Made by a program: the position numbers and the translations under genes
Shown here: piece after piece, positions 1 through 64,000 of the stretch
Layout: each line of letters begins with the position of its first letter
How positions within the stretch are numbered: the first letter of the stretch is position 1
The notes under the pieces: model-generated
The model's input: only the letters and a program-made list of their open reading frames with translations
What the model was told of the DNA's origin: nothing
Databases searched by the model: none
Source of the DNA: Martelella mediterranea
GTDB lineage: Bacteria; Pseudomonadota; Alphaproteobacteria; Rhizobiales; Rhizobiaceae
Assembly (NCBI RefSeq): GCF_004342225.1
Contig: NZ_SMAR01000012.1
Coordinates: 1-64,000 of the forward strand
DNA: 64,000 bases
Direction of reading: 5' to 3'

Positions 1-89
1 CGATCGCGATGGAAGAAAAGCTTCGCTTCGCGATCCGCGAAGGTGGCCGCACCGTCGGCGCCGGTATCGTGGCTTCTATCGTCGAGTAA
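1..89 (+). CDS. tuf: Elongation factor Tu, C-terminal fragment (cut by window edge)
   Basis: Frame 3 reads IAMEEKLRFAIREGGRTVGAG and ends in VASIVE before a TAA stop. This is the extreme C-terminus of bacterial EF-Tu (domain III), the GTPase that delivers aminoacyl-tRNA to the ribosome. Only 28 residues are in the window. No tRNA-Trp, secE or nusG follows, so this may be the tuf copy that ends the str operon, or one whose surroundings have changed. A hairpin terminator follows directly. Confidence 0.93.
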   Translation, partial: IAMEEKLRFAIREGGRTVGAGIVASIVE

Positions 90-115
90 TCGACGCGCAA
101 TAGTCAATTCGAAAA

Positions 116-147
116 AGCCCCGTCGGAGCGATCCGGCGGGGCTTATT
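116..147 (+). terminator. Rho-independent terminator after tuf
   Basis: The arms AGCCCCG (116-122) and CGGGGCT (137-143) enclose a GC-rich loop with further pairing and are followed by TATT. The hairpin is 27 bases after the tuf stop. Confidence 0.7.
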
Positions 148-158
148 CGTATGGTAGT

Positions 159-911
159 TCAATAGCTTTTGTTGTCCTGCACCGGTACTGCCTGTTTCCA
201 GAGATCTTCATAGATCGCTATCTTGGTAGTGGCGATTGTAGGTTGAAGGGGCACTAGATATGTGGGTTTTTTGCCTGCGTCTTTAATTGAGCCACCAACT
301 ATCCAACAATCATTGCCATCAACTATAACTAGGCGATCATGTAGGTCTCTGCTTTTTCTCAGCAGCGGTTCGCGGCCGTATTGAGCCTTAAACGCTGATA
401 AATGGCCCGCTACGTCGTTTGCATATCGGCCGCATAGCACTTTTATTTCGCACCGCCCGCCTATGGACGTAAAATAGGTTTGAAATGTTGCTCCATCGAA
501 GTATGGATCGACAACGAAAACGGAGGTTTGAGCGGCTGAAATGATCTCGCTTAGGTCTTTCAGGAAATCGTATTGTCGCTGCGATTCATATACCTCGCCA
601 ATATGTTCGTGACCTTCGAGCTCTAACTCGAGTTTTATCTCCTCCGCTGCCGCTACCAGCAGCTGGCGGAATGACTCTCTGGACAATGCCCAATATCTGA
701 CTGTGATCGACTTCTGGTTGTTGAAGGCCAATTTATGCTCAATTCCTAAACGTGCCAGTAGTGCACCAATCCGAGCAATCCATTGCTGAGGTGCAGAAGT
801 TGCATCTGCGATGTACATCTCTCCGAAATCGGGTGCTGTTTCTATCTCGTGCAAAATCTTCATCAGCAACACCTGCATTGCTGCGGGATCATTCGTTCCT
901 AGGTGTATCAT
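159..911 (-). CDS. PLD-like domain protein with a single diverged HKD motif
   Basis: 250 residues, ATG start behind a GGGGG ribosome site. The C-terminal half (about 115-250) looks like a phospholipase D-fold nuclease or transferase half. LHDRLVIVDG at 190-199 fits the HxK(x)4D motif with Arg for Lys (H191, R193, D198), followed by GGSIKDAG at 206-213. One motif implies a homodimer if active. The N-terminal 110 residues match nothing I recognise. No signal peptide or membrane segment is visible. Codon use and base composition are more AT-rich than in the flanking housekeeping genes, and the gene stands alone between tuf and an unrelated transporter, which suggests acquisition. This HDR + GxSxKD form occurs in nuclease-like proteins of mobile and defence contexts (general family knowledge); a defence role here is only a guess. 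Confidence 0.6.
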   Translation of the reverse strand: MIHLGTNDPAAMQVLLMKILHEIETAPDFGEMYIADATSAPQQWIARIGALLARLGIEHKLAFNNQKSITVRYWALSRESFRQLLVAAAEEIKLELELEGHEHIGEVYESQRQYDFLKDLSEIISAAQTSVFVVDPYFDGATFQTYFTSIGGRCEIKVLCGRYANDVAGHLSAFKAQYGREPLLRKSRDLHDRLVIVDGNDCWIVGGSIKDAGKKPTYLVPLQPTIATTKIAIYEDLWKQAVPVQDNKSY

Positions 912-952
912 TTTCTGGCCCCCTTGTTTCGCTTCTTGTTATTCCAGTCAGC

Positions 953-1876
953 TCATCCACCCAAAACCAGCATTACCATCGGTAGCGTAAAGAACGACAG
1001 TACTGTCTGCACCGTTACCACGGCTGCATAAAGCCGGGCGTCGCCACCGAGCTGGCGCGCCAGCACATATCCGTTCATCGCTGTGGGAACACCGGCGCCC
1101 AGGACCATCATCGTCAGAGGCGTGCCGGAAACACCGAGGGTTTTTGCAAGGGCGAAGATGATGACCGGGAACAGGAGGAGCTTGAAGGCTGACGGCAACA
1201 GCACGAGCGGCTTTGGCTTCAATGCGTCGGAAAGCACCAGTCCTGCGCCGACCAGCACAAGGCCCATGCCCAGAGCAGCGCGGGCCATCAGGTCCATGGT
1301 GACGAAGACCGGCTCATAAACCGGAATACCGCCGAAGTTGAAAACAATGCCAAGCAGCGACGCAAGCACCAGCGGGTTGGTGACGATTTTGCGGATCATC
1401 GCAGTGATATTCCGGTCTTCACCAGAAAACCAGACAAGCACAAATACATTGATGATGTTGAGAGGGATGATGTTCACCGTCATCATCAGGGCAATAACGG
1501 CCATGCCCTCAAGGCCAGCGAGCTTGTCGGCGATGGCAAGTGCCATAAACCCGTTCCAGCGGGTGGATGTCTGGAAGAGTGAGGTAAAGGCAGGCGAGCC
1601 GACACCGGCTTTTTTCAGCGGAAACCACAAAGCCATGGTGAGCGCGGAAAGCGCAAGGACGCCGAGAAAAGAGGCAGTGCCGATACCGCCTGCCGCAAGA
1701 TCTGAAAAATCCGCCCGCGCCAGTGTCGTAAACAGAAGCGCCGGGAAAAGGACATAATAGCCAAACTGGTTCAGGCCAGACCAGAAGTCGCCGGTAAAAA
1801 TCGGCAGGCGTTTCAAAAAAGCGCCAAGGGCCACAGTCAGAAATATTGGAAGAATACTTTCAAAAATAATGATCAT
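953..1876 (-). CDS. AEC (auxin efflux carrier) family permease
   Basis: About 307 residues from ATG 1876. A GTG 20 codons upstream (1936) would add a hydrophilic RSGKRLSRER-type extension, so I prefer the ATG, which opens straight into a membrane helix (MIIIFESILPIFLTVALG). About ten hydrophobic segments form the usual two five-helix bundles of the AEC/MFS-unrelated permease family. Members export or exchange organic acids such as malate, or auxin-like compounds; the substrate cannot be read from the sequence. It is monocistronic, and the PLD-like gene lies downstream on the same strand 40 bases away. Confidence 0.85.
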   Translation of the reverse strand: MIIIFESILPIFLTVALGAFLKRLPIFTGDFWSGLNQFGYYVLFPALLFTTLARADFSDLAAGGIGTASFLGVLALSALTMALWFPLKKAGVGSPAFTSLFQTSTRWNGFMALAIADKLAGLEGMAVIALMMTVNIIPLNIINVFVLVWFSGEDRNITAMIRKIVTNPLVLASLLGIVFNFGGIPVYEPVFVTMDLMARAALGMGLVLVGAGLVLSDALKPKPLVLLPSAFKLLLFPVIIFALAKTLGVSGTPLTMMVLGAGVPTAMNGYVLARQLGGDARLYAAVVTVQTVLSFFTLPMVMLVLGG

Positions 1877-1978
1877 CGTGTCCGCATATTTGCTTCGGGT
1901 TAACCGTTCGCGTGAAAGTCGCTTGCCAGAACGCACTGCAATCTGTCAGAAAGGCGATAACGAAGGATGAATGTATTC

Positions 1979-2161
1979 ATGCGCCCGATTTCCGGACAGT
2001 GTATTAATGTCGGCCTGATGAGCCTGTTTTTTGTGCTTCTCCCTCTGGAGTTGCCAATCAGTGCGGCCATCATGGGGGCGATCGTGCTGGCGGACTATGC
2101 TTTCAGCCCTGAGCGTATGTTTAAATCAGAGCAGGATGGTCAGCAGCCGGCGCAGGAGTGA
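1979..2161 (+). CDS. Small single-pass membrane protein, function unknown
   Basis: A 60-residue reading from ATG 1979, which has GAAGGA (1962-1967) 11 bases upstream. An in-frame ATG at 1967 would sit directly on that site and is less likely. One clear hydrophobic stretch (GLMSLFFVLLPLELPISAAIMG region) is followed by a short charged tail rich in Glu and Gln. It ends nine bases before the convergent ruvX. I recognise no family. Confidence 0.5.
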   Translation: MRPISGQCINVGLMSLFFVLLPLELPISAAIMGAIVLADYAFSPERMFKSEQDGQQPAQE

Positions 2162-2169
2162 CGCTGCTT

Positions 2170-2634
2170 TTAAAGTGCTTTCAGCCGATCCAGCGCGCCC
2201 TGAAGAATGAATGCGGCGGCCGCTGAGTCGATCCGTTCTGCACGCTTCTGGCGCGACACGTCCATTTCCAGCAAAGCCCGTTCTGCAGCAACGGTTGAGA
2301 GCCGTTCGTCCCAGAAGGTGAAGGGGATGTCGGTTTTCGGTTCCATATTGCGTACGAAAGCGCGTGTGGCCTGTACCCGAGGTCCGGCGCTGCCATCCAT
2401 ATTCATCGGCAGGCCAATCACAAAAGCCGCGATACGCTCCTTTTGCGCGAAGCTCAGAAGAATTTCGGCGTCTTTTGTGAACTTTGTTCTTTTCAGTACC
2501 GGACGTGGACTGGAAAAGCGTCGCGACATATCCGAAACCGCAAGGCCAATCGTTTTGGTTCCAAGATCCAGCCCGGCAATGACAGCGTGACCGTCAAGGG
2601 TTTCGGCCAGATTCTCGATGGTCAGAACGGTCAT
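2170..2634 (-). CDS. ruvX: YqgF/RuvX-family putative Holliday junction resolvase / pre-16S rRNA nuclease
   Basis: 154 residues, close to the family's usual length. The RNase H-like fold is shown by [15 protein letters not shown] near the N-terminus (first catalytic Asp), [15 protein letters not shown] in the middle, [15 protein letters not shown] (catalytic Glu) and a final Asp in [16 protein letters not shown]. Members process the 5' end of 16S rRNA and have been called Holliday junction resolvases by structure. It is transcribed divergently from the UPF0173 hydrolase gene. Confidence 0.93.
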
Positions 2635-2747
2635 GTCTGCTTCCTGTCAGTCAGATTGATGGTGCGCCCGCATGGAATCTGACACGGTTCCGCATTAGTT
2701 TATTGTCAGAAGCATTCCACATACCGTCCGCAAGGAGGAAAAGCAAA

Positions 2748-3452
2748 ATGAAGCTCATCTGGCTTGGACATTCCGCATTTCGCATCGAAACGGCTGAGGC
2801 CACAATCCTGATCGACCCTTTCTTTACGGGCAATGCCTCATTTGAGGGGCTTGACCGGGAAAAGCTCACCGAAGGCGTCACTCACATTCTCCTGACGCAT
2901 GGGCACGGCGATCATCTGGGGGATACGGTTGAAATCGCCAGGCAAACCGGTGCGACAGTGCTCGCGAATGCGGATCTTGCGTCCTGGCTTTCCACCAAGG
3001 GGCTGGAAAAGCTGGAGCCCGGCAATACCGGAGGCACGGTCGATTTCGGCTCTTTCACGGTCACCTTCACCAATGCGCTTCACTCGTCCGCATTCCTGAC
3101 AGAAGATGGGGTGTCGCATGCGCTGGGTAATCCTAACGGTCTGATGCTGCACATAGATGATGAACCGACTGTCTATCATATGGGGGATACAGATATTTTT
3201 TCCGATATGGCCCTAATCAACGAGCTTCATGGCCCGGCGATCGGTCTGGTGCCAATCGGGGATCGTTTCACGATGGGGGGAGCTGTGGCGGCGCTGGCCT
3301 GCAAGCGCTATTTCAATTTTGATGCTGTAATCCCGATTCACTATGGCACGTTCCCGATTATCGATCAGACACCGGATGCCTTTGTAGAGGGGATGGCCGG
3401 GTCCTCCACCGTGGTGAAAACGCCGAAACCGGGCGAGGCAATCAGTTTCTGA
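2748..3452 (+). CDS. UPF0173 metal-dependent hydrolase (metallo-beta-lactamase fold)
   Basis: 234 residues from ATG 2748, chosen because AAGGAGGA (2732-2739) lies eight bases upstream; an in-frame start at 2703 lacks one. [14 protein letters not shown] opens the protein and [11 protein letters not shown] carries the HxHxDH metal motif. Later metal ligands are in YHMGDTDIF and IPIHYGTFP. This pattern is typical of the UPF0173 / UlaG-like branch of the metallo-hydrolase superfamily. The physiological substrate is not known. It stands between ruvX and the gatCA operon. Confidence 0.9.
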
Positions 3453-3526
3453 AGAAATGCCCCGTTGCGAAGGGAGGCTCAGCCCTTTATAGCGGTTGAT
3501 GAAACTGTTGATCCGGAGAAAATTTC

Positions 3527-3814
3527 ATGTCCGTGGACACCGCCACTGTAAAACGCGTTGCAAAACTGGCCCGTATTGCTGTCGATGACGATGGTGCAGA
3601 ACGTATGACCGGTGAACTGAATGCGATTTTAGGCTTTGTCGAACAACTGGGAGAGGTCAATGTTGATGGCGTTGAGCCTATGACTTCGGTCATGCCCATG
3701 GACATGAAAAAGCGCGAAGATGTCGTCACCGACGGTAACAAGGCCGACGATATTGTCGCCAATGCGCCGGAGACGGAACGGAATTTCTTTCTTGTACCTA
3801 AAGTCGTGGAGTGA
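3527..3814 (+). CDS. gatC: Asp-tRNA(Asn)/Glu-tRNA(Gln) amidotransferase subunit C
   Basis: 95 residues, the usual GatC length. It opens [21 protein letters not shown] and holds the conserved [21 protein letters not shown] segment. GatC is the small belt subunit that stabilises GatA-GatB during transamidation of misacylated Glu-tRNA(Gln) and Asp-tRNA(Asn). GGAGAAAATTTC precedes the ATG. It is followed three bases later by a GNAT gene and then gatA; gatB lies about 2 kb beyond gatA. Confidence 0.95.
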
Positions 3815-3817
3815 GGT

Positions 3818-4279
3818 ATGGTACGTCCCATTATTGATATCGAAAGCCCGCATGACGATTCGCTGCGCACGCTCTTCGTTGAACTGAAATCTTCGATGAC
3901 GGCGATGTCGTCATCGGACGTTATTGATTATCAGCTTTCTGTCGATGTCAGTTCCCCCAGTGCAACAACCTTCGTTGCGCGCGTGGATGGCAAAGCTGTC
4001 GGTACCGGTTCGCTGGTGCGCCATTCCGGCGGTGTGGCAGAAGCCAAGAGGCTTTTCACCGAGCCTGCTTACCGCAAACACGGCATTGGCCGGTCTATTT
4101 TGCGCCATATCAGCTCTCTTGCCGCCTCTGAGGGCTTCAAGGAGCTTGTGATGGTGACGGATGCCAAACTCGATGATTCAATTGCTTTTGCGGAGAAAGC
4201 AGGATTTTCGCGTCGCGAAAAGATTCTCGACCATGCGCCCAGCAAGCATTCGATTTTCTTTGCCAAGACGCTCCCCTGA
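3818..4279 (+). CDS. GNAT-family N-acetyltransferase placed between gatC and gatA
   Basis: 153 residues with the acetyl-CoA binding motif A: RKHGIGRSILRHISSLAASEG (about 83-103) matches the RxxGxG/A signature. The preceding segment AKRLFTEPAYR is the usual beta-4 approach. The gene starts three bases after the gatC stop and ends six bases before the gatA GTG, so it is certainly part of the gatCA transcript. The acceptor substrate is unknown; the position may reflect only co-expression. Confidence 0.85.
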   Translation: MVRPIIDIESPHDDSLRTLFVELKSSMTAMSSSDVIDYQLSVDVSSPSATTFVARVDGKAVGTGSLVRHSGGVAEAKRLFTEPAYRKHGIGRSILRHISSLAASEGFKELVMVTDAKLDDSIAFAEKAGFSRREKILDHAPSKHSIFFAKTLP

Positions 4280-4294
4280 TTTGAAGTGACAGAA

Positions 4295-5776
4295 ATGACC
4301 GAACTGACCAGCCTGACCATCGCCGAGGCCCGCGACAAGCTTGCGGCGAAGGATATTACCGCGACTGAACTGACGGCCGCTTACCTGAAAGCGATTGAAG
4401 ATCATAACAGTACGTTTAACGCTTATGTCGCGGTGACACCCGAGCGCGCTCTGGCCATGGCCAAAGCCTCGGATCTCAAGCTGTCTCAGGGGCAGGGCGG
4501 AGCACTGGAAGGTATTCCGCTCGGCGTCAAGGACCTGTTCGGCACCAAGGATGTTCACACTCAGGCCGCCTCGCATATTCTTGACGGATTCAAGCCGAAG
4601 TATGAGTCCACCGTCACCCAGAATCTCTGGGATGACGGTGCGGTTATGCTGGGCAAGCTCAATATGGATGAGTTTGCCATGGGCTCTTCGAACGAGACAT
4701 CGTATTACGGGCCGGTTATCAACCCCTGGCGCGAACAGGGATCAGACCGTCAGCTTGTGTCCGGTGGTTCTTCGGGTGGTTCTGCTGCTGCCGTGGCTGC
4801 ATGGCTTTGCGCCGGCGCAACGGCAACGGATACGGGCGGCTCGATCCGCCAGCCCGCAGCCTTTACCGGCACAGTCGGCATTAAGCCGACCTATGGCCGC
4901 TGCTCGCGCTGGGGCGTGGTTGCCTTTGCGTCCTCGCTGGATCAGGCAGGCCCGATTGCCCGTGACGTGCGCGATTCAGCGATCCTGCTGAAATCCATGG
5001 CCAGCGTTGATGCCAAGGATACGACCTCCGTCGATCTGCCAGTGCCGGATTACGAAGCCGCCATCGGCCAGTCCGTGAAGGGTATGAAGATCGGCATTCC
5101 GAAAGAATATCGTGTTGACGGTATGTCGGAAGAAATCGAAAAACTCTGGAGCCAGGGTATTGCGTGGCTCAAAGATGCCGGCGCTGAGATTGTCGATATC
5201 TCCCTGCCGCACACCAAGTACGCGTTGCCGGCTTACTACATCGTCGCCCCTGCCGAGGCGTCTTCAAACCTTGCACGTTATGACGGCGTGAAATACGGCC
5301 TGCGCGTGCCCGGCAAGGACATTGCCGACATGTACGAAAAGACCCGTGCAGAAGGTTTTGGCGAAGAAGTACAGCGCCGCATTATGATTGGGACTTACGT
5401 GCTTTCGGCAGGCTATTACGATGCCTACTATCTGAAAGCCCAGAAGGTTCGCACCCTGATCAAGCGTGACTTCGAAAATGTTTTCGCACAGGGTGTCGAT
5501 ACCATCCTGACGCCTGCGACACCGTCAGCTGCCTTTGGTATTGCCGATACAGAGCTCGCCAGAGACCCGGTGAAGATGTATCTGAATGATATCTTTACGG
5601 TGACCGTCAATATGGCTGGTCTACCGGGCATTTCTGTGCCTGCCGGTGTCGACGCCAAGGGGCTTCCGCTTGGTCTGCAGCTTATCGGTAAGCCCTTCGA
5701 TGAAGAGACGCTGTTCCGCACGGCTTCGGTCATTGAAAAGGCCGCTGGACGCTTTACCCCTGAAAAGTGGTGGTAG
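4295..5776 (+). CDS. gatA: Asp-tRNA(Asn)/Glu-tRNA(Gln) amidotransferase subunit A
   Basis: 493 residues from ATG 4295. GTG 4286 is three codons earlier, but TGAAG (4282-4286) is spaced for the ATG. Amidase-signature enzyme that hydrolyses glutamine and passes ammonia to GatB. The Ser-cisSer-Lys triad is visible as GVKDLFG (Lys about 79) and the glycine/serine loop [11 protein letters not shown] near residue 150, with [13 protein letters not shown] after it. Full length. A strong terminator follows, so gatB is expressed separately. Confidence 0.97.
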
Positions 5777-5822
5777 GGCTTTTATCAGCCAGTTGATTGC
5801 TTGGTGTAAGGCAGTGAATACG

Positions 5823-5848
5823 AAAGAGGGCTTAAGTGCCCTCTTTTT
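5823..5848 (+). terminator. Rho-independent terminator of gatC-GNAT-gatA
   Basis: Perfect stem AAAGAGGGC (5823-5831) / GCCCTCTTT (5838-5846), loop TTAAGT, T-run to 5848. It is 47 bases after the gatA stop. Confidence 0.9.
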
Positions 5849-5946
5849 GCGTTTCGGCGGCCTCAGCCGCTAAATGATCACCGATTTTGCGGGTTTTAGA
5901 CGCATTTCTGAATATGTCTGCGCGCTTTCAAAGCGTCAGAAGAAAT

Positions 5947-6756
5947 GTGATCGTGAAGACCAAAACCCTCCTGTTGATAGCGCTACTGGTGACAGTGGCA
6001 TCGTGTTCAACCCTGCCTTCCGGTAATCCGGAGACACAGGCCCGCAACCACTTCGTCGTTCAGTCCGCCAGTGGAGACGGAGGTGCCAGCGACACCGGGC
6101 CGGATGATCGGCTTCGTCTGTCCTATGCCTCTCCGGCAGCTAGCGGAGAGGATTCGCTGACGGGTGCCTCTTCTGCTTTCGACCTGATTGCGCGGTTTGG
6201 CAACAGCGAAATCAATGTCTACCGGTTTAAAGATCCTGATAGCGGTCGCATGGCCTTTTACGACGCCAAAGGCGAAAAGCTGGGGCAGTATCTGCTACGC
6301 AATCCCGTGCCGGATGGCCGGAAAACGTCTGGCTACGGCATGCGCCGTCATCCCGTGTTGAAGACAACCCGCATGCATGCCGGTGTCGACTGGGCAGCGC
6401 CTGTGGGCACGCCGATTTATGCGGCTGCAGATGGTATCGTTCGCTTTGCAGGCCGGGATGGTGGCGATGGTCAGCAGATCGTGATCGATCACGGCTTCGG
6501 TTACAAAACAGCCTATAGTCATCAAAGCAAATTTGCCAAGGGCATCAAATCCGGTGTGGCAGTGAAGCAGGGCGATATCATCGGCTATGTCGGCCAGTCG
6601 GGTCTGGCGACTGGTCCTCACCTTCATTACGAGGTCATCGTCAATGGCCGCAAGGTAAACCCCATGCATGTGCATTTCATCATTGAGGGGCAGTTGAAAG
6701 GCCGTGACCTTGCGAGGTTTAAGACAGACGTAAAACGGGCCGAAGCTGCCAGCTGA
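5947..6756 (+). CDS. M23-family (LytM-type) peptidase lipoprotein
   Basis: About 269 residues from GTG 5947, with GAAGAA just upstream; GTG 5953 is also possible. Earlier in-frame starts (TTG 5887, ATG 5914) would place a polar stretch before the signal sequence. The start gives KTKTLLLIALLVTVASCS, a lipoprotein signal with lipobox VASC. The C-terminal M23 domain has the zinc motifs HAGVDWAAPVGTPIYA (HxxxD), GDGQQIVIDHGFGYKTAYSH and GPHLHYEV (HxH). It therefore probably cleaves or binds peptidoglycan cross-bridges from the periplasmic face. About 90 residues of low-complexity linker precede the catalytic part. Confidence 0.85.
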   Translation: MIVKTKTLLLIALLVTVASCSTLPSGNPETQARNHFVVQSASGDGGASDTGPDDRLRLSYASPAASGEDSLTGASSAFDLIARFGNSEINVYRFKDPDSGRMAFYDAKGEKLGQYLLRNPVPDGRKTSGYGMRRHPVLKTTRMHAGVDWAAPVGTPIYAAADGIVRFAGRDGGDGQQIVIDHGFGYKTAYSHQSKFAKGIKSGVAVKQGDIIGYVGQSGLATGPHLHYEVIVNGRKVNPMHVHFIIEGQLKGRDLARFKTDVKRAEAAS

Positions 6757-6840
6757 GGAATTGGTGGATGCGACGAAACTCTTGAAAGCGGATCCTCCAA
6801 AGATCACATCATGGTCGTGATAAATTTCGAGGAGGCTTGA

Positions 6841-7116
6841 ATGGCTGTCGATCAGACACAAAAACTGGCGATTGCGCTTGATAAGCTGGCAGCTGCCGGA
6901 TTTTCCATGGGGCCTGAATGGGAAGGGTTGCATGCCATTTGTCAGGCCTATGAAGGTGCGCCGTTGTTTGACCGTGGTCATGCGCTGTGTCACCGGATTG
7001 AAGGCGATAGCTGGAATGCCGGTTATTGGTACCGCCGTGCGGGCACCACACCGCCCGGCGGCACGCTGGGATCCGAGTATCGTCAGCTGAAGGCGGATAT
7101 TGAGGATAGTGTGTGA
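6841..7116 (+). CDS. Conserved-looking hypothetical protein, 91 residues
   Basis: The ATG is preceded by GAGGAGG with good spacing, which strongly supports translation. The product is soluble with no membrane helix. It is rich in aromatic and small residues in its second half (DSWNAGYWYRRAGTTPPGG) and has two cysteines in the centre. I do not recognise the family. It follows the M23 peptidase gene by 84 bases on the same strand; a possible weak hairpin lies at 7117-7138. Confidence 0.7.
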   Translation: MAVDQTQKLAIALDKLAAAGFSMGPEWEGLHAICQAYEGAPLFDRGHALCHRIEGDSWNAGYWYRRAGTTPPGGTLGSEYRQLKADIEDSV

Positions 7117-7151
7117 GGAACGCGGATAGCCGCGTCCCTCTGTTGGCTGTT

Positions 7152-7409
7152 TTATCTGTTATCCGGCTGGCTTCTGACCAGTTCCAGGCCGCGCTGCGTG
7201 ATCTGGTAGGGTCGTCCGCGTGTTGAGCGGATTGCCCGTTTCGCCTTCAGTTTGCGAAACAAAATCAGATCGACACCGGGAAAACGCCAGCCTTCCCGTG
7301 TGTAGCAATCGATCCGGTCGATCTTTCTGCTGTCATTGCGGATGAGCTCGATTCTGCCGCCCTGAGCCAGCAGATGCAAAATGCGCTGTTCGTCGCGCGA
7401 AATGTCCAT
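7152..7409 (-). CDS. yjhX: YjhX-family (UPF0386) protein, putative toxin
   Basis: 85 residues, matching the usual YjhX length. MDISRDEQRILHLLAQGGRI at the start, KIDRIDCYTREGW in the middle and RGRPYQITQRGLELVR at the end are characteristic. The family has a winged-helix-like fold and is annotated as a toxin in E. coli, although its target is unclear. No antitoxin-like partner ORF is adjacent. A 22-base palindrome lies 21-42 bases upstream of its start and could be an operator. Confidence 0.85.
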   Translation of the reverse strand: MDISRDEQRILHLLAQGGRIELIRNDSRKIDRIDCYTREGWRFPGVDLILFRKLKAKRAIRSTRGRPYQITQRGLELVRSQPDNR

Positions 7410-7726
7410 TGTTCTGAAATCCGTACACGGCGCTCTTTTTTAAAAGAGCGCAAACGATCTTTGCCGCACATCTTAAGCGATGGCGGGGCTTATCGTTCTG
7501 GCCACTGCGCACGCGCGTCCCTGATACTTCAGAGAAAGCGGGCAGGGCCCTTACCGGGATTCCATATGGTTAGACATCAAAACTCCTGATTGTCAGCCTT
7601 GAGATAGTCAAGCTTCCGGATAAGGTCAAGCAATTGCGCACATCCGGCGTGTTCAGCCGCTTGCGTCAGGCGCGCAATTGCTCTACCTCACAAAGCAAAC
7701 CTTCGAATGTGAATGACGAGCTGACC
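7410..7726. other. Divergent intergenic region between yjhX and gatB
   Basis: 317 bases. It holds the palindrome at 7430-7451. On the minus strand there is also an eight-codon ORF (7577 down to 7551, MSNHMESR) behind a well-spaced GGAG, which could be a leader peptide or a remnant. The gatB promoter must lie here, but I see no convincing -35/-10 pair. Confidence 0.5.
7430..7451. promoter_or_regulatory. Perfect 10-bp inverted repeat upstream of yjhX, candidate operator
   Basis: GCGCTCTTTT (7430-7439) and AAAAGAGCGC (7442-7451) flank TT. It lies between yjhX (leftward, start 7409) and gatB (rightward, start 7727). No gene reads into it from upstream on either strand, so an operator is more likely than a terminator. 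Confidence 0.5.
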
Positions 7727-9229
7727 ATGACCATTGTCGATACCCGCACGCCTGATCCGAAACGCCTGATTCCCGGAGCCACCGGTGATTGGGAGGTGAT
7801 TGTCGGTCTGGAGGTGCATGCGCAGGTCACCAGCAATTCCAAGCTGTTTTCAGGTTCATCCACCGCCTTCGGCAAGGCGCCAAACGCCAATGTTTCGCTG
7901 GTGGACGCCGCTATGCCTGGTATGCTGCCGGTGATTAACGAGGAATGCGTAAAACAGGCGGTGCGCACCGGACTTGGTCTGAAAGCACAGATTAACAAGC
8001 GCTCGATCTTCGACCGGAAGAACTATTTTTATCCCGACCTGCCGCAGGGCTACCAGATTTCTCAATATAAGGACCCGATTGTCGGTGAGGGCAAAATCAC
8101 GATTTCGCTCGGCCCGGACAAGAAGGGCAATTTCGAGGATATCGAAATCGGTATTGAGCGGCTGCATCTGGAGCAGGATGCGGGTAAGTCGATGCACGAC
8201 CAGCATCCGTCCATGTCGTTTGTCGATTTGAACCGCTCCGGCGTGGCGCTGATGGAAATTGTCTCCAAACCGGATTTGCGCTCTGCGGACGAGGCGAAGG
8301 CCTATGTGACGAAGCTGCGCACCATTGTCCGTTACCTTGGCACCTGTGACGGGAATATGGATGAAGGCTCGATGCGCGCGGATGTGAATGTCTCCGTCCG
8401 TCGCCCCGGTGAGGACTTTGGTACGCGCTGCGAAATCAAGAATGTGAACTCGATCCGTTTCGTCGGCATGGCAATCGAGAGCGAAGCGCGTCGCCAGATT
8501 GATATTCTGGAAGAGGGCGGCGCGATTGATCAGGAGACCCGCCTGTTTGATCCGGTCAAGGGTGAAACGCGGTCGATGCGTTCCAAGGAAGATGCGCACG
8601 ACTACCGCTATTTCCCCGATCCCGATCTGCTGCCACTCGAATTCGATGATGCCTTTATCGAAGAACTGGCAAAGGATTTGCCGGAGCTTCCTGACGATAA
8701 AAAGGCCCGCTTCATCAACGAGTTTGGTCTTTCGGTTTACGATGCATCTGTTCTGGTGTCCGATAAGGCTGTTTCTGACTATTACGAAAAGCTTGTTGCC
8801 GGTCATGACGCAAAGGCTGGCGCAAACTGGGTAATCAACGACCTTTTGGGCGCCTTGAACAAGGCTGGTAAGGGCATTGATGAGACGCCCGTTTCGCCCG
8901 AGCAGTTGGGCGCGATCCTTGATCTGATCAAGGAAGGCACGATTTCCGGGAAGATTGCCAAGGATCTGTTCGAAATCGTCTGGAACGAAGGCGGTGACCC
9001 GAAAGTGATCGTCGAAGAACGCGGTATGAAGCAGGTCACGGATATGGGGGCGATCGAAAAGATCGTCGATGATATTATCGCGGACAATCCCGAGCAGGCC
9101 GAAAAGGTCAAGGACAAGCCGTCTCTGGCTGGCTGGTTTGTCGGTCAGGTGATGAAGGCCTCCAAGGGCAAGGCCAATCCGCAGGCTGTGCAGAAGCTGG
9201 TGAAGGAAAAACTCGGCGTCGAGGAGTAA
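7727..9229 (+). CDS. gatB: Asp-tRNA(Asn)/Glu-tRNA(Gln) amidotransferase subunit B
   Basis: 500 residues from ATG 7727 ([12 protein letters not shown]); 31 codons of in-frame upstream sequence lack homology-like features. GatB is the kinase-transamidase subunit that phosphorylates the misacylated tRNA. Family landmarks: [13 protein letters not shown], the zinc/active-site region [51 protein letters not shown], and a C-terminal YqeY-like tail with [20 protein letters not shown]. Complete. Confidence 0.97.
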
Positions 9230-9232
9230 GGT

Positions 9233-9736
9233 TTGTTTTTTGTCCGAACCGCCATGGAAAGCGATCTCGACGCCGTTCGCGATCTGCTGGAAGTGACCTG
9301 GCACGCAACCTATGATGATATTTTAGGGACGGCGAAGGTCAACGAAATCATTGCAAGCTGGCATTCTGCCAATGCGCTTAAGCTGCGTATGAACCGCAAG
9401 GATAGTGAATTCCTGGTTGCAGACAGCGGCACGCGCATCGGCGGTATGGCCTATGCTGCACCGGATCACGATCGCACAGGCGTCGTCAATCTCAGTCAGC
9501 TTTATGTCCACCCGAACCTTCAGCGTCAGGGGATTGGCCGGGATCTGTTCGCGGAAATCGAAACCTGCTTTCCCAATGCCCGCCGGCTGAGCCTTGAGGT
9601 TGAGCCGGAAAACCAAGCTGCACGGGCTTTTTATGCGGCGCATGGTCTGACCGAAACCGGGCGTACGGAAGACAGTGGTGGTTGTGGTGCCGGTATTCCG
9701 GCGATCGTCATGGAAAAGGACCTGCCCGGTGCCTGA
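9233..9736 (+). CDS. GNAT-family N-acetyltransferase (first of a coupled pair)
   Basis: 167 residues read from TTG 9233. GAGGAG (9221-9226, inside the gatB end) sits six bases upstream of that TTG and the family usually begins a few residues before the AMESDLDAVRDLL helix, so TTG is preferred to ATG 9254. The acetyl-CoA motif is NLQRQGIGRDLFAEIETCF, followed by LEVEPENQAARAFYAAHGL. It begins three bases after gatB and overlaps the next GNAT gene by eight bases, so all three are probably cotranscribed. Substrate unknown. Confidence 0.85.
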   Translation: MFFVRTAMESDLDAVRDLLEVTWHATYDDILGTAKVNEIIASWHSANALKLRMNRKDSEFLVADSGTRIGGMAYAAPDHDRTGVVNLSQLYVHPNLQRQGIGRDLFAEIETCFPNARRLSLEVEPENQAARAFYAAHGLTETGRTEDSGGCGAGIPAIVMEKDLPGA

Positions 9737-10199
9737 TTTTAAAGACGTGGTCATTCGCGAGGCGCGGGCAGAAGACCTTGAAGCGCTGGTCGCGATTTTC
9801 GCAAGCGACGATAAAGGCGGGCACGGGGATACCACGGATCCGGAGGCATTCTCAGACTATCGCGAAGCCTTTGAAGCGATTGCCGCGTCTGCGAATGACA
9901 CGCTCTATGTGGCCGAATCGGATGGCGGCATTGTTGGTACTTTTCAGACGACATATTCGCGGTCCTTACCCGGACGCGGCGGTGCCAATCTGATTCTCGA
10001 AGCGGTTCAGACCCACCCGGATTATCGCGGTAAGGGCATTGGCAAGACAATGGTTCAGGCCGCAATTGACGAGGCTCATATCCGTGGGTGCCGCCTCATT
10101 CAGCTGATGAGCAACGCCCAGCGCACAGATGCGCACCGCTTTTATGAGCGCATGGGTTTCAGACAATCCCATCTTGGGTTTAAAATGAAGCTTAAGTAG
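9729..10199 (+). CDS. GNAT-family N-acetyltransferase (second of a coupled pair)
   Basis: 156 residues from GTG 9729, giving VPDFKDVVIREARAEDLEAL, the normal GNAT opening. The start overlaps the end of the preceding gene by eight bases, which indicates translational coupling. Motif A is HPDYRGKGIGKTMVQAAIDEA, followed by LMSNAQRTDAHRFYERMGF, a C-terminal pattern common in L-amino-acid or small-molecule acetyltransferases. The two paralogues share only the fold signature. Confidence 0.87.
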   Translation: MPDFKDVVIREARAEDLEALVAIFASDDKGGHGDTTDPEAFSDYREAFEAIAASANDTLYVAESDGGIVGTFQTTYSRSLPGRGGANLILEAVQTHPDYRGKGIGKTMVQAAIDEAHIRGCRLIQLMSNAQRTDAHRFYERMGFRQSHLGFKMKLK

Positions 10200-10307
10200 C
10201 CCGAAGCGTGACCGAAGCCTCTGGACAAGCGCGGCCTTAAGCGCCATACACTGGGCGAGGATTTTTAGGCTTATGCCCGCTTTGCCTGTCGTGACGAAGG
10301 ATGAAAG

Positions 10308-10706
10308 ATGGCAAATTTTCTGACGAAGATGTTTACCTGGTGGAACGGTTCTACGATCGGAACCGACGTATTCACCCGCCGTTTCGGTAAGAAAGTTGGC
10401 GAAGATCAGTTTGGCAATGTCTATTACGAAGGTGGAAAATCGACCTACGGTCTGACGCGCCGCTGGGTCATTTACAACGGATATGCAGAAGCTTCTGCAA
10501 TCCCGCCCGGCTGGCATGGCTGGATGCATCATCGCACGGACACGCCCCCACCGCAGCAGACTTATACGGCCCGGGAATGGGAAAAGCCCCATCACCCGAA
10601 TCGTACAGGAACAGCACAGTCTTACCGTCCGCCGGGTTCGCTTGCCGTGAAGGGTGAACGCCCGAAGGTGACTGGCGATTACGACGCCTGGACCCCCGGA
10701 AGCTGA
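10308..10706 (+). CDS. NDUFA12-family NADH:ubiquinone oxidoreductase supernumerary subunit
   Basis: 132 residues. The order WWNGSTIGTDVFT, GKKVGEDQFGNVYYEGG, RRWVIYNGYAEASAIPPGWHGWMHH, TAREWEKPHHPNRTGT and a C-terminal DYDAWTPGS is the NDUFA12 signature seen in alphaproteobacteria and mitochondria. It is an accessory subunit of respiratory complex I. Here, as is common in the order, it lies away from the nuo operon and just before a DUF2155 gene. Confidence 0.94.
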   Translation: MANFLTKMFTWWNGSTIGTDVFTRRFGKKVGEDQFGNVYYEGGKSTYGLTRRWVIYNGYAEASAIPPGWHGWMHHRTDTPPPQQTYTAREWEKPHHPNRTGTAQSYRPPGSLAVKGERPKVTGDYDAWTPGS

Positions 10707-10758
10707 CCGCGTTTTGCCGCATTTTGCCTTTAGCCAGTTTGCGGTCCGGTATTATTTC

Positions 10759-10785
10759 AAAGCGCGGCCATGGGTCGCGCTTTTT
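10759..10785 (+). terminator. Rho-independent terminator after the NDUFA12 gene
   Basis: Stem AAAGCGCGGCC (10759-10769) / GGTCGCGCTTT (10773-10783) with one G-T pair, loop ATG, T-run 10781-10785. The next gene's ribosome site begins just after it. Confidence 0.85.
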
Positions 10786-10796
10786 GCATGAGGGAT

Positions 10797-11246
10797 ATGA
10801 TGGCTATAGCTGGGAAGAAAATCGGGCAGGCAGTAACAGCACTGCTGGCACTTACCGCTTTTACGGGGGGGATGCAGAGCGTTCCGGCTTCAGCTGCGCG
10901 CGTCGAAAATCCGGTGGCCGTGTTCGGTGGAATCGACAAGATCACCGGCCGGACTTACACGTTTAATGCCTATGTCGGTGAGACTGTTCAGTTTGGCCGT
11001 TTGCAGGTGACACCGCGTGTCTGTTACTCGCGTGACGATACCGAGAAGCAGCAGATTGATGCCTTTGTACAGGTTGATAAGGTTTCTCTGCAAAACGAGA
11101 TCGGTCGTATCTTCTCTGGCTGGATGTTTGCCGACTCGCCAGCGCTGAATGCCGTGCAGGATCCGATCTATGATGTGTGGCTGACAGATTGCGTCCAGCA
11201 GGCGGATGTGCCCCCGCCGGAGCGTGTCGACACTGGCTCTCAGTGA
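10797..11246 (+). CDS. DUF2155 domain-containing exported protein
   Basis: About 149 residues from ATG 10797 (ATG 10800 is equally possible); an in-frame ATG at 10770 lies in the terminator loop and is rejected. Signal peptide: AIAGKKIGQAVTALLALTAF...SVPASAA. The mature part contains GGIDKITGRTYTFNAYVGE, VTPRVCYSRDDTEK and GWMFADSPALNAVQDPIYDVWL, the DUF2155 pattern of alphaproteobacteria. Two conserved cysteines (CYSR and TDC) could form a disulphide. Function unknown; it conserves linkage with NDUFA12 and aat. Confidence 0.9.
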   Translation: MMAIAGKKIGQAVTALLALTAFTGGMQSVPASAARVENPVAVFGGIDKITGRTYTFNAYVGETVQFGRLQVTPRVCYSRDDTEKQQIDAFVQVDKVSLQNEIGRIFSGWMFADSPALNAVQDPIYDVWLTDCVQQADVPPPERVDTGSQ

Positions 11247-11352
11247 ACGTTTACTACTTCGCTTTATAGGCTGCGACTGCCTTGGATTTTGGAGCCTTTT
11301 AAAAGCCGGCATAGCGGGTACCGGTTGCCTTTTTGCATTTTCTGAACCAACA

Positions 11353-11368
11353 AATATGCTAGTCTGCA
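11353..11368. promoter_or_regulatory. Candidate GntR-type operator before the pectin methylesterase gene
   Basis: AATATGCTAGTCTGCA matches 14 of 16 bases with the sequence at 32345-32360 between uxaC and the GntR regulator. Here the core is an ATGC-N6-GCAT inverted repeat (11356-11369). It lies 52 bases before the methylesterase start. The shared site suggests control by the window's GntR protein. Confidence 0.5.
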
Positions 11369-11420
11369 TTTAGGCATTTGCTGACTGGCGAAGGCCTGTT
11401 TTTTGTTGAGGAGGTCTTTT

Positions 11421-12833
11421 ATGTCGGTCGCCCGCCCGCAGCTCAACGCAGAGCAAGCCAGGTATTTCCATTATTCTGAAGTTTTAAAATATACCGGCAG
11501 AGCTGGCGCTGAATGCCTTGATCCGTGGGATCCGAAGGCAGACCTTTTTATGAAAGGCGAAGCGTCGGTCATCCCGGACTATACTGTCAGTAAAAACGAA
11601 GACGGATGTTTCGGGACCATTCAGGCAGCCATCAGCCAGGCTGTTACTGATGCCAGAAATGCAAGGGCGCACAGGCGCTTCTATGTGGCTGTGAAGCCCG
11701 GTCTCTATGAAGAACTGGTCTATATTCCAAGATTGATCGTTGATGGCGTGTCGGTTCCCATCACCCTTTACGGAACAGATCAGAATGCTGAAAACACGAC
11801 CATTCGTATTGCGATCGATCAGGGCATGTCAGGAGAAGCCTACCGCAATGCGTTTTCAGCCGCTATGGAGGGTCTTGCCCCTGAAATCCGTGATATCTTC
11901 CGGGCCAATGCGACGTTGCCAAGGTTATCAACGGAGAATGCCTGTGTGCTTCGGGTCGAGAATGATGGCTTTCAGGCCAGGAATCTGACCATCCACAACA
12001 GCTATAACTGTGACCGCGCTGATGAAAACTCCAAGTGTGATCACGGCAAAGGCGGTCCAAAAAACGATGCCGGGCAATTTTCCAAAGGCTGGCATCAGGC
12101 CGTCGCCGCACTGATCCATAATGCCGACTGCGTACATTTCGATAATGTCCGTTTCAAAAGCTTTCAGGATACACTCTATTTCAAGGGTCGGGTGCCTGGC
12201 GAAACCGTCCGGTCGTTTTATACAAACTGCTATATCGAAGGTGATATCGATTTCATTTTTGGCCGTTCGACGGCGTTCTTCGAGCGATGCGAAATCCGCT
12301 CTCTTGGTTCGCGCGTTTCCCACACCTATGTCGTCGCGCCGTCAACCAATATGCTGACGCGTTACGGCATTGTCTTTAACGATTGCGATTTCACCCATGA
12401 CAACAGCGTGGCTGCGAAGCAGGGAACGTTTTCACTCGGTCGGCAGTGGTTTCAGTCCGTCAGAGCAACGCCTTATGGCGTTCCGAATATCGAGGGTTAT
12501 GAGACCCATCTGGCTGAAACGTCCGAGTTCGATCATCCGCCGAAGGGGACGATTTCACTCGATGTGCTGGAAGCGGTTGGCAAATGCGTCATCATGAATT
12601 CGCGGATCGGAGCGCACATTAACGCTTCGGCGCCCTGGGATGACTGGAGCGGCGGGCGCCGGAATGCGGACGGAGAGTTTATGCCCGGCGAATGGAATAC
12701 CCGCTATCGTCCGGCACAGTATTCGTCCGATGTTTTTTTCGAGAACCTGTCTCAATGGCTTTTGAAAGAGGGTTTGTCTTATGAGCGGCCAAACCCTGCA
12801 GAGCCGTGGCTGGCTGAATTCAATAACCGCTAG
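11421..12833 (+). CDS. Pectin methylesterase (CE8 family), no signal peptide
   Basis: 470 residues from ATG 11421, chosen for GAGGAGG at 11408-11414. Right-handed beta-helix pectinesterase that removes methyl esters from homogalacturonan. Landmarks, numbered from this ATG: HQAVAAL near 225, FQDTLYF with the acid/base Asp at about 250, IEGDIDFIFGR with the nucleophile Asp at about 277, and LGRQW near 429. The N-terminus (SVARPQLNAEQARYFHY) has no signal peptide or lipobox, so the enzyme is predicted to be cytoplasmic and to act on imported methylated oligogalacturonides, as proposed for PaeY/PemB-like enzymes on small substrates. It sits alone between housekeeping genes, about 10 kb from the pectin block. 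Confidence 0.88.
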   Translation: MSVARPQLNAEQARYFHYSEVLKYTGRAGAECLDPWDPKADLFMKGEASVIPDYTVSKNEDGCFGTIQAAISQAVTDARNARAHRRFYVAVKPGLYEELVYIPRLIVDGVSVPITLYGTDQNAENTTIRIAIDQGMSGEAYRNAFSAAMEGLAPEIRDIFRANATLPRLSTENACVLRVENDGFQARNLTIHNSYNCDRADENSKCDHGKGGPKNDAGQFSKGWHQAVAALIHNADCVHFDNVRFKSFQDTLYFKGRVPGETVRSFYTNCYIEGDIDFIFGRSTAFFERCEIRSLGSRVSHTYVVAPSTNMLTRYGIVFNDCDFTHDNSVAAKQGTFSLGRQWFQSVRATPYGVPNIEGYETHLAETSEFDHPPKGTISLDVLEAVGKCVIMNSRIGAHINASAPWDDWSGGRRNADGEFMPGEWNTRYRPAQYSSDVFFENLSQWLLKEGLSYERPNPAEPWLAEFNNR

Positions 12834-12842
12834 ATTACGACC

Positions 12843-13460
12843 TCAGGGAAACGGCTGATCGGGCCAGACAAGTGCTGCATTCAGCAGCGTCATGTATTCC
12901 TCCTTGGGAAGATCGATCGCCCCCATTGTTTTCAGATGCTCTGTGGTGAATTGCGTGTCGAGAAGCAGGAAATTGTTGGCGGAAAGACGCTCGACAAGGT
13001 GAACGAGGCAAATTTTTGAAGCATTGCTGCGGCGTGAAAACATGCTTTCGCCGAAGAAAGCCGCTTTCAGCGACACGCCATAGAGGCCACCGACGAGCCG
13101 GCCATCTTCATAAGCCTCAACACTATGCGCATGTCCCATGCGATGCAGCTCATTATAGAGCGCGCGAATTTCGGCATTGATCCATGTTTGTGGCCGGTCA
13201 GGCGCCGGTTCTGCGCAGGCGGCAATGACACCATCAAAGTCATGGTTGAATCGAATTTCATAGGGTTGCCTGCGCATGAATTTGCGCAGGCTGTGCGATA
13301 CATGCAGCCCATCTAAAGGGATGATGCCGCGGATCTCAGGCTCGACCCAGAAAAGCTCTGTGTCTTCGGCTGATTCAGACATAGGAAACAGGCCAATGCT
13401 ATAAGCATTCAAAAGGAGTTCCGGCGTTATTCCGCTGCCTTTTGCTGCCTTGTCTTCCAT
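12843..13460 (-). CDS. aat: Leucyl/phenylalanyl-tRNA--protein transferase
   Basis: 205 residues. Landmarks: [86 protein letters not shown] and [20 protein letters not shown]. It transfers Leu or Phe from tRNA to N-terminal Arg/Lys/Met of proteins and so creates N-degrons for ClpS-ClpAP. It is ten bases upstream of accC in the leftward accB-accC-aat arrangement, and its end nearly meets that of the convergent methylesterase. Confidence 0.96.
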
Positions 13461-13470
13461 GGCCTCTCAG

Positions 13471-14817
13471 CTATTTTGCCTTGTTTTCCAGATAGTGCTC
13501 AAGCCAGTGAATGTCATAGTCGCCATTGGCGATGTCCTGATTTGCTATCAGATCCTGAAAAAGCGGCAGGGTCGTGTCAATGCCATCAACCACGAACTCG
13601 TCGAGCGCGCGTTTCAGACGCATCATGCATTCCACACGTGTGCGGCCATGCACAATGAGCTTGCCGATCAGGCTGTCATAATAGGGCGGAATTTTATAGC
13701 CCTGATAAACGCCGGAATCGATACGAACGCCAAGACCGCCGGGCGCATGAAAGTGGCTGATCGTGCCCGGCGAAGGCCGGAACGTGGCCGCGTTTTCAGC
13801 GTTGATACGGCATTCAATCGCGTGACCGGAAAAGAAGATCTGGTCTTGCGTGACAGAAAGCCCGGCGCCTGCTGCGACCCGGATCTGCTCATGGACAAGA
13901 TCGATGCCGGTGATGGCTTCTGTCACCGGATGCTCCACCTGAAGGCGGGTGTTCATTTCGATGAAATAGAACTCGCCGTTTTCGTAGAGAAACTCGATCG
14001 TGCCTGCACCACGATACTTCATCTTGCGCATGGCTTCGGCACAGACTTCGCCGATCTTCATGCGCTGCTCGACGTTGAGTGCCGGTGAATTGGCTTCTTC
14101 CCACACCTTCTGGTGACGGCGCTGAAGCGAACAATCGCGCTCACCCAAGTGAACAGCGGCACCTTCGCCATCTCCGAAGACCTGGACTTCGATATGACGC
14201 GGTGTATCGAGATATTTCTCCATATAAACCGAATCATTGCCAAAGGCTGCACCAGCTTCGCCGCGCGCAGTGCGGTAAGCTTCCAGAAGGTCATCCTTCG
14301 AGCGGGCAAGCTTCATGCCGCGACCGCCGCCGCCAGCCGTGGCCTTGATCAGAACGGGATATCCGATCTCATCGGCAACCTGCAGTGCGTCTTCATCCGT
14401 GTCCACGGAGCCGCCGGAGCCGGGGACGACCGGGATGCCAAGATCTTCCGCTGTTGTTTTGGCGGTGATCTTGTCACCCATCATGCGGATATGTTCACTC
14501 GTCGGACCGATGAAGGTGATGCCGTGCGCTTCAAGGATTTCAGCGAACTTGGCATTTTCCGAAAGAAAACCATAACCTGGATGAACCGCATCGGCGCCGG
14601 TGATCTCGCAAGCGGCGACGATCTGGTGGATATTGAGGTAGCTATCGCGTGATGAGGGCGGGCCGATACACACACTTTCATCGGCTAGCCGCACATGCAT
14701 GGCGTTGGCGTCGGCGGTGGAGTGGACCGCGACGGTCGCAATGCCAAGCTCTTTGCAGGCCCGTTGAACGCGAAGCGCGATTTCGCCGCGATTGGCGATC
14801 AGAATTTTCGAAAACAT
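13471..14817 (-). CDS. accC: Acetyl-CoA carboxylase, biotin carboxylase subunit
   Basis: 448 residues from ATG 14817 (MFSKILIANRGEIALR), the canonical opening. A GTG at 14835 that overlaps the accB stop is possible but adds only VTDPRA. ATP-grasp landmarks: GFLSENAKFAEI, PVVPGSGG, the glycine-rich lid ATAGGGGRGMKLA, ERDCSLQRRHQKVWEEANSP and EFYFIEMNTRLQVEHPVTE. It carboxylates the biotin carried by AccB, the first step of malonyl-CoA synthesis. Confidence 0.97.
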   Translation of the reverse strand: MFSKILIANRGEIALRVQRACKELGIATVAVHSTADANAMHVRLADESVCIGPPSSRDSYLNIHQIVAACEITGADAVHPGYGFLSENAKFAEILEAHGITFIGPTSEHIRMMGDKITAKTTAEDLGIPVVPGSGGSVDTDEDALQVADEIGYPVLIKATAGGGGRGMKLARSKDDLLEAYRTARGEAGAAFGNDSVYMEKYLDTPRHIEVQVFGDGEGAAVHLGERDCSLQRRHQKVWEEANSPALNVEQRMKIGEVCAEAMRKMKYRGAGTIEFLYENGEFYFIEMNTRLQVEHPVTEAITGIDLVHEQIRVAAGAGLSVTQDQIFFSGHAIECRINAENAATFRPSPGTISHFHAPGGLGVRIDSGVYQGYKIPPYYDSLIGKLIVHGRTRVECMMRLKRALDEFVVDGIDTTLPLFQDLIANQDIANGDYDIHWLEHYLENKAK

Positions 14818-14831
14818 CGCTCTTGGATCCG

Positions 14832-15305
14832 TCACTCGATTACGACCAGCGGCTCATCAAATTCGACCGGTTGCGCGTCGTCGACCAGAATTTCAACGAC
14901 CTTACCGCTCTTCGGCGCCGGAATCTGGTTCATCGTTTTCATGGCTTCGATGATCAGAAGCGTCTGGCCTTCCTTAACGTTGGCACCGACCTCGATAAAC
15001 GGACGCGCGCCAGGAGCAGGGGCGAGGTAGACAGTGCCAACCATCGGGGCCTTGATCGCCTGGTCGTGTTTGCTCGAAGCGGCCGGAGCTGCTGCCGGGG
15101 CAGGCACTGCAGCAGGCGCGGGTGCTGCAGCGGGCGCAGGCGCATAAGAAACCTGTTGCGCTGCCGGAGCGACGGTGATCTCACGTGCAACCCGGATATG
15201 AAGGTTATCATGCTCGACTTCGATCTCGGTCAGGTCGGTGTCTTTCAGGATGACGGCAAGCTCACGCACCAGCTCTGCGTCGATTGCCTTCTTCTGGTCT
15301 GCCAT
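14832..15305 (-). CDS. accB: Acetyl-CoA carboxylase, biotin carboxyl carrier protein
   Basis: 157 residues. A mobile Ala/Pro-rich linker (about 55-80) separates an N-terminal [28 protein letters not shown] region from the biotinyl domain. The biotin-accepting lysine is in [11 protein letters not shown] (EAMKxM motif). It swings carboxybiotin between AccC and the AccAD transferase. The stop overlaps the region of the accC start. Confidence 0.97.
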
Positions 15306-15326
15306 GGGTGTTTTCCTTTGTTCTTT

Positions 15327-15764
15327 TTATTCCGTGAGGTTTTTCAGCGCACGAAGTGCAAGCAGGTAGCTGTCCGGACCGAAGCCGCAGATCATGCCTT
15401 TCGCTGCCGGGGCGATCATGCTCTTGTGGCGGAATTCCTCACGGGCATGAATATTCGATATATGTAGCTCAACAACCGGTATGGATATTGAGCGGACCGC
15501 ATCGTGAAGCGCTATGGACGTATGGCCATAGGCCCCTGGATTGATTGCCACACCTGCTGCTGCATCATCGGCCTCGTGAAGCCAGTCAACCAGCATGCCT
15601 TCGTGGTTTGTCTGCCGGAAATCGATCTGAAAACCGATAGACTGAGCTTCTTCACGGCAAGCTTTCTCGATTGCAGCGAGCGTCATATCACCATAGATAC
15701 CAGGCTCGCGCTTGCCCAGAAGATTGATGTTCGGACCATTTAGGACAAAGACAGTGCGTGTCAT
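15327..15764 (-). CDS. aroQ: 3-dehydroquinate dehydratase, type II
   Basis: 145 residues, the normal type II size. VLNGPNINLLGKREPGIYG carries the active-site Tyr and Asn region, FRQTNHEGMLVDWLHEA the lid residues, NPGAYGHTSIALHDAV the catalytic Asn/Gly loop and VELHISNIHAREEFR the catalytic His. It converts dehydroquinate to dehydroshikimate in the shikimate pathway. Leading gene of aroQ-accB-accC-aat. Confidence 0.97.
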   Translation of the reverse strand: MTRTVFVLNGPNINLLGKREPGIYGDMTLAAIEKACREEAQSIGFQIDFRQTNHEGMLVDWLHEADDAAAGVAINPGAYGHTSIALHDAVRSISIPVVELHISNIHAREEFRHKSMIAPAAKGMICGFGPDSYLLALRALKNLTE

Positions 15765-15886
15765 ACGTCAATTCCAGTTTCGAGACCACCTATAGACGCT
15801 CACGCCTTTCAGGAAAAGCCCTTTCAGCGGATACTAAAAGGGCCTGGTTAATTGTGGTTTGCGGGATCAGAAGAAATGCTCTTGCC

Positions 15887-16702
15887 TCAAGAGCAGGTCG
15901 CGCTGCCGCATTCCCTTACATTATCGATGCGATCCTGCAGCGTGTCCGCGCCAACAGCACCACTGATTAAGGCGTCTCCCACGATATAGGCAGGTGTGCC
16001 ATTGACGCCGATGGAGCTTGCGAGCGCGAAATGCTCCTGAAGGGCTTCATCGCCAGGATAATCAACCATTGCCTGCTGCATCGTTTCTGCGTCAAAGCCA
16101 AGAGAGTCCGCAACTGCAAGTGCTGTATCTTCGGTTGCGCGACCGCCGGATTGCATCAGGGCCCGGTGAAAGTCTTCGTATTTTTCAGGAGCGATCCGCA
16201 TGAAAGCGTAAGAAACCCGCTGCACAGCTTCAGATTCTGGGCCGAGAACCGGTATTTCCTTCAGGATGAAGCGCACATCGTCATTCGTTGCGATAAGCTC
16301 ATCCATGTCTGCCAGCGCACGTCTGCAGTAGCCGCAATTGTAGTCGAAGAATTCGACAACAGTGATGGCGCCGTCCGGGTTGCCCAGCTCGAAATCATAG
16401 TCGGGCTGATAGAGCTTTTCCTGGTTCTGGGCGAGAACTTCGGCCGCAGCCTTTTGCTGTTCGGCCACCTGCTTTTCTCTGAGCGCGGCCTGAACGTCCA
16501 GAAGGATTTCAGGGTTTTCAAGAAGGTAATCGCGGATCTGCGGACCAATATCCTGATCTTCAGAGACAGCAGCAGCTTGTGTCTCGTTTTGGTCGCTTCC
16601 CGGCGTGCCATAGTGATAGATCGCAGCAGTCGTGGCGGCTGCCGTTGCGATCGCTGTTGCAAAAACAGCTGCAACTGCCAGTGTCGTTCCCTTCGCAGAC
16701 AT
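15887..16702 (-). CDS. DsbA-family thiol:disulphide interchange protein
   Basis: 271 residues. An N-terminal hydrophobic segment (LAVAAVFATAIATAAATTAAI) serves as signal or anchor, then a coiled Gln/Ala-rich helix at about 65-100 (REKQVAEQQKAAAEVLAQ). The thioredoxin-like domain follows, with the CGYC active site at 123-126 in VVEFFDYNCGYCRR and the cis-Pro loop VNGTPAYIVG near 235. This layout resembles the Com1/DsbA-like oxidoreductases of alphaproteobacteria. It ends in a Cys pair (ECGSATC). Periplasmic oxidation or isomerisation of disulphides is likely. Confidence 0.9.
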   Translation of the reverse strand: MSAKGTTLAVAAVFATAIATAAATTAAIYHYGTPGSDQNETQAAAVSEDQDIGPQIRDYLLENPEILLDVQAALREKQVAEQQKAAAEVLAQNQEKLYQPDYDFELGNPDGAITVVEFFDYNCGYCRRALADMDELIATNDDVRFILKEIPVLGPESEAVQRVSYAFMRIAPEKYEDFHRALMQSGGRATEDTALAVADSLGFDAETMQQAMVDYPGDEALQEHFALASSIGVNGTPAYIVGDALISGAVGADTLQDRIDNVRECGSATCS

Positions 16703-16944
16703 GCGTTCCCCTTCAAACGGTCAATAAGGTGGTTTATCGCGTAAGAACCAAATGTGGGGAAATGTCGGCATTGTCCAGACTGAGTGTGTGGTTTATCCCG
16801 TTTCAACCATCAAAATTTCTTTTTTTGGGCTTTTCTGTCCAGAACGACCCAGAACGACAATGAACGACGCATGCCCGCTTTAAAAAAAAACGAGTCCGGA
16901 TCACGAGGGGCGGTTCGGGTTCCAACCAAGATAAGGATTGTTCC

Positions 16945-18102
16945 ATGCTCACGCCTTCCGGTCGCAGCGATATCGATTCATTTCTGGCGATGGATGTTCT
17001 CGCAGAAGCCAACAGACGAAAAGCCGAAGGAAAGCCGGTTATTTCGCTCGCTGTCGGTCAGCCATCGCATCCGGCACCAGATCTTGCTCTGAATGCGGCG
17101 CGGAATGCTCTGTCTCACGGGCATTTCGGTTATACCGATGCTTTTGGTCTGCAGTCACTGCGTGTCGCGATCGCAAAAGACTATGAGACGCGCATGGGGC
17201 TGAAGATCGATCCGGCGCGGATCGCAGTGACAACGGGCTCGTCAGCGGGTTTTAATCTTGCGTTCCTGGCGTTGTTTGATGCCGGTGATGCCGTTGCAAT
17301 CGCGCGACCGGGCTATCCGGCCTATCGCAATATCCTGAAGGCTCTGGATCTGAAGGTCATCGAGGTGGAGGCTGACAGGGCGCATGATTTCACCATCACA
17401 CCGGAAAGTCTTGAAGCGGCAGAAAAAGAACACGGCGTTCGTTTCAAGGGCGTTCTTCTGGCAAGCCCCGCCAACCCGACGGGCACGGTCACCGGCAGGG
17501 CGGCACTGAAACATCTTTCAGACTGGTGTTCCGAGCGCGGCACGGCCTTCATCTCCGACGAGATTTATCACGGTCTGGTTTTTTCCGGTGAAGAGGTCTC
17601 CGCTCTGGCCGTCACCGATGAGGCGATCATCATCAACTCGTTTTCTAAATATTATTGCATGACCGGCTGGCGCATCGGCTGGATGGTTCTGCCTGAGCGG
17701 TTGATCCGGGTGTTTGAGCAACTGGCGCAGAATATTTACATTTCCGCACCTGAGTTTTCTCAGATTGCCGCAGAGGCTGCGCTTCAGGCGCGCGCGCAGC
17801 TTGATCAGTATCGGGAGATCTATCGTAAAAACAGAGCGTTCCTGGTCAATGCACTGCCAGAGATTGGCCTGCCGGTTGTCTCTCCGGTGGACGGTGCGTT
17901 TTATGCCTATGTCGATGTCAGTGCCCACTCAAATGACAGCATGGCGTTCTCGAAGCGAATGCTGTCAGAAATTGATGTTGCGGCAACGCCGGGGGCGGAC
18001 TTCGATCCCGTCAGCGGAAACCAGTTTCTGCGTCTTTCTTATGCAGGAACGGAAGCCGAGATTCGCGAAGCAATTGAACGCATCGGAAACTGGCTGGCCT
18101 GA
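16945..18102 (+). CDS. PLP-dependent aminotransferase, class I/II
   Basis: 385 residues. Fold type I aminotransferase: SLAVGQPSHPAPD near the start, TTGSSAGFNLAFLALFDAGD (cofactor phosphate region), LLASPANPTGTV, FISDEIYHGLVF (Asp and Tyr contacts to PLP) and the Schiff-base lysine in NSFSKYYCMTGWRIGW. The C-terminal RLSYAG supplies the substrate-carboxylate Arg. Close to aspartate/aromatic-type AATs, but the amino donor cannot be fixed from motifs. Single-gene unit ending at a bidirectional terminator. Confidence 0.9.
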   Translation: MLTPSGRSDIDSFLAMDVLAEANRRKAEGKPVISLAVGQPSHPAPDLALNAARNALSHGHFGYTDAFGLQSLRVAIAKDYETRMGLKIDPARIAVTTGSSAGFNLAFLALFDAGDAVAIARPGYPAYRNILKALDLKVIEVEADRAHDFTITPESLEAAEKEHGVRFKGVLLASPANPTGTVTGRAALKHLSDWCSERGTAFISDEIYHGLVFSGEEVSALAVTDEAIIINSFSKYYCMTGWRIGWMVLPERLIRVFEQLAQNIYISAPEFSQIAAEAALQARAQLDQYREIYRKNRAFLVNALPEIGLPVVSPVDGAFYAYVDVSAHSNDSMAFSKRMLSEIDVAATPGADFDPVSGNQFLRLSYAGTEAEIREAIERIGNWLA

Positions 18103-18120
18103 ATTTCCGGTCATGGTCAC

Positions 18121-18155
18121 AAAAAAAGCCAGCCCCGAAAGGCTGGCTTTTAAAA
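18121..18155. terminator. Bidirectional rho-independent terminator
   Basis: Perfect stem AAAAGCCAGCC (18124-18134) / GGCTGGCTTTT (18141-18151), loop CCGAAA, with A-run and T-run on both sides. It serves the aminotransferase gene (+) and bipA (-), which converge here. Confidence 0.92.
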
Positions 18156-18175
18156 CATAAACAACGATCAACGGA

Positions 18176-19999
18176 TCAGCCGGCAGCGCGCGATTTCTCG
18201 AAGCGCTTGCGTTCGTTGGGATCCAGATAGAGCTTGCGCAGACGGATCGATTTCGGCGTAACTTCCACCAGTTCATCATCCTGAATCCAGGAAAGCGCGC
18301 GGTCCAGTGTCATGCGAACCGGCGGCGTCAGCTTGACAGCTTCATCCTTGCCGGCGGATCGGATGTTGGTGAGCTGCTTGCCTTTCAGCACATTGACTTC
18401 AAGGTCATTGTCACGGGTATGGATGCCGACGATCATGCCAGCATAAACCTTATCGCCGGGATCGATGACCATCGGGCCGCGATCTTCCAGATTGAACATC
18501 GCGTAGGCCACGGCCTCACCAGACTGGTTCGAAAGCAGAACGCCCTGATTACGTCCACCGATCTCACCCTTGAAAGGCTGATAGTCGTGGAACAGGCGGT
18601 TCATGATGGCTGTGCCGCGCGTATCGGTCAAAAGCTCAGACTGATATCCGATCAGGCCGCGCGTCGGCGCGAAGAAACGCAGGCGAACGCGGTCGCCGCC
18701 GGATGGACGAAGCTCGACCATCTCGCCTTTACGCTCAGCCATTTTCTGAACAACAACGCCGGAATGCTCCTCATCAACGTCGATGACGACTTCCTCAATT
18801 GGCTCCATCAGCTGGCCGGTTTCTTCGTCTTTGTGCATGACAACACGCGGACGTGAAACGGCAATTTCGAAGCCTTCGCGGCGCATGGTTTCGATCAGCA
18901 CTGCAAGCTGAAGCTCGCCGCGACCGGAGACATAGAAGGATTCCTTGCCCGGAGCCTCTTCAATTTTCAGCGCGACATTGCCTTCGGCTTCTTTGAACAG
19001 CCGGTCACGGATGACACGGCTCGTCACCTTGTCGCCTTCGGTGCCTGCAAGCGGACTATCATTGACGATGAATGACATCGTAACAGTCGGAGGATCAATC
19101 GGCTGTGCGGTCAGCGCCGTGGTTACTGACGGATCGCAGAACGTGTCCGCCACGGTGCCTTTGGAAAGACCGGCAATGGCAACAATGTCGCCTGCCTGAG
19201 CCTCTTCGATCGGCTGCCGTTCAATGCCACGGAAAGCCAGAATTTTGGACACGCGACCGGTTTCGACGGTCTTGCCGTCTTGCCCCAGAACCTTGACGGG
19301 CTGGTTTGGCTTGAGGGTCCCTGAATTGATACGGCCGGTGATGATGCGCCCGAGATAGGGGTTGGCTTCCAGCAGCGTACCGATCATGGTGAACGGACCT
19401 TCGGCAACCGGCGGCTCGGGAACATGATCGACAACCAGGTCCAGAAGCGGGCCGAGACCCTGATCTGTCGGGCCTTCCGGTGAGGTGTTCATCCAGCCTG
19501 CGCGGCCAGACCCGTAGAGTATGTGAAAGTCGAGCTGTTCGTCGGTTGCGTCGAGCGCGGCAAACAGGTCGAACACCTCGTTGACGACTTCGTCAGCGCG
19601 GGCATCCGGGCGGTCGATCTTGTTGATCGCGACGATCGGCTTCAGGCCAACCTTGAGCGCCTTTCCGACAACGAACTTGGTCTGCGGCATCGGACCTTCA
19701 GCCGCATCGACGAGAACGATGGCGCCATCCACCATCGACAGGATGCGCTCAACCTCACCACCGAAGTCGGCGTGGCCGGGCGTGTCGACGATGTTGATGC
19801 GGGTATCCTTCCAGACGACCGATGTTGCCTTGGCAAGAATAGTGATGCCGCGTTCTTTTTCGAGGTCGTTGGAGTCCATTACGCGTTCATCAACGCGCTG
19901 ATTTTCACGGAATGCGCCGGACTGTTTCAAAAGCTCATCGACGAGTGTCGTTTTGCCATGGTCAACGTGCGCGATAATCGCGATATTGCGAAGTGCCAT
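18176..19999 (-). CDS. typA: Ribosome-associated translational GTPase TypA/BipA
   Basis: 607 residues from ATG 19999 ([19 protein letters not shown]); the 12 codons upstream are unrelated to the family. GTPase motifs: [10 protein letters not shown] (G1), ERGITI (switch I), [16 protein letters not shown] (G3) and NKIDRPDAR (G4). Domains II, III and V plus the BipA-specific C-terminal region follow, ending [19 protein letters not shown]. It assists ribosome assembly and growth under stress or low temperature. Confidence 0.97.
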
Positions 20000-20120
20000 A
20001 CTATAAATCTCTGGGGCTGGGGCGCAGTCAAACAAAAATGGGGAGGGGGCGCCCGTTAGTCATGAGGGCGCTCTTACACATTTTTTGACGAAAACGAAAG
20101 AGAATGTTTTGTGGCAGTCT

Positions 20121-22019
20121 CTAGCTAAAGCCCAGAAGCAAGGCACTCTGATAGAAAATGAACGCCACAACCCAGGCATAAACAAGCGATACGATCAGTG
20201 AAAAGACCATGAAGCCGGTTGATTTGCTTTCCGCCTTTACCGTGGCAACCGTTGTCAGGCATGGGGTGTAAAGCAGGCAGAACAGGCAGAAGGAATAAGC
20301 TGCTGCCGGTGAAACTGTGATGGCGATCTGATGCGCGACGAGGCCTGAAGACATGGCATAGATCGTCGATAATGAGCCGATCACGACTTCCTTGGCGATA
20401 AATCCGAAAATCAGCGCCAGTGTAAGGTACGGGTTGATGCCAATGGGAGCCATCACCGGTTGCAGGAATTCACCGAGCTGCCCACCCCATGTTTCAAGCC
20501 CGGTCGCATTAGTCGGGAAATTGGTCAGAAACCAGACTGCAATCGTGCCGACGATGATAAAGCGTGTGGCCCGACGCAGAAATTCGCGCAGCTCGCCATA
20601 CCCGCGCAGCCAGACCTGCCTGAGTGTCGGCACCCGATAGGGCGGCAACTCCAGCACAAACGGTTCTGTATTCTTGAACTGTTTTGACCGGCTGAAAATG
20701 GCAGCGGCCAGAAAGGCCGCGGCAAAGCTGATGATATAAAATGAGAAAAGCACCAGTGGTCCCTGCGATGCAGGGAATACGGCTGCGATGATGAAGACAA
20801 AAACAGCCAGTCGCGCCGAACACAGCGAAAACGGGATGATCAGCATAGAAAGCAGGCGCAAAGGCTGTGAGCGCATCACGCGCGTACCCATCAATGCCGG
20901 CACATTGCAGCCAAAGCCCATCATCTGCATTACGAATGCACGGCCGTCCAGGCCGATCTGGCGCATGAAGGCGTCCATCAGATAGGCGGCGCGGGAGAGA
21001 TAACCGGAGTCTTCTACCGCTGCCATGCAAAAGAAAAACAGCATGATCAGGGGTATGAACGAGGCGACCGTCGCGACGCCAAGCCAGATGCCATTGATGA
21101 CAAAATTCTGAAGCCATGCCGGACCGAGGCTTAAGGCCGGCTCCAGCGCATACCTTTGAATACTGTCGGTGATAAAGCCTGCCCAGTCTTGTGATGGCAG
21201 TCCGATAGCCCAGACGATATAGAAAACAAGCAGCATTACCGCGAAGAAGATCGGCAGGCCGAGGACGGGATGAAGCAGGATCCGATCCAGCTTTTCCGTC
21301 AGCGTTTTCGGCGGGGTGTCCGGATATTTCACTGCACCGTTCAGGGCTTCAGCGAGAGTTTCCTCCGACATCAGCGTTGAGCGCAATGTGTCGTAATCTG
21401 CCAGAACCGGCGGCATGTTTTCGCGCGCGCTCAGCGACCGGCTGACCGTTTCAATGGCATCTGCATAGCCTTCACCATATTTGGCGCTGATGAGATGAAC
21501 CGGCAGGCCAAGGCGTGCTGAAAGGGCTTCCGGATCGATTTCGATGCCATGTTTGCGGGCCTCATCGCACATATTGAGCATAACGACAGCTGGAATGCCC
21601 AGCTTCTGAACCTGAAGCGGTGTCAGAATTTGCCGGTCGATCTGGCTGGCATTGATAACAATAACAAGAAGATCGACGGGATAGGTTTTGAGGAAATTGG
21701 CGACAACCGTTTCATCTTCGGAATACCCCTCGAGATCATAAATGCCGGGCAGGTCGACGAACTCGACTTCTCGGCCATCCAGCCTGATGCGGGCGTTGGA
21801 GAGCGAAACCGTGATCCCCGGCCAGTTACCGACATAGGCATTGGCCCCGGTGATGCGGTTGTAAAGCATCGATTTGCCGGTATTCGGCTGACCGAGCATT
21901 GCAACACGCGGTACATCGTTCAGATCAAGATTGGCTTCGGCGGGGGAGCAGTGACTCATCATGGCATCCAGAAATATTGTCCGGCCCCCACATCTGATGC
22001 GACGGACCGGAGTGGTCAT
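20121..22019 (-). CDS. feoB: Ferrous iron transporter FeoB
   Basis: 632 residues; the start could also be the Met pair at 20-21. The N-terminal G domain has GQPNTGKS (43-50), the GNWPGIT switch and DLPG (89-92), then NMCDE as G4. Two Gate domains of hydrophobic helices follow from about 255, with MMGFGCNVPALMGTR (conserved Cys) and IPFSLCSARLAVF. It moves Fe2+ across the inner membrane. It is shorter than E. coli FeoB, as in many alphaproteobacteria, and has no C-terminal FeoC-like part. feoA is upstream, 105 bases away, and no strong ribosome site is visible for feoB. Confidence 0.95.
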   Translation of the reverse strand: MTTPVRRIRCGGRTIFLDAMMSHCSPAEANLDLNDVPRVAMLGQPNTGKSMLYNRITGANAYVGNWPGITVSLSNARIRLDGREVEFVDLPGIYDLEGYSEDETVVANFLKTYPVDLLVIVINASQIDRQILTPLQVQKLGIPAVVMLNMCDEARKHGIEIDPEALSARLGLPVHLISAKYGEGYADAIETVSRSLSARENMPPVLADYDTLRSTLMSEETLAEALNGAVKYPDTPPKTLTEKLDRILLHPVLGLPIFFAVMLLVFYIVWAIGLPSQDWAGFITDSIQRYALEPALSLGPAWLQNFVINGIWLGVATVASFIPLIMLFFFCMAAVEDSGYLSRAAYLMDAFMRQIGLDGRAFVMQMMGFGCNVPALMGTRVMRSQPLRLLSMLIIPFSLCSARLAVFVFIIAAVFPASQGPLVLFSFYIISFAAAFLAAAIFSRSKQFKNTEPFVLELPPYRVPTLRQVWLRGYGELREFLRRATRFIIVGTIAVWFLTNFPTNATGLETWGGQLGEFLQPVMAPIGINPYLTLALIFGFIAKEVVIGSLSTIYAMSSGLVAHQIAITVSPAAAYSFCLFCLLYTPCLTTVATVKAESKSTGFMVFSLIVSLVYAWVVAFIFYQSALLLGFS

Positions 22020-22124
22020 ACTGTGTTTTGTCTGACCCGGAGCGCTTTAAATATGCGCTTCTCTTTGAGGGAGATATTCCTGCAGGAGGACGTAGGAAAA
22101 ATGCTGAAACAGCGTAACGGTTCG

Positions 22125-22403
22125 TCAGATCCTGCGTACCTTGACCAGCTCTGCTTCCGAGCGACGGATTGCGATTTCCGTGGTTTTACCGGCGCGCACA
22201 ACCAGCGGACCACCGAACCAGCCGTGGCGGAGCATCGAAACCTGATGTGATGAACTGACGCCAAGCGCTCGCAATCGAACAGAAAGGCCGTTTTCATAAC
22301 TGCCTGCTTCGACGATTTCTACAATGCCGCTTTCGCCCGGCTGCAGGTTGTCGAGTGAGACAATCCTGCCTGCAAGGACGGTTTCCAACGCCGGATTGTT
22401 CAT
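22125..22403 (-). CDS. feoA: FeoA-domain protein
   Basis: 92 residues, one SH3-like FeoA domain: SLDNLQPGESGIVEIVEAG, VRLRALGVSSSHQVSMLRHG, GGPLVVRAGKTTEIAIRRSEAELVKV. It is the small cytosolic partner needed for FeoB function. Leading gene of feoAB. Confidence 0.93.
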   Translation of the reverse strand: MNNPALETVLAGRIVSLDNLQPGESGIVEIVEAGSYENGLSVRLRALGVSSSHQVSMLRHGWFGGPLVVRAGKTTEIAIRRSEAELVKVRRI

Positions 22404-22686
22404 GCACCTTCTCCATTGATCTCAAAAGATCGCTCGAATGGAACAGGCTTTGCGCGGCACGACCCGCTGAGTGTCAGAAAAGCAGCATCGGCCGGAGAAC
22501 AAAGTCTTAGTCGTTTATGCGCCAAAAGGTCAGCTATTTGCAGAGCGGCCAAAGCCAAGATCTGCGAATGCTTCTCAATTCGACTGCTAATCTATGCCAC
22601 GCTGAGTGACTTTGCGCAAGATACTTAACCTAAAACTGAAAGTTTTAATAAGTAATTGAAAAATATAAAAGAAGTATAGAATTTCG

Positions 22687-22732
22687 TAGAATGATTCTAA
22701 GGAGAAATAGACCTGGATATGCGGCCAATCAA
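22687..22732 (-). promoter_or_regulatory. Candidate feoAB promoter with an Irr-type iron control element
   Basis: On the minus strand TTGATT (22732-22727) and TATTTC (22709-22704) are 17 bases apart. TTAGAATCATTCTA follows immediately (22700-22687) and fits the rhizobial ICE pattern TTTAGAA-N3-TTCTAAA at most positions. The site would overlap the transcription start and leave a feoA leader of about 290 bases. A second -35/-10-like pair (TTGCGC near 22619, CATAGA 17 bases on) lies closer to feoA. Confidence 0.4.
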
Positions 22733-22784
22733 CGCAGATGGCATTGTCGGATCTATCCAGGCGAGACGGTATTTCAGTGTGAAA

Positions 22785-22816
22785 TGAAAAAGCCGGCTGC
22801 AAATATACAACCGGCT
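22785..22816 (-). terminator. Rho-independent terminator of the uxaC-uxaA operon
   Basis: On the minus strand AGCCGGTTG / CAGCCGGCT (22816-22808 / 22799-22791) pairs over nine positions with one wobble and runs into TTTTTC. It lies about 130 bases past the uxaA stop. Confidence 0.8.
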
Positions 22817-22944
22817 GAGAGCGTCGGGCGAGAAAGCCGAACCCGGTTTTTCGTTACCCTGACCTGTCAGGAACTTCAGCTACATCAGGCGATGCTGACC
22901 AATCGCCCGGTGTTATGGACAACGCGCAATGCGTTTGAAGAGGC

Positions 22945-24480
22945 TTACATCACTGCGCCAACCTGCCACGGCACGAATTCATTATCGCCAAGGCCCAAAA
23001 TCTCTGACTTGGTTTTCTGGCCGGACGCGGCTGCGAGCACATAGTCGAGAATTTCCTGTCCTTTTTCCTCAATGCTGGCGCCACCGGAAAGGATGTCTCC
23101 ACAATTGAGGTCCATGTCATCGGGCATTGAGGCAAACAGCGCCGAGTTGGTGGCAACCTTGATTGTCGGTGTGGGCTTGGACCCAAAGGCAGAGCCGCGG
23201 CCCGTGGTAAACACCAGCATCTGCGCGCCCCCTGCAATCTGACCGGTTGCCGAAACCGGATCATAACCGGGCGTATCCATGAACAGGAGCCCCTTTTCGC
23301 GAATCTGCTCGCCATATTCGAGCACATCGGCCAGCGGCGTGCTGCCCGCTTTGGCCACTGCACCAAGCGACTTTTCCAGGATCGTCGTCAAGCCGCCCTG
23401 CTTGTTGCCGGGGGAGGGGTTGTTGTCCATCGAGCCATGGGCCGCTGCGGTGTATTCCTCCCACCATTTGATCCGGGTCAGCAGTTTCTGTGCAACCTCT
23501 TCGCTGGCAGAACGGCGCAACAGCAGTTGTTCAGCACCATAAATCTCCGGTGTTTCGGAAAGAACGACCGCGCCGCCCATTCCGATCAGAAGGTCTGAAG
23601 CAACACCAAGTGCAGGGTTTGCGGTAATGCCGGAAAAACCATCCGAGCCGCCGCATTGGAGCGCCAGTTTCAGTTCTGATGCCGGGATTTCAACGCGCTT
23701 TGCCTCGTTGACCTTCGGCAGGAGTTTTTTGATGTGATCGACGATCATGTCGATGGATTTCTGCGTGCCGCCATTTTCCTGAATGGTCATCATGAAGAAA
23801 CGGCTTTCATCCATCTCACCATGGATTTCGCGCATCCGCGCAAGCTGCATCTGCTCACAGCCAAGGCCGACGAAGAGCGCCGCACCGGTGTTCGGATGAG
23901 TTGCGTAACCCCAGAGAACCCGTTGCAGGTTATCAAAACCGGGGCCGGAATTGGCCATGCCGCAGCCGGTGCCATGGGCAAAGGCGGCCACGCCGTCAAC
24001 ATTGGGATAGTTTTCCAGAATGCCGGAATGGTTGATGATGTCGGCCGCCTTGCGGATGACCGTGGCGGAACAGTTCACCGTGCCGCAAATGGCGATATAA
24101 TTGCGCGTTCCCGCAGAGCCATCCTCACGCCGGTATCCCATGAATGTGCGCGGGGCGACTTCGGGAATGGCTGCCTTTGCGGCTTCCAGATCGGCGCCGA
24201 TCTGATATTCACGGCCATGATCACCGAACGAGCAGTTGTGGACATGGACATGTTCACCAGCCCTGATCGGACGTGAGGCATAGCCGATCAACTGGCCGAA
24301 TTTGTAGATTTCACCGCCTTCGGGAATATCAACATTGGCGATCTTGTGGCCGCGGGTGACTGGCTTTTCAAGCGGCACTCCAGAGCCCAGCGGTGTAGCA
24401 CCGGCATTGGCATTCACAGTCAGGATTGAGACCGTGTCCTTCGGGTGCAGTTTCAGACAGTCGGATTGTTCAGCCATCAT
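22945..24480 (-). CDS. uxaA: Altronate dehydratase family protein (UxaA)
   Basis: 511 residues, near the E. coli UxaA length. An N-terminal SAF-like domain (about 1-90, with HVHVHNCSFGDHGREY) is followed by the large galactarate/altronate dehydratase domain: GYRREDGSAGTRNYIAI, GTVNCSATVIRKAADI, FAHGTGCGMANSG, VGLGCEQMQ, LQCGGSDGFSGITANPALG and GRGSAFGSKPTPTIKVATN. Cysteines and acidic residues fit a metal-dependent enzyme. It dehydrates D-altronate to 2-keto-3-deoxygluconate (KDG). Last gene of the leftward operon, 126 bases after the reductase gene. Confidence 0.9.
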   Translation of the reverse strand: MMAEQSDCLKLHPKDTVSILTVNANAGATPLGSGVPLEKPVTRGHKIANVDIPEGGEIYKFGQLIGYASRPIRAGEHVHVHNCSFGDHGREYQIGADLEAAKAAIPEVAPRTFMGYRREDGSAGTRNYIAICGTVNCSATVIRKAADIINHSGILENYPNVDGVAAFAHGTGCGMANSGPGFDNLQRVLWGYATHPNTGAALFVGLGCEQMQLARMREIHGEMDESRFFMMTIQENGGTQKSIDMIVDHIKKLLPKVNEAKRVEIPASELKLALQCGGSDGFSGITANPALGVASDLLIGMGGAVVLSETPEIYGAEQLLLRRSASEEVAQKLLTRIKWWEEYTAAAHGSMDNNPSPGNKQGGLTTILEKSLGAVAKAGSTPLADVLEYGEQIREKGLLFMDTPGYDPVSATGQIAGGAQMLVFTTGRGSAFGSKPTPTIKVATNSALFASMPDDMDLNCGDILSGGASIEEKGQEILDYVLAAASGQKTKSEILGLGDNEFVPWQVGAVM

Positions 24481-24575
24481 AGACCTCCAGACGGGCAGCG
24501 GCTTGACCCGCTATTCATAATGGCCGGCTTCTGGCGGAAGAGTTACCAGGCCGGATTCTTTTTGCATTCGGGCAA

Positions 24576-24595
24576 GGGGTGGCTTTCGCCACCCC
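24576..24595 (-). terminator. Tetraloop hairpin between the reductase gene and uxaA (possible attenuator)
   Basis: GGGGTGGC / GCCACCCC with, on the transcribed strand, a GAAA (GNRA) loop. No T-run follows, so RNA processing or stabilisation is as likely as partial termination. Confidence 0.45.
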
Positions 24596-24606
24596 AAACA
24601 TCAGCT

Positions 24607-26082
24607 TTAGGCAACGACCTGTTCAGCCATAACGCGTGCACCCTTTTCGACAAGTCCCTCATATGCAGAGACGAGGCCTTCAACGAATGCCTTATTTTCC
24701 TGCAAAACCTTGGGGAAGACGTCGTCGACGGCGACCATCGCTTCGACCTTCTTGCGTGGTGTTTCGCCGCTGTCTGAAAGCGCTTTCAGCTTTTCGGCGA
24801 GCGGGTCTCGCACATCGATCGGGTTGCCGCGTTCGTCCACACCGCCGACATAGCGCATCCATGCAGCAATCGCGAGCGAAAGGCCGGGAACCGGACGATC
24901 GGCTTCCAGATCCTCAGCGACGGTCTCCAGAATACGCTGCGGCAGCTTCTGTGAACCATCCATGGCGATCTGCCATGTGCGATGCTGGATCGACGGGTTT
25001 GAGTACCGCTCGAACAGAGCGGCGGTATATTCCTCAAGGCTGACACCGGGCGGTGCGTCAACAGCCGGGATGATTTCTCTTTCCCAGAGGAATTTGCAAT
25101 AGGCTGCAAACACCGGATCGGAAACGGTTTCGAAGATGGTTTCCTTGCCCGCCAGATAACCAAGATAGGAAATCGAGGAGTGCGTACCGTTCAGGCATCT
25201 GAGTTTCATATGCTCAAACGGGGTTACGTCTTCAACCAACTGCGCGCCGGCTGCACCGATATCCGGGCGTTCATTGTCGACAAACTTGCCTTCAACGACC
25301 CACTGGCGGAAGGGCTCGTGCATCACCGGAACCGGATCGTAAACGCCGGTCAGTTCTGCAACCTGCTCGATATCTTCCGGCTTGGTAGCCGGAACAATCC
25401 GGTCAATCATGGTGCAGGGGAAGGTGACTTCTTTCTCGATCCATTCGGCAAGCTCAGGATCGATCATGCCAGCCAGTTCGACGACAACGGCGTGGACGAC
25501 ATGGCCGTTATTGGGAAGGTTGTCCGAACTCATCATCGTAAACGGACGGATACCAGCCTTGCGGCGACGATCCAGTGCGCGAACGATATATCCGATTGCC
25601 GACTTCGGCTTGTTCGGATCTTTCAGGTCTTCCAGAATGAACGGATGCTCACGGTTGAGCTTTCCGGTTGACGGGAAATGGCAGTAGCCTTTTTCAGTCA
25701 CCGTCGATGTGACGATCTTGATTTTCGGATCGGCCATCAGTGTCAGTACGGCTTCCGGGTCTTCAGGTGCGTCGAGCACATCATTGAGAACCGGGATAAC
25801 CTGCGGCTTGATGCCATCAGGTGCCAGCGAGACAGCTGTGTAGGCAAAGCCCTGCGGCTCGAAAATCTCGCGCTGAAGCGGCGGAGTCATCAGGTTGACG
25901 CCGACAATACCCCAGTCACCGCCGGATTTCTTCATAGCTTCATAAAAATAAATGGCGCCATGGGAGCGGTAAAACGCTCCCAGGCCCAGATGCACAATCC
26001 CCGAACCCGGACGTTCAACGTCCGGGCGTTTGAGGCGGGGAAGGTCTTTCACATTAGCGGGCAAGCCAGCCTCCATCGACAT
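24607..26082 (-). CDS. uxuB: Mannitol dehydrogenase-family uronate reductase (UxuB/UxaB type)
   Basis: About 491 residues from ATG 26082. TTG 26064, five bases after GGAGG, and GTG 26052 are alternative starts; all overlap or touch the kduD end. The NAD-binding N-terminal half has IVHLGLGAFYRSHGAIYF and GIVGVNL, then IVTSTVTEKGYC. The C-terminal half has KLRCLNGTHSSISYLGYLAG with the conserved catalytic Lys/Asn region. It reduces a keto-uronate to an aldonate. The sequence is closer to fructuronate reductase, but its only dehydratase partner here is UxaA, which needs altronate, so tagaturonate reduction in vivo is likely. Symbol therefore tentative. Confidence 0.8.
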   Translation of the reverse strand: MSMEAGLPANVKDLPRLKRPDVERPGSGIVHLGLGAFYRSHGAIYFYEAMKKSGGDWGIVGVNLMTPPLQREIFEPQGFAYTAVSLAPDGIKPQVIPVLNDVLDAPEDPEAVLTLMADPKIKIVTSTVTEKGYCHFPSTGKLNREHPFILEDLKDPNKPKSAIGYIVRALDRRRKAGIRPFTMMSSDNLPNNGHVVHAVVVELAGMIDPELAEWIEKEVTFPCTMIDRIVPATKPEDIEQVAELTGVYDPVPVMHEPFRQWVVEGKFVDNERPDIGAAGAQLVEDVTPFEHMKLRCLNGTHSSISYLGYLAGKETIFETVSDPVFAAYCKFLWEREIIPAVDAPPGVSLEEYTAALFERYSNPSIQHRTWQIAMDGSQKLPQRILETVAEDLEADRPVPGLSLAIAAWMRYVGGVDERGNPIDVRDPLAEKLKALSDSGETPRKKVEAMVAVDDVFPKVLQENKAFVEGLVSAYEGLVEKGARVMAEQVVA

Positions 26083-26803
26083 TAAGAACCGCGCCATGGA
26101 TATAATTAGCCGCTGGCGAGGCGAGGAATACGGCCGTTCCCCCCATATCTTCCGGGGAGCCCCAGCGACCTGCCGGGATACGACCGAGAATTTCCGCAGA
26201 GCGCTTTTCATCTGCGCGCAGTGCGGCTGTATTGTTGGTGGCGATGTAGCCTGGCGCGATGGCATTCACATTGATGCCTTTCGCGGCCCATTCATTCGCC
26301 AGAAGCTTGGTAACACCGGCTACACCGCTTTTTGAGGCGGTATAGGAGGGAACGCGAATGCCGCCCTGAAACGACAGCATCGAAGCGATGTTGACGATCT
26401 TGCCAGTGCCGCCGCGTTCCAGAACCTTCTTGCCAAAACCCTGGCAGGTGAAGAACACAGCCTTGATGTTCATATCCATCACGTCGTCCCAGTCTTTTTC
26501 CGAGAAATCGACTGCGTCTTCGCGACGGATCAGGCCGGCATTGTTGACCAGAATATCAATCGGCTTGTCATAGGCCTCAATGAATTTCTTGCCATTCATC
26601 GGATCTGACAGGTCGAGGATTTCGCTGACGGCCTTGCCGCCAGCGTCCTTGATGATCTTGACCGTTTCATCCGATTCAACGTGACTGGTGCATATGACTT
26701 CAGCACCTGCCTGGCCGAGAGCAATTGCAATGCCCTGACCGATGCCGGTGTTCGCGCCTGTCACCAGTGCGCGCTTACCTTCAAGAGAAAAAGAAATAGC
26801 CAT
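26054..26803 (-). CDS. kduD: 2-dehydro-3-deoxy-D-gluconate 5-dehydrogenase
   Basis: 249 residues, classical short-chain dehydrogenase: TGANTGIGQG nucleotide loop, NNAG at about 87-90, catalytic Ser near 140 and YTASKSG (Tyr-x-x-x-Lys) at about 154-158. It opens ISFSLEGKRALVTGANTG, as KduD proteins do. It reduces 2,5-diketo-3-deoxygluconate (DKII) to KDG. The start overlaps the kduI stop by one base (TAATG), so translation is coupled. Confidence 0.94.
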   Translation of the reverse strand: MAISFSLEGKRALVTGANTGIGQGIAIALGQAGAEVICTSHVESDETVKIIKDAGGKAVSEILDLSDPMNGKKFIEAYDKPIDILVNNAGLIRREDAVDFSEKDWDDVMDMNIKAVFFTCQGFGKKVLERGGTGKIVNIASMLSFQGGIRVPSYTASKSGVAGVTKLLANEWAAKGINVNAIAPGYIATNNTAALRADEKRSAEILGRIPAGRWGSPEDMGGTAVFLASPAANYIHGAVLNVDGGWLAR

Positions 26804-27624
26804 TACTTAATCGTCTCCATGGATACCATTTCAACATCTTTGTAATCGACGTTATCGCCAGCCATGGCCCAGATGAACGCATAGTTGGATGTACCTGCAC
26901 CCGAGTGGATCGACCAGGACGGGGAGATTGCACCTTCCTCGTTCTTCAGGACCATGTGACGTGTTTCGTCCGGCTCGCCCATCATGTGGAAGACCCGCGC
27001 ATCTTCATCAAGGTCAATGTAAAGATAGGCTTCCATGCGGCGATCGTGCACATGGGCCGGCATGGTGTTCCAGACGGAACCTTTCTGCAGCTTGGTCATG
27101 CCGACAACAAGCTGGCAGGACTTCATCACGTCAGGGTGGACGAACTGATAGATCGTGCGTTCATTGCAGTTTTCCGAAGAGCCGAGAGTGACATTGGCAG
27201 CTTCTGCGATCTTGATGAGGCGCGACGGGTAGGTCTGGTGGGCCGGAGCCGAGATGATATAAAAGCGGCCTTCACCGGAAAAGGTGATCTTGCCTGCGCC
27301 CATGCCCAGGTAAAGCATGTCGCCGTGCACCATATCGTATTCAGCATCGCAGGTGACCTTTCCGGGGCCGCCAAGCTTCACGATGGTCATTTCGCGGCGG
27401 TCGAGAACCGAGGCTGTACCGCAGGGGGCAACGTGATCCAGCTCCAGCGTACTGTCGCCGGGGCAGGCGCCGCCGACCATCATGCGGTCGTAATGCGTAT
27501 AAATCAGATTGATTTCACCCGGTACGAAGATGTCGCTGACATGAAAATGCTCGCGCAGCTCGGACGTGTCAAACGTACTGGCCGTAACCGGGTCAATAGC
27601 GTGGCGGATTTCGATATTAAGCAT
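26803..27624 (-). CDS. kduI: 5-dehydro-4-deoxy-D-glucuronate isomerase
   Basis: 273 residues, cupin-fold isomerase. It begins MLNIEIRHAIDPVTASTFDTSELREHFHV. Metal ligands are expected in VWNTMPAHVHDRRMEAYLYIDL (His, His, Glu) and near RHMVLKNEEGAISPSWSIHSGAGTSNYAFIWAM. It converts DKI to DKII downstream of KdgF. The E. coli enzyme is of similar length. Confidence 0.96.
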   Translation of the reverse strand: MLNIEIRHAIDPVTASTFDTSELREHFHVSDIFVPGEINLIYTHYDRMMVGGACPGDSTLELDHVAPCGTASVLDRREMTIVKLGGPGKVTCDAEYDMVHGDMLYLGMGAGKITFSGEGRFYIISAPAHQTYPSRLIKIAEAANVTLGSSENCNERTIYQFVHPDVMKSCQLVVGMTKLQKGSVWNTMPAHVHDRRMEAYLYIDLDEDARVFHMMGEPDETRHMVLKNEEGAISPSWSIHSGAGTSNYAFIWAMAGDNVDYKDVEMVSMETIK

Positions 27625-27641
27625 CGTCTTCTCCTCAAATG

Positions 27642-27965
27642 TTAAAGAAAATCATCACGGCGGGGCGTGAAGGTGTCGATCAACGTGCCCTTTTCCAGCG
27701 CTAGGCAGCCATGCGTTGCGTTGGAAGGAATCACGAAACTGTCGCCGGGACCGATCTCGAAACTTTCACCCTCAATGGTGAATTTGAAACGGCCCGACTG
27801 CACATAGGTTGATTGTACATGCGGGTGGCTGTGAAGGCTGCCTTCTCCACCCTCACTGAAATGGAACTCGACAACCATTAGTTCCGCACTGTCTGCAACA
27901 ACCTTGCGCATAACTCCCCCGCCGGCATCAACGGCGGGGAATTGTTTGATCGGGGTTTCAGCCAT
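27642..27965 (-). CDS. kdgF: KdgF-type cupin, unsaturated uronate ring-opening enzyme
   Basis: 107 residues, a single small cupin. Metal-site residues H45, H47, Q51 and H85 are visible in GEGSLHSHPHVQSTYVQSG and IPSNATHGCLA. KdgF catalyses opening of 4,5-unsaturated galacturonate to the linear DKI substrate of KduI. Its place directly before kduI supports this rather than a generic cupin role. This step links the GH105 product to the KDG pathway. Confidence 0.92.
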   Translation of the reverse strand: MAETPIKQFPAVDAGGGVMRKVVADSAELMVVEFHFSEGGEGSLHSHPHVQSTYVQSGRFKFTIEGESFEIGPGDSFVIPSNATHGCLALEKGTLIDTFTPRRDDFL

Positions 27966-27974
27966 GTTTTTCTC

Positions 27975-29264
27975 CTAATGGAACAATGATGGCAGGAAGA
28001 GGGTCAGCGCTGGTATGTAAGTCACCAGCAGCAGAGTAAAGACGGCTGCGAAATAAAACGGCCAGATGGTTCTGATGGCTTGTGAAACCGGTATCTTGCC
28101 GACTGCGCAGCCAACAAAAAGCACAGATCCCACAGGCGGTGTGCAAAGCCCGATGCCGAGGTTCAGGATCATGATCACACCGAACTGAACCGGGTCGACG
28201 CCAAAGGCAGAGGCAACCGGCAGGAAAATCGGCGTTGTGATCACGATCAGCGGTGACATGTCCATGAATGTACCCAGAACCAGAAGGGCGACATTGATCA
28301 GGAGCATGATGATGATCGGATTTTCCGAAACCGTCTGCATGAAGGCGACGATGTTTGCAGGCACCCGCAAATAGGCCAGTAGCCAGCCGAAGCAGGCGGC
28401 AGAACCAATCACCAGAAGCACCATTGCTGTCGTTTTGACCGCACCGACCGTTACTTCGACGAAGGCTTTGAAGTCCATCGTCTTGTAAAGGAAGATCGTG
28501 CACAAAATCGCATAGACCACAGCGATATTGGAGCTTTCTGATGCGGTGAAAATACCGGAGCGTACACCACCGAAGATGATGGCAATCAGGATCAGACCAG
28601 GGATTGCATCCAGAAACAGATGCCCGGCCATCTTCAAACCCGGAAACTTTTCCGTCGGATAACCACGCTTCTTTGCCACAAAATAAGCGGCCACCATAAG
28701 TGCCAGCGCCAGAATGATGCCGGGAATGATGCCCGCCGTGAACAGATCGGCAATCGAGATACGGCCACCACCGGCGATCGAATAGATGATCAGGTTGTGA
28801 GACGGCGGTAGCATCAGCGCGATCATAGCCGCCGTCACAGTGATGTTCACCGCGTAGTCCGCGTCATAGCCACGTTCACGCATCTGCGGCACCATCAGGC
28901 CGCCAATGGCTGACGCATCAGCTGCAGCAGAGCCGGAAATGCCGCCAAAGAGCACCGATGCAGCAATATTGACCTGGCCAAGACCACCGCGGAAATGTCC
29001 GACCGCTGCACCGGCAAGCGCTACAAGGCGCCGGGCGATGCCGCCGCGGACCATGATTTCACCGGCGTAGATGAAGAAAGGAATCGCCATCAGCGCGAAA
29101 ACCGACACACCGGAGTTCAAACGCTGAAACACCACCAGTGGCGGAAGGCCAAGGTAGAGAATTGTGGCGAAGGATGAAATTCCAAGGCAGAAGGCAACCG
29201 GCGTTCCGATAAAAAGCAGGAAGGCGAAGGTGCCGAATAGGACTATCAGTTCCATGATCGTCAC
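27975..29264 (-). CDS. TRAP transporter large permease (DctM family)
   Basis: 429 residues with about twelve hydrophobic helices. Family landmarks: LVVFQRLNSGVSVFALMAIPFFIYAGEIMVRGG, GGISGSAAADASAIGGLMVPQM, MLPPSHNLIIYSIAGGG and LGTFMDMSPLIVITTPIFLPVA. It forms the Na+-driven channel. The start overlaps the dctQ stop by four bases (ATGA). Probable substrate is a hexuronate, by analogy with the galacturonate TRAP of Agrobacterium and from its operon. Confidence 0.95.
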   Translation of the reverse strand: MTIMELIVLFGTFAFLLFIGTPVAFCLGISSFATILYLGLPPLVVFQRLNSGVSVFALMAIPFFIYAGEIMVRGGIARRLVALAGAAVGHFRGGLGQVNIAASVLFGGISGSAAADASAIGGLMVPQMRERGYDADYAVNITVTAAMIALMLPPSHNLIIYSIAGGGRISIADLFTAGIIPGIILALALMVAAYFVAKKRGYPTEKFPGLKMAGHLFLDAIPGLILIAIIFGGVRSGIFTASESSNIAVVYAILCTIFLYKTMDFKAFVEVTVGAVKTTAMVLLVIGSAACFGWLLAYLRVPANIVAFMQTVSENPIIIMLLINVALLVLGTFMDMSPLIVITTPIFLPVASAFGVDPVQFGVIMILNLGIGLCTPPVGSVLFVGCAVGKIPVSQAIRTIWPFYFAAVFTLLLVTYIPALTLFLPSLFH

Positions 29265-29788
29265 TCCTCGTCAAAAAGATCGGTTTCGCCAAACCGTGCT
29301 GTCGGAAGTCCCGCGAAACGTCTTGCAATGCGTTCGAGCGAGAAAATGGACATGAGTGCACCGCCGCAGACCAGCGACAGGTAATCAATGCCACCGGGAA
29401 TACCGAGCGCTGGTGTGGTCGCACTCCAGGTTCCGGCAACCAGCTGGGACCCGTAGATGACCATGCCAGCGGAAAAGGCGATGACGAAGAAGTCGGAAAT
29501 GGTGAAGAAGGTGAGCTTCACCTTACGTGGAACGACATGGATCAGAATGTCGAAGCTCAGATGATAGCCCTGACGGATGCCGACGGCCGCGCCAAGGAAA
29601 ATAAACCAGCCCATCAGAAGAACAGAGGTTTGCTCTGTCCAGATCGGCGTTGAATTCAGAACATAACGACCAAAGACCTGCCATGCGATGAAGATCGTCA
29701 TCAGCGTGAGGCCGATGGCTGCCCCCCAAAGCGCGATGTTGGCGACAACACCCAGCACCCGCGCTATTGATTTCATTGTCTGTTGCAC
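29261..29788 (-). CDS. TRAP transporter small permease (DctQ family)
   Basis: 175 residues with four hydrophobic helices. GTG 29788 is preferred over ATG 29776 because GGGGGAG stands eight bases before it. Family segments: VFGRYVLNSTPIWTEQTSVLLMGWFIFLGAAVGIRQGYHLSFDIL. It forms the membrane complex with the large permease gene that overlaps it. Confidence 0.93.
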   Translation of the reverse strand: MQQTMKSIARVLGVVANIALWGAAIGLTLMTIFIAWQVFGRYVLNSTPIWTEQTSVLLMGWFIFLGAAVGIRQGYHLSFDILIHVVPRKVKLTFFTISDFFVIAFSAGMVIYGSQLVAGTWSATTPALGIPGGIDYLSLVCGGALMSIFSLERIARRFAGLPTARFGETDLFDEE

Positions 29789-29813
29789 TGTTTTTACTCC
29801 CCCGAGGAGAGAA

Positions 29814-29837
29814 CGCGGCGGCGATCAAACCGCCGCG
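29814..29837 (-). terminator. Hairpin between dctP and dctQ (possible attenuator)
   Basis: CGCGGCGG / CCGCCGCG with an eight-base loop, no T-run. Hairpins after binding-protein genes often reduce downstream expression or stabilise the upstream message. Confidence 0.5.
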
Positions 29838-29848
29838 CCCATCTGTGC

Positions 29849-30838
29849 TTACTGGGTTTCCTGAATACGCCTGACCATGTCTTTCAGCTTCTCGCTGGTG
29901 ACATGCTTTTCGTAGACAGGGCCCATGGCCTCAATGAACGGGGTCTTGTCGATATCGGTGATGATCTCGACGCCAGCCTCGCGGACGATGGCTTCGGACT
30001 CGGCTTCACGCTCAGCCCATTTTTCGCGCTGATACTCGACCGATTGCTTGGCCGTTTTACGTACGCAGGCCTGATCTTCCGGTGAAAGCTTGTCCCATGT
30101 GGTTTTCGACATCACCAGCACTTCCGGCACGATCAGGTGCTGATCGAGCGTATAGTATGGGGCGACATCGTAATGGCTGGACGATTCAAAGGACGGCCAG
30201 TTGTTTTCTGCTCCATCGATAACGCCGGTCTGGATCGAGGAGTAAACCTCGCCATAGGGCATCGGGGTTGCGTTAGCACCCAGTGCGTTGACCATGTCGA
30301 CAAAGATGTCGGACTGCATCACGCGGAATTTAAGACCGTTGAGGTCTTCCATCGAGGTGATTGGCTTTTCGCGGTTGTAGAAGGAGCGCGAGCCACCATC
30401 ATAAAAGGCCAGTCCCACGAGCCCGTAAGGTTCGAAGGCAGCCAGGATTTCATCGCCGATCTCGCCATCCATGACCGTATGCATGTGGTCGACGGAACGG
30501 AAGATGTAAGGTAGCGAAGGAACCTGCGTTTCTTCGATCAGACCGTTAAACGGCCCGAGACTCACGCGCAGCATATCGATAACGCCAAAGCGGGCCTGCT
30601 CGATTGTGTCTTTTTCCTCCCCGAGCTGAGCTGAGTCGTAAACATCAATGGCAAGGCCGCCATTGGTGCACTCTTCCAGCTGATCACTCATATATTCGAC
30701 GGCGACAACCGTCGGATAGCCCGCCGGATGCGTATCCGACGAGCGCAATGTCATATCTGCGGCATTTGCCGAAATGGCCCCCGTCGCAATGATCGCGACG
30801 GTTGCAATTCCCACTCCCAGTTCTTTCAAGCTTTTCAT
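29849..30838 (-). CDS. TRAP transporter substrate-binding protein (DctP family)
   Basis: 329 residues. Signal peptide [25 protein letters not shown], then [27 protein letters not shown]. The DctP signature follows: [59 protein letters not shown], with the Arg (KFRVMQ) that binds the substrate carboxylate. That suits a uronic acid. Gene order dctP-dctQ-dctM follows uxaC. Confidence 0.95.
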
Positions 30839-30870
30839 AAGGTCCTCGCCCTGCTTGAAAATGGCTGTTG

Positions 30871-32274
30871 CTACAGCCTGTATGCGCGCTTGACCAGATT
30901 GTAGGCCAAGTCGCGCGCGACTTCGGGCGCTTCGTCCTCAGCGAGGCGCCCCGTGGCGACGAGTGTCGCCAGAAATGCACAGTCGACACGACGGGCAACG
31001 TCATGGCGCGCGGGGATCGAGCAGAATGCGCGCGTGTCGTCGTTAAAGCCAACTGTATTATAGAAGCCTGCAGTTTCCGTCATCATTTCGCGATAGCGAC
31101 GCATGCCTTCAGGGCTGTCATGGAACCACCAGGCAGGACCTGCTTTCAGTGACGGATAAACACCGACGAGCGGTGCCAGCTCACGCGAATAACTGGTTTC
31201 ATCCAGCGTGAACAGGATGATCGAAAGCTTCGGGTTCATGCCAACGGCATTGAGAAGCGGACGGAGATCGCGAACGTAGTTGGTCTGGGTCGGGATGTCG
31301 AAACCCTTGTCACGCCCGAACCGTGCCATCACGTCATCATTGTGGTTGCGCATCGATCCGGGGTGGATCTGCAGGACCAGACCATCTTCAATGCTCATGC
31401 GTGCCATTTCCGTCAGCATGTGGCCGCGGAAGGCATCGGCTTCTTCAGCAGAGCATTTTCCCTTAAGCGCCTTTTCAAAAAGAGCTTCGGCTTCAGCCTT
31501 CGGCAGATCTTCCGTGCGTGCGGTCGGATGACCGTGGTCGGTCGATGTTGCGCCATATTCCTTGAAGAACGCACGGCGAATGCGGTGGGCTTCGAGATAG
31601 CCGTCATAGTTTGTGGCGTCGACGCCGGCCATTTCACCGAATTTTTCGATGTTCCCGGCAAAACCTTCAAAATCCGGGTCGACAACCGGGTCGGGACGGT
31701 AGGCCGTTACCACCTTGCCGCCGGTCCAGCCGGACTCCTTGATCATCTTGTGCCATTTCAGATCATCAAGCGGGCTTTCCGTTGTCGCGATCACTTCGAT
31801 GTTGAAGCGTTCAAACAAAGCGCGCGGGCGGAATTCCGGCTTCTGCAGACAATCATTGATGTGGTCGTAAAATTCGTCCGCTGTTTCCGGGCCAAAACGT
31901 TTGGTCAGGCCAAAAACATGCTCAAAGGAATGTTCCAGCCATCCGCGGCTTGGTGTGCCGCGCAGCAGGTAAAAGTTCTCGGCAAACAGGCGCCAGATCT
32001 TGCGGCTGTCGGTCTCTGTTTCGCCGCCATCTGCACGCGGAACGCCCAGAGAAGTCAGGTCAACACCCTGCGAGCAGAGCATGCGGAAGACGTAATGGTC
32101 GGGAACGACGAAAAGTTTGGCCGGGTCCGGGAAGGGCTCGTTTTCAGCATACCAGCGCGGATCCGTGTGACCGTGCGGGCTGACGATCGGAAGTGTGCTG
32201 ACTTCATTGTAAAGCGAACGTGCAATATCCCGTGCACGCGGTTCGATCGGAAAGAGCCGGTCTTTGTCGAGCAT
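30871..32274 (-). CDS. uxaC: Glucuronate/galacturonate isomerase
   Basis: 467 residues, normal UxaC length. Amidohydrolase-like TIM barrel: [35 protein letters not shown] near the N-terminus (HxHxD), [27 protein letters not shown] and [26 protein letters not shown]. It interconverts galacturonate/tagaturonate and glucuronate/fructuronate. First gene of the leftward operon, divergent from gntR-kdgK. Confidence 0.96.
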
Positions 32275-32344
32275 TATTTTGACCTCCCCAGATGGGCTTT
32301 GGTGTCGCGGCTGAAAAAGCGCGATTGCATTTCACGAGAAAACT

Positions 32345-32360
32345 AATATGTTAGTATGCA
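32345..32360. promoter_or_regulatory. Candidate GntR operator in the uxaC / gntR divergent promoter
   Basis: AATATGTTAGTATGCA, 14/16 identical to the site before the pectin methylesterase gene. It overlaps CTAA-TATG-TTAG, a dyad at 32343-32354. It lies 70 bases from the uxaC start and 22 from the regulator's ATG, well placed to control both directions. Confidence 0.55.
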
Positions 32361-32382
32361 CCAAGTGTCAATGGAGGTCGTG

Positions 32383-33084
32383 ATGGCCGGAAAACTAAAT
32401 ATCGGGGCTCTGGAGCCGACGCGCTCTCCATCCGTGACGGATCTGGTTTATGAGCACCTTTACAAACAAGTTGTTGAAACGGATCTGCCGCCTGGCGCCA
32501 AACTTTCGGAAGTTGAGGTGGCGCGGCAGCTTGGAGTTTCGCGTCAGCCCGTTCGCGATGCGTTTTACCGTTTATCGCAGCAGGGCTTCCTGCTTATACG
32601 GCCGCAACGTGCAACGCTTGTGACACCGATTTCGATTGAGGCGGTGATGCAGGCACATTTTATCCGCACCTCGCTGGAAATGGCAACGGTCAGGGCCGCG
32701 GTGGAAATGGGACCGGAGTGCAACACGAAGGTCCTTGATGAAATGCTGGAACAGCAGCGCGAAGCCTATGATGCGGGCGACAAGGCGCTGTTTCATCAAC
32801 TGGATGACGAATTCCACAAGATCATTTCTGAGCTTTCCGGCCATGGTTACACCTGGTCATTGATCCGCGAACACAAGGCGCATATGGACCGGGTGCGCTT
32901 TCTCTCGCTGTCATTTACTGCGAACAACGCGCTCGAAGAACATGAAGGCATCGTCAAAGCCATAAAGGAAAACGATGTTGATGCTGCAGTCGAGGCAATG
33001 CGGTTTCACCTTTCCCGCATTGCCGGCATCGTTGAGCGAATCCACACGACCCATCCCGGTTTTTTTGAAACGGACGAAAAATGA
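32383..33084 (+). CDS. GntR-family (FadR/FCD) transcriptional regulator of uronate genes
   Basis: 233 residues from ATG 32383, with GGAGG (32373-32377) five bases upstream. The N-terminal winged helix has PSVTDLVYEHLYKQVVETDLPPGAKLSEVEVARQLGVSRQPVRDAFYRLSQQGFLLIRPQRATLV. The C-terminal FCD domain has metal-ligand-like residues in LFHQLDDEFHKIISEL and HLSRI. Probably a repressor released by a uronate or KDG, inferred from divergence from uxaC and coupling to kdgK (ATGA overlap). ExuR/UxuR are functional parallels. Confidence 0.92.
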   Translation: MAGKLNIGALEPTRSPSVTDLVYEHLYKQVVETDLPPGAKLSEVEVARQLGVSRQPVRDAFYRLSQQGFLLIRPQRATLVTPISIEAVMQAHFIRTSLEMATVRAAVEMGPECNTKVLDEMLEQQREAYDAGDKALFHQLDDEFHKIISELSGHGYTWSLIREHKAHMDRVRFLSLSFTANNALEEHEGIVKAIKENDVDAAVEAMRFHLSRIAGIVERIHTTHPGFFETDEK

Positions 33085-33995
33085 AAAAACTGCCTCCCAA
33101 AATCATGTGCATCGGCGAATGCATGGTCGAGATGGCGCCGCGCGAAGACGGGGCCTATCGGCGAGGATTTGCCGGCGATACCTTCAATTCGGCATGGTAT
33201 CTTTCAAAGCTTCTGCCGAAAGACTTCTCTGTCGACTATTTTACCGGTGCAGGCACGGATGCAATCTCCGGTGCAATGATAAGCTTTATGGAAGATGCGG
33301 GCGTTGGAACCTCCAGCATCCGCCGGTTCGACGATCGCACTGTCGGGCTTTATATGATCGCACTTAAAAACGGAGAGCGCAGCTTTTCCTACTGGCGTGA
33401 TATGTCGGCTGCCAAGCTTCTGGCAGAGGACCGGTCTGCGCTTGAAAAGGCCGTCGAAGGCAAGGGCCTGATCCTGTTTTCCGGCATCACCATGGCGGTG
33501 ATCTATCCCGAACATCGTGACATTCTTCTGTCGGTTCTTGCGGAAGCGCGCAAGGCCGGTGCTGTTGTGGCTTTTGATCCGAATATGCGTGAGCGTCTGT
33601 GGCCGTCACGCGAGGTGATGGCGGAAGCGATCACCAGGGCCGCTGCCGTCAGCGATATCGTCCTGCCGTCCTTTGATGAGGATGGCACGATTTTCGGTGA
33701 TGAGAACCCGCAAGCAACCATTGCACGCTATCGTTCGAAGGGTGTCAAAACCGTCATCGTTAAAAACGGCCCCAATACGATCTTTGCAGAAGATGCCGAT
33801 GCCGGGCCCGTAACCTTTGATCCGACACCGTCTGAGAATGTTGTTGATACCACCGCTGCCGGTGACAGCTTCAATGCTGGTCTGATTTCGGCCCTGATGG
33901 CAGGTGCTCCTCTTGTTGAGGCGCTTGAGAAGGCTTCAGCACTTTCTGCCCGCGTCATCGGTGCCCGTGGCGCTCTGGTCCCTGAGGCTATCTGA
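33081..33995 (+). CDS. kdgK: 2-dehydro-3-deoxygluconokinase
   Basis: 304 residues, PfkB-family sugar kinase. N-terminal IMCIGECMVEMAP, GGxxxN-like region RGFAGDTFNSAWYLSKLLP, and the C-terminal PfkB signature DTTAAGDSFNAGL from 256 with catalytic Asp 262. It phosphorylates KDG to KDPG, the common end of both branches in this region. The KDPG aldolase gene is not in the window. The start overlaps the gntR stop. Confidence 0.95.
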   Translation: MKKLPPKIMCIGECMVEMAPREDGAYRRGFAGDTFNSAWYLSKLLPKDFSVDYFTGAGTDAISGAMISFMEDAGVGTSSIRRFDDRTVGLYMIALKNGERSFSYWRDMSAAKLLAEDRSALEKAVEGKGLILFSGITMAVIYPEHRDILLSVLAEARKAGAVVAFDPNMRERLWPSREVMAEAITRAAAVSDIVLPSFDEDGTIFGDENPQATIARYRSKGVKTVIVKNGPNTIFAEDADAGPVTFDPTPSENVVDTTAAGDSFNAGLISALMAGAPLVEALEKASALSARVIGARGALVPEAI

Positions 33996-34063
33996 GCGAT
34001 GCCTGAAGTAGCGCGTTAGCCATCCCGCTATATTTTCGATGCGGGAATGAATTTGCGGCAATG

Positions 34064-34100
34064 GAGCGGTGAGATGGCGAGACCATATCACCGCTCTTTT
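34064..34100 (+). terminator. Rho-independent terminator of gntR-kdgK
   Basis: GAGCGGTGAGATGG (34064-34077) pairs with CCATATCACCGCTC (34083-34096), one mismatch, then TTTT. A smaller hairpin TCCCGC / GCGGGA lies just before at 34023-34046. Confidence 0.85.
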
Positions 34101-34263
34101 CGTATGTCTCGGACAGCGCGCATCCGTGTTGAATTGTGGCAAAAATACAACCTTAAATTAAAACCAGATGTTGCTAACGTTCGTTAAGGCGATTTAATAG
34201 ACGCGTCCAGATGGAGATGGCATTAATCAATAACTCGCTTTAGTTGTTTTAGTGAGGGATTAA

Positions 34264-34842
34264 ATGATTGATTACAGGCCTCTTTGCCTCATTCTGCCGC
34301 TGATCGCAGGGTGTCAGACCGCTAAGCCGGTTTCTATGGTTGTGGATGCAACCCCGACTGTCGCGTCAGTCAAACATGGCGATGTGCTGGCCGCTCAGCG
34401 TGCAGCCGGTCAGGATATCCCGGAGGTGAGGGGATTCGACTACGTGACCGTTCGTGCCGTTGCTGTTCTGCGTGACGAGGAAACAGGCAGATCAAAGAAC
34501 GAAGAGCTTGAGGGAATACCTTGCACGGTTTCCAGTGAAGGATATACCGCTGAAGTTAAAACGGCAGCGCAGGTTAAGGTTCCCAATTATGGTTATGCAT
34601 CGCGCCCGATTGAAGTGCGGTGCAAAGCTCCGGGATACAAGGACGGAGTTAAAACTGTTTCGGCTTATGACATCACGAGCTCCAACCGCTTGAATTCGGC
34701 TGCTTCCGGTGGCTTGCTTGGTGTTGTGGTTGTCGGTCTTATTGATGCGGCAGATTCAAAAGATGACCACAAGTTCGGTTATCCGGAGGTCAGGGTTTAC
34801 ATGTATCCGCAGGCATCGAAGCAATCGGCATCAAAAAGCTGA
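34264..34842 (+). CDS. Putative lipoprotein, function unknown
   Basis: 192 residues. N-terminus MIDYRPLCLILPLIAGCQT has lipobox IAGC (Cys 17), so the mature part is probably outer-membrane or periplasmic. The body is polar, with two further cysteines (IPCTV and VRCKAPGYKDG) and a short hydrophobic glycine/valine stretch near 150-162 (GGLLGVVVVGLIDAA). I recognise no family. It stands alone between kdgK and the convergent AraC gene, so a pectin link is only positional. Confidence 0.7.
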   Translation: MIDYRPLCLILPLIAGCQTAKPVSMVVDATPTVASVKHGDVLAAQRAAGQDIPEVRGFDYVTVRAVAVLRDEETGRSKNEELEGIPCTVSSEGYTAEVKTAAQVKVPNYGYASRPIEVRCKAPGYKDGVKTVSAYDITSSNRLNSAASGGLLGVVVVGLIDAADSKDDHKFGYPEVRVYMYPQASKQSASKS

Positions 34843-34867
34843 GCTTTTAACATCAAGCGACGGAACG

Positions 34868-35785
34868 TCAGTCGTTCGGTCTCAAAAGAGGGTAGAGGGT
34901 CATGCCATCCTCTTCCCCCCTTGGGAAGCCACCATCCTGATGGCGCTTCTGCAGTATCTTGTAGCCAGCAGGGCTGACGCCGATATAGCGCTTGAACATG
35001 CGAGAAAAGTAGTAGCTGTCGGAATACCCGACGAAGGCGGCGGCCTGTTTGACGCTCTGTCCGCTTGCTAGAAGCGCCATGGCGCGTTCCATGCGCTTGA
35101 ACTCCTGATATTTCGGCGGTGTCAGGCCGACCTGCTTTCTGAATTCCCTGCGAAAATAATCTTCATTGTAAGGGATGCCTTCGAGTACGCGGGTTACCGT
35201 ATCTTCGCTGATCGGATCTGCTGCGATCTGACTGGCCGCGACCATCACTGACAGAGACAGGCTGTCCGGGCTGTTGACCGACACATCCTGTTGCGGCTTC
35301 CAGCGAATGAATGCAGCTTCGATAAATTCTGTCAGCAGCACGATAAACATATGGTGCTGGCTGAACGTGGTGGAGGAGAGTGGTACCGACTCGCGGTAGT
35401 GTCGCGCCAGAGGTTCGATCATGTCCCAGCGCGGCAGGTCGACCCATTTTTGGTATTCCAGCTGGTCCAGAAGGTCCATGCGGCCGAAAACTTCAGCTCT
35501 GAAATGCTGTGCCACGCCGGTATAAAGCTCTTTCGACAGGGACCGGCCGATGAAGCGTTGTCCTGCACGAATCAGCATCGCCCGGCCTGGCTTCATCTCG
35601 AAAGCTTCGCCGTCAATTTCATATTCAGCCCGACCGGTGAGGCAGATTACAAGGTCATGGACCCGGTTGATTTTGTCCGTTGTCCACGTGGACGTGTGCA
35701 GCATTTTGATGGCTGAGCGGGTTAATGTGAGGTTCAGCGCATTAACCGCAAGTCCGTCAAGAATGCCACCTTCGATTTTGTCCAT
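34868..35785 (-). CDS. AraC-family transcriptional regulator
   Basis: 305 residues. The N-terminal cupin-like AraC ligand domain (about 1-170) has TDKINRVHDLVICLTGRAEYEIDGEAFEMKPGRAMLIRAGQ. The C-terminal pair of helix-turn-helix motifs is at about 200-290: GIPYNEDYFRREFRKQVGLTPPKYQEFKRMERAMALL and SVKQAAAFVGYSDSYYFSRMFKRYIGVSPAGYK. It diverges from togMNAB, so it probably activates that operon in response to oligogalacturonides or a product (inference). Confidence 0.92.
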   Translation of the reverse strand: MDKIEGGILDGLAVNALNLTLTRSAIKMLHTSTWTTDKINRVHDLVICLTGRAEYEIDGEAFEMKPGRAMLIRAGQRFIGRSLSKELYTGVAQHFRAEVFGRMDLLDQLEYQKWVDLPRWDMIEPLARHYRESVPLSSTTFSQHHMFIVLLTEFIEAAFIRWKPQQDVSVNSPDSLSLSVMVAASQIAADPISEDTVTRVLEGIPYNEDYFRREFRKQVGLTPPKYQEFKRMERAMALLASGQSVKQAAAFVGYSDSYYFSRMFKRYIGVSPAGYKILQKRHQDGGFPRGEEDGMTLYPLLRPND

Positions 35786-36417
35786 CTTTTTGTCCGAAAC
35801 CCTCTATTCCCAATTTCGCGCCATCCATGATTATTAGCAGTCGAAACGTCAAATTCCAGACGTTGAAACGAATATTCAGACTGGGAGGACAGTACAGGCA
35901 TGGGAGTAAAACGAGTTTAATCGGTTTAATTCCGCTGTCTGTCTGCATGCGCCATGCACAATTCAGAACATATAAAGGCGTGTCATAAAATACGATGGGG
36001 AGGAGGGTCGCTGGTTTCGGCGACAATGCGCCCGGTAATGAATTGCCGGAGCTGCGCCCCTGTCTGGCAACGCCAAAACAGAATCGATATGCCTTTTGAA
36101 GGTCGGGTCCTGCATTCCCTTTTCAGTGCACGGATCAGCAAAAGAGGGCGTCTTTCGGGATCTGCCAGTGAGCGGTATAATGCTGCTTCTTGCCCGAGCG
36201 CACCTTTCGACCCGACTATGGCAGATGCGAAACGCCAAAGCGCCACTGGCAGGGTCGCTATGGCATATCAACCCGAACGGCCCGTTTTGCCGTTCATCTC
36301 TCACAAAACCTTCGTCTGCGCCAGCCGTCTTTTGGCGGCTCTTTTCCAGCGCAATAAACTGATCGTGGCTTTCGGGAGGGGTTCCGAAAATCCGTTCACA
36401 GTCATGGGGACCAAGTC
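35786..36417. other. Long divergent region / leader before togM
   Basis: 632 bases without a credible gene. It has the AraC-type repeats near the left end. A terminator-like hairpin AGCCGTC-TTTT-GGCGGCT followed by CTTTT lies at 36322-36343, about 75 bases before togM. The operon may have a long, conditionally terminated leader. ORFs crossing it read as shadows. Confidence 0.5.
35841..35874. promoter_or_regulatory. Direct repeats 22 bp apart between araC-type gene and tog operon
   Basis: TCGAAACGTCAA (35841) and TTGAAACGAATA (35863) start 22 bases apart, two helical turns, as AraC-type half-sites often do. An overlapping dyad AACGTC-N8-GACGTT (35845-35864) is an alternative reading. They are 56 bases upstream of the regulator's start. 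Confidence 0.4.
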
Positions 36418-37302
36418 ATGAGCGGCGAAAATCGTTTCATGGGCCTGGCCTATCTGTCTCCGTACATTATAGGCCTCCTGCTCTTCACGGCCGTACCCTT
36501 TATCGCTTCGTTTGTGCTGTCGTTTACCGACTACAGCCTGATGAGTGCGCCGCACTGGGTCGGTCTGAAAAATTATATCCGGCTTTTCACGCATGACCGG
36601 ACGTTCAACAAATCGCTGACCGTCACGCTGATCTACGTGTTTTCCACTGTTCCGCTGAAGCTTGCTTTTGCACTCCTGATTGCGGTGATCTTGAACTATA
36701 AGCTGAAGTTCATCAACTTCTTCCGCACCGCCTTTTATGTTCCATCGATCCTCGGTGGTTCTGTCGCAATTGCGGTTTTGTGGCGCTATCTGTTTGCCGA
36801 TGTCGGCCTCGTCAATATGATGCTGGAAGGCCTTGGTTTTCAGGCTGTCAACTGGTTCGGCGATCCCAACAACGCGCTGTTCACGATCACGCTTCTGCGT
36901 CTGTGGCAGTTCGGTTCGGCCATGGTGATCTTCCTGGCTGCTCTGCAAAGCGTTGATAATTCGCTCTATGAAGCGGCTGCGATTGATGGTGCCGGCAAAT
37001 GGCGAACCTTCTTCTTCATCACTTTGCCGCTGATTACGCCGGTGATCTTCTTCAACCTGATCATGCAGACGGTTCAGGCCTTCCAGGAATTCAATGGTCC
37101 TTACATCATCACCGGTGGCGGTCCGCTGAAATCAACCTACCTGCTGCCGCTCTACATCTACGACGAAGCGTTTAAAAACTTCCGCATGGGTTACGCCTCG
37201 GCAATCGCATGGGTGATGTTTGCCATCATCATGGTTCTGACACTGATCGCTTTCTGGTCGTCCCGCCACTGGGTCTACTACGCTGGCGACAAGAGGAGCT
37301 GA
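36418..37302 (+). CDS. togM: Oligogalacturonide ABC transporter permease TogM-like
   Basis: 294 residues, six membrane helices typical of MalF/UgpA-like sugar permeases. The EAA loop is YEAAAIDGAGKWRTFFFITLPLITP. It opens MGLAYLSPYIIGLLLFTAVPFIASFVLSFTDY. The gene order permease-permease-ATPase-binding protein equals togMNAB of Dickeya, and the binding protein resembles TogB. First gene of the operon, four bases before togN. Confidence 0.88.
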   Translation: MSGENRFMGLAYLSPYIIGLLLFTAVPFIASFVLSFTDYSLMSAPHWVGLKNYIRLFTHDRTFNKSLTVTLIYVFSTVPLKLAFALLIAVILNYKLKFINFFRTAFYVPSILGGSVAIAVLWRYLFADVGLVNMMLEGLGFQAVNWFGDPNNALFTITLLRLWQFGSAMVIFLAALQSVDNSLYEAAAIDGAGKWRTFFFITLPLITPVIFFNLIMQTVQAFQEFNGPYIITGGGPLKSTYLLPLYIYDEAFKNFRMGYASAIAWVMFAIIMVLTLIAFWSSRHWVYYAGDKRS

Positions 37303-37305
37303 GAA

Positions 37306-38217
37306 ATGACCGAAGCTTTGTCAAACGCAACAATTTCTGCGAAAGATCTGGAAGCCGCCCGCGCCCGCAAGAATGAGCAGCGCAAGGTCCTACTCTCTTC
37401 GATCATCCGCTATATCGTATTGTTCGCCGTCGGGCTGATCATGCTTTATCCGCTGATCTGGCTGATCGGTGCCTCGTTCAAGACCAATTCGGAGATGTTC
37501 GCCAGTGCCGGTTTCTGGCCGAAGAACCCGACCATCAGCGGTTATATTGAAGGCTGGAGAACCTCGACGCCTTATACGTTCGGCCGGTTCTTCCTGAACA
37601 CCTTCCTGATCCTGATCCCGAAAATGATCGGAACGGCGATTTCGGCAACGGCTGTTGCCTACGGTTTTGCCCGGTTCGAATTTCCCGGCAAGAAAGTGCT
37701 GTTCGCCTCGCTGATCGCGATCCTGCTTCTGCCGAACGTCGTCACCCGTATTCCCCAGTATCTGCTGTTCCGTGAATTCGGCTGGCTCGACAGCTTCCTG
37801 CCGCTATGGGTGCCATCTGCACTCGCCGGTGATGCCTTCTTCGTCTTCATGCTGGTTCAGTTCCTGCGCGCTATCCCGCGTGACATGGAAGAGGCTGCCC
37901 GCGTTGACGGTGCATCCAGCTGGCAGGCGCTGCTGTTCATTGTGGTGCCACTTCTGACACCGGCGCTGATCTCGGTGTGCCTGTTCCAGTTCATGTGGAC
38001 GATGAACGACTTCCTCGGTCCGTTGATCTATCTCTCATCTGTCGACAAGTACCCGGTATCGCTGGCGCTGAAGCTTTCCATCGACACCACTGAGGCATTT
38101 GCCTGGAACAAGATCCTGTCAATGTCGGTCCTCGCAATCACACCCGCCCTCGTCGTGTTCTTCATGGCGCAGAAATATTTCATCGAAGGGATCTCCGCAG
38201 GCGGAGTTAAAGGATAA
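37306..38217 (+). CDS. togN: Oligogalacturonide ABC transporter permease TogN-like
   Basis: 303 residues. A 35-residue polar N-terminus (EALSNATISAKDLEAARARKNEQRK) precedes six helices of the MalG-like type. The EAA loop is MEEAARVDGASSWQALLFIVVPLLTPALISV. It ends YFIEGISAGGVKG, the usual MalG-family tail. It pairs with togM to form the membrane channel. Confidence 0.9.
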   Translation: MTEALSNATISAKDLEAARARKNEQRKVLLSSIIRYIVLFAVGLIMLYPLIWLIGASFKTNSEMFASAGFWPKNPTISGYIEGWRTSTPYTFGRFFLNTFLILIPKMIGTAISATAVAYGFARFEFPGKKVLFASLIAILLLPNVVTRIPQYLLFREFGWLDSFLPLWVPSALAGDAFFVFMLVQFLRAIPRDMEEAARVDGASSWQALLFIVVPLLTPALISVCLFQFMWTMNDFLGPLIYLSSVDKYPVSLALKLSIDTTEAFAWNKILSMSVLAITPALVVFFMAQKYFIEGISAGGVKG

Positions 38218-38222
38218 GAACC

Positions 38223-39335
38223 ATGGCTAAAGTTGAGCTGAAAAACCTCGAAAAGGTCTATGGCAAATTCCAGGCCGTGCATGGCATCAACCTGGAAATC
38301 GAAGACGGTGAATTCATGGTGCTCGTCGGCCCGTCCGGCTGCGCCAAGTCCACCACGCTGCGTATGATTGCCGGTCTGGAGCGCATCTCCGGCGGTGAAG
38401 TTCGCATCGGTGATGATCTTGTCAACGACAAGGCACCCGGACAGCGTGGTATTGCCATGGTGTTTCAGAACTACGCGCTTTACCCGCATATGAAGGTTAA
38501 GAACAACCTGTCCTTCGGTCTTCGCCTGAAGCACGCGCCGAAAGATGAGATTGCTGCGGCGACGGATGACGTTTCGCACATCCTGGAGATTGAGGAATAC
38601 CTTGAACGACTGCCAAAGCAGTTGTCGGGTGGTCAGGCCCAGCGTGTTGCCGTTGGCCGTGCGCTGATCAAGAAGCCACAGGTGTTCCTGTTCGACGAAC
38701 CGCTGTCAAACCTCGATGCAAAGCTTCGCGCTTCTATGCGCGTGCGCATTACCGACCTGCATAAACGCCTTCTTGAAGAAGGTATGCATTCAACCGTGGT
38801 TTACGTCACGCATGACCAGACAGAAGCCATGACCATGGGAGACCGTATCTGCGTGATGAAGGAAGGCCGGATCATGCAGGTTGCCGATCCCTACACGCTC
38901 TATCAGAAGCCTGCGAATGCTTTTGTGGCTGGCTTCATCGGTTCGCCGGAAATGAACATCGGCGATGCGACGCTTGGTAGCGACGGTACGATCCGCATCG
39001 GCACGCAAGTGCTGAAGCTGGATGAAAAAACGCTATCTCGTATCGACAAAGATGCACCGAGTGAAGTGACCTTCGGCCTGCGCCCGCAGAGTTTTGATCT
39101 TGTCGATCCCGAGAACGGCGAGGGTTTGCTTGGCCGCATTTCTCACGTCGAGTTCATGGGGCACGAAATTTTCCTTTATGTCACGGTGGAGGATCAGTCC
39201 TTCACGATTGTGGTGCCTGCATCCGGCATGGAGGGACAGTATCAGCGCGATCAGCAGATCCGCGTGAAACCGCGTGAAAACGCGATGCACATTTTCCACC
39301 GTCGTACCGGCGAGAACATCTCGCTTTCGGCATAA
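38223..39335 (+). CDS. togA: Sugar ABC transporter ATP-binding protein TogA-like (UgpC/MsmK type)
   Basis: 370 residues. Walker A is GPSGCAKST near 39-47, with Ala in place of the more common Gly before Lys. The ABC signature is LSGGQAQRVAVGRAL near 136, Walker B VFLFDEPLSNLDAKLR, and the switch His is in VTHDQTEAMTMGDRI. A C-terminal OB-like regulatory domain (about 235-370) is typical of the MalK/UgpC group, so the subunit may respond to sugar-uptake regulation. Confidence 0.92.
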   Translation: MAKVELKNLEKVYGKFQAVHGINLEIEDGEFMVLVGPSGCAKSTTLRMIAGLERISGGEVRIGDDLVNDKAPGQRGIAMVFQNYALYPHMKVKNNLSFGLRLKHAPKDEIAAATDDVSHILEIEEYLERLPKQLSGGQAQRVAVGRALIKKPQVFLFDEPLSNLDAKLRASMRVRITDLHKRLLEEGMHSTVVYVTHDQTEAMTMGDRICVMKEGRIMQVADPYTLYQKPANAFVAGFIGSPEMNIGDATLGSDGTIRIGTQVLKLDEKTLSRIDKDAPSEVTFGLRPQSFDLVDPENGEGLLGRISHVEFMGHEIFLYVTVEDQSFTIVVPASGMEGQYQRDQQIRVKPRENAMHIFHRRTGENISLSA

Positions 39336-39368
39336 CGTCTGACGATCATCTTTTTTAGGGAGGATACT

Positions 39369-40643
39369 ATGAAACTGAAGATGACTGTACTGGCTGGCCT
39401 GATGGCCGCAACCTCACTTTCCGCCGTTCAGGCTGCGGATCTCCGCATGTCCTGGTGGGGCGGTGACAGCCGTCACCTTGCCACGCAGGAAGCTTTGAAA
39501 TACTGCGGTGAAAAGCTTGGTCACACGATTTCGCCGGAATTCACCGGCTGGTCAGGTCACCAGGAAAAAATTACCACGCAGCTTGCCGGCGGCACTGAGG
39601 CCGACATCATGCAGATCAACTGGCCCTGGCTCCCACTGTTCACGCCCACGGGCGAGGGCTTTGCCGATCTGAACGAGTTTTCCGACACGATTGATCTGTC
39701 ACAGTGGACCGATGCCGAGCTGGCAACATCCACCGTCAATGGCCACCTGCAGGGTCTGCCGCTTTCCATCACCGGCCGTTTGCCGTGGTTCAACAAGACT
39801 ACGTTTGAAAAAGCCGGACTGGAAATCCCGACCACCTGGGCTGAGCTGGAAGAAGCAGGCAAGGTGTTCAAGGAAAAGCTGGGTGAGGACTACTATCCTT
39901 ACGAAGCAACGGGTCAGGATGGCCTTGATGCCCGTCTTCTTATGACAGCTTATCTGACACAGAAGACCGGCAAAACGATGATCGACCCGGAAACGCTGGA
40001 GCTCAACTACTCCATGGATGAGCTTGTTGAGGCGCTGAACATGTACAAGCGCTTTTCAGATGAAGGCGTGATCATTCCGTGGCCGAAGGTCGCTGCAGGC
40101 GGCAATCTGGTTTTGAACGAAAACCCCAACTGGTCTGATGGTCACATTGCGGGCACCTATCAGTGGGACACGGTTTACTTCAAGATTTCCGACCCGCTGC
40201 AGGAAGGTCAGGAACTGGTTCCATCCAGCATCCTTCTTGCTGAAGGCGCAACCAATGATGGTGTTTATCGTAAGCCATCCATGTTGTTCTCGATCTCGAA
40301 GAACTCCGACAACCAGAAAGCCGCTGCTGAAGTCGTCAACTGCCTCCTGAACGATGAGGGCGCAATTGACATTCTGGGCACAACCCGTGGTCTCCCGGCT
40401 TCAAAGAAAGCCTTTGATCAGCTGATGGAAGCCGGTGAAATCGCTCCGGAACAGATCGAAGCTCACCAGATCATTCTGGATGCAACCGGACCAACGATTT
40501 CGCCATACTTCGAACATCCGCAGATTGCTCAGGCGATCGGCGATACGCTCGAGGAGTTTGCCTATGGCCAGATCGACGCCGAAACAGCTGCCGACGACAT
40601 TATCTACAACGTCAACGACGTTCTTGATCGGCTGAACCGCTAG
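39369..40643 (+). CDS. togB: Oligogalacturonide-binding periplasmic protein TogB-like
   Basis: 424 residues. Signal peptide KLKMTVLAGLMAATSLSAVQA, cleaved before ADLRMSWWGGDSRH. The motifs LRMSWWGGDSRHLATQEAL, ITTQLAGGTEADIMQINWPWLPLF and SITGRLPWFNKTTFEKAGLEIPTTWAEL recall Dickeya TogB more than generic maltose-type proteins. A hairpin follows it, and then the intracellular hydrolase gene. Confidence 0.9.
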   Translation: MKLKMTVLAGLMAATSLSAVQAADLRMSWWGGDSRHLATQEALKYCGEKLGHTISPEFTGWSGHQEKITTQLAGGTEADIMQINWPWLPLFTPTGEGFADLNEFSDTIDLSQWTDAELATSTVNGHLQGLPLSITGRLPWFNKTTFEKAGLEIPTTWAELEEAGKVFKEKLGEDYYPYEATGQDGLDARLLMTAYLTQKTGKTMIDPETLELNYSMDELVEALNMYKRFSDEGVIIPWPKVAAGGNLVLNENPNWSDGHIAGTYQWDTVYFKISDPLQEGQELVPSSILLAEGATNDGVYRKPSMLFSISKNSDNQKAAAEVVNCLLNDEGAIDILGTTRGLPASKKAFDQLMEAGEIAPEQIEAHQIILDATGPTISPYFEHPQIAQAIGDTLEEFAYGQIDAETAADDIIYNVNDVLDRLNR

Positions 40644-40650
40644 AAATAAC

Positions 40651-40680
40651 GAAGGGCGGCGGTTTTCTGCCGCCCTTTCC
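40651..40680 (+). terminator. Hairpin after togB (terminator or attenuator)
   Basis: AAGGGCGGC (40652-40660) / GCCGCCCTT (40669-40677) with loop GGTTTTCT, followed by TCC. It probably lowers expression of the hydrolase gene relative to togB. Confidence 0.7.
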
Positions 40681-40706
40681 TCCGCCTACCTGATTGGACG
40701 AAGAAC

Positions 40707-43349
40707 ATGACCGCCATTGAGCTGCTTGCCGTTTCGGCGAGGACGGTGACTTTTGCTGCCTTTTCGAGGCAATCCAAATACTTCCTGAAGGATACGCTTG
40801 ATTGGCGCGTCGTAGACGCTGCCTCTGGTGACACTGTTGCAAAAGGCCAGACCGCGAAAACAGTCTTCAGTGTCTTCGGTCTGGAACCGGCAAGCGATTA
40901 TCGTCTTGAAATCGGTGACGAAGGCCTGGCCTTTAATACTACTTCAGAAGCCCGCTTTGCCGATATTACCGAGTTTGGCGCGACACCGGAAAGCCCGAAC
41001 AATGCCGCGGCCATCCAGAACGCACTTGATACGCTGCCTGCCGGTTCAACGCTGTTTTTCGGTGCCGGTGTCTGGAGCACGGGGCCGCTCTTTCTGAAAA
41101 GCGGTATCACGCTTTATCTTGCTGAAGACGCTGTCCTTTATGGCATTGCAGACCGTGATCAGTATCCGATCCTTCCCGCGCGCCATGACGATGGCCGGGT
41201 GCTCGGTACATGGGAAGGTGTTGCAGAGCCCTGCTATGCCTCCGTTATCACTGCGATTGATCAGAAAAATATCACGATCACCGGTCCCGGACGGATTGAT
41301 GCCGGCGGTGATCGCGGCGACTGGTGGACCTGGCACAAGGAAACCCGCAACGGTGCGCGCCGTGCCCGGACCCTGTTCCTGAGCGGCTGTGAAAACATCA
41401 CTGTTACAGGTCCCACGATTTGCAACTCTCCCGCCTGGATGGTGCACCCTGTCTTTACTGAAAATATGCTGGTTGCCGACGTGAAGATCGAAAGCGATCC
41501 GGATTCGCCGAATACGGACGGTTTTGATCCTGAATGCTGCACCAATGTTGTTATGCGCGGCATTCATTTTTCTGTTGGAGATGACTGTATCGCCATCAAG
41601 GCTGGCAAGCGCGACCCTAAAGGCGGGCTGGATGGTCCAACACGCAATATCTGGATTGAGAACTGCTTTATGGAGCGCGGCCACGGCGGTGTCGTTGTCG
41701 GCTCGGAAATGAGCGGCTCGGTTTCCAATGTCACTGTCGCTCGCTGCGAAATGCGCGATACTGACCGCGGGTTCAGGGTTAAAACCCGGCGCGGCCGTGG
41801 TGGTTTTGTTTCACAGATTTTGATGGAAGACTGTGAAATGGACAATGTCGTCAGCCCGTTCGTAATGAACGCGTTTTACTTCTGCGATAGTGATGGCAAA
41901 TCCGACTATGTACAGTCTCGCGATCCGGATGCTGTTTCTGATGTTACACCGCGCATGTCGGATATCACGATGCGTCGTGTTGTTGCGCGCAATGTTCACA
42001 CCTCTGCGGCGGCTTTTTACGGGTTGCCGGAGATGCCGATCGAGAACGTCACGATTGAAGATTACACAGTTTCTTATGCGCCACATGCTATCGCCCAGCC
42101 GCCGGTCATGGCCTGCCAGATCGATCCCGTTCGCCATGCAGGCATTATCGCTGAAAACGCATCTGTGACCGCGACGAATGTGGTTTTTGAGCGCGAGGCG
42201 TCAGTGGAACCATTCTACCAGCAGGCGCTTTTGCGTTACTGCGATGAATATGCCCGCGATTACGAGGCTTATAAGGGCGGCCCGCTTTGCTATGAAGATG
42301 GCTGCCTTTATCGCGGTCTGATCGCACTTTATGAAACCACAGGTGAAAAGCGCTGGTTTGATCATCTGGTTCGCCTCGTGAGTGCGCAGGTTGATGAAAA
42401 CGGCGTTATGGCCGGGTACGTGCTGGAAGATTTCAACATTGATAATGTTCTGTCCGGCCGTGCGCTGGTCTGGCTGGCGCGAAACAGCGAGGATCAGCGT
42501 TATAAAAAAGCTGCTGACACGCTGGTCGAACAGCTTAAAAAACATCCGCGCACCAAGGAAGGCCCGCACTGGCATAAGCATCGCTACCCGGAGCAGGTCT
42601 GGCTTGACGGGCTTTATATGGGGCTGCCGTTCAAACTCGAATATGGTCTGGCCTTCGATGTACCACATCTGATTGAAGAAGCCGCTGACGAGCTTCTGGC
42701 TGGCCTCGATGTGACCTATGACCCGGAAAGCCGGCTCTATCGTCATGCTTATGATTCTGCGCGTGTTCAGCCGTGGGCCGACAGCCAAACCGGACAGGCA
42801 CCGGCACACTGGTCGCGGGCGATTGGCTGGGCCGCGATGGCACTGGTCGATATCATTGAAAACCTGCCGGATGGCGAAAAACGCAATCGTCTGATTGCGC
42901 GCTGGGCGGCACTCGCCGGGCAGCTTGGTGGGATGACCACTGCCGACGGACGCTGGCTGCAGGTGACAGATAAGCCGGAAATGGGTGGCAATTATGCGGA
43001 GAGTTCGGCAACGGCCATGTTTGCCTATGCCTATATGAAGAGCCGCCGTCTGGGCCTTGCCGGAGTGGATGCCGCAATTGGCGATCAGGCTTTTGAAACA
43101 CTGGTGCGCAAGGCTTTTGAAACCGATGAGAGCGGCCGCCGGGTTCTTGGAAAGATCGTTTGTGTCGCCGGTTTGGGAGCCTTCGGTGGTGTCATTCGCG
43201 ACGGCACACCCGGATATTATCTGACCGAGGCTATTCGCGCTGACGATATTAAAGGAGTTGGCCCGTTCATGATGGGCTTTGCCGAGGTGCTGGCCGAATC
43301 CAGGGCTGCTGGTCTCGTGGCAGAAGGCAAGAGCAGGGCGGTCGCCTGA
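40707..43349 (+). CDS. Fused polygalacturonase (GH28) - unsaturated galacturonyl hydrolase (GH105)
   Basis: 880 residues, no signal peptide. Residues 1-85 look like a fibronectin III-type domain, as in bacterial exo-polygalacturonases. Residues 86-495 are a GH28 beta-helix with all catalytic groups: NTD 269-271, DD 292-293, GHG 325-327 and R357/K359. Residues about 505-870 are a GH105 (alpha/alpha)6 domain: GRALVWLARN, QVWLDGLYMGLPF with Asp 634, and HWSRAIGW with His 701. The first domain should release galacturonate units, the second should cleave the unsaturated non-reducing end left by lyases. Encoded directly after togB, so it most likely acts on imported oligomers in the cytoplasm. The reading frame is open throughout, so this is not a frameshift artefact in this sequence. 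Confidence 0.9.
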   Translation: MTAIELLAVSARTVTFAAFSRQSKYFLKDTLDWRVVDAASGDTVAKGQTAKTVFSVFGLEPASDYRLEIGDEGLAFNTTSEARFADITEFGATPESPNNAAAIQNALDTLPAGSTLFFGAGVWSTGPLFLKSGITLYLAEDAVLYGIADRDQYPILPARHDDGRVLGTWEGVAEPCYASVITAIDQKNITITGPGRIDAGGDRGDWWTWHKETRNGARRARTLFLSGCENITVTGPTICNSPAWMVHPVFTENMLVADVKIESDPDSPNTDGFDPECCTNVVMRGIHFSVGDDCIAIKAGKRDPKGGLDGPTRNIWIENCFMERGHGGVVVGSEMSGSVSNVTVARCEMRDTDRGFRVKTRRGRGGFVSQILMEDCEMDNVVSPFVMNAFYFCDSDGKSDYVQSRDPDAVSDVTPRMSDITMRRVVARNVHTSAAAFYGLPEMPIENVTIEDYTVSYAPHAIAQPPVMACQIDPVRHAGIIAENASVTATNVVFEREASVEPFYQQALLRYCDEYARDYEAYKGGPLCYEDGCLYRGLIALYETTGEKRWFDHLVRLVSAQVDENGVMAGYVLEDFNIDNVLSGRALVWLARNSEDQRYKKAADTLVEQLKKHPRTKEGPHWHKHRYPEQVWLDGLYMGLPFKLEYGLAFDVPHLIEEAADELLAGLDVTYDPESRLYRHAYDSARVQPWADSQTGQAPAHWSRAIGWAAMALVDIIENLPDGEKRNRLIARWAALAGQLGGMTTADGRWLQVTDKPEMGGNYAESSATAMFAYAYMKSRRLGLAGVDAAIGDQAFETLVRKAFETDESGRRVLGKIVCVAGLGAFGGVIRDGTPGYYLTEAIRADDIKGVGPFMMGFAEVLAESRAAGLVAEGKSRAVA

Positions 43350-43372
43350 ACGACCGCATACGCTGAAGAAAC

Positions 43373-43399
43373 AGCGCCGCATTTTCGGTCGGCGGCGCT
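43373..43399 (+). terminator. Hairpin downstream of the GH28-GH105 gene
   Basis: AGCGCCGC (43373-43380) / GCGGCGCT (43392-43399). No strong T-run; a second, better terminator follows. Confidence 0.45.
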
Positions 43400-43460
43400 C
43401 TTGGATGGAAATTGCGCGTGACCATCCATCCTGTTTTTAAATCGCGCGATCCTCCCGACT

Positions 43461-43493
43461 GGGCGGCTGATTTGGGTCAGCCGCCCCTTTTTT
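43461..43493 (+). terminator. Rho-independent terminator of the tog operon
   Basis: GGGCGGCTGA (43461-43470) / TCAGCCGCCC (43477-43486), loop TTTGGG, T-run 43488-43493. It separates the tog operon from the convergent ABC cassette. Confidence 0.9.
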
Positions 43494-43501
43494 GTCGGGC
43501 A

Positions 43502-44299
43502 TTATGTCAGCATCAACTGATCGTCATCGATTTCGGTGCCTGCCGCCCGGCCAAAGCGTTCCAGAAGGTCGGTCACCTTCAGCCTGGAGCGTTCTTCGCC
43601 CTTGATATCGAGAACAATCTGCCCGGCATTCATCATCAGCGTGCGCGTGCCGTAAGCCAGTGCATCCCGCATGGAATGCGTCACCATCAGCGTGGTCAGC
43701 TTACGTTCCTGTGCAATTTCGGCAGAAAGGGTGAGAACCTTGTGCGCGGCCGATGGGTCGAGTGCGGCTGTATGCTCATCAAGCACCAGGATTTTCATCG
43801 GCAAAAGCGTTGCCATCAGCAGACTGACAGCCTGACGCTGACCGCCGGACAGCGCGCCGATTGGTGTGCCCATACGGTGTTCAAGTCCAAGGCCAAGCTT
43901 CTCCAGATGTTCGGCAAACATCTGCTTCTGGCCTTTTTTACCAAGAGCAAGCCGCAATCCCCGGTTCTTTCCACGGGCTGCAGCAAGGGCCAGATTTTCT
44001 TCAATCGACAGCGACGAACAGGTGCCAAGCCGCGGCTCCTGAAAAACCCGGCCAACATGGCGCGCGCGTTTGGCTGCAGACCAGTCGGTGACATCATCTG
44101 TATCGAGATAGACCGAGCCGGTATCAGGTTTCACCGTGCCGACGACCGTGGACAGGAGGGTCGACTTTCCTGCTCCGTTGGAGCCGATCACGGTTACGAA
44201 TTCGCCCTCGTTGATATCGGTGGTGATGCCGCGAAGCGCCTTCACCTCGGTTGCGGTTCCGGCATTGAAGGTAATATGGATATCGGTCATCCGCAGCAT
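43502..44299 (-). CDS. ABC transporter ATP-binding protein (COG1101 type)
   Basis: 265 residues. Walker A GSNGAGKST near 38, signature ALSGGQRQAVSLLMA near 150, Walker B ILVLDEHTAALDP with His where most ABC proteins have Pro or Ala after Glu, and VTHSMRDALAYGTR. The set ATPase/permease/BmpA-unlike lipoprotein-type binding protein matches the COG1101-COG4120-COG2984 importers, some of which carry tryptophan or tyrosine. Its start overlaps the permease stop by one base. Confidence 0.88.
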   Translation of the reverse strand: MLRMTDIHITFNAGTATEVKALRGITTDINEGEFVTVIGSNGAGKSTLLSTVVGTVKPDTGSVYLDTDDVTDWSAAKRARHVGRVFQEPRLGTCSSLSIEENLALAAARGKNRGLRLALGKKGQKQMFAEHLEKLGLGLEHRMGTPIGALSGGQRQAVSLLMATLLPMKILVLDEHTAALDPSAAHKVLTLSAEIAQERKLTTLMVTHSMRDALAYGTRTLMMNAGQIVLDIKGEERSRLKVTDLLERFGRAAGTEIDDDQLMLT

Positions 44300-45240
44300 T
44301 ATTCTGCCCCTTCTTCTGTGGCCCGGTCACCGCGTACCAGCCGGAATTTGAATAACGGCTTGCGACGGCCTTTGTTGCCGCGCCTTTGCGAGAGCACCAC
44401 AGCAACAGCCACAACAATGGCGGTGATCAGATTGAGGTCCTGTGGGCGAATGCCGATAAAGCCGGCTGAAAGCGCAAGCGCAATGAACAGGCGGTAGACG
44501 ACCGCGCCGATAATGCAGCCAAGGGTCGCCAGAAACACCGTGCGGCGCCCGAGAATGGCTTCGCCGATAATCAGCGCTGCAAGACCAGTGACGATGGTGC
44601 CAACACCCATGGTGACGTCCGCCACGCCCTGCATCTGCGCAAAAAGCGAGCCGCCAAGGGCACAAAGTGCGTTGGCAATCGACATGCCGAGCAGAGTCAT
44701 CGCGCCGTTTTTGATGCCCTGTGCCTCGGCCATGGCCGCGTTTTCGCCGGACGCGCGCAAACCAAGGCCGATTTCTGTCTTTAAAAACCAGTCAATGATC
44801 AGCTTTGCGCCAACAGCGAAAAGCAGAAGCAGGATCGAATTGCTCCACAGCCCGGCATTAAAGAGTGAATCGGCGCGGGTAAACACGGTGTCGTGACCGT
44901 AGACTGGCAGGTTCGGCCGGCCCATGATGCGAAGATTGATCGAAAACAGCGCAACCATCATCAAGATGCCGGACAGCAGGTTCATGATCCCGAAGCGGAC
45001 ATTTAAAAGGCCTGTGACGAAACCAGCCGCTGCACCGGCCATAGCGCCGAGAAACGTCGCAATAAACGGATCGACGCCATTGATGATGGCAGCCGCCGAA
45101 ACGGCAGCGCCCAGTGGGAAACTGCCATCGACCGTCAGGTCAGGAAAATCAAGCACGCGGAATGACATGAAAATGCTCAACGCCACGAGGGCGAAGAGCA
45201 GGCCGGTCTCCAATGCACCGGCAAGAGCGAAAAGCGTCAT
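44299..45240 (-). CDS. ABC transporter permease (COG4120 type)
   Basis: 313 residues, eight to ten hydrophobic helices of the LivH-like permease fold. Segments: MSFRVLDFPDLTVDGSFPLGAAVSAAAI, FVTGLLNVRFGIMNLLSGILMMVALFSINLRIMGRPN and IIGEAILGRRTVFLATLGCIIGAVVYRLFIALAL. It lies one base after the binding-protein gene and overlaps the ATPase gene. The last 30 residues are basic and cytoplasmic. Confidence 0.88.
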   Translation of the reverse strand: MTLFALAGALETGLLFALVALSIFMSFRVLDFPDLTVDGSFPLGAAVSAAAIINGVDPFIATFLGAMAGAAAGFVTGLLNVRFGIMNLLSGILMMVALFSINLRIMGRPNLPVYGHDTVFTRADSLFNAGLWSNSILLLLFAVGAKLIIDWFLKTEIGLGLRASGENAAMAEAQGIKNGAMTLLGMSIANALCALGGSLFAQMQGVADVTMGVGTIVTGLAALIIGEAILGRRTVFLATLGCIIGAVVYRLFIALALSAGFIGIRPQDLNLITAIVVAVAVVLSQRRGNKGRRKPLFKFRLVRGDRATEEGAE

Positions 45241-45241
45241 T

Positions 45242-46222
45242 TTATTCGATGACCTTCTTGGCTTTGGCTTTCATTTCGTCGGGAACGGTGACGCCCATGG
45301 CCTCAGCCGATTTCAGGTTCAGGTAAAGATCCTGGTTACCCGGAACAACGACTGGAATTTCGGCGATTGCCTTGCCGTTCAGGATATCGGCAACCATCTG
45401 TCCGGTAACAACACCCATTTCGCCATAGTTAAAGCCCAGCGCTGCAACGGCGCCGCGCTCAACAGAGTCCGTATCCGTTGTGAATACCGGCAGCTTGGCG
45501 CGCTCGCCAACAGTCACGATGGCTTCCAGCACCGAAATCACCGAATTGTCGGTCGGCAGAAGGATCGCGTCGGCTTTGCCAACAAGGTTGCGCGCTGCAT
45601 CCGGCACCATGGTTGACTGGGCAGCGGGGCTTTCGATGACTTCCATACCAAGTGCTTCAGCGCCGCGCTTGATGTCTTCCACCTGGGCCACGGAATTGGC
45701 TTCACCAGGATTGTAGATCACACCGATTTTTTCGGCGTCAGGCACAAAGGCCTTGATCATCTCAAGGGCAGGTTCTGCGGGCTGGTTATCAGACGTTCCG
45801 GTGATATTGGCTTCCGGTGCGTCAGGGCTTTCAACGAGGCCGGCTGCGACCGGATCGGTAACGGCTGCGAACACCACGGGCGTATCGCCCATCGAATTTT
45901 TCAAAGCCTGTGCAGACGGTGTTGAGATGCCTACAGTTACATCGGGCGATAGCCCGGCAAACTCGGATGCGATCTGCGTCTGGGTGGTCATATTGCCCTG
46001 TGCAGAGCGGGCAACGATTTTCAGATTGTCACCTTCGGTGAAGCCATTCTCGCCGAGGCCCTCAATGATGCCCTCGCGCACGGCGTCCAGTGCGGGGTGT
46101 TCCACAATGTAGGTGATGGCGACGGTTTTCTCGTCGGCGTCCTGAGCCTGGGCAACGCCTGCAAGGCCGGCGAGCGTTGCAACGGTCGCAGCAGCCAGAG
46201 CGGCCTTTTTGAAATTCAACAT
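45242..46222 (-). CDS. ABC transporter substrate-binding protein (COG2984 type)
   Basis: 326 residues from ATG 46222, supported by GAGGG seven bases upstream; an in-frame start at 46303 would add 27 polar residues before the signal. Signal peptide LNFKKAALAAATVATLAGLAGVAQA. The body has VAITYIVEHPALDAVREGIIEGLGENGF, SAQGNMTTQTQIASEFAGLSPDVTVGISTPSAQAL and KADAILLPTDNSVISVLEAIVTVG, typical of COG2984. Ligand not determinable from sequence. Confidence 0.9.
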   Translation of the reverse strand: MLNFKKAALAAATVATLAGLAGVAQAQDADEKTVAITYIVEHPALDAVREGIIEGLGENGFTEGDNLKIVARSAQGNMTTQTQIASEFAGLSPDVTVGISTPSAQALKNSMGDTPVVFAAVTDPVAAGLVESPDAPEANITGTSDNQPAEPALEMIKAFVPDAEKIGVIYNPGEANSVAQVEDIKRGAEALGMEVIESPAAQSTMVPDAARNLVGKADAILLPTDNSVISVLEAIVTVGERAKLPVFTTDTDSVERGAVAALGFNYGEMGVVTGQMVADILNGKAIAEIPVVVPGNQDLYLNLKSAEAMGVTVPDEMKAKAKKVIE

Positions 46223-46496
46223 ATCGAAACCCTCTGTAAGGATAGGAGATTGTGCGTTTTTGATCACAGTCGACACTTTGGCGTGCAGCCTTGCCTTGGT
46301 CAATCACTCACGACAAGTCTTCGTATGTTTCCTGAGGGCAGAGAGGCGCTTCGGTCATACAGGTTTCGATCATTTTTTCTTGGTATAAAATTGGAAATCA
46401 ATAATATAATTCGCCATTTTATATGTAAAAGTGATTTCTTTATTCTGTTCCAGAAAGACATGAGGACTGTGTCAAAATAGCTATGGAGATACATAA
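46223..46496. other. AT-rich divergent promoter region
   Basis: 274 bases between the COG2984 binding-protein gene and the Gln/Pro-rich ORF. Strongly AT-rich from 46370 to 46450. A rightward TATAAT lies at 46405-46410 with a TTGGTA 19 bases upstream, a weak promoter candidate. Confidence 0.4.
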
Positions 46497-46931
46497 ATGC
46501 CAAACGATGGGATCTCTGGTTCGCAGCAACCACGAGCGCCGCAGCCAATAAACTGGCAACCAGGTCCGCAGCAACCACAAGCGCCGCAACCGGGAACTCA
46601 GTCACAACGCGTGCCACGACCACCAACTTGGAGACCACAGCATCCGAGCCAGAGAGCGATAGATAGAACAGAGTTGAGGCGAGAAGCAGCTCAGGCTCGT
46701 GGGCAACAGCCGTTGCCTAGTTTGCGCTCCACAATCAATCAGGCCAATACAGCAATGAATGATGCCCGAGGGGTTCTCGCTGCGGCGCGGCAATTTTTAC
46801 AACATGTTCCTCAGCCGCCGCAGATGCAGCAGCCTCGGGCCGACGATCAAGGCGGTAGGGATAACTCTCAGCAGCCAGGCACCAGTGCTTCAGACAGTGG
46901 AGAATTCCGTCCGGCTCAGCCGCGAAGCTAA
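46497..46931 (+). CDS. Gln/Pro-rich low-complexity protein, orphan
   Basis: 144 residues, ATG behind GGAG with eight-base spacing. The N-terminal 50 residues are built of Gln, Pro, Ala and Arg and include two copies of a 15-residue unit (SQQPRAPQP and PQQPQAPQP) encoded by a 45-base repeat. The middle (about 53-100) is predicted helical: AIDRTELRREAAQARGQ and LRSTINQANTAMNDARGVLAAARQFL. The C-terminus returns to Gln/Pro/Ser. No signal peptide. I recognise no family; a secreted or surface-associated product or a chance ORF are both possible. The surroundings are lower in GC than the rest of the window. Confidence 0.5.
   Translation: MPNDGISGSQQPRAPQPINWQPGPQQPQAPQPGTQSQRVPRPPTWRPQHPSQRAIDRTELRREAAQARGQQPLPSLRSTINQANTAMNDARGVLAAARQFLQHVPQPPQMQQPRADDQGGRDNSQQPGTSASDSGEFRPAQPRS
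46522..46591 (+). repeat. Two-copy 45-bp direct repeat inside the Gln/Pro-rich ORF
   Basis: A 25-base segment at 46522-46546 recurs at 46567-46591 with two substitutions (start CGCAGCAACCAC in both). The 45-base period keeps the frame. Confidence 0.8.
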
Positions 46932-47267
46932 CCTGCGTCCTCAGCCGACTGTGTTGTTACCGTTCTGTCATCGTCGAGCCTAATCTTCCGCACTCTGCGA
47001 CCTTCGTCTTAGGGATAAGGGCGGTAGTTTGAGCCTTGGCAAATGCATTTGCCGCCACGGTGAAGGCCGCCGTAAACTTGCTCAGTTTGGATTTCCCGTC
47101 GAATAGTGCCGACACGAAAGCGGTGAGCTGTATTGTTTTGTCCTCCTTTTGCCAACTCAAACCCGCTTCGCAGGAGCGCGCGTAGCGGGTTTGAGAGTTT
47201 CGCAGGCAGTTGCATCGCCGCGGCCGTGAGGGTAACAATAACAGCATCTGGCAAGGGATAGGGTGTG
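46932..47267. other. Region without a recognised gene before ung
   Basis: 336 bases. It holds a long inverted repeat (47156-47195). On the minus strand an ideal AGGAGG (47147-47142) stands eight bases before an ATA codon that opens a 58-codon frame to 46957. Otherwise nothing recognisable. Confidence 0.5.
47156..47195. repeat. 12-bp perfect inverted repeat
   Basis: CTCAAACCCGCT (47156-47167) / AGCGGGTTTGAG (47184-47195), spacer 16 bases with further GC pairing. No T-run on either side. Confidence 0.7.
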
Positions 47268-47969
47268 ATGACAGAGAGCGAAATCAGGCTGGATGAAGGC
47301 TGGAAAGAACGTCTGAAGCCGGAGTTTGAAAGTCGCTATATGGAAGATCTCAGAGGTTTTCTACGAACCGAGCTGAAATCGGGAAAAACCATATTCCCCA
47401 AAGGCAGTGAGTATTTTCGCGCCCTTGACCTGACACCGCTGGAAAATGTTCGTGTCGTCATTCTGGGGCAGGATCCCTATCATGGTCTGGGGCAGGCGCA
47501 TGGGCTTTGTTTTTCAGTTCAGCCCGGCGTGCGAACGCCGCCATCCCTCGTCAATATTTATAAAGAGCTTCAGGCCGATGTCGGGTTCCAGCCCGTCAAA
47601 CACGGTTTTCTGGAGCATTGGGCGAAGCAGGGCGTTCTTCTTTTGAACAGCGTTCTGACCGTTCAGCAGGCGCAGGCTGCCTCTCATCGTGGCAAGGGAT
47701 GGGAGCAGTTTACCGATGCTGTCATTCGTGTGGTCAACGAGGAGTGCGAGCACGTCGTCTTCATCCTCTGGGGGGCTTATGCCCAGAAGAAAGCCTCGTT
47801 TGTCGACACATCGAAGCATCTGGTGCTGAAAGCACCGCATCCTTCGCCGCTGTCCGCCCATAATGGCTTCTTCGGTTGCCGCCATTTCTCAAAGGCCAAT
47901 CAGTTCCTGCTGGAAAAAGGTCTTGAACCGATTGACTGGCAATTGCCGGAAGATCCGAAACAGGAATAA
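47268..47969 (+). CDS. ung: Uracil-DNA glycosylase
   Basis: 233 residues from ATG 47268 (a GTG one codon earlier is possible). Family 1 UDG motifs: [22 protein letters not shown] with the water-activating Asp, [22 protein letters not shown] and [14 protein letters not shown] with the catalytic His. It removes uracil from DNA to start base excision repair. Single gene. Confidence 0.97.
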
Positions 47970-48071
47970 CCTGCGCCAAGATTGCAGACCCGCTGGCAGA
48001 GGCCTATCTATAAATGCTAGAATCGGGCATCACCATTCGGGCTGATTTTAAAATTTTAGCAGGAGATCTTC

Positions 48072-49496
48072 ATGCAAAATCATCTGAAATTCTATATTGA
48101 TGGCGCATGGGTCGACCCTGCCGACACCAAAACACTCGACGTTATCAACCCGGCGACAGAAGACGCGTTTGCTCGGATCGCGCTTGGCAATGCCAGTGAT
48201 GTTGATAAGGCAGTAAAGGCAGCCCGGTCGGCTTTTGCTGATTTTTCCAGGTGGTCGGTCGAAGACCGCGTTGGTCTGCTTGAGCGCATCCTTGAGTGCT
48301 ACATGGCACGCTTTGACGATCTGGTCATGGCTGTCAGTCAGGAAATGGGCGCACCTGTTGAATTTGCACGTGGCTCGCAAGTGCCTGTTGGCGCTTCGCA
48401 CATCAAATCCACGCTCGAGGCTCTTAAAACTTTTTCGTTCTCCGAGGCGCGGAACAAGGGGCTGATTGTGCGTGAGCCGATCGGCGTATGCGCGCTGATC
48501 ACGCCGTGGAACTGGCCGCTGAATCAAATTGCTGCCAAGGTCGCACCGGCAATTGCCACTGGCTGCACCATTGTGCTGAAGCCCTCCGAGATTGCGCCGG
48601 TTTCAGGCATCATCTTTGCTGAGATTATGGATGCTGCAGGTGTGCCGAAGGGCGTGTTCAATCTGGTCAATGGTAATGGGCCGGATGTCGGTCAGGTCAT
48701 GGCAGGCCATCCGGAAGTTGATATGGTGTCCTTCACCGGTTCGACGCGTGCAGGCATTCTGGTTGCCAAGACCGCGGCTGATACCGTCAAACGTGTGTGC
48801 CAGGAACTGGGTGGCAAATCGCCGAACATTGTGCTTCGGGATGCGGATATTGAAGCGGCTGTCGAAGCCGGTGTGCGCGGCTGCTTCGATAATTCCGGCC
48901 AGTCCTGTGATGCACCGACTCGAATGCTGGTGCCTTCCGAAAGCCATGAAAAGGCGTTGGCGGTCGCAAAGCGTGTGGCTGAAGCGCTGAAAACCGGTGA
49001 TCCGACGGCGAAAGATACCGACCTCGGGCCCGTCGTCAGTCAACAGCAATACGATAAAATTCAAGGGCTTATTACTGCTGCCATTGACGAGGGCGCGACA
49101 CTGGTGACCGGCGGGCCTGATCGGCCCGACGGCATCAATCGCGGATATTTTGTCCGGCCAACCGTTTTTGGTGATGTTCGCAACGATATGACCATCGCCC
49201 GGCAGGAGGTTTTTGGTCCGGTCCTTTCGATTTTGCCTTATGAAACCGAGGAAGAGGCGATTGAAATCGCCAATGATACTGAATACGGGCTTGCAGCTTA
49301 TGTTCAGGGGGAGCTGGAGCATGCCCGTGCCGTTGCTATGCGTCTGCGTGCAGGAAATGTCTCGATCAACGACCCGGATTGGGACACGGCAATCCCGTTT
49401 GGTGGATACAAGCAGTCCGGGAATGGTCGCGAGTTTGCTGATTTCGGTATGGAAGATTTTCTGGAAATCAAAGGTATTCGAGGGTTTAAGGCCTAG
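48072..49496 (+). CDS. Aldehyde dehydrogenase family protein
   Basis: 474 residues, ATG preceded by AGGAGATCTTC. Landmarks: ITPWNWPLNQIAAKVAPAIATGCTIVLKPSE, SFTGSTRAGILVAKTAADTVKRVCQELGGKSPNIVL with the general-base Glu, CFDNSGQSCDAPTR with the nucleophile Cys, and EVFGPVLSILPYE. NAD(P)-dependent oxidation of an unidentified aldehyde. A RidA-family gene follows after a terminator. Confidence 0.92.
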   Translation: MQNHLKFYIDGAWVDPADTKTLDVINPATEDAFARIALGNASDVDKAVKAARSAFADFSRWSVEDRVGLLERILECYMARFDDLVMAVSQEMGAPVEFARGSQVPVGASHIKSTLEALKTFSFSEARNKGLIVREPIGVCALITPWNWPLNQIAAKVAPAIATGCTIVLKPSEIAPVSGIIFAEIMDAAGVPKGVFNLVNGNGPDVGQVMAGHPEVDMVSFTGSTRAGILVAKTAADTVKRVCQELGGKSPNIVLRDADIEAAVEAGVRGCFDNSGQSCDAPTRMLVPSESHEKALAVAKRVAEALKTGDPTAKDTDLGPVVSQQQYDKIQGLITAAIDEGATLVTGGPDRPDGINRGYFVRPTVFGDVRNDMTIARQEVFGPVLSILPYETEEEAIEIANDTEYGLAAYVQGELEHARAVAMRLRAGNVSINDPDWDTAIPFGGYKQSGNGREFADFGMEDFLEIKGIRGFKA

Positions 49497-49530
49497 AAAC
49501 GGTTACGAAATGCCTTAATATAAGGCCACA

Positions 49531-49569
49531 GCCCGGTTGTCGGTGAGAGCTTGACAGCCGGGCGTTTTT
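49531..49569 (+). terminator. Rho-independent terminator after the aldehyde dehydrogenase gene
   Basis: GCCCGGTTGTC (49531-49541) / GACAGCCGGGC (49553-49563), one wobble, T-run 49565-49569. Confidence 0.9.
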
Positions 49570-49607
49570 ACGGCCATGCGTCAACCATCGTTCGGAGGCA
49601 GGTAATT

Positions 49608-49997
49608 ATGAAAAAAAGCATCAATCCAACCGGTGTACGCAAGCCGTTCGGAAACTACAGCCACGGGCTTTATGTGCCGCCCGGTGCCGGTCTTCTGGTC
49701 ACCTCAGGTCAACTGGGTATTGGTCCGGATGAAACCATTCCGCGTTCGGTCAAAGGCCAGGCTGAACTTTGCTTTGAAGCCATCGCCAAAATTCTTGCAG
49801 AGGCGGATATGAGCTTTGAGGATGCCATTCGCATTACCGGCTATGTGACCATGCGTGAGGATTTTCCGGCTTATATGGAAGTGCGCGATCGCTATATATC
49901 CGATCCAAAGCCCGTTTCCACGCTTCTGGTCGTCAGCGGGTTCACCCGTGCGGAATTCCTGGTCGAGGTTGAGGTTACAGCCGCCAAGGTCCCGTGA
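49608..49997 (+). CDS. RidA (YjgF/YER057c/UK114) family protein
   Basis: 129 residues from ATG 49608, which has GGAGGCAGG upstream; earlier in-frame codons lie in the terminator. Landmarks: NPTGVRKPFGNYSHGLYVPPGAGLLVTSGQLGI, KGQAELCFEAIAKILAEADMSFEDAIRITGYV and VSTLLVVSGFTRAEFLVEVEVTAAK. Family members deaminate reactive enamines/imines. The usual catalytic Arg region corresponds to TRAEFLVEVE (Arg present). Confidence 0.92.
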   Translation: MKKSINPTGVRKPFGNYSHGLYVPPGAGLLVTSGQLGIGPDETIPRSVKGQAELCFEAIAKILAEADMSFEDAIRITGYVTMREDFPAYMEVRDRYISDPKPVSTLLVVSGFTRAEFLVEVEVTAAKVP

Positions 49998-50050
49998 TCT
50001 GCAAGTGCGTGTTTGCACTGCAATTCAATTGTTTCTGTCTTGTCCATATA

Positions 50051-50096
50051 CCAGAACAGTGCGGGGGCATGTCTTCCACGCTGTTCTGGTATTTTC
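50051..50096 (+). terminator. Rho-independent terminator of the ridA-family gene
   Basis: CCAGAACAG (50051-50059) / CTGTTCTGG (50081-50089), then TATTTTCT. Confidence 0.75.
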
Positions 50097-50117
50097 TGTA
50101 ATTTTCCACAAAACCAC

Positions 50118-50148
50118 TTGACCTTCCAGCTGCTGGAAGCCCCATCTT
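50118..50148 (+). promoter_or_regulatory. CueR-type copper-responsive promoter of copZ-copA
   Basis: TTGACC (-35, 50118-50123) is followed by the dyad CTTCCAGC-T-GCTGGAAG (50123-50139). A 19-base spacer leads to CATCTT (50143-50148). An over-long spacer with a central dyad is the hallmark of MerR-family promoters, and the bases are those seen before copA genes controlled by CueR. No cueR gene is in the window. Confidence 0.8.
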
Positions 50149-50178
50149 CCTGTTCATTGAACAAAAGGAGTGTCGAAG

Positions 50179-50388
50179 ATGGCTGAGAATATCACCCTGA
50201 AAATTGAAGGTATGGGCTGCGCAAAATGCACCGAGAAGGTCGAGAAAGCCCTTGCGGCGCTGGATGGCGTTTCTGATATCAAGGTCAGTCTTGAAGAGAA
50301 TGCCGCGCATTTCACACTTTCCGCCCCGGCCAGCCGCGATCAGGCCGTCGAAGCTGTCGAAGACAGCGGCTATGATGTGATCAGCTGA
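50179..50388 (+). CDS. copZ: Copper chaperone CopZ-like, single HMA domain
   Basis: 69 residues from ATG 50179 with AAAAGGAG eight bases upstream. One heavy-metal-associated domain with GMGCAKC (the Cys pair) near residue 11 and the typical [15 protein letters not shown] / [11 protein letters not shown] ending. It should carry Cu(I) in the cytosol to CopA, encoded 46 bases downstream in the same transcript. Confidence 0.92.
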
Positions 50389-50434
50389 AGCAGGGCGTGA
50401 GCCGTCCGTTGCATTTTCAGGAAGGAGCGATCTC

Positions 50435-52936
50435 ATGGAAAAGACGCTTTCAGGTTCAGGGACAGAAATTGGAAAGCAGCAGCATCTGACAATTCCGGTC
50501 TCGGGCATGACCTGCGCATCTTGCGTGCGCAGTGTTGAGCGCGTTGTTGGAAAGGTTGATGGTGTCCGAGAGGTTGCGGTGAACCTGGCGACTGAAAGCG
50601 CGGATGTCACGCTCTTTGACCGGAAAGCCGGACCTGCCGTCGTGGCCGCGATTGAAAAGGCTGGCTACGGCGTGCCGCTTCAGACGATTGAGCTGGAGGT
50701 TTCCGGCATGCACTGTGCTTCCTGCGTTCAAAGTGTTGAGCGTGTGCTGTCAAAGGTGCCCGGCGTGATTGATGCGAAGGTGAACCTTGCAAGCGAGCGG
50801 GCGCAGGTTTCTCTTGTGCCGTCGACACCCATTGAGGCGCTGGAGCGTGCGATTGAAAAAGCGGGCTTCGAGCCACGCCGGATCGGCAGTGCCGCAGATG
50901 CTGCCGAAGCCCATGACAAGGCAAAGGCTGAGGAGCTTTCAGCGCTGAAGCGCGATCTGTTCATGGCTTTCGTATTCACTCTGCCGCTGTTTGTTCTTGA
51001 GATGGGATCGCATGTCATTCCGCCGCTCGGCGCAACGCTGAAGGCATCCATCGGATTGTTTCCCCTTCACATCTTTTACTTCGCGCTGGCGACAATCGTG
51101 CAGTTTGGTCCCGGTCGCCGTTTCTATCGTCATGGCGTTGCCTCATTCCGTCGGAAGTCACCGGATATGAATGCGCTGGTGATGCTCGGATCAAGCGCCG
51201 CCTGGGGATATTCAACGGTCGCGACTTTTCTGCCGCAGATTTTCCCGGAGGGTGCGGCGCAGGTCTATTTTGAGTCTTCCGCTGTAATCATCACACTCAT
51301 CCTGCTCGGGCGCTCCCTTGAAGCCAAGGCAAAGGGGCGCACCTCCGCCGCGATCAAACACCTGATGGGGTTGCAGCCCAAAACAGCCCGCGTCGAACGA
51401 GGCGGAGAAACACGCGATATTCCAATCGCTGAATTGAAGCTGGACGATATCGTAACGGTTCGCCCTGGTGAAAAGGTTGCGGTCGATGGTGTCGTGACGG
51501 ACGGGTCTTCCTATGTCGATGAATCGATGATTTCCGGAGAGCCCGTTCCTGTTGAAAAAGGCGCCGGTGATACGGTGACCGGCGGCACGATCAACAAGAC
51601 CGGCTCGTTCAGTTTCCGGGCCACGGCAATCGGTGCGGACACCGTGCTTTCACGCATCGTGAAGATGGTCGAGAATGCTCAGGGTGCCAAGCTGCCGGTT
51701 CAGGCCATGGTGGACAAGGTGACTGCTTGGTTTGTGCCAGCTGTGCTGGTTGCGGCTGCGATCACCTTTTTCATCTGGCTGTTTTTCGGTCCGTCTCCGG
51801 CCCTCAGTTTTGCGGTTATCAATGCGGTCGCGGTGATGATCATCGCCTGTCCTTGCGCTATGGGGCTGGCAACGCCAACCTCGATCATGGTCGGTACAGG
51901 CAGGGCGGCTGAAATCGGCGTTCTCTTCCGAAATGGCGAGGCTCTGCAGACCCTGAAAGACACAAAAATTGTTGCCTTCGACAAAACAGGCACGCTGACA
52001 GAAGGCCGTCCGCAGGTGACAGACGTTCTGACGGTCAACGGTTTCTCGCGCTCTGACATTCTGGCACGAACAGCCTCGGTTGAGGCGGGATCGGAGCATC
52101 CGCTGGCCGAAGCGGTCGTGTCTGCTGCGTATGAGGAAGCCGTCAACGTCGAAAAGGCAACCCGCTTTGAGGCGGTTCCCGGCTACGGTGTGAAAGCAGA
52201 TGTAAGCGAAGAGAACGTGGCCGTTGGTGCCCGCCGTTTTATGGAACAGCTCGGTATTAAAACGGCTGATCTTGATGAACAGGCAGAAAATCTGGCAGCG
52301 GAAGCCCGCTCATTGTTGTTCGTCTCGGTGGATAACAGGCTGGTAGGCGTGATCGGCGTGTCTGACCCGGTTAAGCTCACAGCGAAAAGTGCCGTCGCCG
52401 CGCTTCATTCCGCCGGTGTCAAAACCGCAATGATCACTGGCGATAATACAAAAACGGCAGAGGCTATCGCGCGTGCGGTTGGCATTGATACTGTGGTTTC
52501 GGATGTGTTGCCGGATGGCAAGGTTGAAGCGCTGGAAAAGCTACGGCGTCAGCATGGCGCCATCGCCTTTGCCGGTGATGGTATTAACGATGCGCCCGCT
52601 CTTGCAACGGCTGATACTGGCATAGCGATTGGCACGGGTACGGATATCGCGATTGAGACCGCCGATATTGTGCTGATGTCCGGCGAGCTTTCAGGAGTGG
52701 TCAATGCTGTCGCACTGTCGCGGGCTGTCATGCGCAATATCGCGCAGAACCTGTTCTGGGCCTTTGCCTATAATGTGGTTCTGATCCCCGTGGCGGCCGG
52801 GCTTCTCTATCCCGTCAATGGTACGCTTCTCTCGCCAATGCTGGCTGCGGCAGCGATGGGGCTTTCCAGCGTGTTTGTGCTGTCGAACGCATTGCGACTC
52901 AAGCGCTTTAAAGTCTCTGACGCGATAGAAGCATAA
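50435..52936 (+). CDS. copA: Cu(I)-exporting P1B-type ATPase
   Basis: 833 residues. Two N-terminal HMA domains (GMTCASC at 24-30, GMHCASC near 92-98). P1B-1 features: eight expected membrane helices, the CPC metal site in [13 protein letters not shown], phosphorylation motif [20 protein letters not shown] (HP motif), and the hinge [24 protein letters not shown]. It exports Cu(I) from the cytosol to the periplasm. Expected induction by copper through the CueR-type promoter before copZ. Confidence 0.97.
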
Positions 52937-52979
52937 ATTCGCCGGATATCAGGCCTGAAATCAACAAAGACCTTTCATC

Positions 52980-53019
52980 AAATCGGGAATGCCCTATCAT
53001 CAGGGTGTCCCCGATTTTC
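52980..53019 (+). terminator. Rho-independent terminator of copZA
   Basis: AATCGGG (52981-52987) / CCCGATT (53010-53016) encloses an inner CCCT/AGGG pair, with TTTT after the stem. Confidence 0.8.
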
Positions 53020-53108
53020 GTCGTTCGTGGACCATTGCAGCAGTTTTTTGGATGGCGGATCGGGGTTGCTAAACACATGACGTGTTTTGGACTTAAAAAA
53101 GATCAAGT

Positions 53109-53150
53109 TTGATCCCGATCAAAACGAAGCCTTTTAAAACGATTTATGTG
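53109..53150 (+). promoter_or_regulatory. FNR/FixK-type box and promoter of adhE
   Basis: TTGAT-CCCG-ATCAA (53109-53122) is a perfect FNR/FixK consensus. It overlaps a second dyad GATCAA-GT-TTGATC (53101-53114). TATGTG at 53145-53150 would be the -10 if the box is centred at -41.5, the usual class II distance. It predicts oxygen-limited induction of adhE. Confidence 0.7.
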
Positions 53151-53346
53151 TCGTTTTGTAGAGATCGAGCGGTCCTTAATCGGAAATGAGAGAAACGCTT
53201 TTGGCAATTGCCATCCGATAGCAAAGCGTCAGGAAGATTTAAGGGGCCTCATGGCACCGAGCCCAAGATCGGCGTCCGGCTCACTCATGGATTGTCAGTA
53301 ACCGCCGGCCCTCAAAGGTTTCGGCAAGAAGCGCAGGAGAAGTCCC

Positions 53347-56010
53347 ATGCCGGCTACCAGCACGACCGAACTAGACCAGCTCGTTGCCCGGACAAAGGCA
53401 GCGCAGCAAAAGTTTGCGAACTTTACCCAGGAACAGGTTGACTACATCTTCCGCTCGGCAGCCCTTGCTGCCGCCGATGCCCGCATTCCACTGGCCCGCA
53501 TGGCCTTTGAAGAGACGGGCATGGGTGTGATGGAAGACAAGGTCATCAAGAACCACTTTGCCTCGGAATACATCTACAACAAATACAAGGACGACAAGAC
53601 TTGCGGCATCCTTTCTGAAGAGCCTGAATATGGCATCTTCACCGTCGCTGAACCTGTCGGCCTGATTTGCGCCATCGTCCCGACGACCAACCCGACCTCG
53701 ACGGCGATCTTTAAGGCGCTGATCAGCCTGAAGACCCGAAACGGGGTGATCTTCTCGCCGCATCCGCGTGCAAAGCGTTCGACCTGTGAGGCGGCCCGTA
53801 TTGTTCTGGACGCTGCCGTCAAGGCCGGTGCTCCGAAGGACATTATCGGCTGGATTGATGAGCCGACCGTCGAACTTTCAAATGCGCTGATGCATCACGA
53901 TGACATCAACCTCATTCTCGCAACCGGTGGACCCGGCATGGTCAAGGCGGCCTATTCATCGGGCAAACCGGCCATCGGCGTTGGCGCCGGTAACACACCT
54001 GCCGTGATTGATGAATATGCCGATATCAAGCGTGCTGTTGCCTCGATCCTGATGTCGAAGACGTTCGACAATGGCGTAATCTGCGCCTCGGAACAGTCGG
54101 TTGTCGTCGTCGACAAGGTTTATGATCAGGTGCGTGAGCGCTTTGCCAGCCATGGCGCCTATGTGCTTTCGGGCAATGAGGCCGGTGCGGTTCGCGATAT
54201 CATCATGAACAAGAAGGGCACGCTGAACGCCGAAATCGTTGGCCAGTCGGCTGTCAAAATCGCGCAGATGGCGGGTATTGAAGTGCCGCCGCGCACCAAG
54301 GTGCTGATTGCCGAAGTCGAAGATGTGAATGATGAAGAAGTCTTCGCGCATGAGAAGCTGTCACCGACGCTTGCCATGTATCGGGCGAAGAATTTCGATC
54401 ACGCGACGCGCATCGCCGCCGATCTTGTTGCCCTTGGCGGTATTGGACACACCTCGGTTCTTTATACCGATCAGGACCTGCAGCAGGAACGTGTCGCGGC
54501 TTATGGCGACCGCATGAAGACTGCGCGAGTTCTCATCAACTCGCCGGCATCGCAGGGTGGCATTGGTGACCTTTATAACTTCCGTCTGGCACCATCGCTG
54601 ACGCTGGGCTGCGGTTCGTGGGGCGGCAACTCGATTTCGGAAAATGTCGGCCCGCAGCATCTGATCAACAAGAAGACAGTCGCAAAAAGGGCTGAGAACA
54701 TGCTGTGGCACAAGCTTCCCCCGTCAATCTACTTCCGTCGCGGCGCACTTCCCTTCGCGCTGGAAGAACTGAAGGGCAAGAAGCGTTGCCTGATTGTCAC
54801 CGACCGCTTCCTGTTTGAAAACGGTTATATCAACGAGACGGTTGCTGTTCTTAAAGGTCTGGGAATTGAAGTCGAAACCTTCTTCGATGTTCAGGCCGAC
54901 CCGACGCTGGCTGTTGTGCGCAAGGGCTGGGAGCTGGCCCGCTCCTTCGAGCCGGATATCATTCTTGCACAAGGTGGCGGTTCGCCGATGGACGCGGCCA
55001 AGATCATGTGGGTGATGTATGAACATCCGGAAGTCGAGTTTGCCGATCTGGCGCTGCGTTTCATGGATATCCGCAAGCGTATCTATCGCTTCCCGAAACT
55101 TGGTGTGAAGGCACAGTTTGTTGCTGTGCCGACGACATCGGGGACCGGTTCGGAAGTCACGCCGTTTGCGGTTGTGACTGATGAGAAGACAGGCATCAAA
55201 TATCCGATTGCGGACTATGAGCTGACCCCGAACATGGCCATCATCGATGCTGATCTGGTGATGAACATGCCGAAGTCGCTGACAGCACATGGCGGTATCG
55301 ATGCGGTCACGCATGCGCTTGAGGCCTATGTCTCGATCATGGCTAACGAGTATTCTGACGGTCAGGCGCTGGCTGCCCTGAAGCTTCTCAAGCAGTACCT
55401 GCCTTCTGCCTATAAGAATGGCGCAAGCGATCCCAAGGCGCGTGAGCAGGTTCATAACGGCGCGACGCTTGCCGGTATTGCCTTTGCCAATGCCTTCCTG
55501 GGTGTCTGCCACTCGATGGCGCACAAGATCGGTGCCCAGTTCCATTTGGCACATGGTCTGTCGAATGCTCTGCTTCTGGCCAATGTCGTCCGCTACAATG
55601 CAGTCGACAATCCGACCAAGCAGACAGCATTCAGCCAGTATGATCGTCCGAAGGCTCTGTGCCGTTATGCCGAAGTCGCTCGTCACCTCGATCTTGGAGG
55701 CAAAACGGATGAGGAATCGGTCGAAAATCTGGTCAAATGGATTGAGCAACTGAAGAAGGATTGCGATATTCCTGCATCGATCCAGGCTGCCGGCGTTGCC
55801 GAAGCGGACTTCCTCGATCATGTCGATGAGGTTTCTGAAAAGGCCTTCGACGACCAGTGCACAGGCGCAAACCCGCGCTATCCTCTGATTGCGGAGATCC
55901 GTCAGGTTCTGCTCGATAGCTATTATGGCCGGGCCTATAAGGAAGGCGTGACATATGAGGAAGAGGCAGAGGCCGAAAGCTCGGTGGTTCCGCTGAGCGC
56001 CCGCAAATAA
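53347..56010 (+). CDS. adhE: Bifunctional acetaldehyde-CoA / alcohol dehydrogenase
   Basis: 887 residues, close to the usual 870-890. The N-terminal aldehyde dehydrogenase half (1 to about 440) has PTTNPTSTAIFKALISLKTRNGVIFSPHPRAK and the acylating Cys in NGVICASEQSVV near 247. The C-terminal iron-dependent ADH half (about 450-870) has GGGSPMDAAK, FVAVPTTSGTGSE, GIDAVTHALEAYVS and the metal histidines in GVCHSMAHKIGAQFHLAHGLSNALLL. It reduces acetyl-CoA to ethanol with two NADH. The preceding FNR box suggests use under oxygen limitation. Terminator downstream. Confidence 0.97.
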   Translation: MPATSTTELDQLVARTKAAQQKFANFTQEQVDYIFRSAALAAADARIPLARMAFEETGMGVMEDKVIKNHFASEYIYNKYKDDKTCGILSEEPEYGIFTVAEPVGLICAIVPTTNPTSTAIFKALISLKTRNGVIFSPHPRAKRSTCEAARIVLDAAVKAGAPKDIIGWIDEPTVELSNALMHHDDINLILATGGPGMVKAAYSSGKPAIGVGAGNTPAVIDEYADIKRAVASILMSKTFDNGVICASEQSVVVVDKVYDQVRERFASHGAYVLSGNEAGAVRDIIMNKKGTLNAEIVGQSAVKIAQMAGIEVPPRTKVLIAEVEDVNDEEVFAHEKLSPTLAMYRAKNFDHATRIAADLVALGGIGHTSVLYTDQDLQQERVAAYGDRMKTARVLINSPASQGGIGDLYNFRLAPSLTLGCGSWGGNSISENVGPQHLINKKTVAKRAENMLWHKLPPSIYFRRGALPFALEELKGKKRCLIVTDRFLFENGYINETVAVLKGLGIEVETFFDVQADPTLAVVRKGWELARSFEPDIILAQGGGSPMDAAKIMWVMYEHPEVEFADLALRFMDIRKRIYRFPKLGVKAQFVAVPTTSGTGSEVTPFAVVTDEKTGIKYPIADYELTPNMAIIDADLVMNMPKSLTAHGGIDAVTHALEAYVSIMANEYSDGQALAALKLLKQYLPSAYKNGASDPKAREQVHNGATLAGIAFANAFLGVCHSMAHKIGAQFHLAHGLSNALLLANVVRYNAVDNPTKQTAFSQYDRPKALCRYAEVARHLDLGGKTDEESVENLVKWIEQLKKDCDIPASIQAAGVAEADFLDHVDEVSEKAFDDQCTGANPRYPLIAEIRQVLLDSYYGRAYKEGVTYEEEAEAESSVVPLSARK

Positions 56011-56037
56011 TCAGGCGTTCACAGACCCCTGAAACCA

Positions 56038-56073
56038 AAAGCGCCGCCTCTGACAAAAGGGGCGGCGCTTTCT
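56038..56073 (+). terminator. Rho-independent terminator of adhE
   Basis: AAAGCGCCGCCTC (56038-56050) pairs with GGGGCGGCGCTTT (56059-56071) across a TGACAAAA loop, with one wobble. Confidence 0.88.
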
Positions 56074-56109
56074 AATTTTGGTTTCTCGTTCTCTCCGTTC
56101 GACCCGTGT

Positions 56110-56970
56110 TCAGGCTCGGGCCTGCGGACGAAGGCAGACGGTGGGGTTGCCGTATTGAAGTGCGATACGGGCGGCAGCCTGATCAATGTCTTCACGCGTC
56201 ACCCGCATGACAGCGCCGCTGGCATGCACGAGCGTTCGTTCGTTTTCCATGATCCCGACATGGCCGGTCCAGAAGACCAGATCGCCGCGCTTCAGGCTGG
56301 TGCGTGGCACGGTCTCAGCTTCCATCAGCTCCTGCATGTCCGAATCGCGTGGCACGTTGATGCCTGCCATCATCATCGCCATCTGAACCAGACCTGAGCA
56401 GTCAATGCCAAAGCCTGAACGTCCGCCCCACAGATAGGGGGTCTCCAGAAAGCGCAATGCGGTTTTGACGGGGTCTGGTTCAAAGACCCGGCCAAGCTTA
56501 TGGCAATGACCGGCAAAGACGGCACTACCATCCTCACAAGTCAGATAACGTGTGCCGCGGGTTTCCGTTTCGCCGGTAAACGTCAGCCGACATCCCATTG
56601 AAAGTGCGCAGACCGGGCTCATTCTCAGCTCGGCGTCAGGATAAAGGAAGGTCCGTGTTGCCGAGATCATGTGTGTGGCTGTGCGCTCACCGTCTGCCAG
56701 CATCGCATCCGGCAGATAACCGACGTAAGAATCATAACGAGACTGAACCCATGCCCAGCCGTTATGACGTTCGAAGACATCGACGGTTTCACCAAAAAGA
56801 AGCTGGGTATCAATGCCTGCTTCTTCAGATGGTTTCGGTCTGAGCGGTGCGACAGGAGCGATGACCTGAGCTGCGACCGGATCTGAAAACCGTTCAGCCT
56901 GAACCATACCGGACAGTCGCTGATCGGCGAGATCAGGGCGAAATGCGTGAAGCCTGCGATCAAGTTTCAT
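56110..56970 (-). CDS. NlpC/P60-family cell-wall peptidase with SH3 region
   Basis: 286 residues. An SH3b-like segment at about 35-90 (VAPLRPKPSEEAGIDTQLLFGETVDVFERHNGWAWVQSRYDSYVGYL) precedes the catalytic domain: GIDCSGLVQMAM with Cys 191, FWTGHVGIM with His 237 and LVHASG with His 249. It hydrolyses gamma-D-Glu-diamino acid bonds in peptidoglycan stems. No signal peptide is evident, so a role in cytoplasmic muropeptide recycling is plausible. It begins three bases after the upstream peptidase gene and is cotranscribed with it. Confidence 0.92.
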   Translation of the reverse strand: MKLDRRLHAFRPDLADQRLSGMVQAERFSDPVAAQVIAPVAPLRPKPSEEAGIDTQLLFGETVDVFERHNGWAWVQSRYDSYVGYLPDAMLADGERTATHMISATRTFLYPDAELRMSPVCALSMGCRLTFTGETETRGTRYLTCEDGSAVFAGHCHKLGRVFEPDPVKTALRFLETPYLWGGRSGFGIDCSGLVQMAMMMAGINVPRDSDMQELMEAETVPRTSLKRGDLVFWTGHVGIMENERTLVHASGAVMRVTREDIDQAAARIALQYGNPTVCLRPQARA

Positions 56971-56973
56971 CTC

Positions 56974-58362
56974 TCAGCCCTTGCTGATGGTTTCAAAAAG
57001 AGCACGGATGGCTTGCGCCTCGCCGCCAGCCGGGCCGATATCACGGTCAGCGGGGGCGTGGCCATAAATATCGAAATGCGCCCAACTGCTTTCACCGGAA
57101 ACAAACTGCTTGAGAAACAGAGCGGCAGTGATCGCGCCTGCCATGCCGCCCGACGGGGCATTGGTGAGGTCTGCAATGCGGGTTTTCAGCTTGCTCTCAT
57201 AGCCCGCAATAAGCGGCATGCGCCACAGCGGATCGTCAACGGCGTCAGACGCCTGGCTCAGTTTTTCGGCAAAGGCGTCATCATTGGTGAAAAATGGCGG
57301 AACATCCGGACCAAGTGCTACGCGTGCAGCGCCTGTCAGCGTCGCCATATCGATAAGAAGCTCCGGCTGGTATTCATCGGCATAGGTCAGCGCGTCAGCC
57401 AGTATCAGGCGGCCCTCGGCATCTGTATTGTCGATCTGGACTGTCAGTCCTTTTCTGCTGCGATAGATGTCGCCGGGGCGGAAGGCATTGCCCGCGACCG
57501 CGTTTTCAACGCTCGGCACGATAACGCGCAGATCGATATCAAGCCCGGCATCCATGATCATCAAGGCAAGCGCCATCACATTGGCTGCGCCGCCCATGTC
57601 CTTTTTCATCAGCCCCATGCCCGCCGCTGATTTCAGGTCCAGACCTCCAGTGTCAAAACAGACACCCTTTCCCACGAGGCTAACCTTGCGCGCGCCTTTG
57701 CGGCCCCAGCGCAATTCCATCACGCGCGGCGCCTTTTCACCGGCGCGGCCCACTGCATGAACCAAAGGAAAGCCTTCGGTCAGGAGGTCATCACCACGTA
57801 CGGCCGAAAAGCTTGCGCCGTAATGGTTTGCAAGCGCCGCAAAGGCTGCTTCGAGGTGGTCGGGTTGCATATCATTGGCGGGGGTGTTGATCAGGTCTCG
57901 CGCCAGAAAGACAGCGGCTTCGGTGCGCATCAGTGCTTCACAATCCTGCCCCTCAGGCACCACCAGCCTTGCCTTCGGTTTCGCCGGCTTCTGATATCGG
58001 TCAAAACTGTAGCAAGCCATGGCAAAACTGATCAGTGCCTTGGCGATATCTCCGGCGTGATATGCAAAGCGCCAGTCACCTTCCGGCAAAAGACGAGCCA
58101 GTCTGCCAGACACAAAGGGCGTTTCTGCAGGATTGGTGCCGAGACCGAAAATAGCAGCTTCAAGCTGTCCGCCTTCACTCGGGCAAAGAAGAAAGGCTCC
58201 GGCATCTGCCCTGAAGCCCGCTGATGCGGCAAAGGCCGCGATGTGCGGGGGAAGATGCGTCTGGTTCTCCAGGTCATCTGGTGTAATTGCATAAATCGGT
58301 TTTGCGGTTTTGGGGGCAATAGAGAACGCGCTCTTGCGTTCAGTGATTGAGAAAGCTGTCAT
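56974..58362 (-). CDS. M17 leucyl aminopeptidase-family protein
   Basis: 462 residues from ATG 58362 (MTAFSITERKSAFS); the longer in-frame extension to 58479 is Lys-rich and unlike the family. Two-zinc motifs: VSLVGKGVCFDTGGLDLKSAAGMGLMKKDMGGAANV and IDNTDAEGRLILADAL. Cytosolic aminopeptidase. The next gene encodes an NlpC/P60 enzyme, so the two may act together on peptides released from the wall (inference). Confidence 0.93.
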   Translation of the reverse strand: MTAFSITERKSAFSIAPKTAKPIYAITPDDLENQTHLPPHIAAFAASAGFRADAGAFLLCPSEGGQLEAAIFGLGTNPAETPFVSGRLARLLPEGDWRFAYHAGDIAKALISFAMACYSFDRYQKPAKPKARLVVPEGQDCEALMRTEAAVFLARDLINTPANDMQPDHLEAAFAALANHYGASFSAVRGDDLLTEGFPLVHAVGRAGEKAPRVMELRWGRKGARKVSLVGKGVCFDTGGLDLKSAAGMGLMKKDMGGAANVMALALMIMDAGLDIDLRVIVPSVENAVAGNAFRPGDIYRSRKGLTVQIDNTDAEGRLILADALTYADEYQPELLIDMATLTGAARVALGPDVPPFFTNDDAFAEKLSQASDAVDDPLWRMPLIAGYESKLKTRIADLTNAPSGGMAGAITAALFLKQFVSGESSWAHFDIYGHAPADRDIGPAGGEAQAIRALFETISKG

Positions 58363-58497
58363 GAAACCTGTCTCATCTTTTTTAAGGCTGGCTGGCGCAG
58401 GCTTTTTGCTGCCAGAACTTTTATGTAAATTCTGTTTAAAGATCGGTTTTGATTCGTTGCGCCGGTCATAATACGGCAAACCAGCGGAGTGTGGGAA

Positions 58498-59286
58498 ATG
58501 GCGTATCGAATCGCTTTTCAGAAAACAACAGCAGCGGCTCTGACCGTTTCTCTGATTGTGCTTGCGGGCTGCGCCAGCACGCGCGGCAGCAATATGGAAA
58601 ATATTGCTGGCCTGACGGTAGAACAGGTTGCGGCGATGCCGGCAGCGCAGCGGGCTGTTTTAAGCCAGCGGTTGGAAATGGATTTTCAGCGTTACCCCGG
58701 CAATGCCGAAAATGCCATCGCATATGCGGAATTTCTGAAAGCTGAAGGCCAGTTCGACAAGGCCAATGATGTGATGAAAACCGCAGCCGGGCGCAATCCG
58801 GGCTCGGCCAGCGTTCAGTTGTATTTTGCGAGATCACAGGCTGCGATCGGCAATTATCCCGATGCCCTTCGCACCAGCCGCCGCGCTGCACAGCTCGCCC
58901 CGAATGATTGGCGCACCTATTCGCAGGAGGGCCTGATCCTCGATCAGATGGGCAAGCCGATGGACGCGCGTATGGCCTATCGCAAGGCCCTTTCGCTTTC
59001 CCGCAACAACCCGGAAGTGCTCTCCAATATGGCAACGTCCTATGTTCTGACGCATGACCTTGTCTCTGCGGAAGGCTTTTTGCGAGACGCCGTGAAGCAG
59101 CGCGATGCTGATCCGGATGTGCGGGTTAATCTGGCACTCGTTTTGGCACTTCAGGGGAAACGTGATGAAGCGCAGCGCGTGGCAACCGCGGCGGTATCAT
59201 CTGAGCAGGCGGCCCGTAATCTGGCTGCACTGAATGCTGCGACGGCGCCGGGCGGCGCCTGGGAGCAGTATTCGGCTGGTATGTGA
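58498..59286 (+). CDS. TPR-repeat lipoprotein, TadD-like
   Basis: 262 residues from ATG 58498; GGAG at 58486-58489 lies eight bases upstream. Lipoprotein signal with lipobox LAGC (TVSLIVLAGCAS). At least four tetratricopeptide repeats from about 60: NAENAIAYAEFLKAEGQFDKAND, SVQLYFARSQAAIGNYPDALRTSRRA, WRTYSQEGLILDQMGKPMDARMAYRKAL and NPEVLSNMATSYVLTHDLVSAEGFLRDA. TadD proteins of this type support assembly of Flp pili, but no tad genes are near, so the role is uncertain. Confidence 0.85.
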   Translation: MAYRIAFQKTTAAALTVSLIVLAGCASTRGSNMENIAGLTVEQVAAMPAAQRAVLSQRLEMDFQRYPGNAENAIAYAEFLKAEGQFDKANDVMKTAAGRNPGSASVQLYFARSQAAIGNYPDALRTSRRAAQLAPNDWRTYSQEGLILDQMGKPMDARMAYRKALSLSRNNPEVLSNMATSYVLTHDLVSAEGFLRDAVKQRDADPDVRVNLALVLALQGKRDEAQRVATAAVSSEQAARNLAALNAATAPGGAWEQYSAGM

Positions 59287-59294
59287 AAGAACAT

Positions 59295-59328
59295 GGACCG
59301 GTCAGCTCCGCGCTGGCCGGTCCTTTAA
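59295..59328. terminator. Terminator between the TPR gene and yacG
   Basis: GGACCGGTCAGC (59295-59306) / GCTGGCCGGTCC (59312-59323), one wobble, short TTT on the plus side. Confidence 0.7.
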
Positions 59329-59356
59329 GATTGCATATCTAAACGGCAGAAATCGT

Positions 59357-59566
59357 TCAGTCTTCGTACCAGCCTTCGTCGTCAGCCTTCGACTCATCTT
59401 CTGCGACAGGAATGCTGTAGGAGCCGGTCAGCCAGCGCGAGAGGTCCAGCTGGCGGCATCGCTCACTGCAAAAGGGATAGTTTTCCCGTGTCGATGTTTT
59501 TCCGCACTCGGGACATTTATGAGGTTTGCGCAAAGGCTCTACGCTTGCTTTCGGTTTGGCATTCAT
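59357..59566 (-). CDS. yacG: DNA gyrase inhibitor YacG (zinc protein)
   Basis: 69 residues from ATG 59566, whose ATGA overlaps the maf stop; an in-frame start at 59584 is possible. Four-Cys zinc site CPECGKTS...YPFCSERCRQLDLSRWL, then an acidic tail. YacG binds GyrB and reduces gyrase activity. Coupled to maf. Confidence 0.94.
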   Translation of the reverse strand: MNAKPKASVEPLRKPHKCPECGKTSTRENYPFCSERCRQLDLSRWLTGSYSIPVAEDESKADDEGWYED

Positions 59567-60189
59567 TCGCTGTGTTTCTCCCATTCGGCGAAAACAGGAA
59601 AATCACGTCCGGCAAGCAGAGCTGCCGTTTCATGCAGGGGCAGACCAACAACGGCAGAATAAGAGCCTAAAACACGTGATACAAAGGCGGCTGCCAGCCC
59701 CTGAACGGCGTAGGCACCCGCTTTTCCGTGCCATTCGCCAGAGGCGAGATAGGCCTGCTTTTCCGTTTTCGACAGGTGCTTGAAAGTGACGCGGGTTTCA
59801 ATGACCCTCAGGCTTAAGGAACCATCTGCAACCGAGCCAACGCAAAGGCCGGTAAAGACGCGGTGGTTGCGTCCGGAAAGCAGATCGAGACAGGTTGTCG
59901 CTTCTGCTTCTGTCTCCGCTTTTGGTAAAATGCGTCGCCCGGCTGCCACAACAGTATCGGCTGCAAGCACCAGCGCGTCCTGCCAGTCCGTCTTGATGTG
60001 CGGTTGTGTCAGCACAGCCTCAGCCTTTTGCCGGGCCAGTCGTCCGGCCAGAAGGCGTGGTGTTTCTCTGACCGCCGGTGTCTCATCGATATCGGCAGGT
60101 TCAATCAGATCGGGTGTGATGGCGATCTGTTTTAAAAGATCGACCCGGCGCGGCGATGCAGATGCCAGAATCAGTTTCGTCTTCGCCAC
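59563..60189 (-). CDS. maf: Maf-family nucleoside triphosphate pyrophosphatase
   Basis: 208 residues. LILASASPRRVDLLKQI opens the protein, ARQKAEAVL supplies the conserved Lys, VLAADTVVAAGRRILPKAETEAEATTCLDLLSGRNHRVFTGL the central acid residues and EWHGKAGAYAVQG the C-terminal motif. It hydrolyses non-canonical dTTP/UTP-type nucleotides, limiting misincorporation. It lies about 200 bases after infA. Confidence 0.95.
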   Translation of the reverse strand: MAKTKLILASASPRRVDLLKQIAITPDLIEPADIDETPAVRETPRLLAGRLARQKAEAVLTQPHIKTDWQDALVLAADTVVAAGRRILPKAETEAEATTCLDLLSGRNHRVFTGLCVGSVADGSLSLRVIETRVTFKHLSKTEKQAYLASGEWHGKAGAYAVQGLAAAFVSRVLGSYSAVVGLPLHETAALLAGRDFPVFAEWEKHSE

Positions 60190-60225
60190 GTCAATGCCCT
60201 GCCTGCTCTAACCTATTGAATCTAC

Positions 60226-60273
60226 GCATCGTGCTTTCCGAAAATCGGAAGCGATTTTCGGAAAGCACGATGC
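60226..60273. repeat. Perfect palindrome with 22-bp arms, REP-type element
   Basis: The left arm 60226-60247 (begins GCATCGTGCTTTCC) and right arm 60252-60273 (ends GGAAAGCACGATGC) are exact reverse complements around a GAAG loop. It is between infA and maf, both leftward. There is no T-run. It resembles the dispersed intergenic palindromes of rhizobial and Brucella-group genomes. Confidence 0.85.
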
Positions 60274-60390
60274 TGTAAAGCGCAACTCGACCTGAGTGGA
60301 TCAAGATTGGCACCCTGATCTTTCGTTCCAGCCTCATGATCTTGTCCGTCATCGCTAAGGACAGATCATCTTCTAAAGTCAGCGGGTCGC

Positions 60391-60609
60391 TCACTTGAAG
60401 CGATAGGTGATACGGCCCTTGGTCAGATCGTATGGAGTCATCTCGACGAGCACCTTATCGCCTGCCAGGACACGGATGCGGTTTTTGCGCATGCGGCCTG
60501 CAGTGTGAGCGATAATCTCGTGATCGTTTTCCAGTTTAACCCGGAAGGTCGCATTCGGCAGAAGTTCAACGACAACGCCGGGAAATTCCAGTACTTCTTC
60601 TTTTGCCAT
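60391..60609 (-). CDS. infA: Translation initiation factor IF-1
   Basis: 72 residues, the invariant IF-1 length. S1-like OB fold: [69 protein letters not shown]. It binds the ribosomal A site during initiation. Confidence 0.98.
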
Positions 60610-60631
60610 TTATGTCTTTTCTTTCATACAT

Positions 60632-60658
60632 CGGAAAACGATTTCATTTCGTTTTCCG
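60632..60658. repeat. Inverted repeat in the infA leader
   Basis: CGGAAAACGA (60632-60641) / TCGTTTTCCG (60649-60658), loop TTTCATT. It starts 23 bases before the infA ATG, so it may shape the mRNA leader. It shares the TTTTCCG-type core with the palindrome at 60226. Confidence 0.6.
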
Positions 60659-60891
60659 GCACATAACCATCTCGCCAGCTCCGGCTGACGGACTGGGTCA
60701 GGCGCGTTTTGTTTTCATTCTTCGGGTCACCGCGTAAATTTGTTTCACGCTGGCAGGACCTTGAATTTGCCGCGGAACCTACACAATCCTTTAACGTTTG
60801 TGAACCTTGTTTGCTCCGGCGTCGATTGTTTTGTTCACTCTTTGATTTCGAATGCGCCTCTGTTGCGGGTGAAACGTGCGTAAAACCTGTC

Positions 60892-61365
60892 TCACCCACG
60901 CCAGTAAAGCACACAAACGAGTGTGAAAAGCCGCCGTGCGGTATCGAAATCCAGCGTTATTTTACCGCTAAGACGATCCATCAGCGTCTGTGAACCTTCA
61001 TTGTGAACACCGCGCCGTCCCATATCGATGGCTTCGATCTTGGTCGGGGAGGCGGTCTTGATCGCTTCATAATAGCTCTCGCAGATCATGAAATAGTCTT
61101 TCACGATCCGTCTGAAGGGGGTCAGCGACAGAATATGCGTTGCGACCTGATCTCCGTTTTCCAGCGTAATGTCGAAGACAAGCCGCTTGTCGGCAATGGA
61201 AAGGGTCAGCTTATACGGGCCGCCGTAATGACCTTTTGGTTCGAAATGATTTTCTTCCAGAAGGTCAAAAATGGCGACCGCGCGTTCATGCTCGACATCG
61301 GGCGAGGCGCGGCCGATGCTCTCGTCAAGAACAACATCGCTCAGCCTGTAATCGCCCTTAGCCAT
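60892..61365 (-). CDS. UPF0262 family protein
   Basis: 157 residues matching the family's usual size and sequence pattern: [105 protein letters not shown] and [24 protein letters not shown]. Function unknown. It follows hisD by two bases, as throughout the order. The phosphatase gene that often comes next is absent. Confidence 0.94.
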
Positions 61366-61367
61366 GA

Positions 61368-62672
61368 CTATTCCTTGCGGTTGAGCCGGATGGATACAGA
61401 TCGGGCATGTGCGCCCAGCCCTTCACATTCTGCAAGCTCGATAGCCGGTGGCGCAAGTCTGTTCAACTGTTCTGGTCCCAGACGAAGGATGGATGTGCGC
61501 TTCATAAAGTCCAGAACGGTCAGCCCGGAGGAAAAACGAGCCGAACGGGCCGTCGGCAAAACATGGTTGGAACCGCCGACATAGTCGCCAATCGCTTCAG
61601 GTGTGTAGTGACCTGCAAAAATCGCTCCGGCATTCCGCACCTTCGGGATCAGAGCATCTGGATCATCGACGGCCAGCTCCAGGTGTTCGGGCGCGATACG
61701 GTTGGCAAGCGGCATGGCGGTCTCAATATCGGGCACGGTGATGATCGCGCCATAGTCACGCCAGCTTGCACCGGCAATCTCGCCGCGTGGCAATGTCTTC
61801 AGCTGCCGCTCGACGGCTTCCTCTACGGCTTTGCCCAGCGATTTGTCTGTTGTGATCAGGATGGATTGCGCCGCCGTATCATGCTCTGCCTGTGCCAGAA
61901 GGTCGGCTGCAATCCAGTCTGGGTTGTTTTCACCATCGGCGATGATGAGCACTTCAGACGGGCCTGCGATCATATCGATCCCGACAGTGCCAAAAACAGC
62001 GCGCTTGGCCGCCGCGACATAAGCGTTACCAGGGCCAACGATCTTGGAAACAGGCTTGATCGATTCCGTGCCATGGGCAAGGGCGGCAACGGCCTGGGCC
62101 CCGCCAATGCGATAGATCTCCGAAACACCGGCAATCTGTGCCGCTGCAAGCACAGCCGGGTTCACTTTTCCCTTCATCGCCGGAACGACCATGACAATGC
62201 GTTCCACACCGGCGACGCTGGCAGGCACGGCATTCATCAGAACCGAGCTTGGATAGCTCGCGGTTCCACCGGGCACATAAAGCCCAACGGCTTCAACCGC
62301 AGTCCAGCGATGACCGAGGCCGACACCGATTTCGTCTTTATAAAAGTCGTTTTCCGGAAGCTGTCTTGCGTGGTGGCTGCGAATACGGGCCTCAGCGACC
62401 TTGAGCGCTTCAACCACTTTCGGATCGACCTCTGAAAAGGCCTGAGCAACTTCGCCTTCACTGACTTTCATTGGTGTTGCCGGCTCGTCGAAATCAACTT
62501 CATCGAAGCGCTTGGAATAGGCGGCAAGTGCTGTATCGCCGCGTTCGCGAACATCATCAATGATGGCATCAACCACAGTGCCTACATCGGCCGAAACTTC
62601 ACGCTTGGTCGAAAGTAGAGCCTTGAAGCGCTCTTCGAAATCGGGAGCTGCCGCATCGAGCCAGATAGCCAT
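61368..62672 (-). CDS. hisD: Histidinol dehydrogenase
   Basis: 434 residues. Landmarks: [99 protein letters not shown] and [13 protein letters not shown]. These supply the zinc ligands and catalytic Glu-His. It oxidises histidinol to histidine in two NAD-dependent steps. It follows the DUF2948 gene and is coupled to UPF0262. Confidence 0.97.
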
Positions 62673-62719
62673 ATCTAAAGCCTCATGTGAGTTATCGAGA
62701 AGAGTTGAATACCTTTTGC

Positions 62720-63181
62720 TCAGCCCGGATGATGCGGTGTGCGTCCGCCTTGCCAGCTTTCACTGACATCAGCCAGAGACAGCTCGATCGTCTCAACATC
62801 CAGAATGATTTCGGCACCACCGGACAACACGAAAATCAGGCTGCCATCCGGCCCTTCGCCGTTTCTTTCAAACTGGATTGCCAGCAGATTGTGCACTTCC
62901 TGATCGTTCTCCCGGTCAACACCAACGCTTCTGATTGTGGTGACCCGCTTGACGATCAATGTCGCCCGGCGACGTGCTGATTTCTTGAAGAACCAGCCTT
63001 TGCTACCGGAAACCAGCCTGTTGGCAGAAATCTCGAACTGACCGAGACGGTTGTCCCCGTCGCCTTTCGGGGCACGATATGTCAGATCGCGCGACAGAAA
63101 AACAGCGTCCTGAAGATTTGCTGAGATGACGACGAGGTCTTCTTCATCCAGTGCAATCAGGCGAAGTGGCGCAGAGGTCAT
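62720..63181 (-). CDS. DUF2948 family protein
   Basis: 153 residues from ATG 63181 (MTSAPLRLIALDEEDLVVISANLQDAV), the family's standard opening; 22 in-frame codons upstream are atypical. Later segments: RRATLIVKRVTTIRSVGVDREN, VHNLLAIQFE and GSLIFVLSGGAEIILDVETIELSLADVSESW. Function unknown; its position between murA and hisD is conserved in Hyphomicrobiales. Confidence 0.93.
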   Translation of the reverse strand: MTSAPLRLIALDEEDLVVISANLQDAVFLSRDLTYRAPKGDGDNRLGQFEISANRLVSGSKGWFFKKSARRRATLIVKRVTTIRSVGVDRENDQEVHNLLAIQFERNGEGPDGSLIFVLSGGAEIILDVETIELSLADVSESWQGGRTPHHPG

Positions 63182-63344
63182 GGCTGGTCTTCCCGGCGGG
63201 TGTTGAAATTCAATCTCCGAGATAAGCCGACAAACACACAAAGGCAACCGGCGGCAGAGCGCGGCACACCGTTGATTTGCCTTAAATTGTGCAGGAGCGG
63301 ACAGATTTGACGAAGCTCAGCCTGAGGCGCATACCGGTTCTCGG

Positions 63345-64000
63345 TCAGCCGTCGCTGATGCGTTCGATTTCGGCGCCGCAGCGCGTGAGCTTTTCTTCAA
63401 GCCGCTCAAATCCGCGATCCAGATGGTAAACCCGTCCAACTGTGGTTTCGCCCTTGGCGGCAAGACCGGCAATAACCAGAGAAACCGAGGCTCTGAGATC
63501 GGTTGCCATCACCGGTGCGCCGTGCAGCTCATTGACGCCGGTTACAGTTGCTGTCTGGCCGGAAAGCGAGATATCGGCGCCAAAGCGCGCCAGCTCCTGC
63601 ACATGCATGAAACGATTTTCAAAGATCGTTTCGACGATGTGGGACGTGCCCCTTGCGCGTGTCATCAGGCCCATAAACTGCGCTTGCAGATCGGTCGGAA
63701 AGCCCGGATAAGGCTCTGTGCGGATATCCACCGGACGGATATCGTCGCCATGACCGACAATATGAATTCCCGATGCAGTCGAGGTGATTTCTGTGCCTGC
63801 GGCCCGGAGCGCTTCCAGCGCTGAGCTGAGCAAAGCGGTATCTGTGTTTTCAAGTGTCACATCGCCACCGGCCATGGCAACGGCCATGGCATAAGTCCCG
63901 GTCTCAATACGGTCCGGCAGAACGGTATGGCGTGCACCTGACAGAGAAGTGACGCCCTCAATCGTGATGGTGCCGGTGCCAGCGCCTTCGATCTTTGCGC
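63345..64000 (-). CDS. murA: UDP-N-acetylglucosamine 1-carboxyvinyltransferase, C-terminal part (cut by window edge)
   Basis: The frame runs open to the window end, reading [78 protein letters not shown] and [14 protein letters not shown] toward the stop. These are the C-terminal half of MurA, which transfers enolpyruvate from PEP to UDP-GlcNAc, the first committed step of peptidoglycan synthesis. The catalytic Cys loop lies outside the window. Confidence 0.97.

Follow-up and report, generated by a model that had tools for sequence, protein, structure and literature searches.

In Martelella mediterranea, enzyme domains of glycoside hydrolase families GH28 and GH105 are fused in the product of one gene, which lies at 40707..43349 on the + strand of the window, meaning the whole stretch of 64,000 nucleotides that was analyzed. 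The fusion of the two families in a single Martelella gene is confirmed, and its frame is also open in eight other Martelella genomes. We consider it likely that the gene product is a cytosolic protein that handles imported oligogalacturonides with two enzyme halves and that arose by a single fusion. What was observed in favor of this reading is the domain content, the intact residues, a frame that is open in nine genomes, the neighborhood and a single branch in the GH28 tree.

Translation of 40707-43349 gives 880 residues (calculated mass 96.5 kDa) with a sole, terminal stop, and Pfam finds Glyco_hydro_28 and then Glyco_hydro_88 in the one chain, NCBIfam also recognizing the protein. The first-pass annotation, which had proposed an uninterrupted 880-codon frame holding both enzyme domains and had named a domain search as its check, was thus borne out. 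Along the chain, an N-terminal beta-sandwich is followed by GH28, six disordered residues and a YteR-type GH105 domain, and the structure model (72 sequences; mean pLDDT 93.2, pTM 0.62) accordingly has a beta-sandwich with strands within residues 4-77, a beta-helix, a linker at residues 497-502 (42195..42212, + strand) with pLDDT below 50, and a helical domain. Because of this linker and the pTM of 0.62, the relative placement of the GH28 and GH105 halves is uncertain in the model, and comparison of the full model returned no structure spanning both enzymes among the best 50 listed. The first domain (residues 1-80; 40707..40946, + strand) had been labeled FN3. That label is upheld by its fold, given that seven strands were modeled between residues 4 and 77 and that alignment with a GH28 exopolygalacturonase of Yersinia, an enzyme that we take to have an FN3 domain, begins at residue 1 (2uve, residues 1-496, Z 33.5; also 2uvf); it is not upheld by Pfam, in which residues 1-80 had no match at E 0.001, FN3 included, and we refer to the domain as FN3-like. 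The Yersinia enterocolitica enzyme (YeGH28; 2uve and 2uvf) is like the Martelella protein in joining an N-terminal domain to GH28, but no part of its solved chain aligns with the Martelella GH105 half. As had also been proposed, no signal peptide is evident, as judged by reading, and the model confidently places residues 4-9 and 13-18 in strands of the first domain.

The GH28 beta-helix occupies residues 81-496 (40947..42194, + strand). Pfam Glyco_hydro_28 matched residues 179-459 with 132 bits against a cut-off of 22.9, and the NCBIfam PglA equivalog model matched residues 4-489 with 657 bits against a cut-off of 600. Residue conservation was read from an alignment of the window protein with eight fused relatives, 34 separate GH28 proteins and 41 separate GH105 proteins. 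The GH28 residues picked out from the sequence at the outset (D271, D292, D293, H326, R357 and K359), which correspond to the Asp triad, His, Arg and Lys with roles in GH28 catalysis, are all conserved in every one of the 42 aligned relatives (eight fused and 34 separate GH28 proteins). By sequence, the nearest solved proteins are exo enzymes (3jur, 143 bits; 2uve, 99 bits), as against 85 bits for 1bhe, which we take to be an endo-type GH28, and by structure 3jur (Z 41.6) and 1bhe (Z 40.9) are about equally near. The GH28 half is probably exo-acting on saturated ends; since 1bhe is as near by structure as the exo enzyme 3jur, it is nearness in sequence that points to the exo mode.

The C-terminal half was correctly recognized as GH105. 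Its domain (residues 503-870; 42213..43316, + strand) has the all-helical fold of 4wu0 and YteR, and residues 528-862 match Pfam Glyco_hydro_88, a model shared by GH88 and GH105 that here matches GH105 proteins, with 232 bits against a cut-off of 26.6. In the structure comparison of residues 500-870, 4wu0 of Clostridium acetobutylicum (Z 51.1) and YteR of Bacillus subtilis (Z 48.6-48.9) were the best partners among the matches listed. Both share the fold and the catalytic Asp with the Martelella domain, but their chains of 360-373 residues consist of the GH105 domain alone, whereas that of Martelella is fused to GH28. Asp 634, which the first-pass annotation had singled out, aligns with YteR D143, the residue altered in the entry titled YteR/D143N/dGalA-Rha, and is kept, as are D579, H680, W702 and R704, in 49 of 49 aligned relatives (8 fused, 41 separate GH105). 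Its other choice, His 701, is present in all eight fused rows but in just 23 of the 41 separate ones, and has to be replaced by His680 as the conserved histidine. With regard to substrate, YteR, one of the closest solved GH105 relatives, was crystallized with dGalA-Rha, a rhamnogalacturonan product. Passages of PMC7267202 describe three cytoplasmic GH105 enzymes in Paenibacillus amylolyticus, of which two strip unsaturated ends off oligogalacturonides and the third, YesR, is inactive on homogalacturonan products, and passages of PMC6106730 report a Clostridium stercorarium GH105 protein as a xylanase. The YteR ligand, YesR and the xylanase together mean that GH105 family membership by itself leaves the substrate unfixed; by analogy with the enzymes above, it is plausible that the GH105 half hydrolyzes an unsaturated galacturonyl residue.

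The full locus was present in 9 of 13 Martelella genomes (its own included), one of the 13 having no match and three having weak GH105 matches alone. In all nine fused genes the junction is free of stops and the gene is a single open frame. The first-pass annotation had made its proposal depend on the absence of a stop or frameshift near residue 500; there is none, and the same frame is open in the eight other Martelella genomes. The probability that an assembly or sequencing error fused two genes in the sequence is negligible, considering that eight other genomes have the identical open frame and that four of the fused relatives also have records under a species name (M. lutilitoris, M. radicis, M. 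alba and, in an unverified record, M. mediterranea). As the open frame is common to all nine Martelella genomes having the locus, the fusion is not a sequencing error. Stop flags in four Martelella genomes were considered as junction breaks and rejected, being terminal stops. Pairwise comparison of the nine fused genes gave median dN/dS values of 0.28 in the first domain (36 pairs), 0.11 in GH28 (36 pairs), 0.16 at the junction (30 pairs) and 0.13 in GH105 (36 pairs). An AENA motif precedes the junction, and the 55 codons starting there contain no ATG, GTG or TTG in five of the nine genes. Candidate starts at the junction exist in the remaining four, the window's included, with no position shared by three or more genes. 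The window gene has a GTG at codon 500 with GAGG directly upstream, so that a separate GH105 product may arise from a minor internal start.

Outside Martelella the two families are normally separate, as had been stated at the outset: a stop lies between the domains in all 33 distinct, clean GH28-then-GH105 loci that were read (family sample, 11; order, 15; class, 1; genome contigs, 1; plasmids, 5), with GH28 and GH105 in different frames in 29 and in the same frame in four. The material searched comprised partly overlapping samples of 297 family, 347 order, 337 class and 299 phylum genomes, in addition to genome contigs and plasmid places. Plasmid records with coverage of at least 80% numbered 28; ten of them were read for fusion, and among the other 18, H2 and H11 equal L031 and L041 in length and position. 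Kept outside the 33 were L030 (a locus identical to L058 and L076), in which GH28 is without its first 112 residues in frame and the junction stop is present; L115, a faecal contig whose matches are shorter and in different frames; L071, L073 and L075, with broken frames; L070, with the reverse order; and repeats of counted loci (L058-L061, L063-L066, L076, L093-L095 and L099-L103). Among the 299 phylum genomes, the window's own match alone spans both halves at E 1e-20, and the genomes with unread frames of 847 aa (G1117) and 901 aa (G1067) have their GH28 matches about 5 and 16 kb away from the GH105 matches. An independent fusion in G595 and G417, whose frames were listed at 976 and 986 aa, was rejected because a TAG after the GH28 part makes both of them split, and G279 and G282 of the family sample have a TGA at the junction. 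In G299, G182 and G073, GH105 matches within frames 800-939 aa long were likewise dismissed as fusions, as they look like ordinary GH105 genes with the frame open further upstream; other long frames of the family sample, such as those of G293, G071, G216, G269 and G205, were left unread. Broken or shortened GH28 frames (L073, L075, L071 and L030), seen in plasmid records of Neorhizobium (two) and Rhizobium (one) and in Shinella zoogloeoides, reflect either decay or sequencing error, and in Neorhizobium L074 the GH28 gene is whole.

Of the split relatives, Allorhizobium pseudoryzae L067 and L031 are the nearest, and in both of them gh28 and gh105 share 4 nt, the stop of the first gene overlapping the start of the second. 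Most split pairs overlap or lie no more than about 20 nt apart, many overlapping by 4 to 7 nt (the exceptions, L081 and L085, are separated by about 100-135 nt). Of the 43 rows in the GH28 tree, the nine fused ones stand together on one side of a branch supported at 100/100, amounting to one change of state, and are joined to L067 and L031 at 94/92, under the starred level. Since the fused rows lie on one branch, a single fusion is simplest, and the simplest account of the sequences would be one fusion of adjacent, translationally coupled genes in an ancestor of the carrier Martelella lineages. GH105 relatives without an adjoining GH28 were seen in L009 and in L062 (a wider stretch around L037), indicating that the two halves can do without each other.

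Immediately upstream of the fused gene are genes for a TogMNAB-type importer, the feeding system that the first-pass annotation had named: two ABC permeases in the TogM and TogN positions (36418..37302 and 37306..38217, + strand; both PF00528), an ABC ATPase in the TogA position (38223..39335, + strand; PF00005, TOBE_2 and OB_MalK) and a TogB-like oligogalacturonide-binding protein (39369..40643, + strand). The last is nearest to 2uvg-2uvj, with the best E value, 2.6e-88, for 2uvh, as compared with 2e-22 for YesO. According to passages of PMC8839585, these entries show Yersinia TogB either in apo form or with one of three ligands (digalacturonate, its unsaturated form, or trigalacturonate), and the protein binds digalacturonate, both saturated and unsaturated; the Martelella binding protein is thus related to TogB of Y. 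enterocolitica. Further away, the window encodes a divergent AraC-family regulator (34868..35785, - strand; PF12833), whose position is kept in split relatives, a PfkB kinase that is a probable KDG kinase (33081..33995, + strand; PF00294, with 240 bits to the KdgK model, under its cut-off of 400), the uronate isomerase UxaC of the galacturonate branch (30871..32274, - strand; 591 bits against a cut-off of 387), a TRAP transporter with family matches to DctM, DctQ and DctP (27975..30838, - strand) and KduI of the unsaturated-residue branch (26803..27624, - strand; 396 bits against a cut-off of 250). Roles of the following three were assigned by us: a short-chain dehydrogenase, probable KduD (26054..26803, - strand; PF13561), a mannitol-dehydrogenase-type reductase, probably for a UxaB-type step (24607..26265, - strand; PF08125/PF01232), and an altronate/galactarate dehydratase, probable UxaA (22945..24480, - strand; PF20629/PF04295). 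In the annotation of L068, kduI adjoins kduD. The listed ORF of the reductase overlaps its neighbor, so its true start is probably further in. Neighbors were read in 18 distinct split loci whose flanks were long enough, L058 with its shortened GH28 among them; in 17 of these a divergent AraC regulator is followed by two permeases, the ATPase, the TogB-like protein and then GH28 and GH105, and the same importer-enzyme block occurs in four Martelella loci (L004-L007). At L102:6759-8190 (genome G474), AraC, permeases, ATPase, gh28 and gh105 are kept and there is no TogB-like gene in the usual place. In the window, an ORF of 155 aa (35954-36421) that lies between the genes of the AraC regulator and the importer had no family match and no counterpart in the related loci searched, and is probably not a gene.

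In the function that we propose, for which we infer the substrates, the exo mode, the cytosolic location and the order of action, oligogalacturonides would enter through the importer encoded just upstream, and the GH105 half would take a 4,5-unsaturated galacturonyl residue off the non-reducing end, which would open to DKI and pass to KduI and KduD. The saturated remainder would be trimmed by the GH28 half, probably in exo mode, to galacturonate or digalacturonate, and galacturonate would enter the UxaC branch, the two branches converging at KDG. The plain effect of the fusion would be that both activities are made in equal amounts on the same chain. A search of the genome found no match to PL22 oligogalacturonate lyase, with a positive E. 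coli control, and none to PL1, PL10 or a second GH28; the PL2 and PL3 searches of the genome gave no matches and their controls were equally silent. In view of the missing PL22 match, the GH105 half could take the place of oligogalacturonate lyase, and the fused protein suggests how such an alphaproteobacterium could still process unsaturated fragments. With no PL1, PL10 or second GH28 match, the cell may not produce unsaturated fragments itself, and the lyase searches fit a scavenger of fragments made by others.

A different substrate was also considered, namely rhamnogalacturonan-I fragments, with GH105 taking dGalA off rhamnose and GH28 taking galacturonate off rhamnogalacturonan oligosaccharides. 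The dGalA-Rha ligand of YteR speaks for it, as do the scores of the GH28 half on the NCBIfam models for the BT4155 galacturonidase (143 bits) and the BT4153 rhamnogalacturonidase (124 bits) and the presence of 5olp, titled galacturonidase, among its near structures. However, these models need 800 and 650 bits, respectively, while PglA passes its own cut-off, the binding protein is nearest to TogB and not to YesO, and rhamnose genes were absent from the part of the window's proteins that was scanned, all of which makes this substrate distinctly improbable.

With oligogalacturonides as the preferred substrate, there remains the question of what the fusion itself brought about. A kinetic relay between the halves is a guess. 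It is unlikely, in our estimation, that the protein is a true bifunctional relay in which its two active sites work one after the other on a single imported oligogalacturonide, the GH105 step exposing the saturated end required by GH28, and in which this advantage fixed the fusion in Martelella; as the halves sit on a disordered linker with uncertain relative placement, channeling, which the first-pass annotation had proposed, gets no support from the model. Somewhat better than even, we judge, are the chances that the fusion was nearly neutral, a small change having erased an overlapping stop and fixed the enzyme ratio with no channeling added. The short distances or overlaps in most split pairs (L081 and L085 excepted), the disordered linker with the pTM of 0.62 and the occurrence of GH28 and GH105 apart elsewhere are in line with neutrality, against which stand a junction that is gap-free among the nine fused genes, with its median dN/dS of 0.16, and the fact that none of the nine carriers has split the gene again, neither of these being proof of a gain in rate. 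Near-neutrality is compatible with our favored explanation of a cytosolic two-enzyme protein, and the confidences in the two need not sum to one.

Adjacent gh28 (PglA type) and gh105 genes in Rhizobiaceae and other Alphaproteobacteria, for example in Allorhizobium pseudoryzae, Agrobacterium larrymoorei and Qingshengfaniella alkalisoli, have the same domains, order, importer and regulator as in Martelella, but are two genes with a stop between them where Martelella has one. With relatives having both domains as adjacent genes, the fused protein looks like a tidy local variant more than a new kind of enzyme. Nor is the GH28-GH105 architecture new, since PMC11784079, the one paper with such a tandem among the literature matches listed, places the two families, stated with GH28 first as in Martelella, under one Segatella copri locus tag (NQ544_01830). 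As compared by description, the Segatella tandem sits in a Bacteroidota PUL with SusC/SusD-type proteins (PMC11784079), whereas that of Martelella is in an ABC operon. We found no report of a signal-less GH28-GH105 protein in a Tog-type ABC operon among the literature matches listed, a body from which subscription journals are mostly absent, and such a fusion seems to be new. It offers a natural comparison, the same enzymes and importer being served by two proteins in the relatives read and by one in Martelella, that would reveal whether joining two likely consecutive steps alters flux, and the protein may be a compact enzyme for pectin fragments, both saturated and unsaturated.

Other arrangements of these families were encountered. 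GH105 precedes a nearby GH28 in a Niallia taxi megaplasmid (L070:8959-11375), in a contig labeled Listeria phage that looks like misbinned bacterial DNA (L116:2588-4788) and in two other proteobacterial genomes (L104:1480-4033 and L106:1447-4005). A plasmid record of Bacteroides finegoldii (L072:2962-4890) has a GH105 part and a pectinesterase part in one frame of 643 aa, which is another GH105 fusion, if real; its gene table begins at the pectinesterase (3958). Within the window, 53347-56010 encodes an aldehyde dehydrogenase and an iron alcohol dehydrogenase in one chain of 887 aa, a two-domain layout that is presumably as in AdhE.
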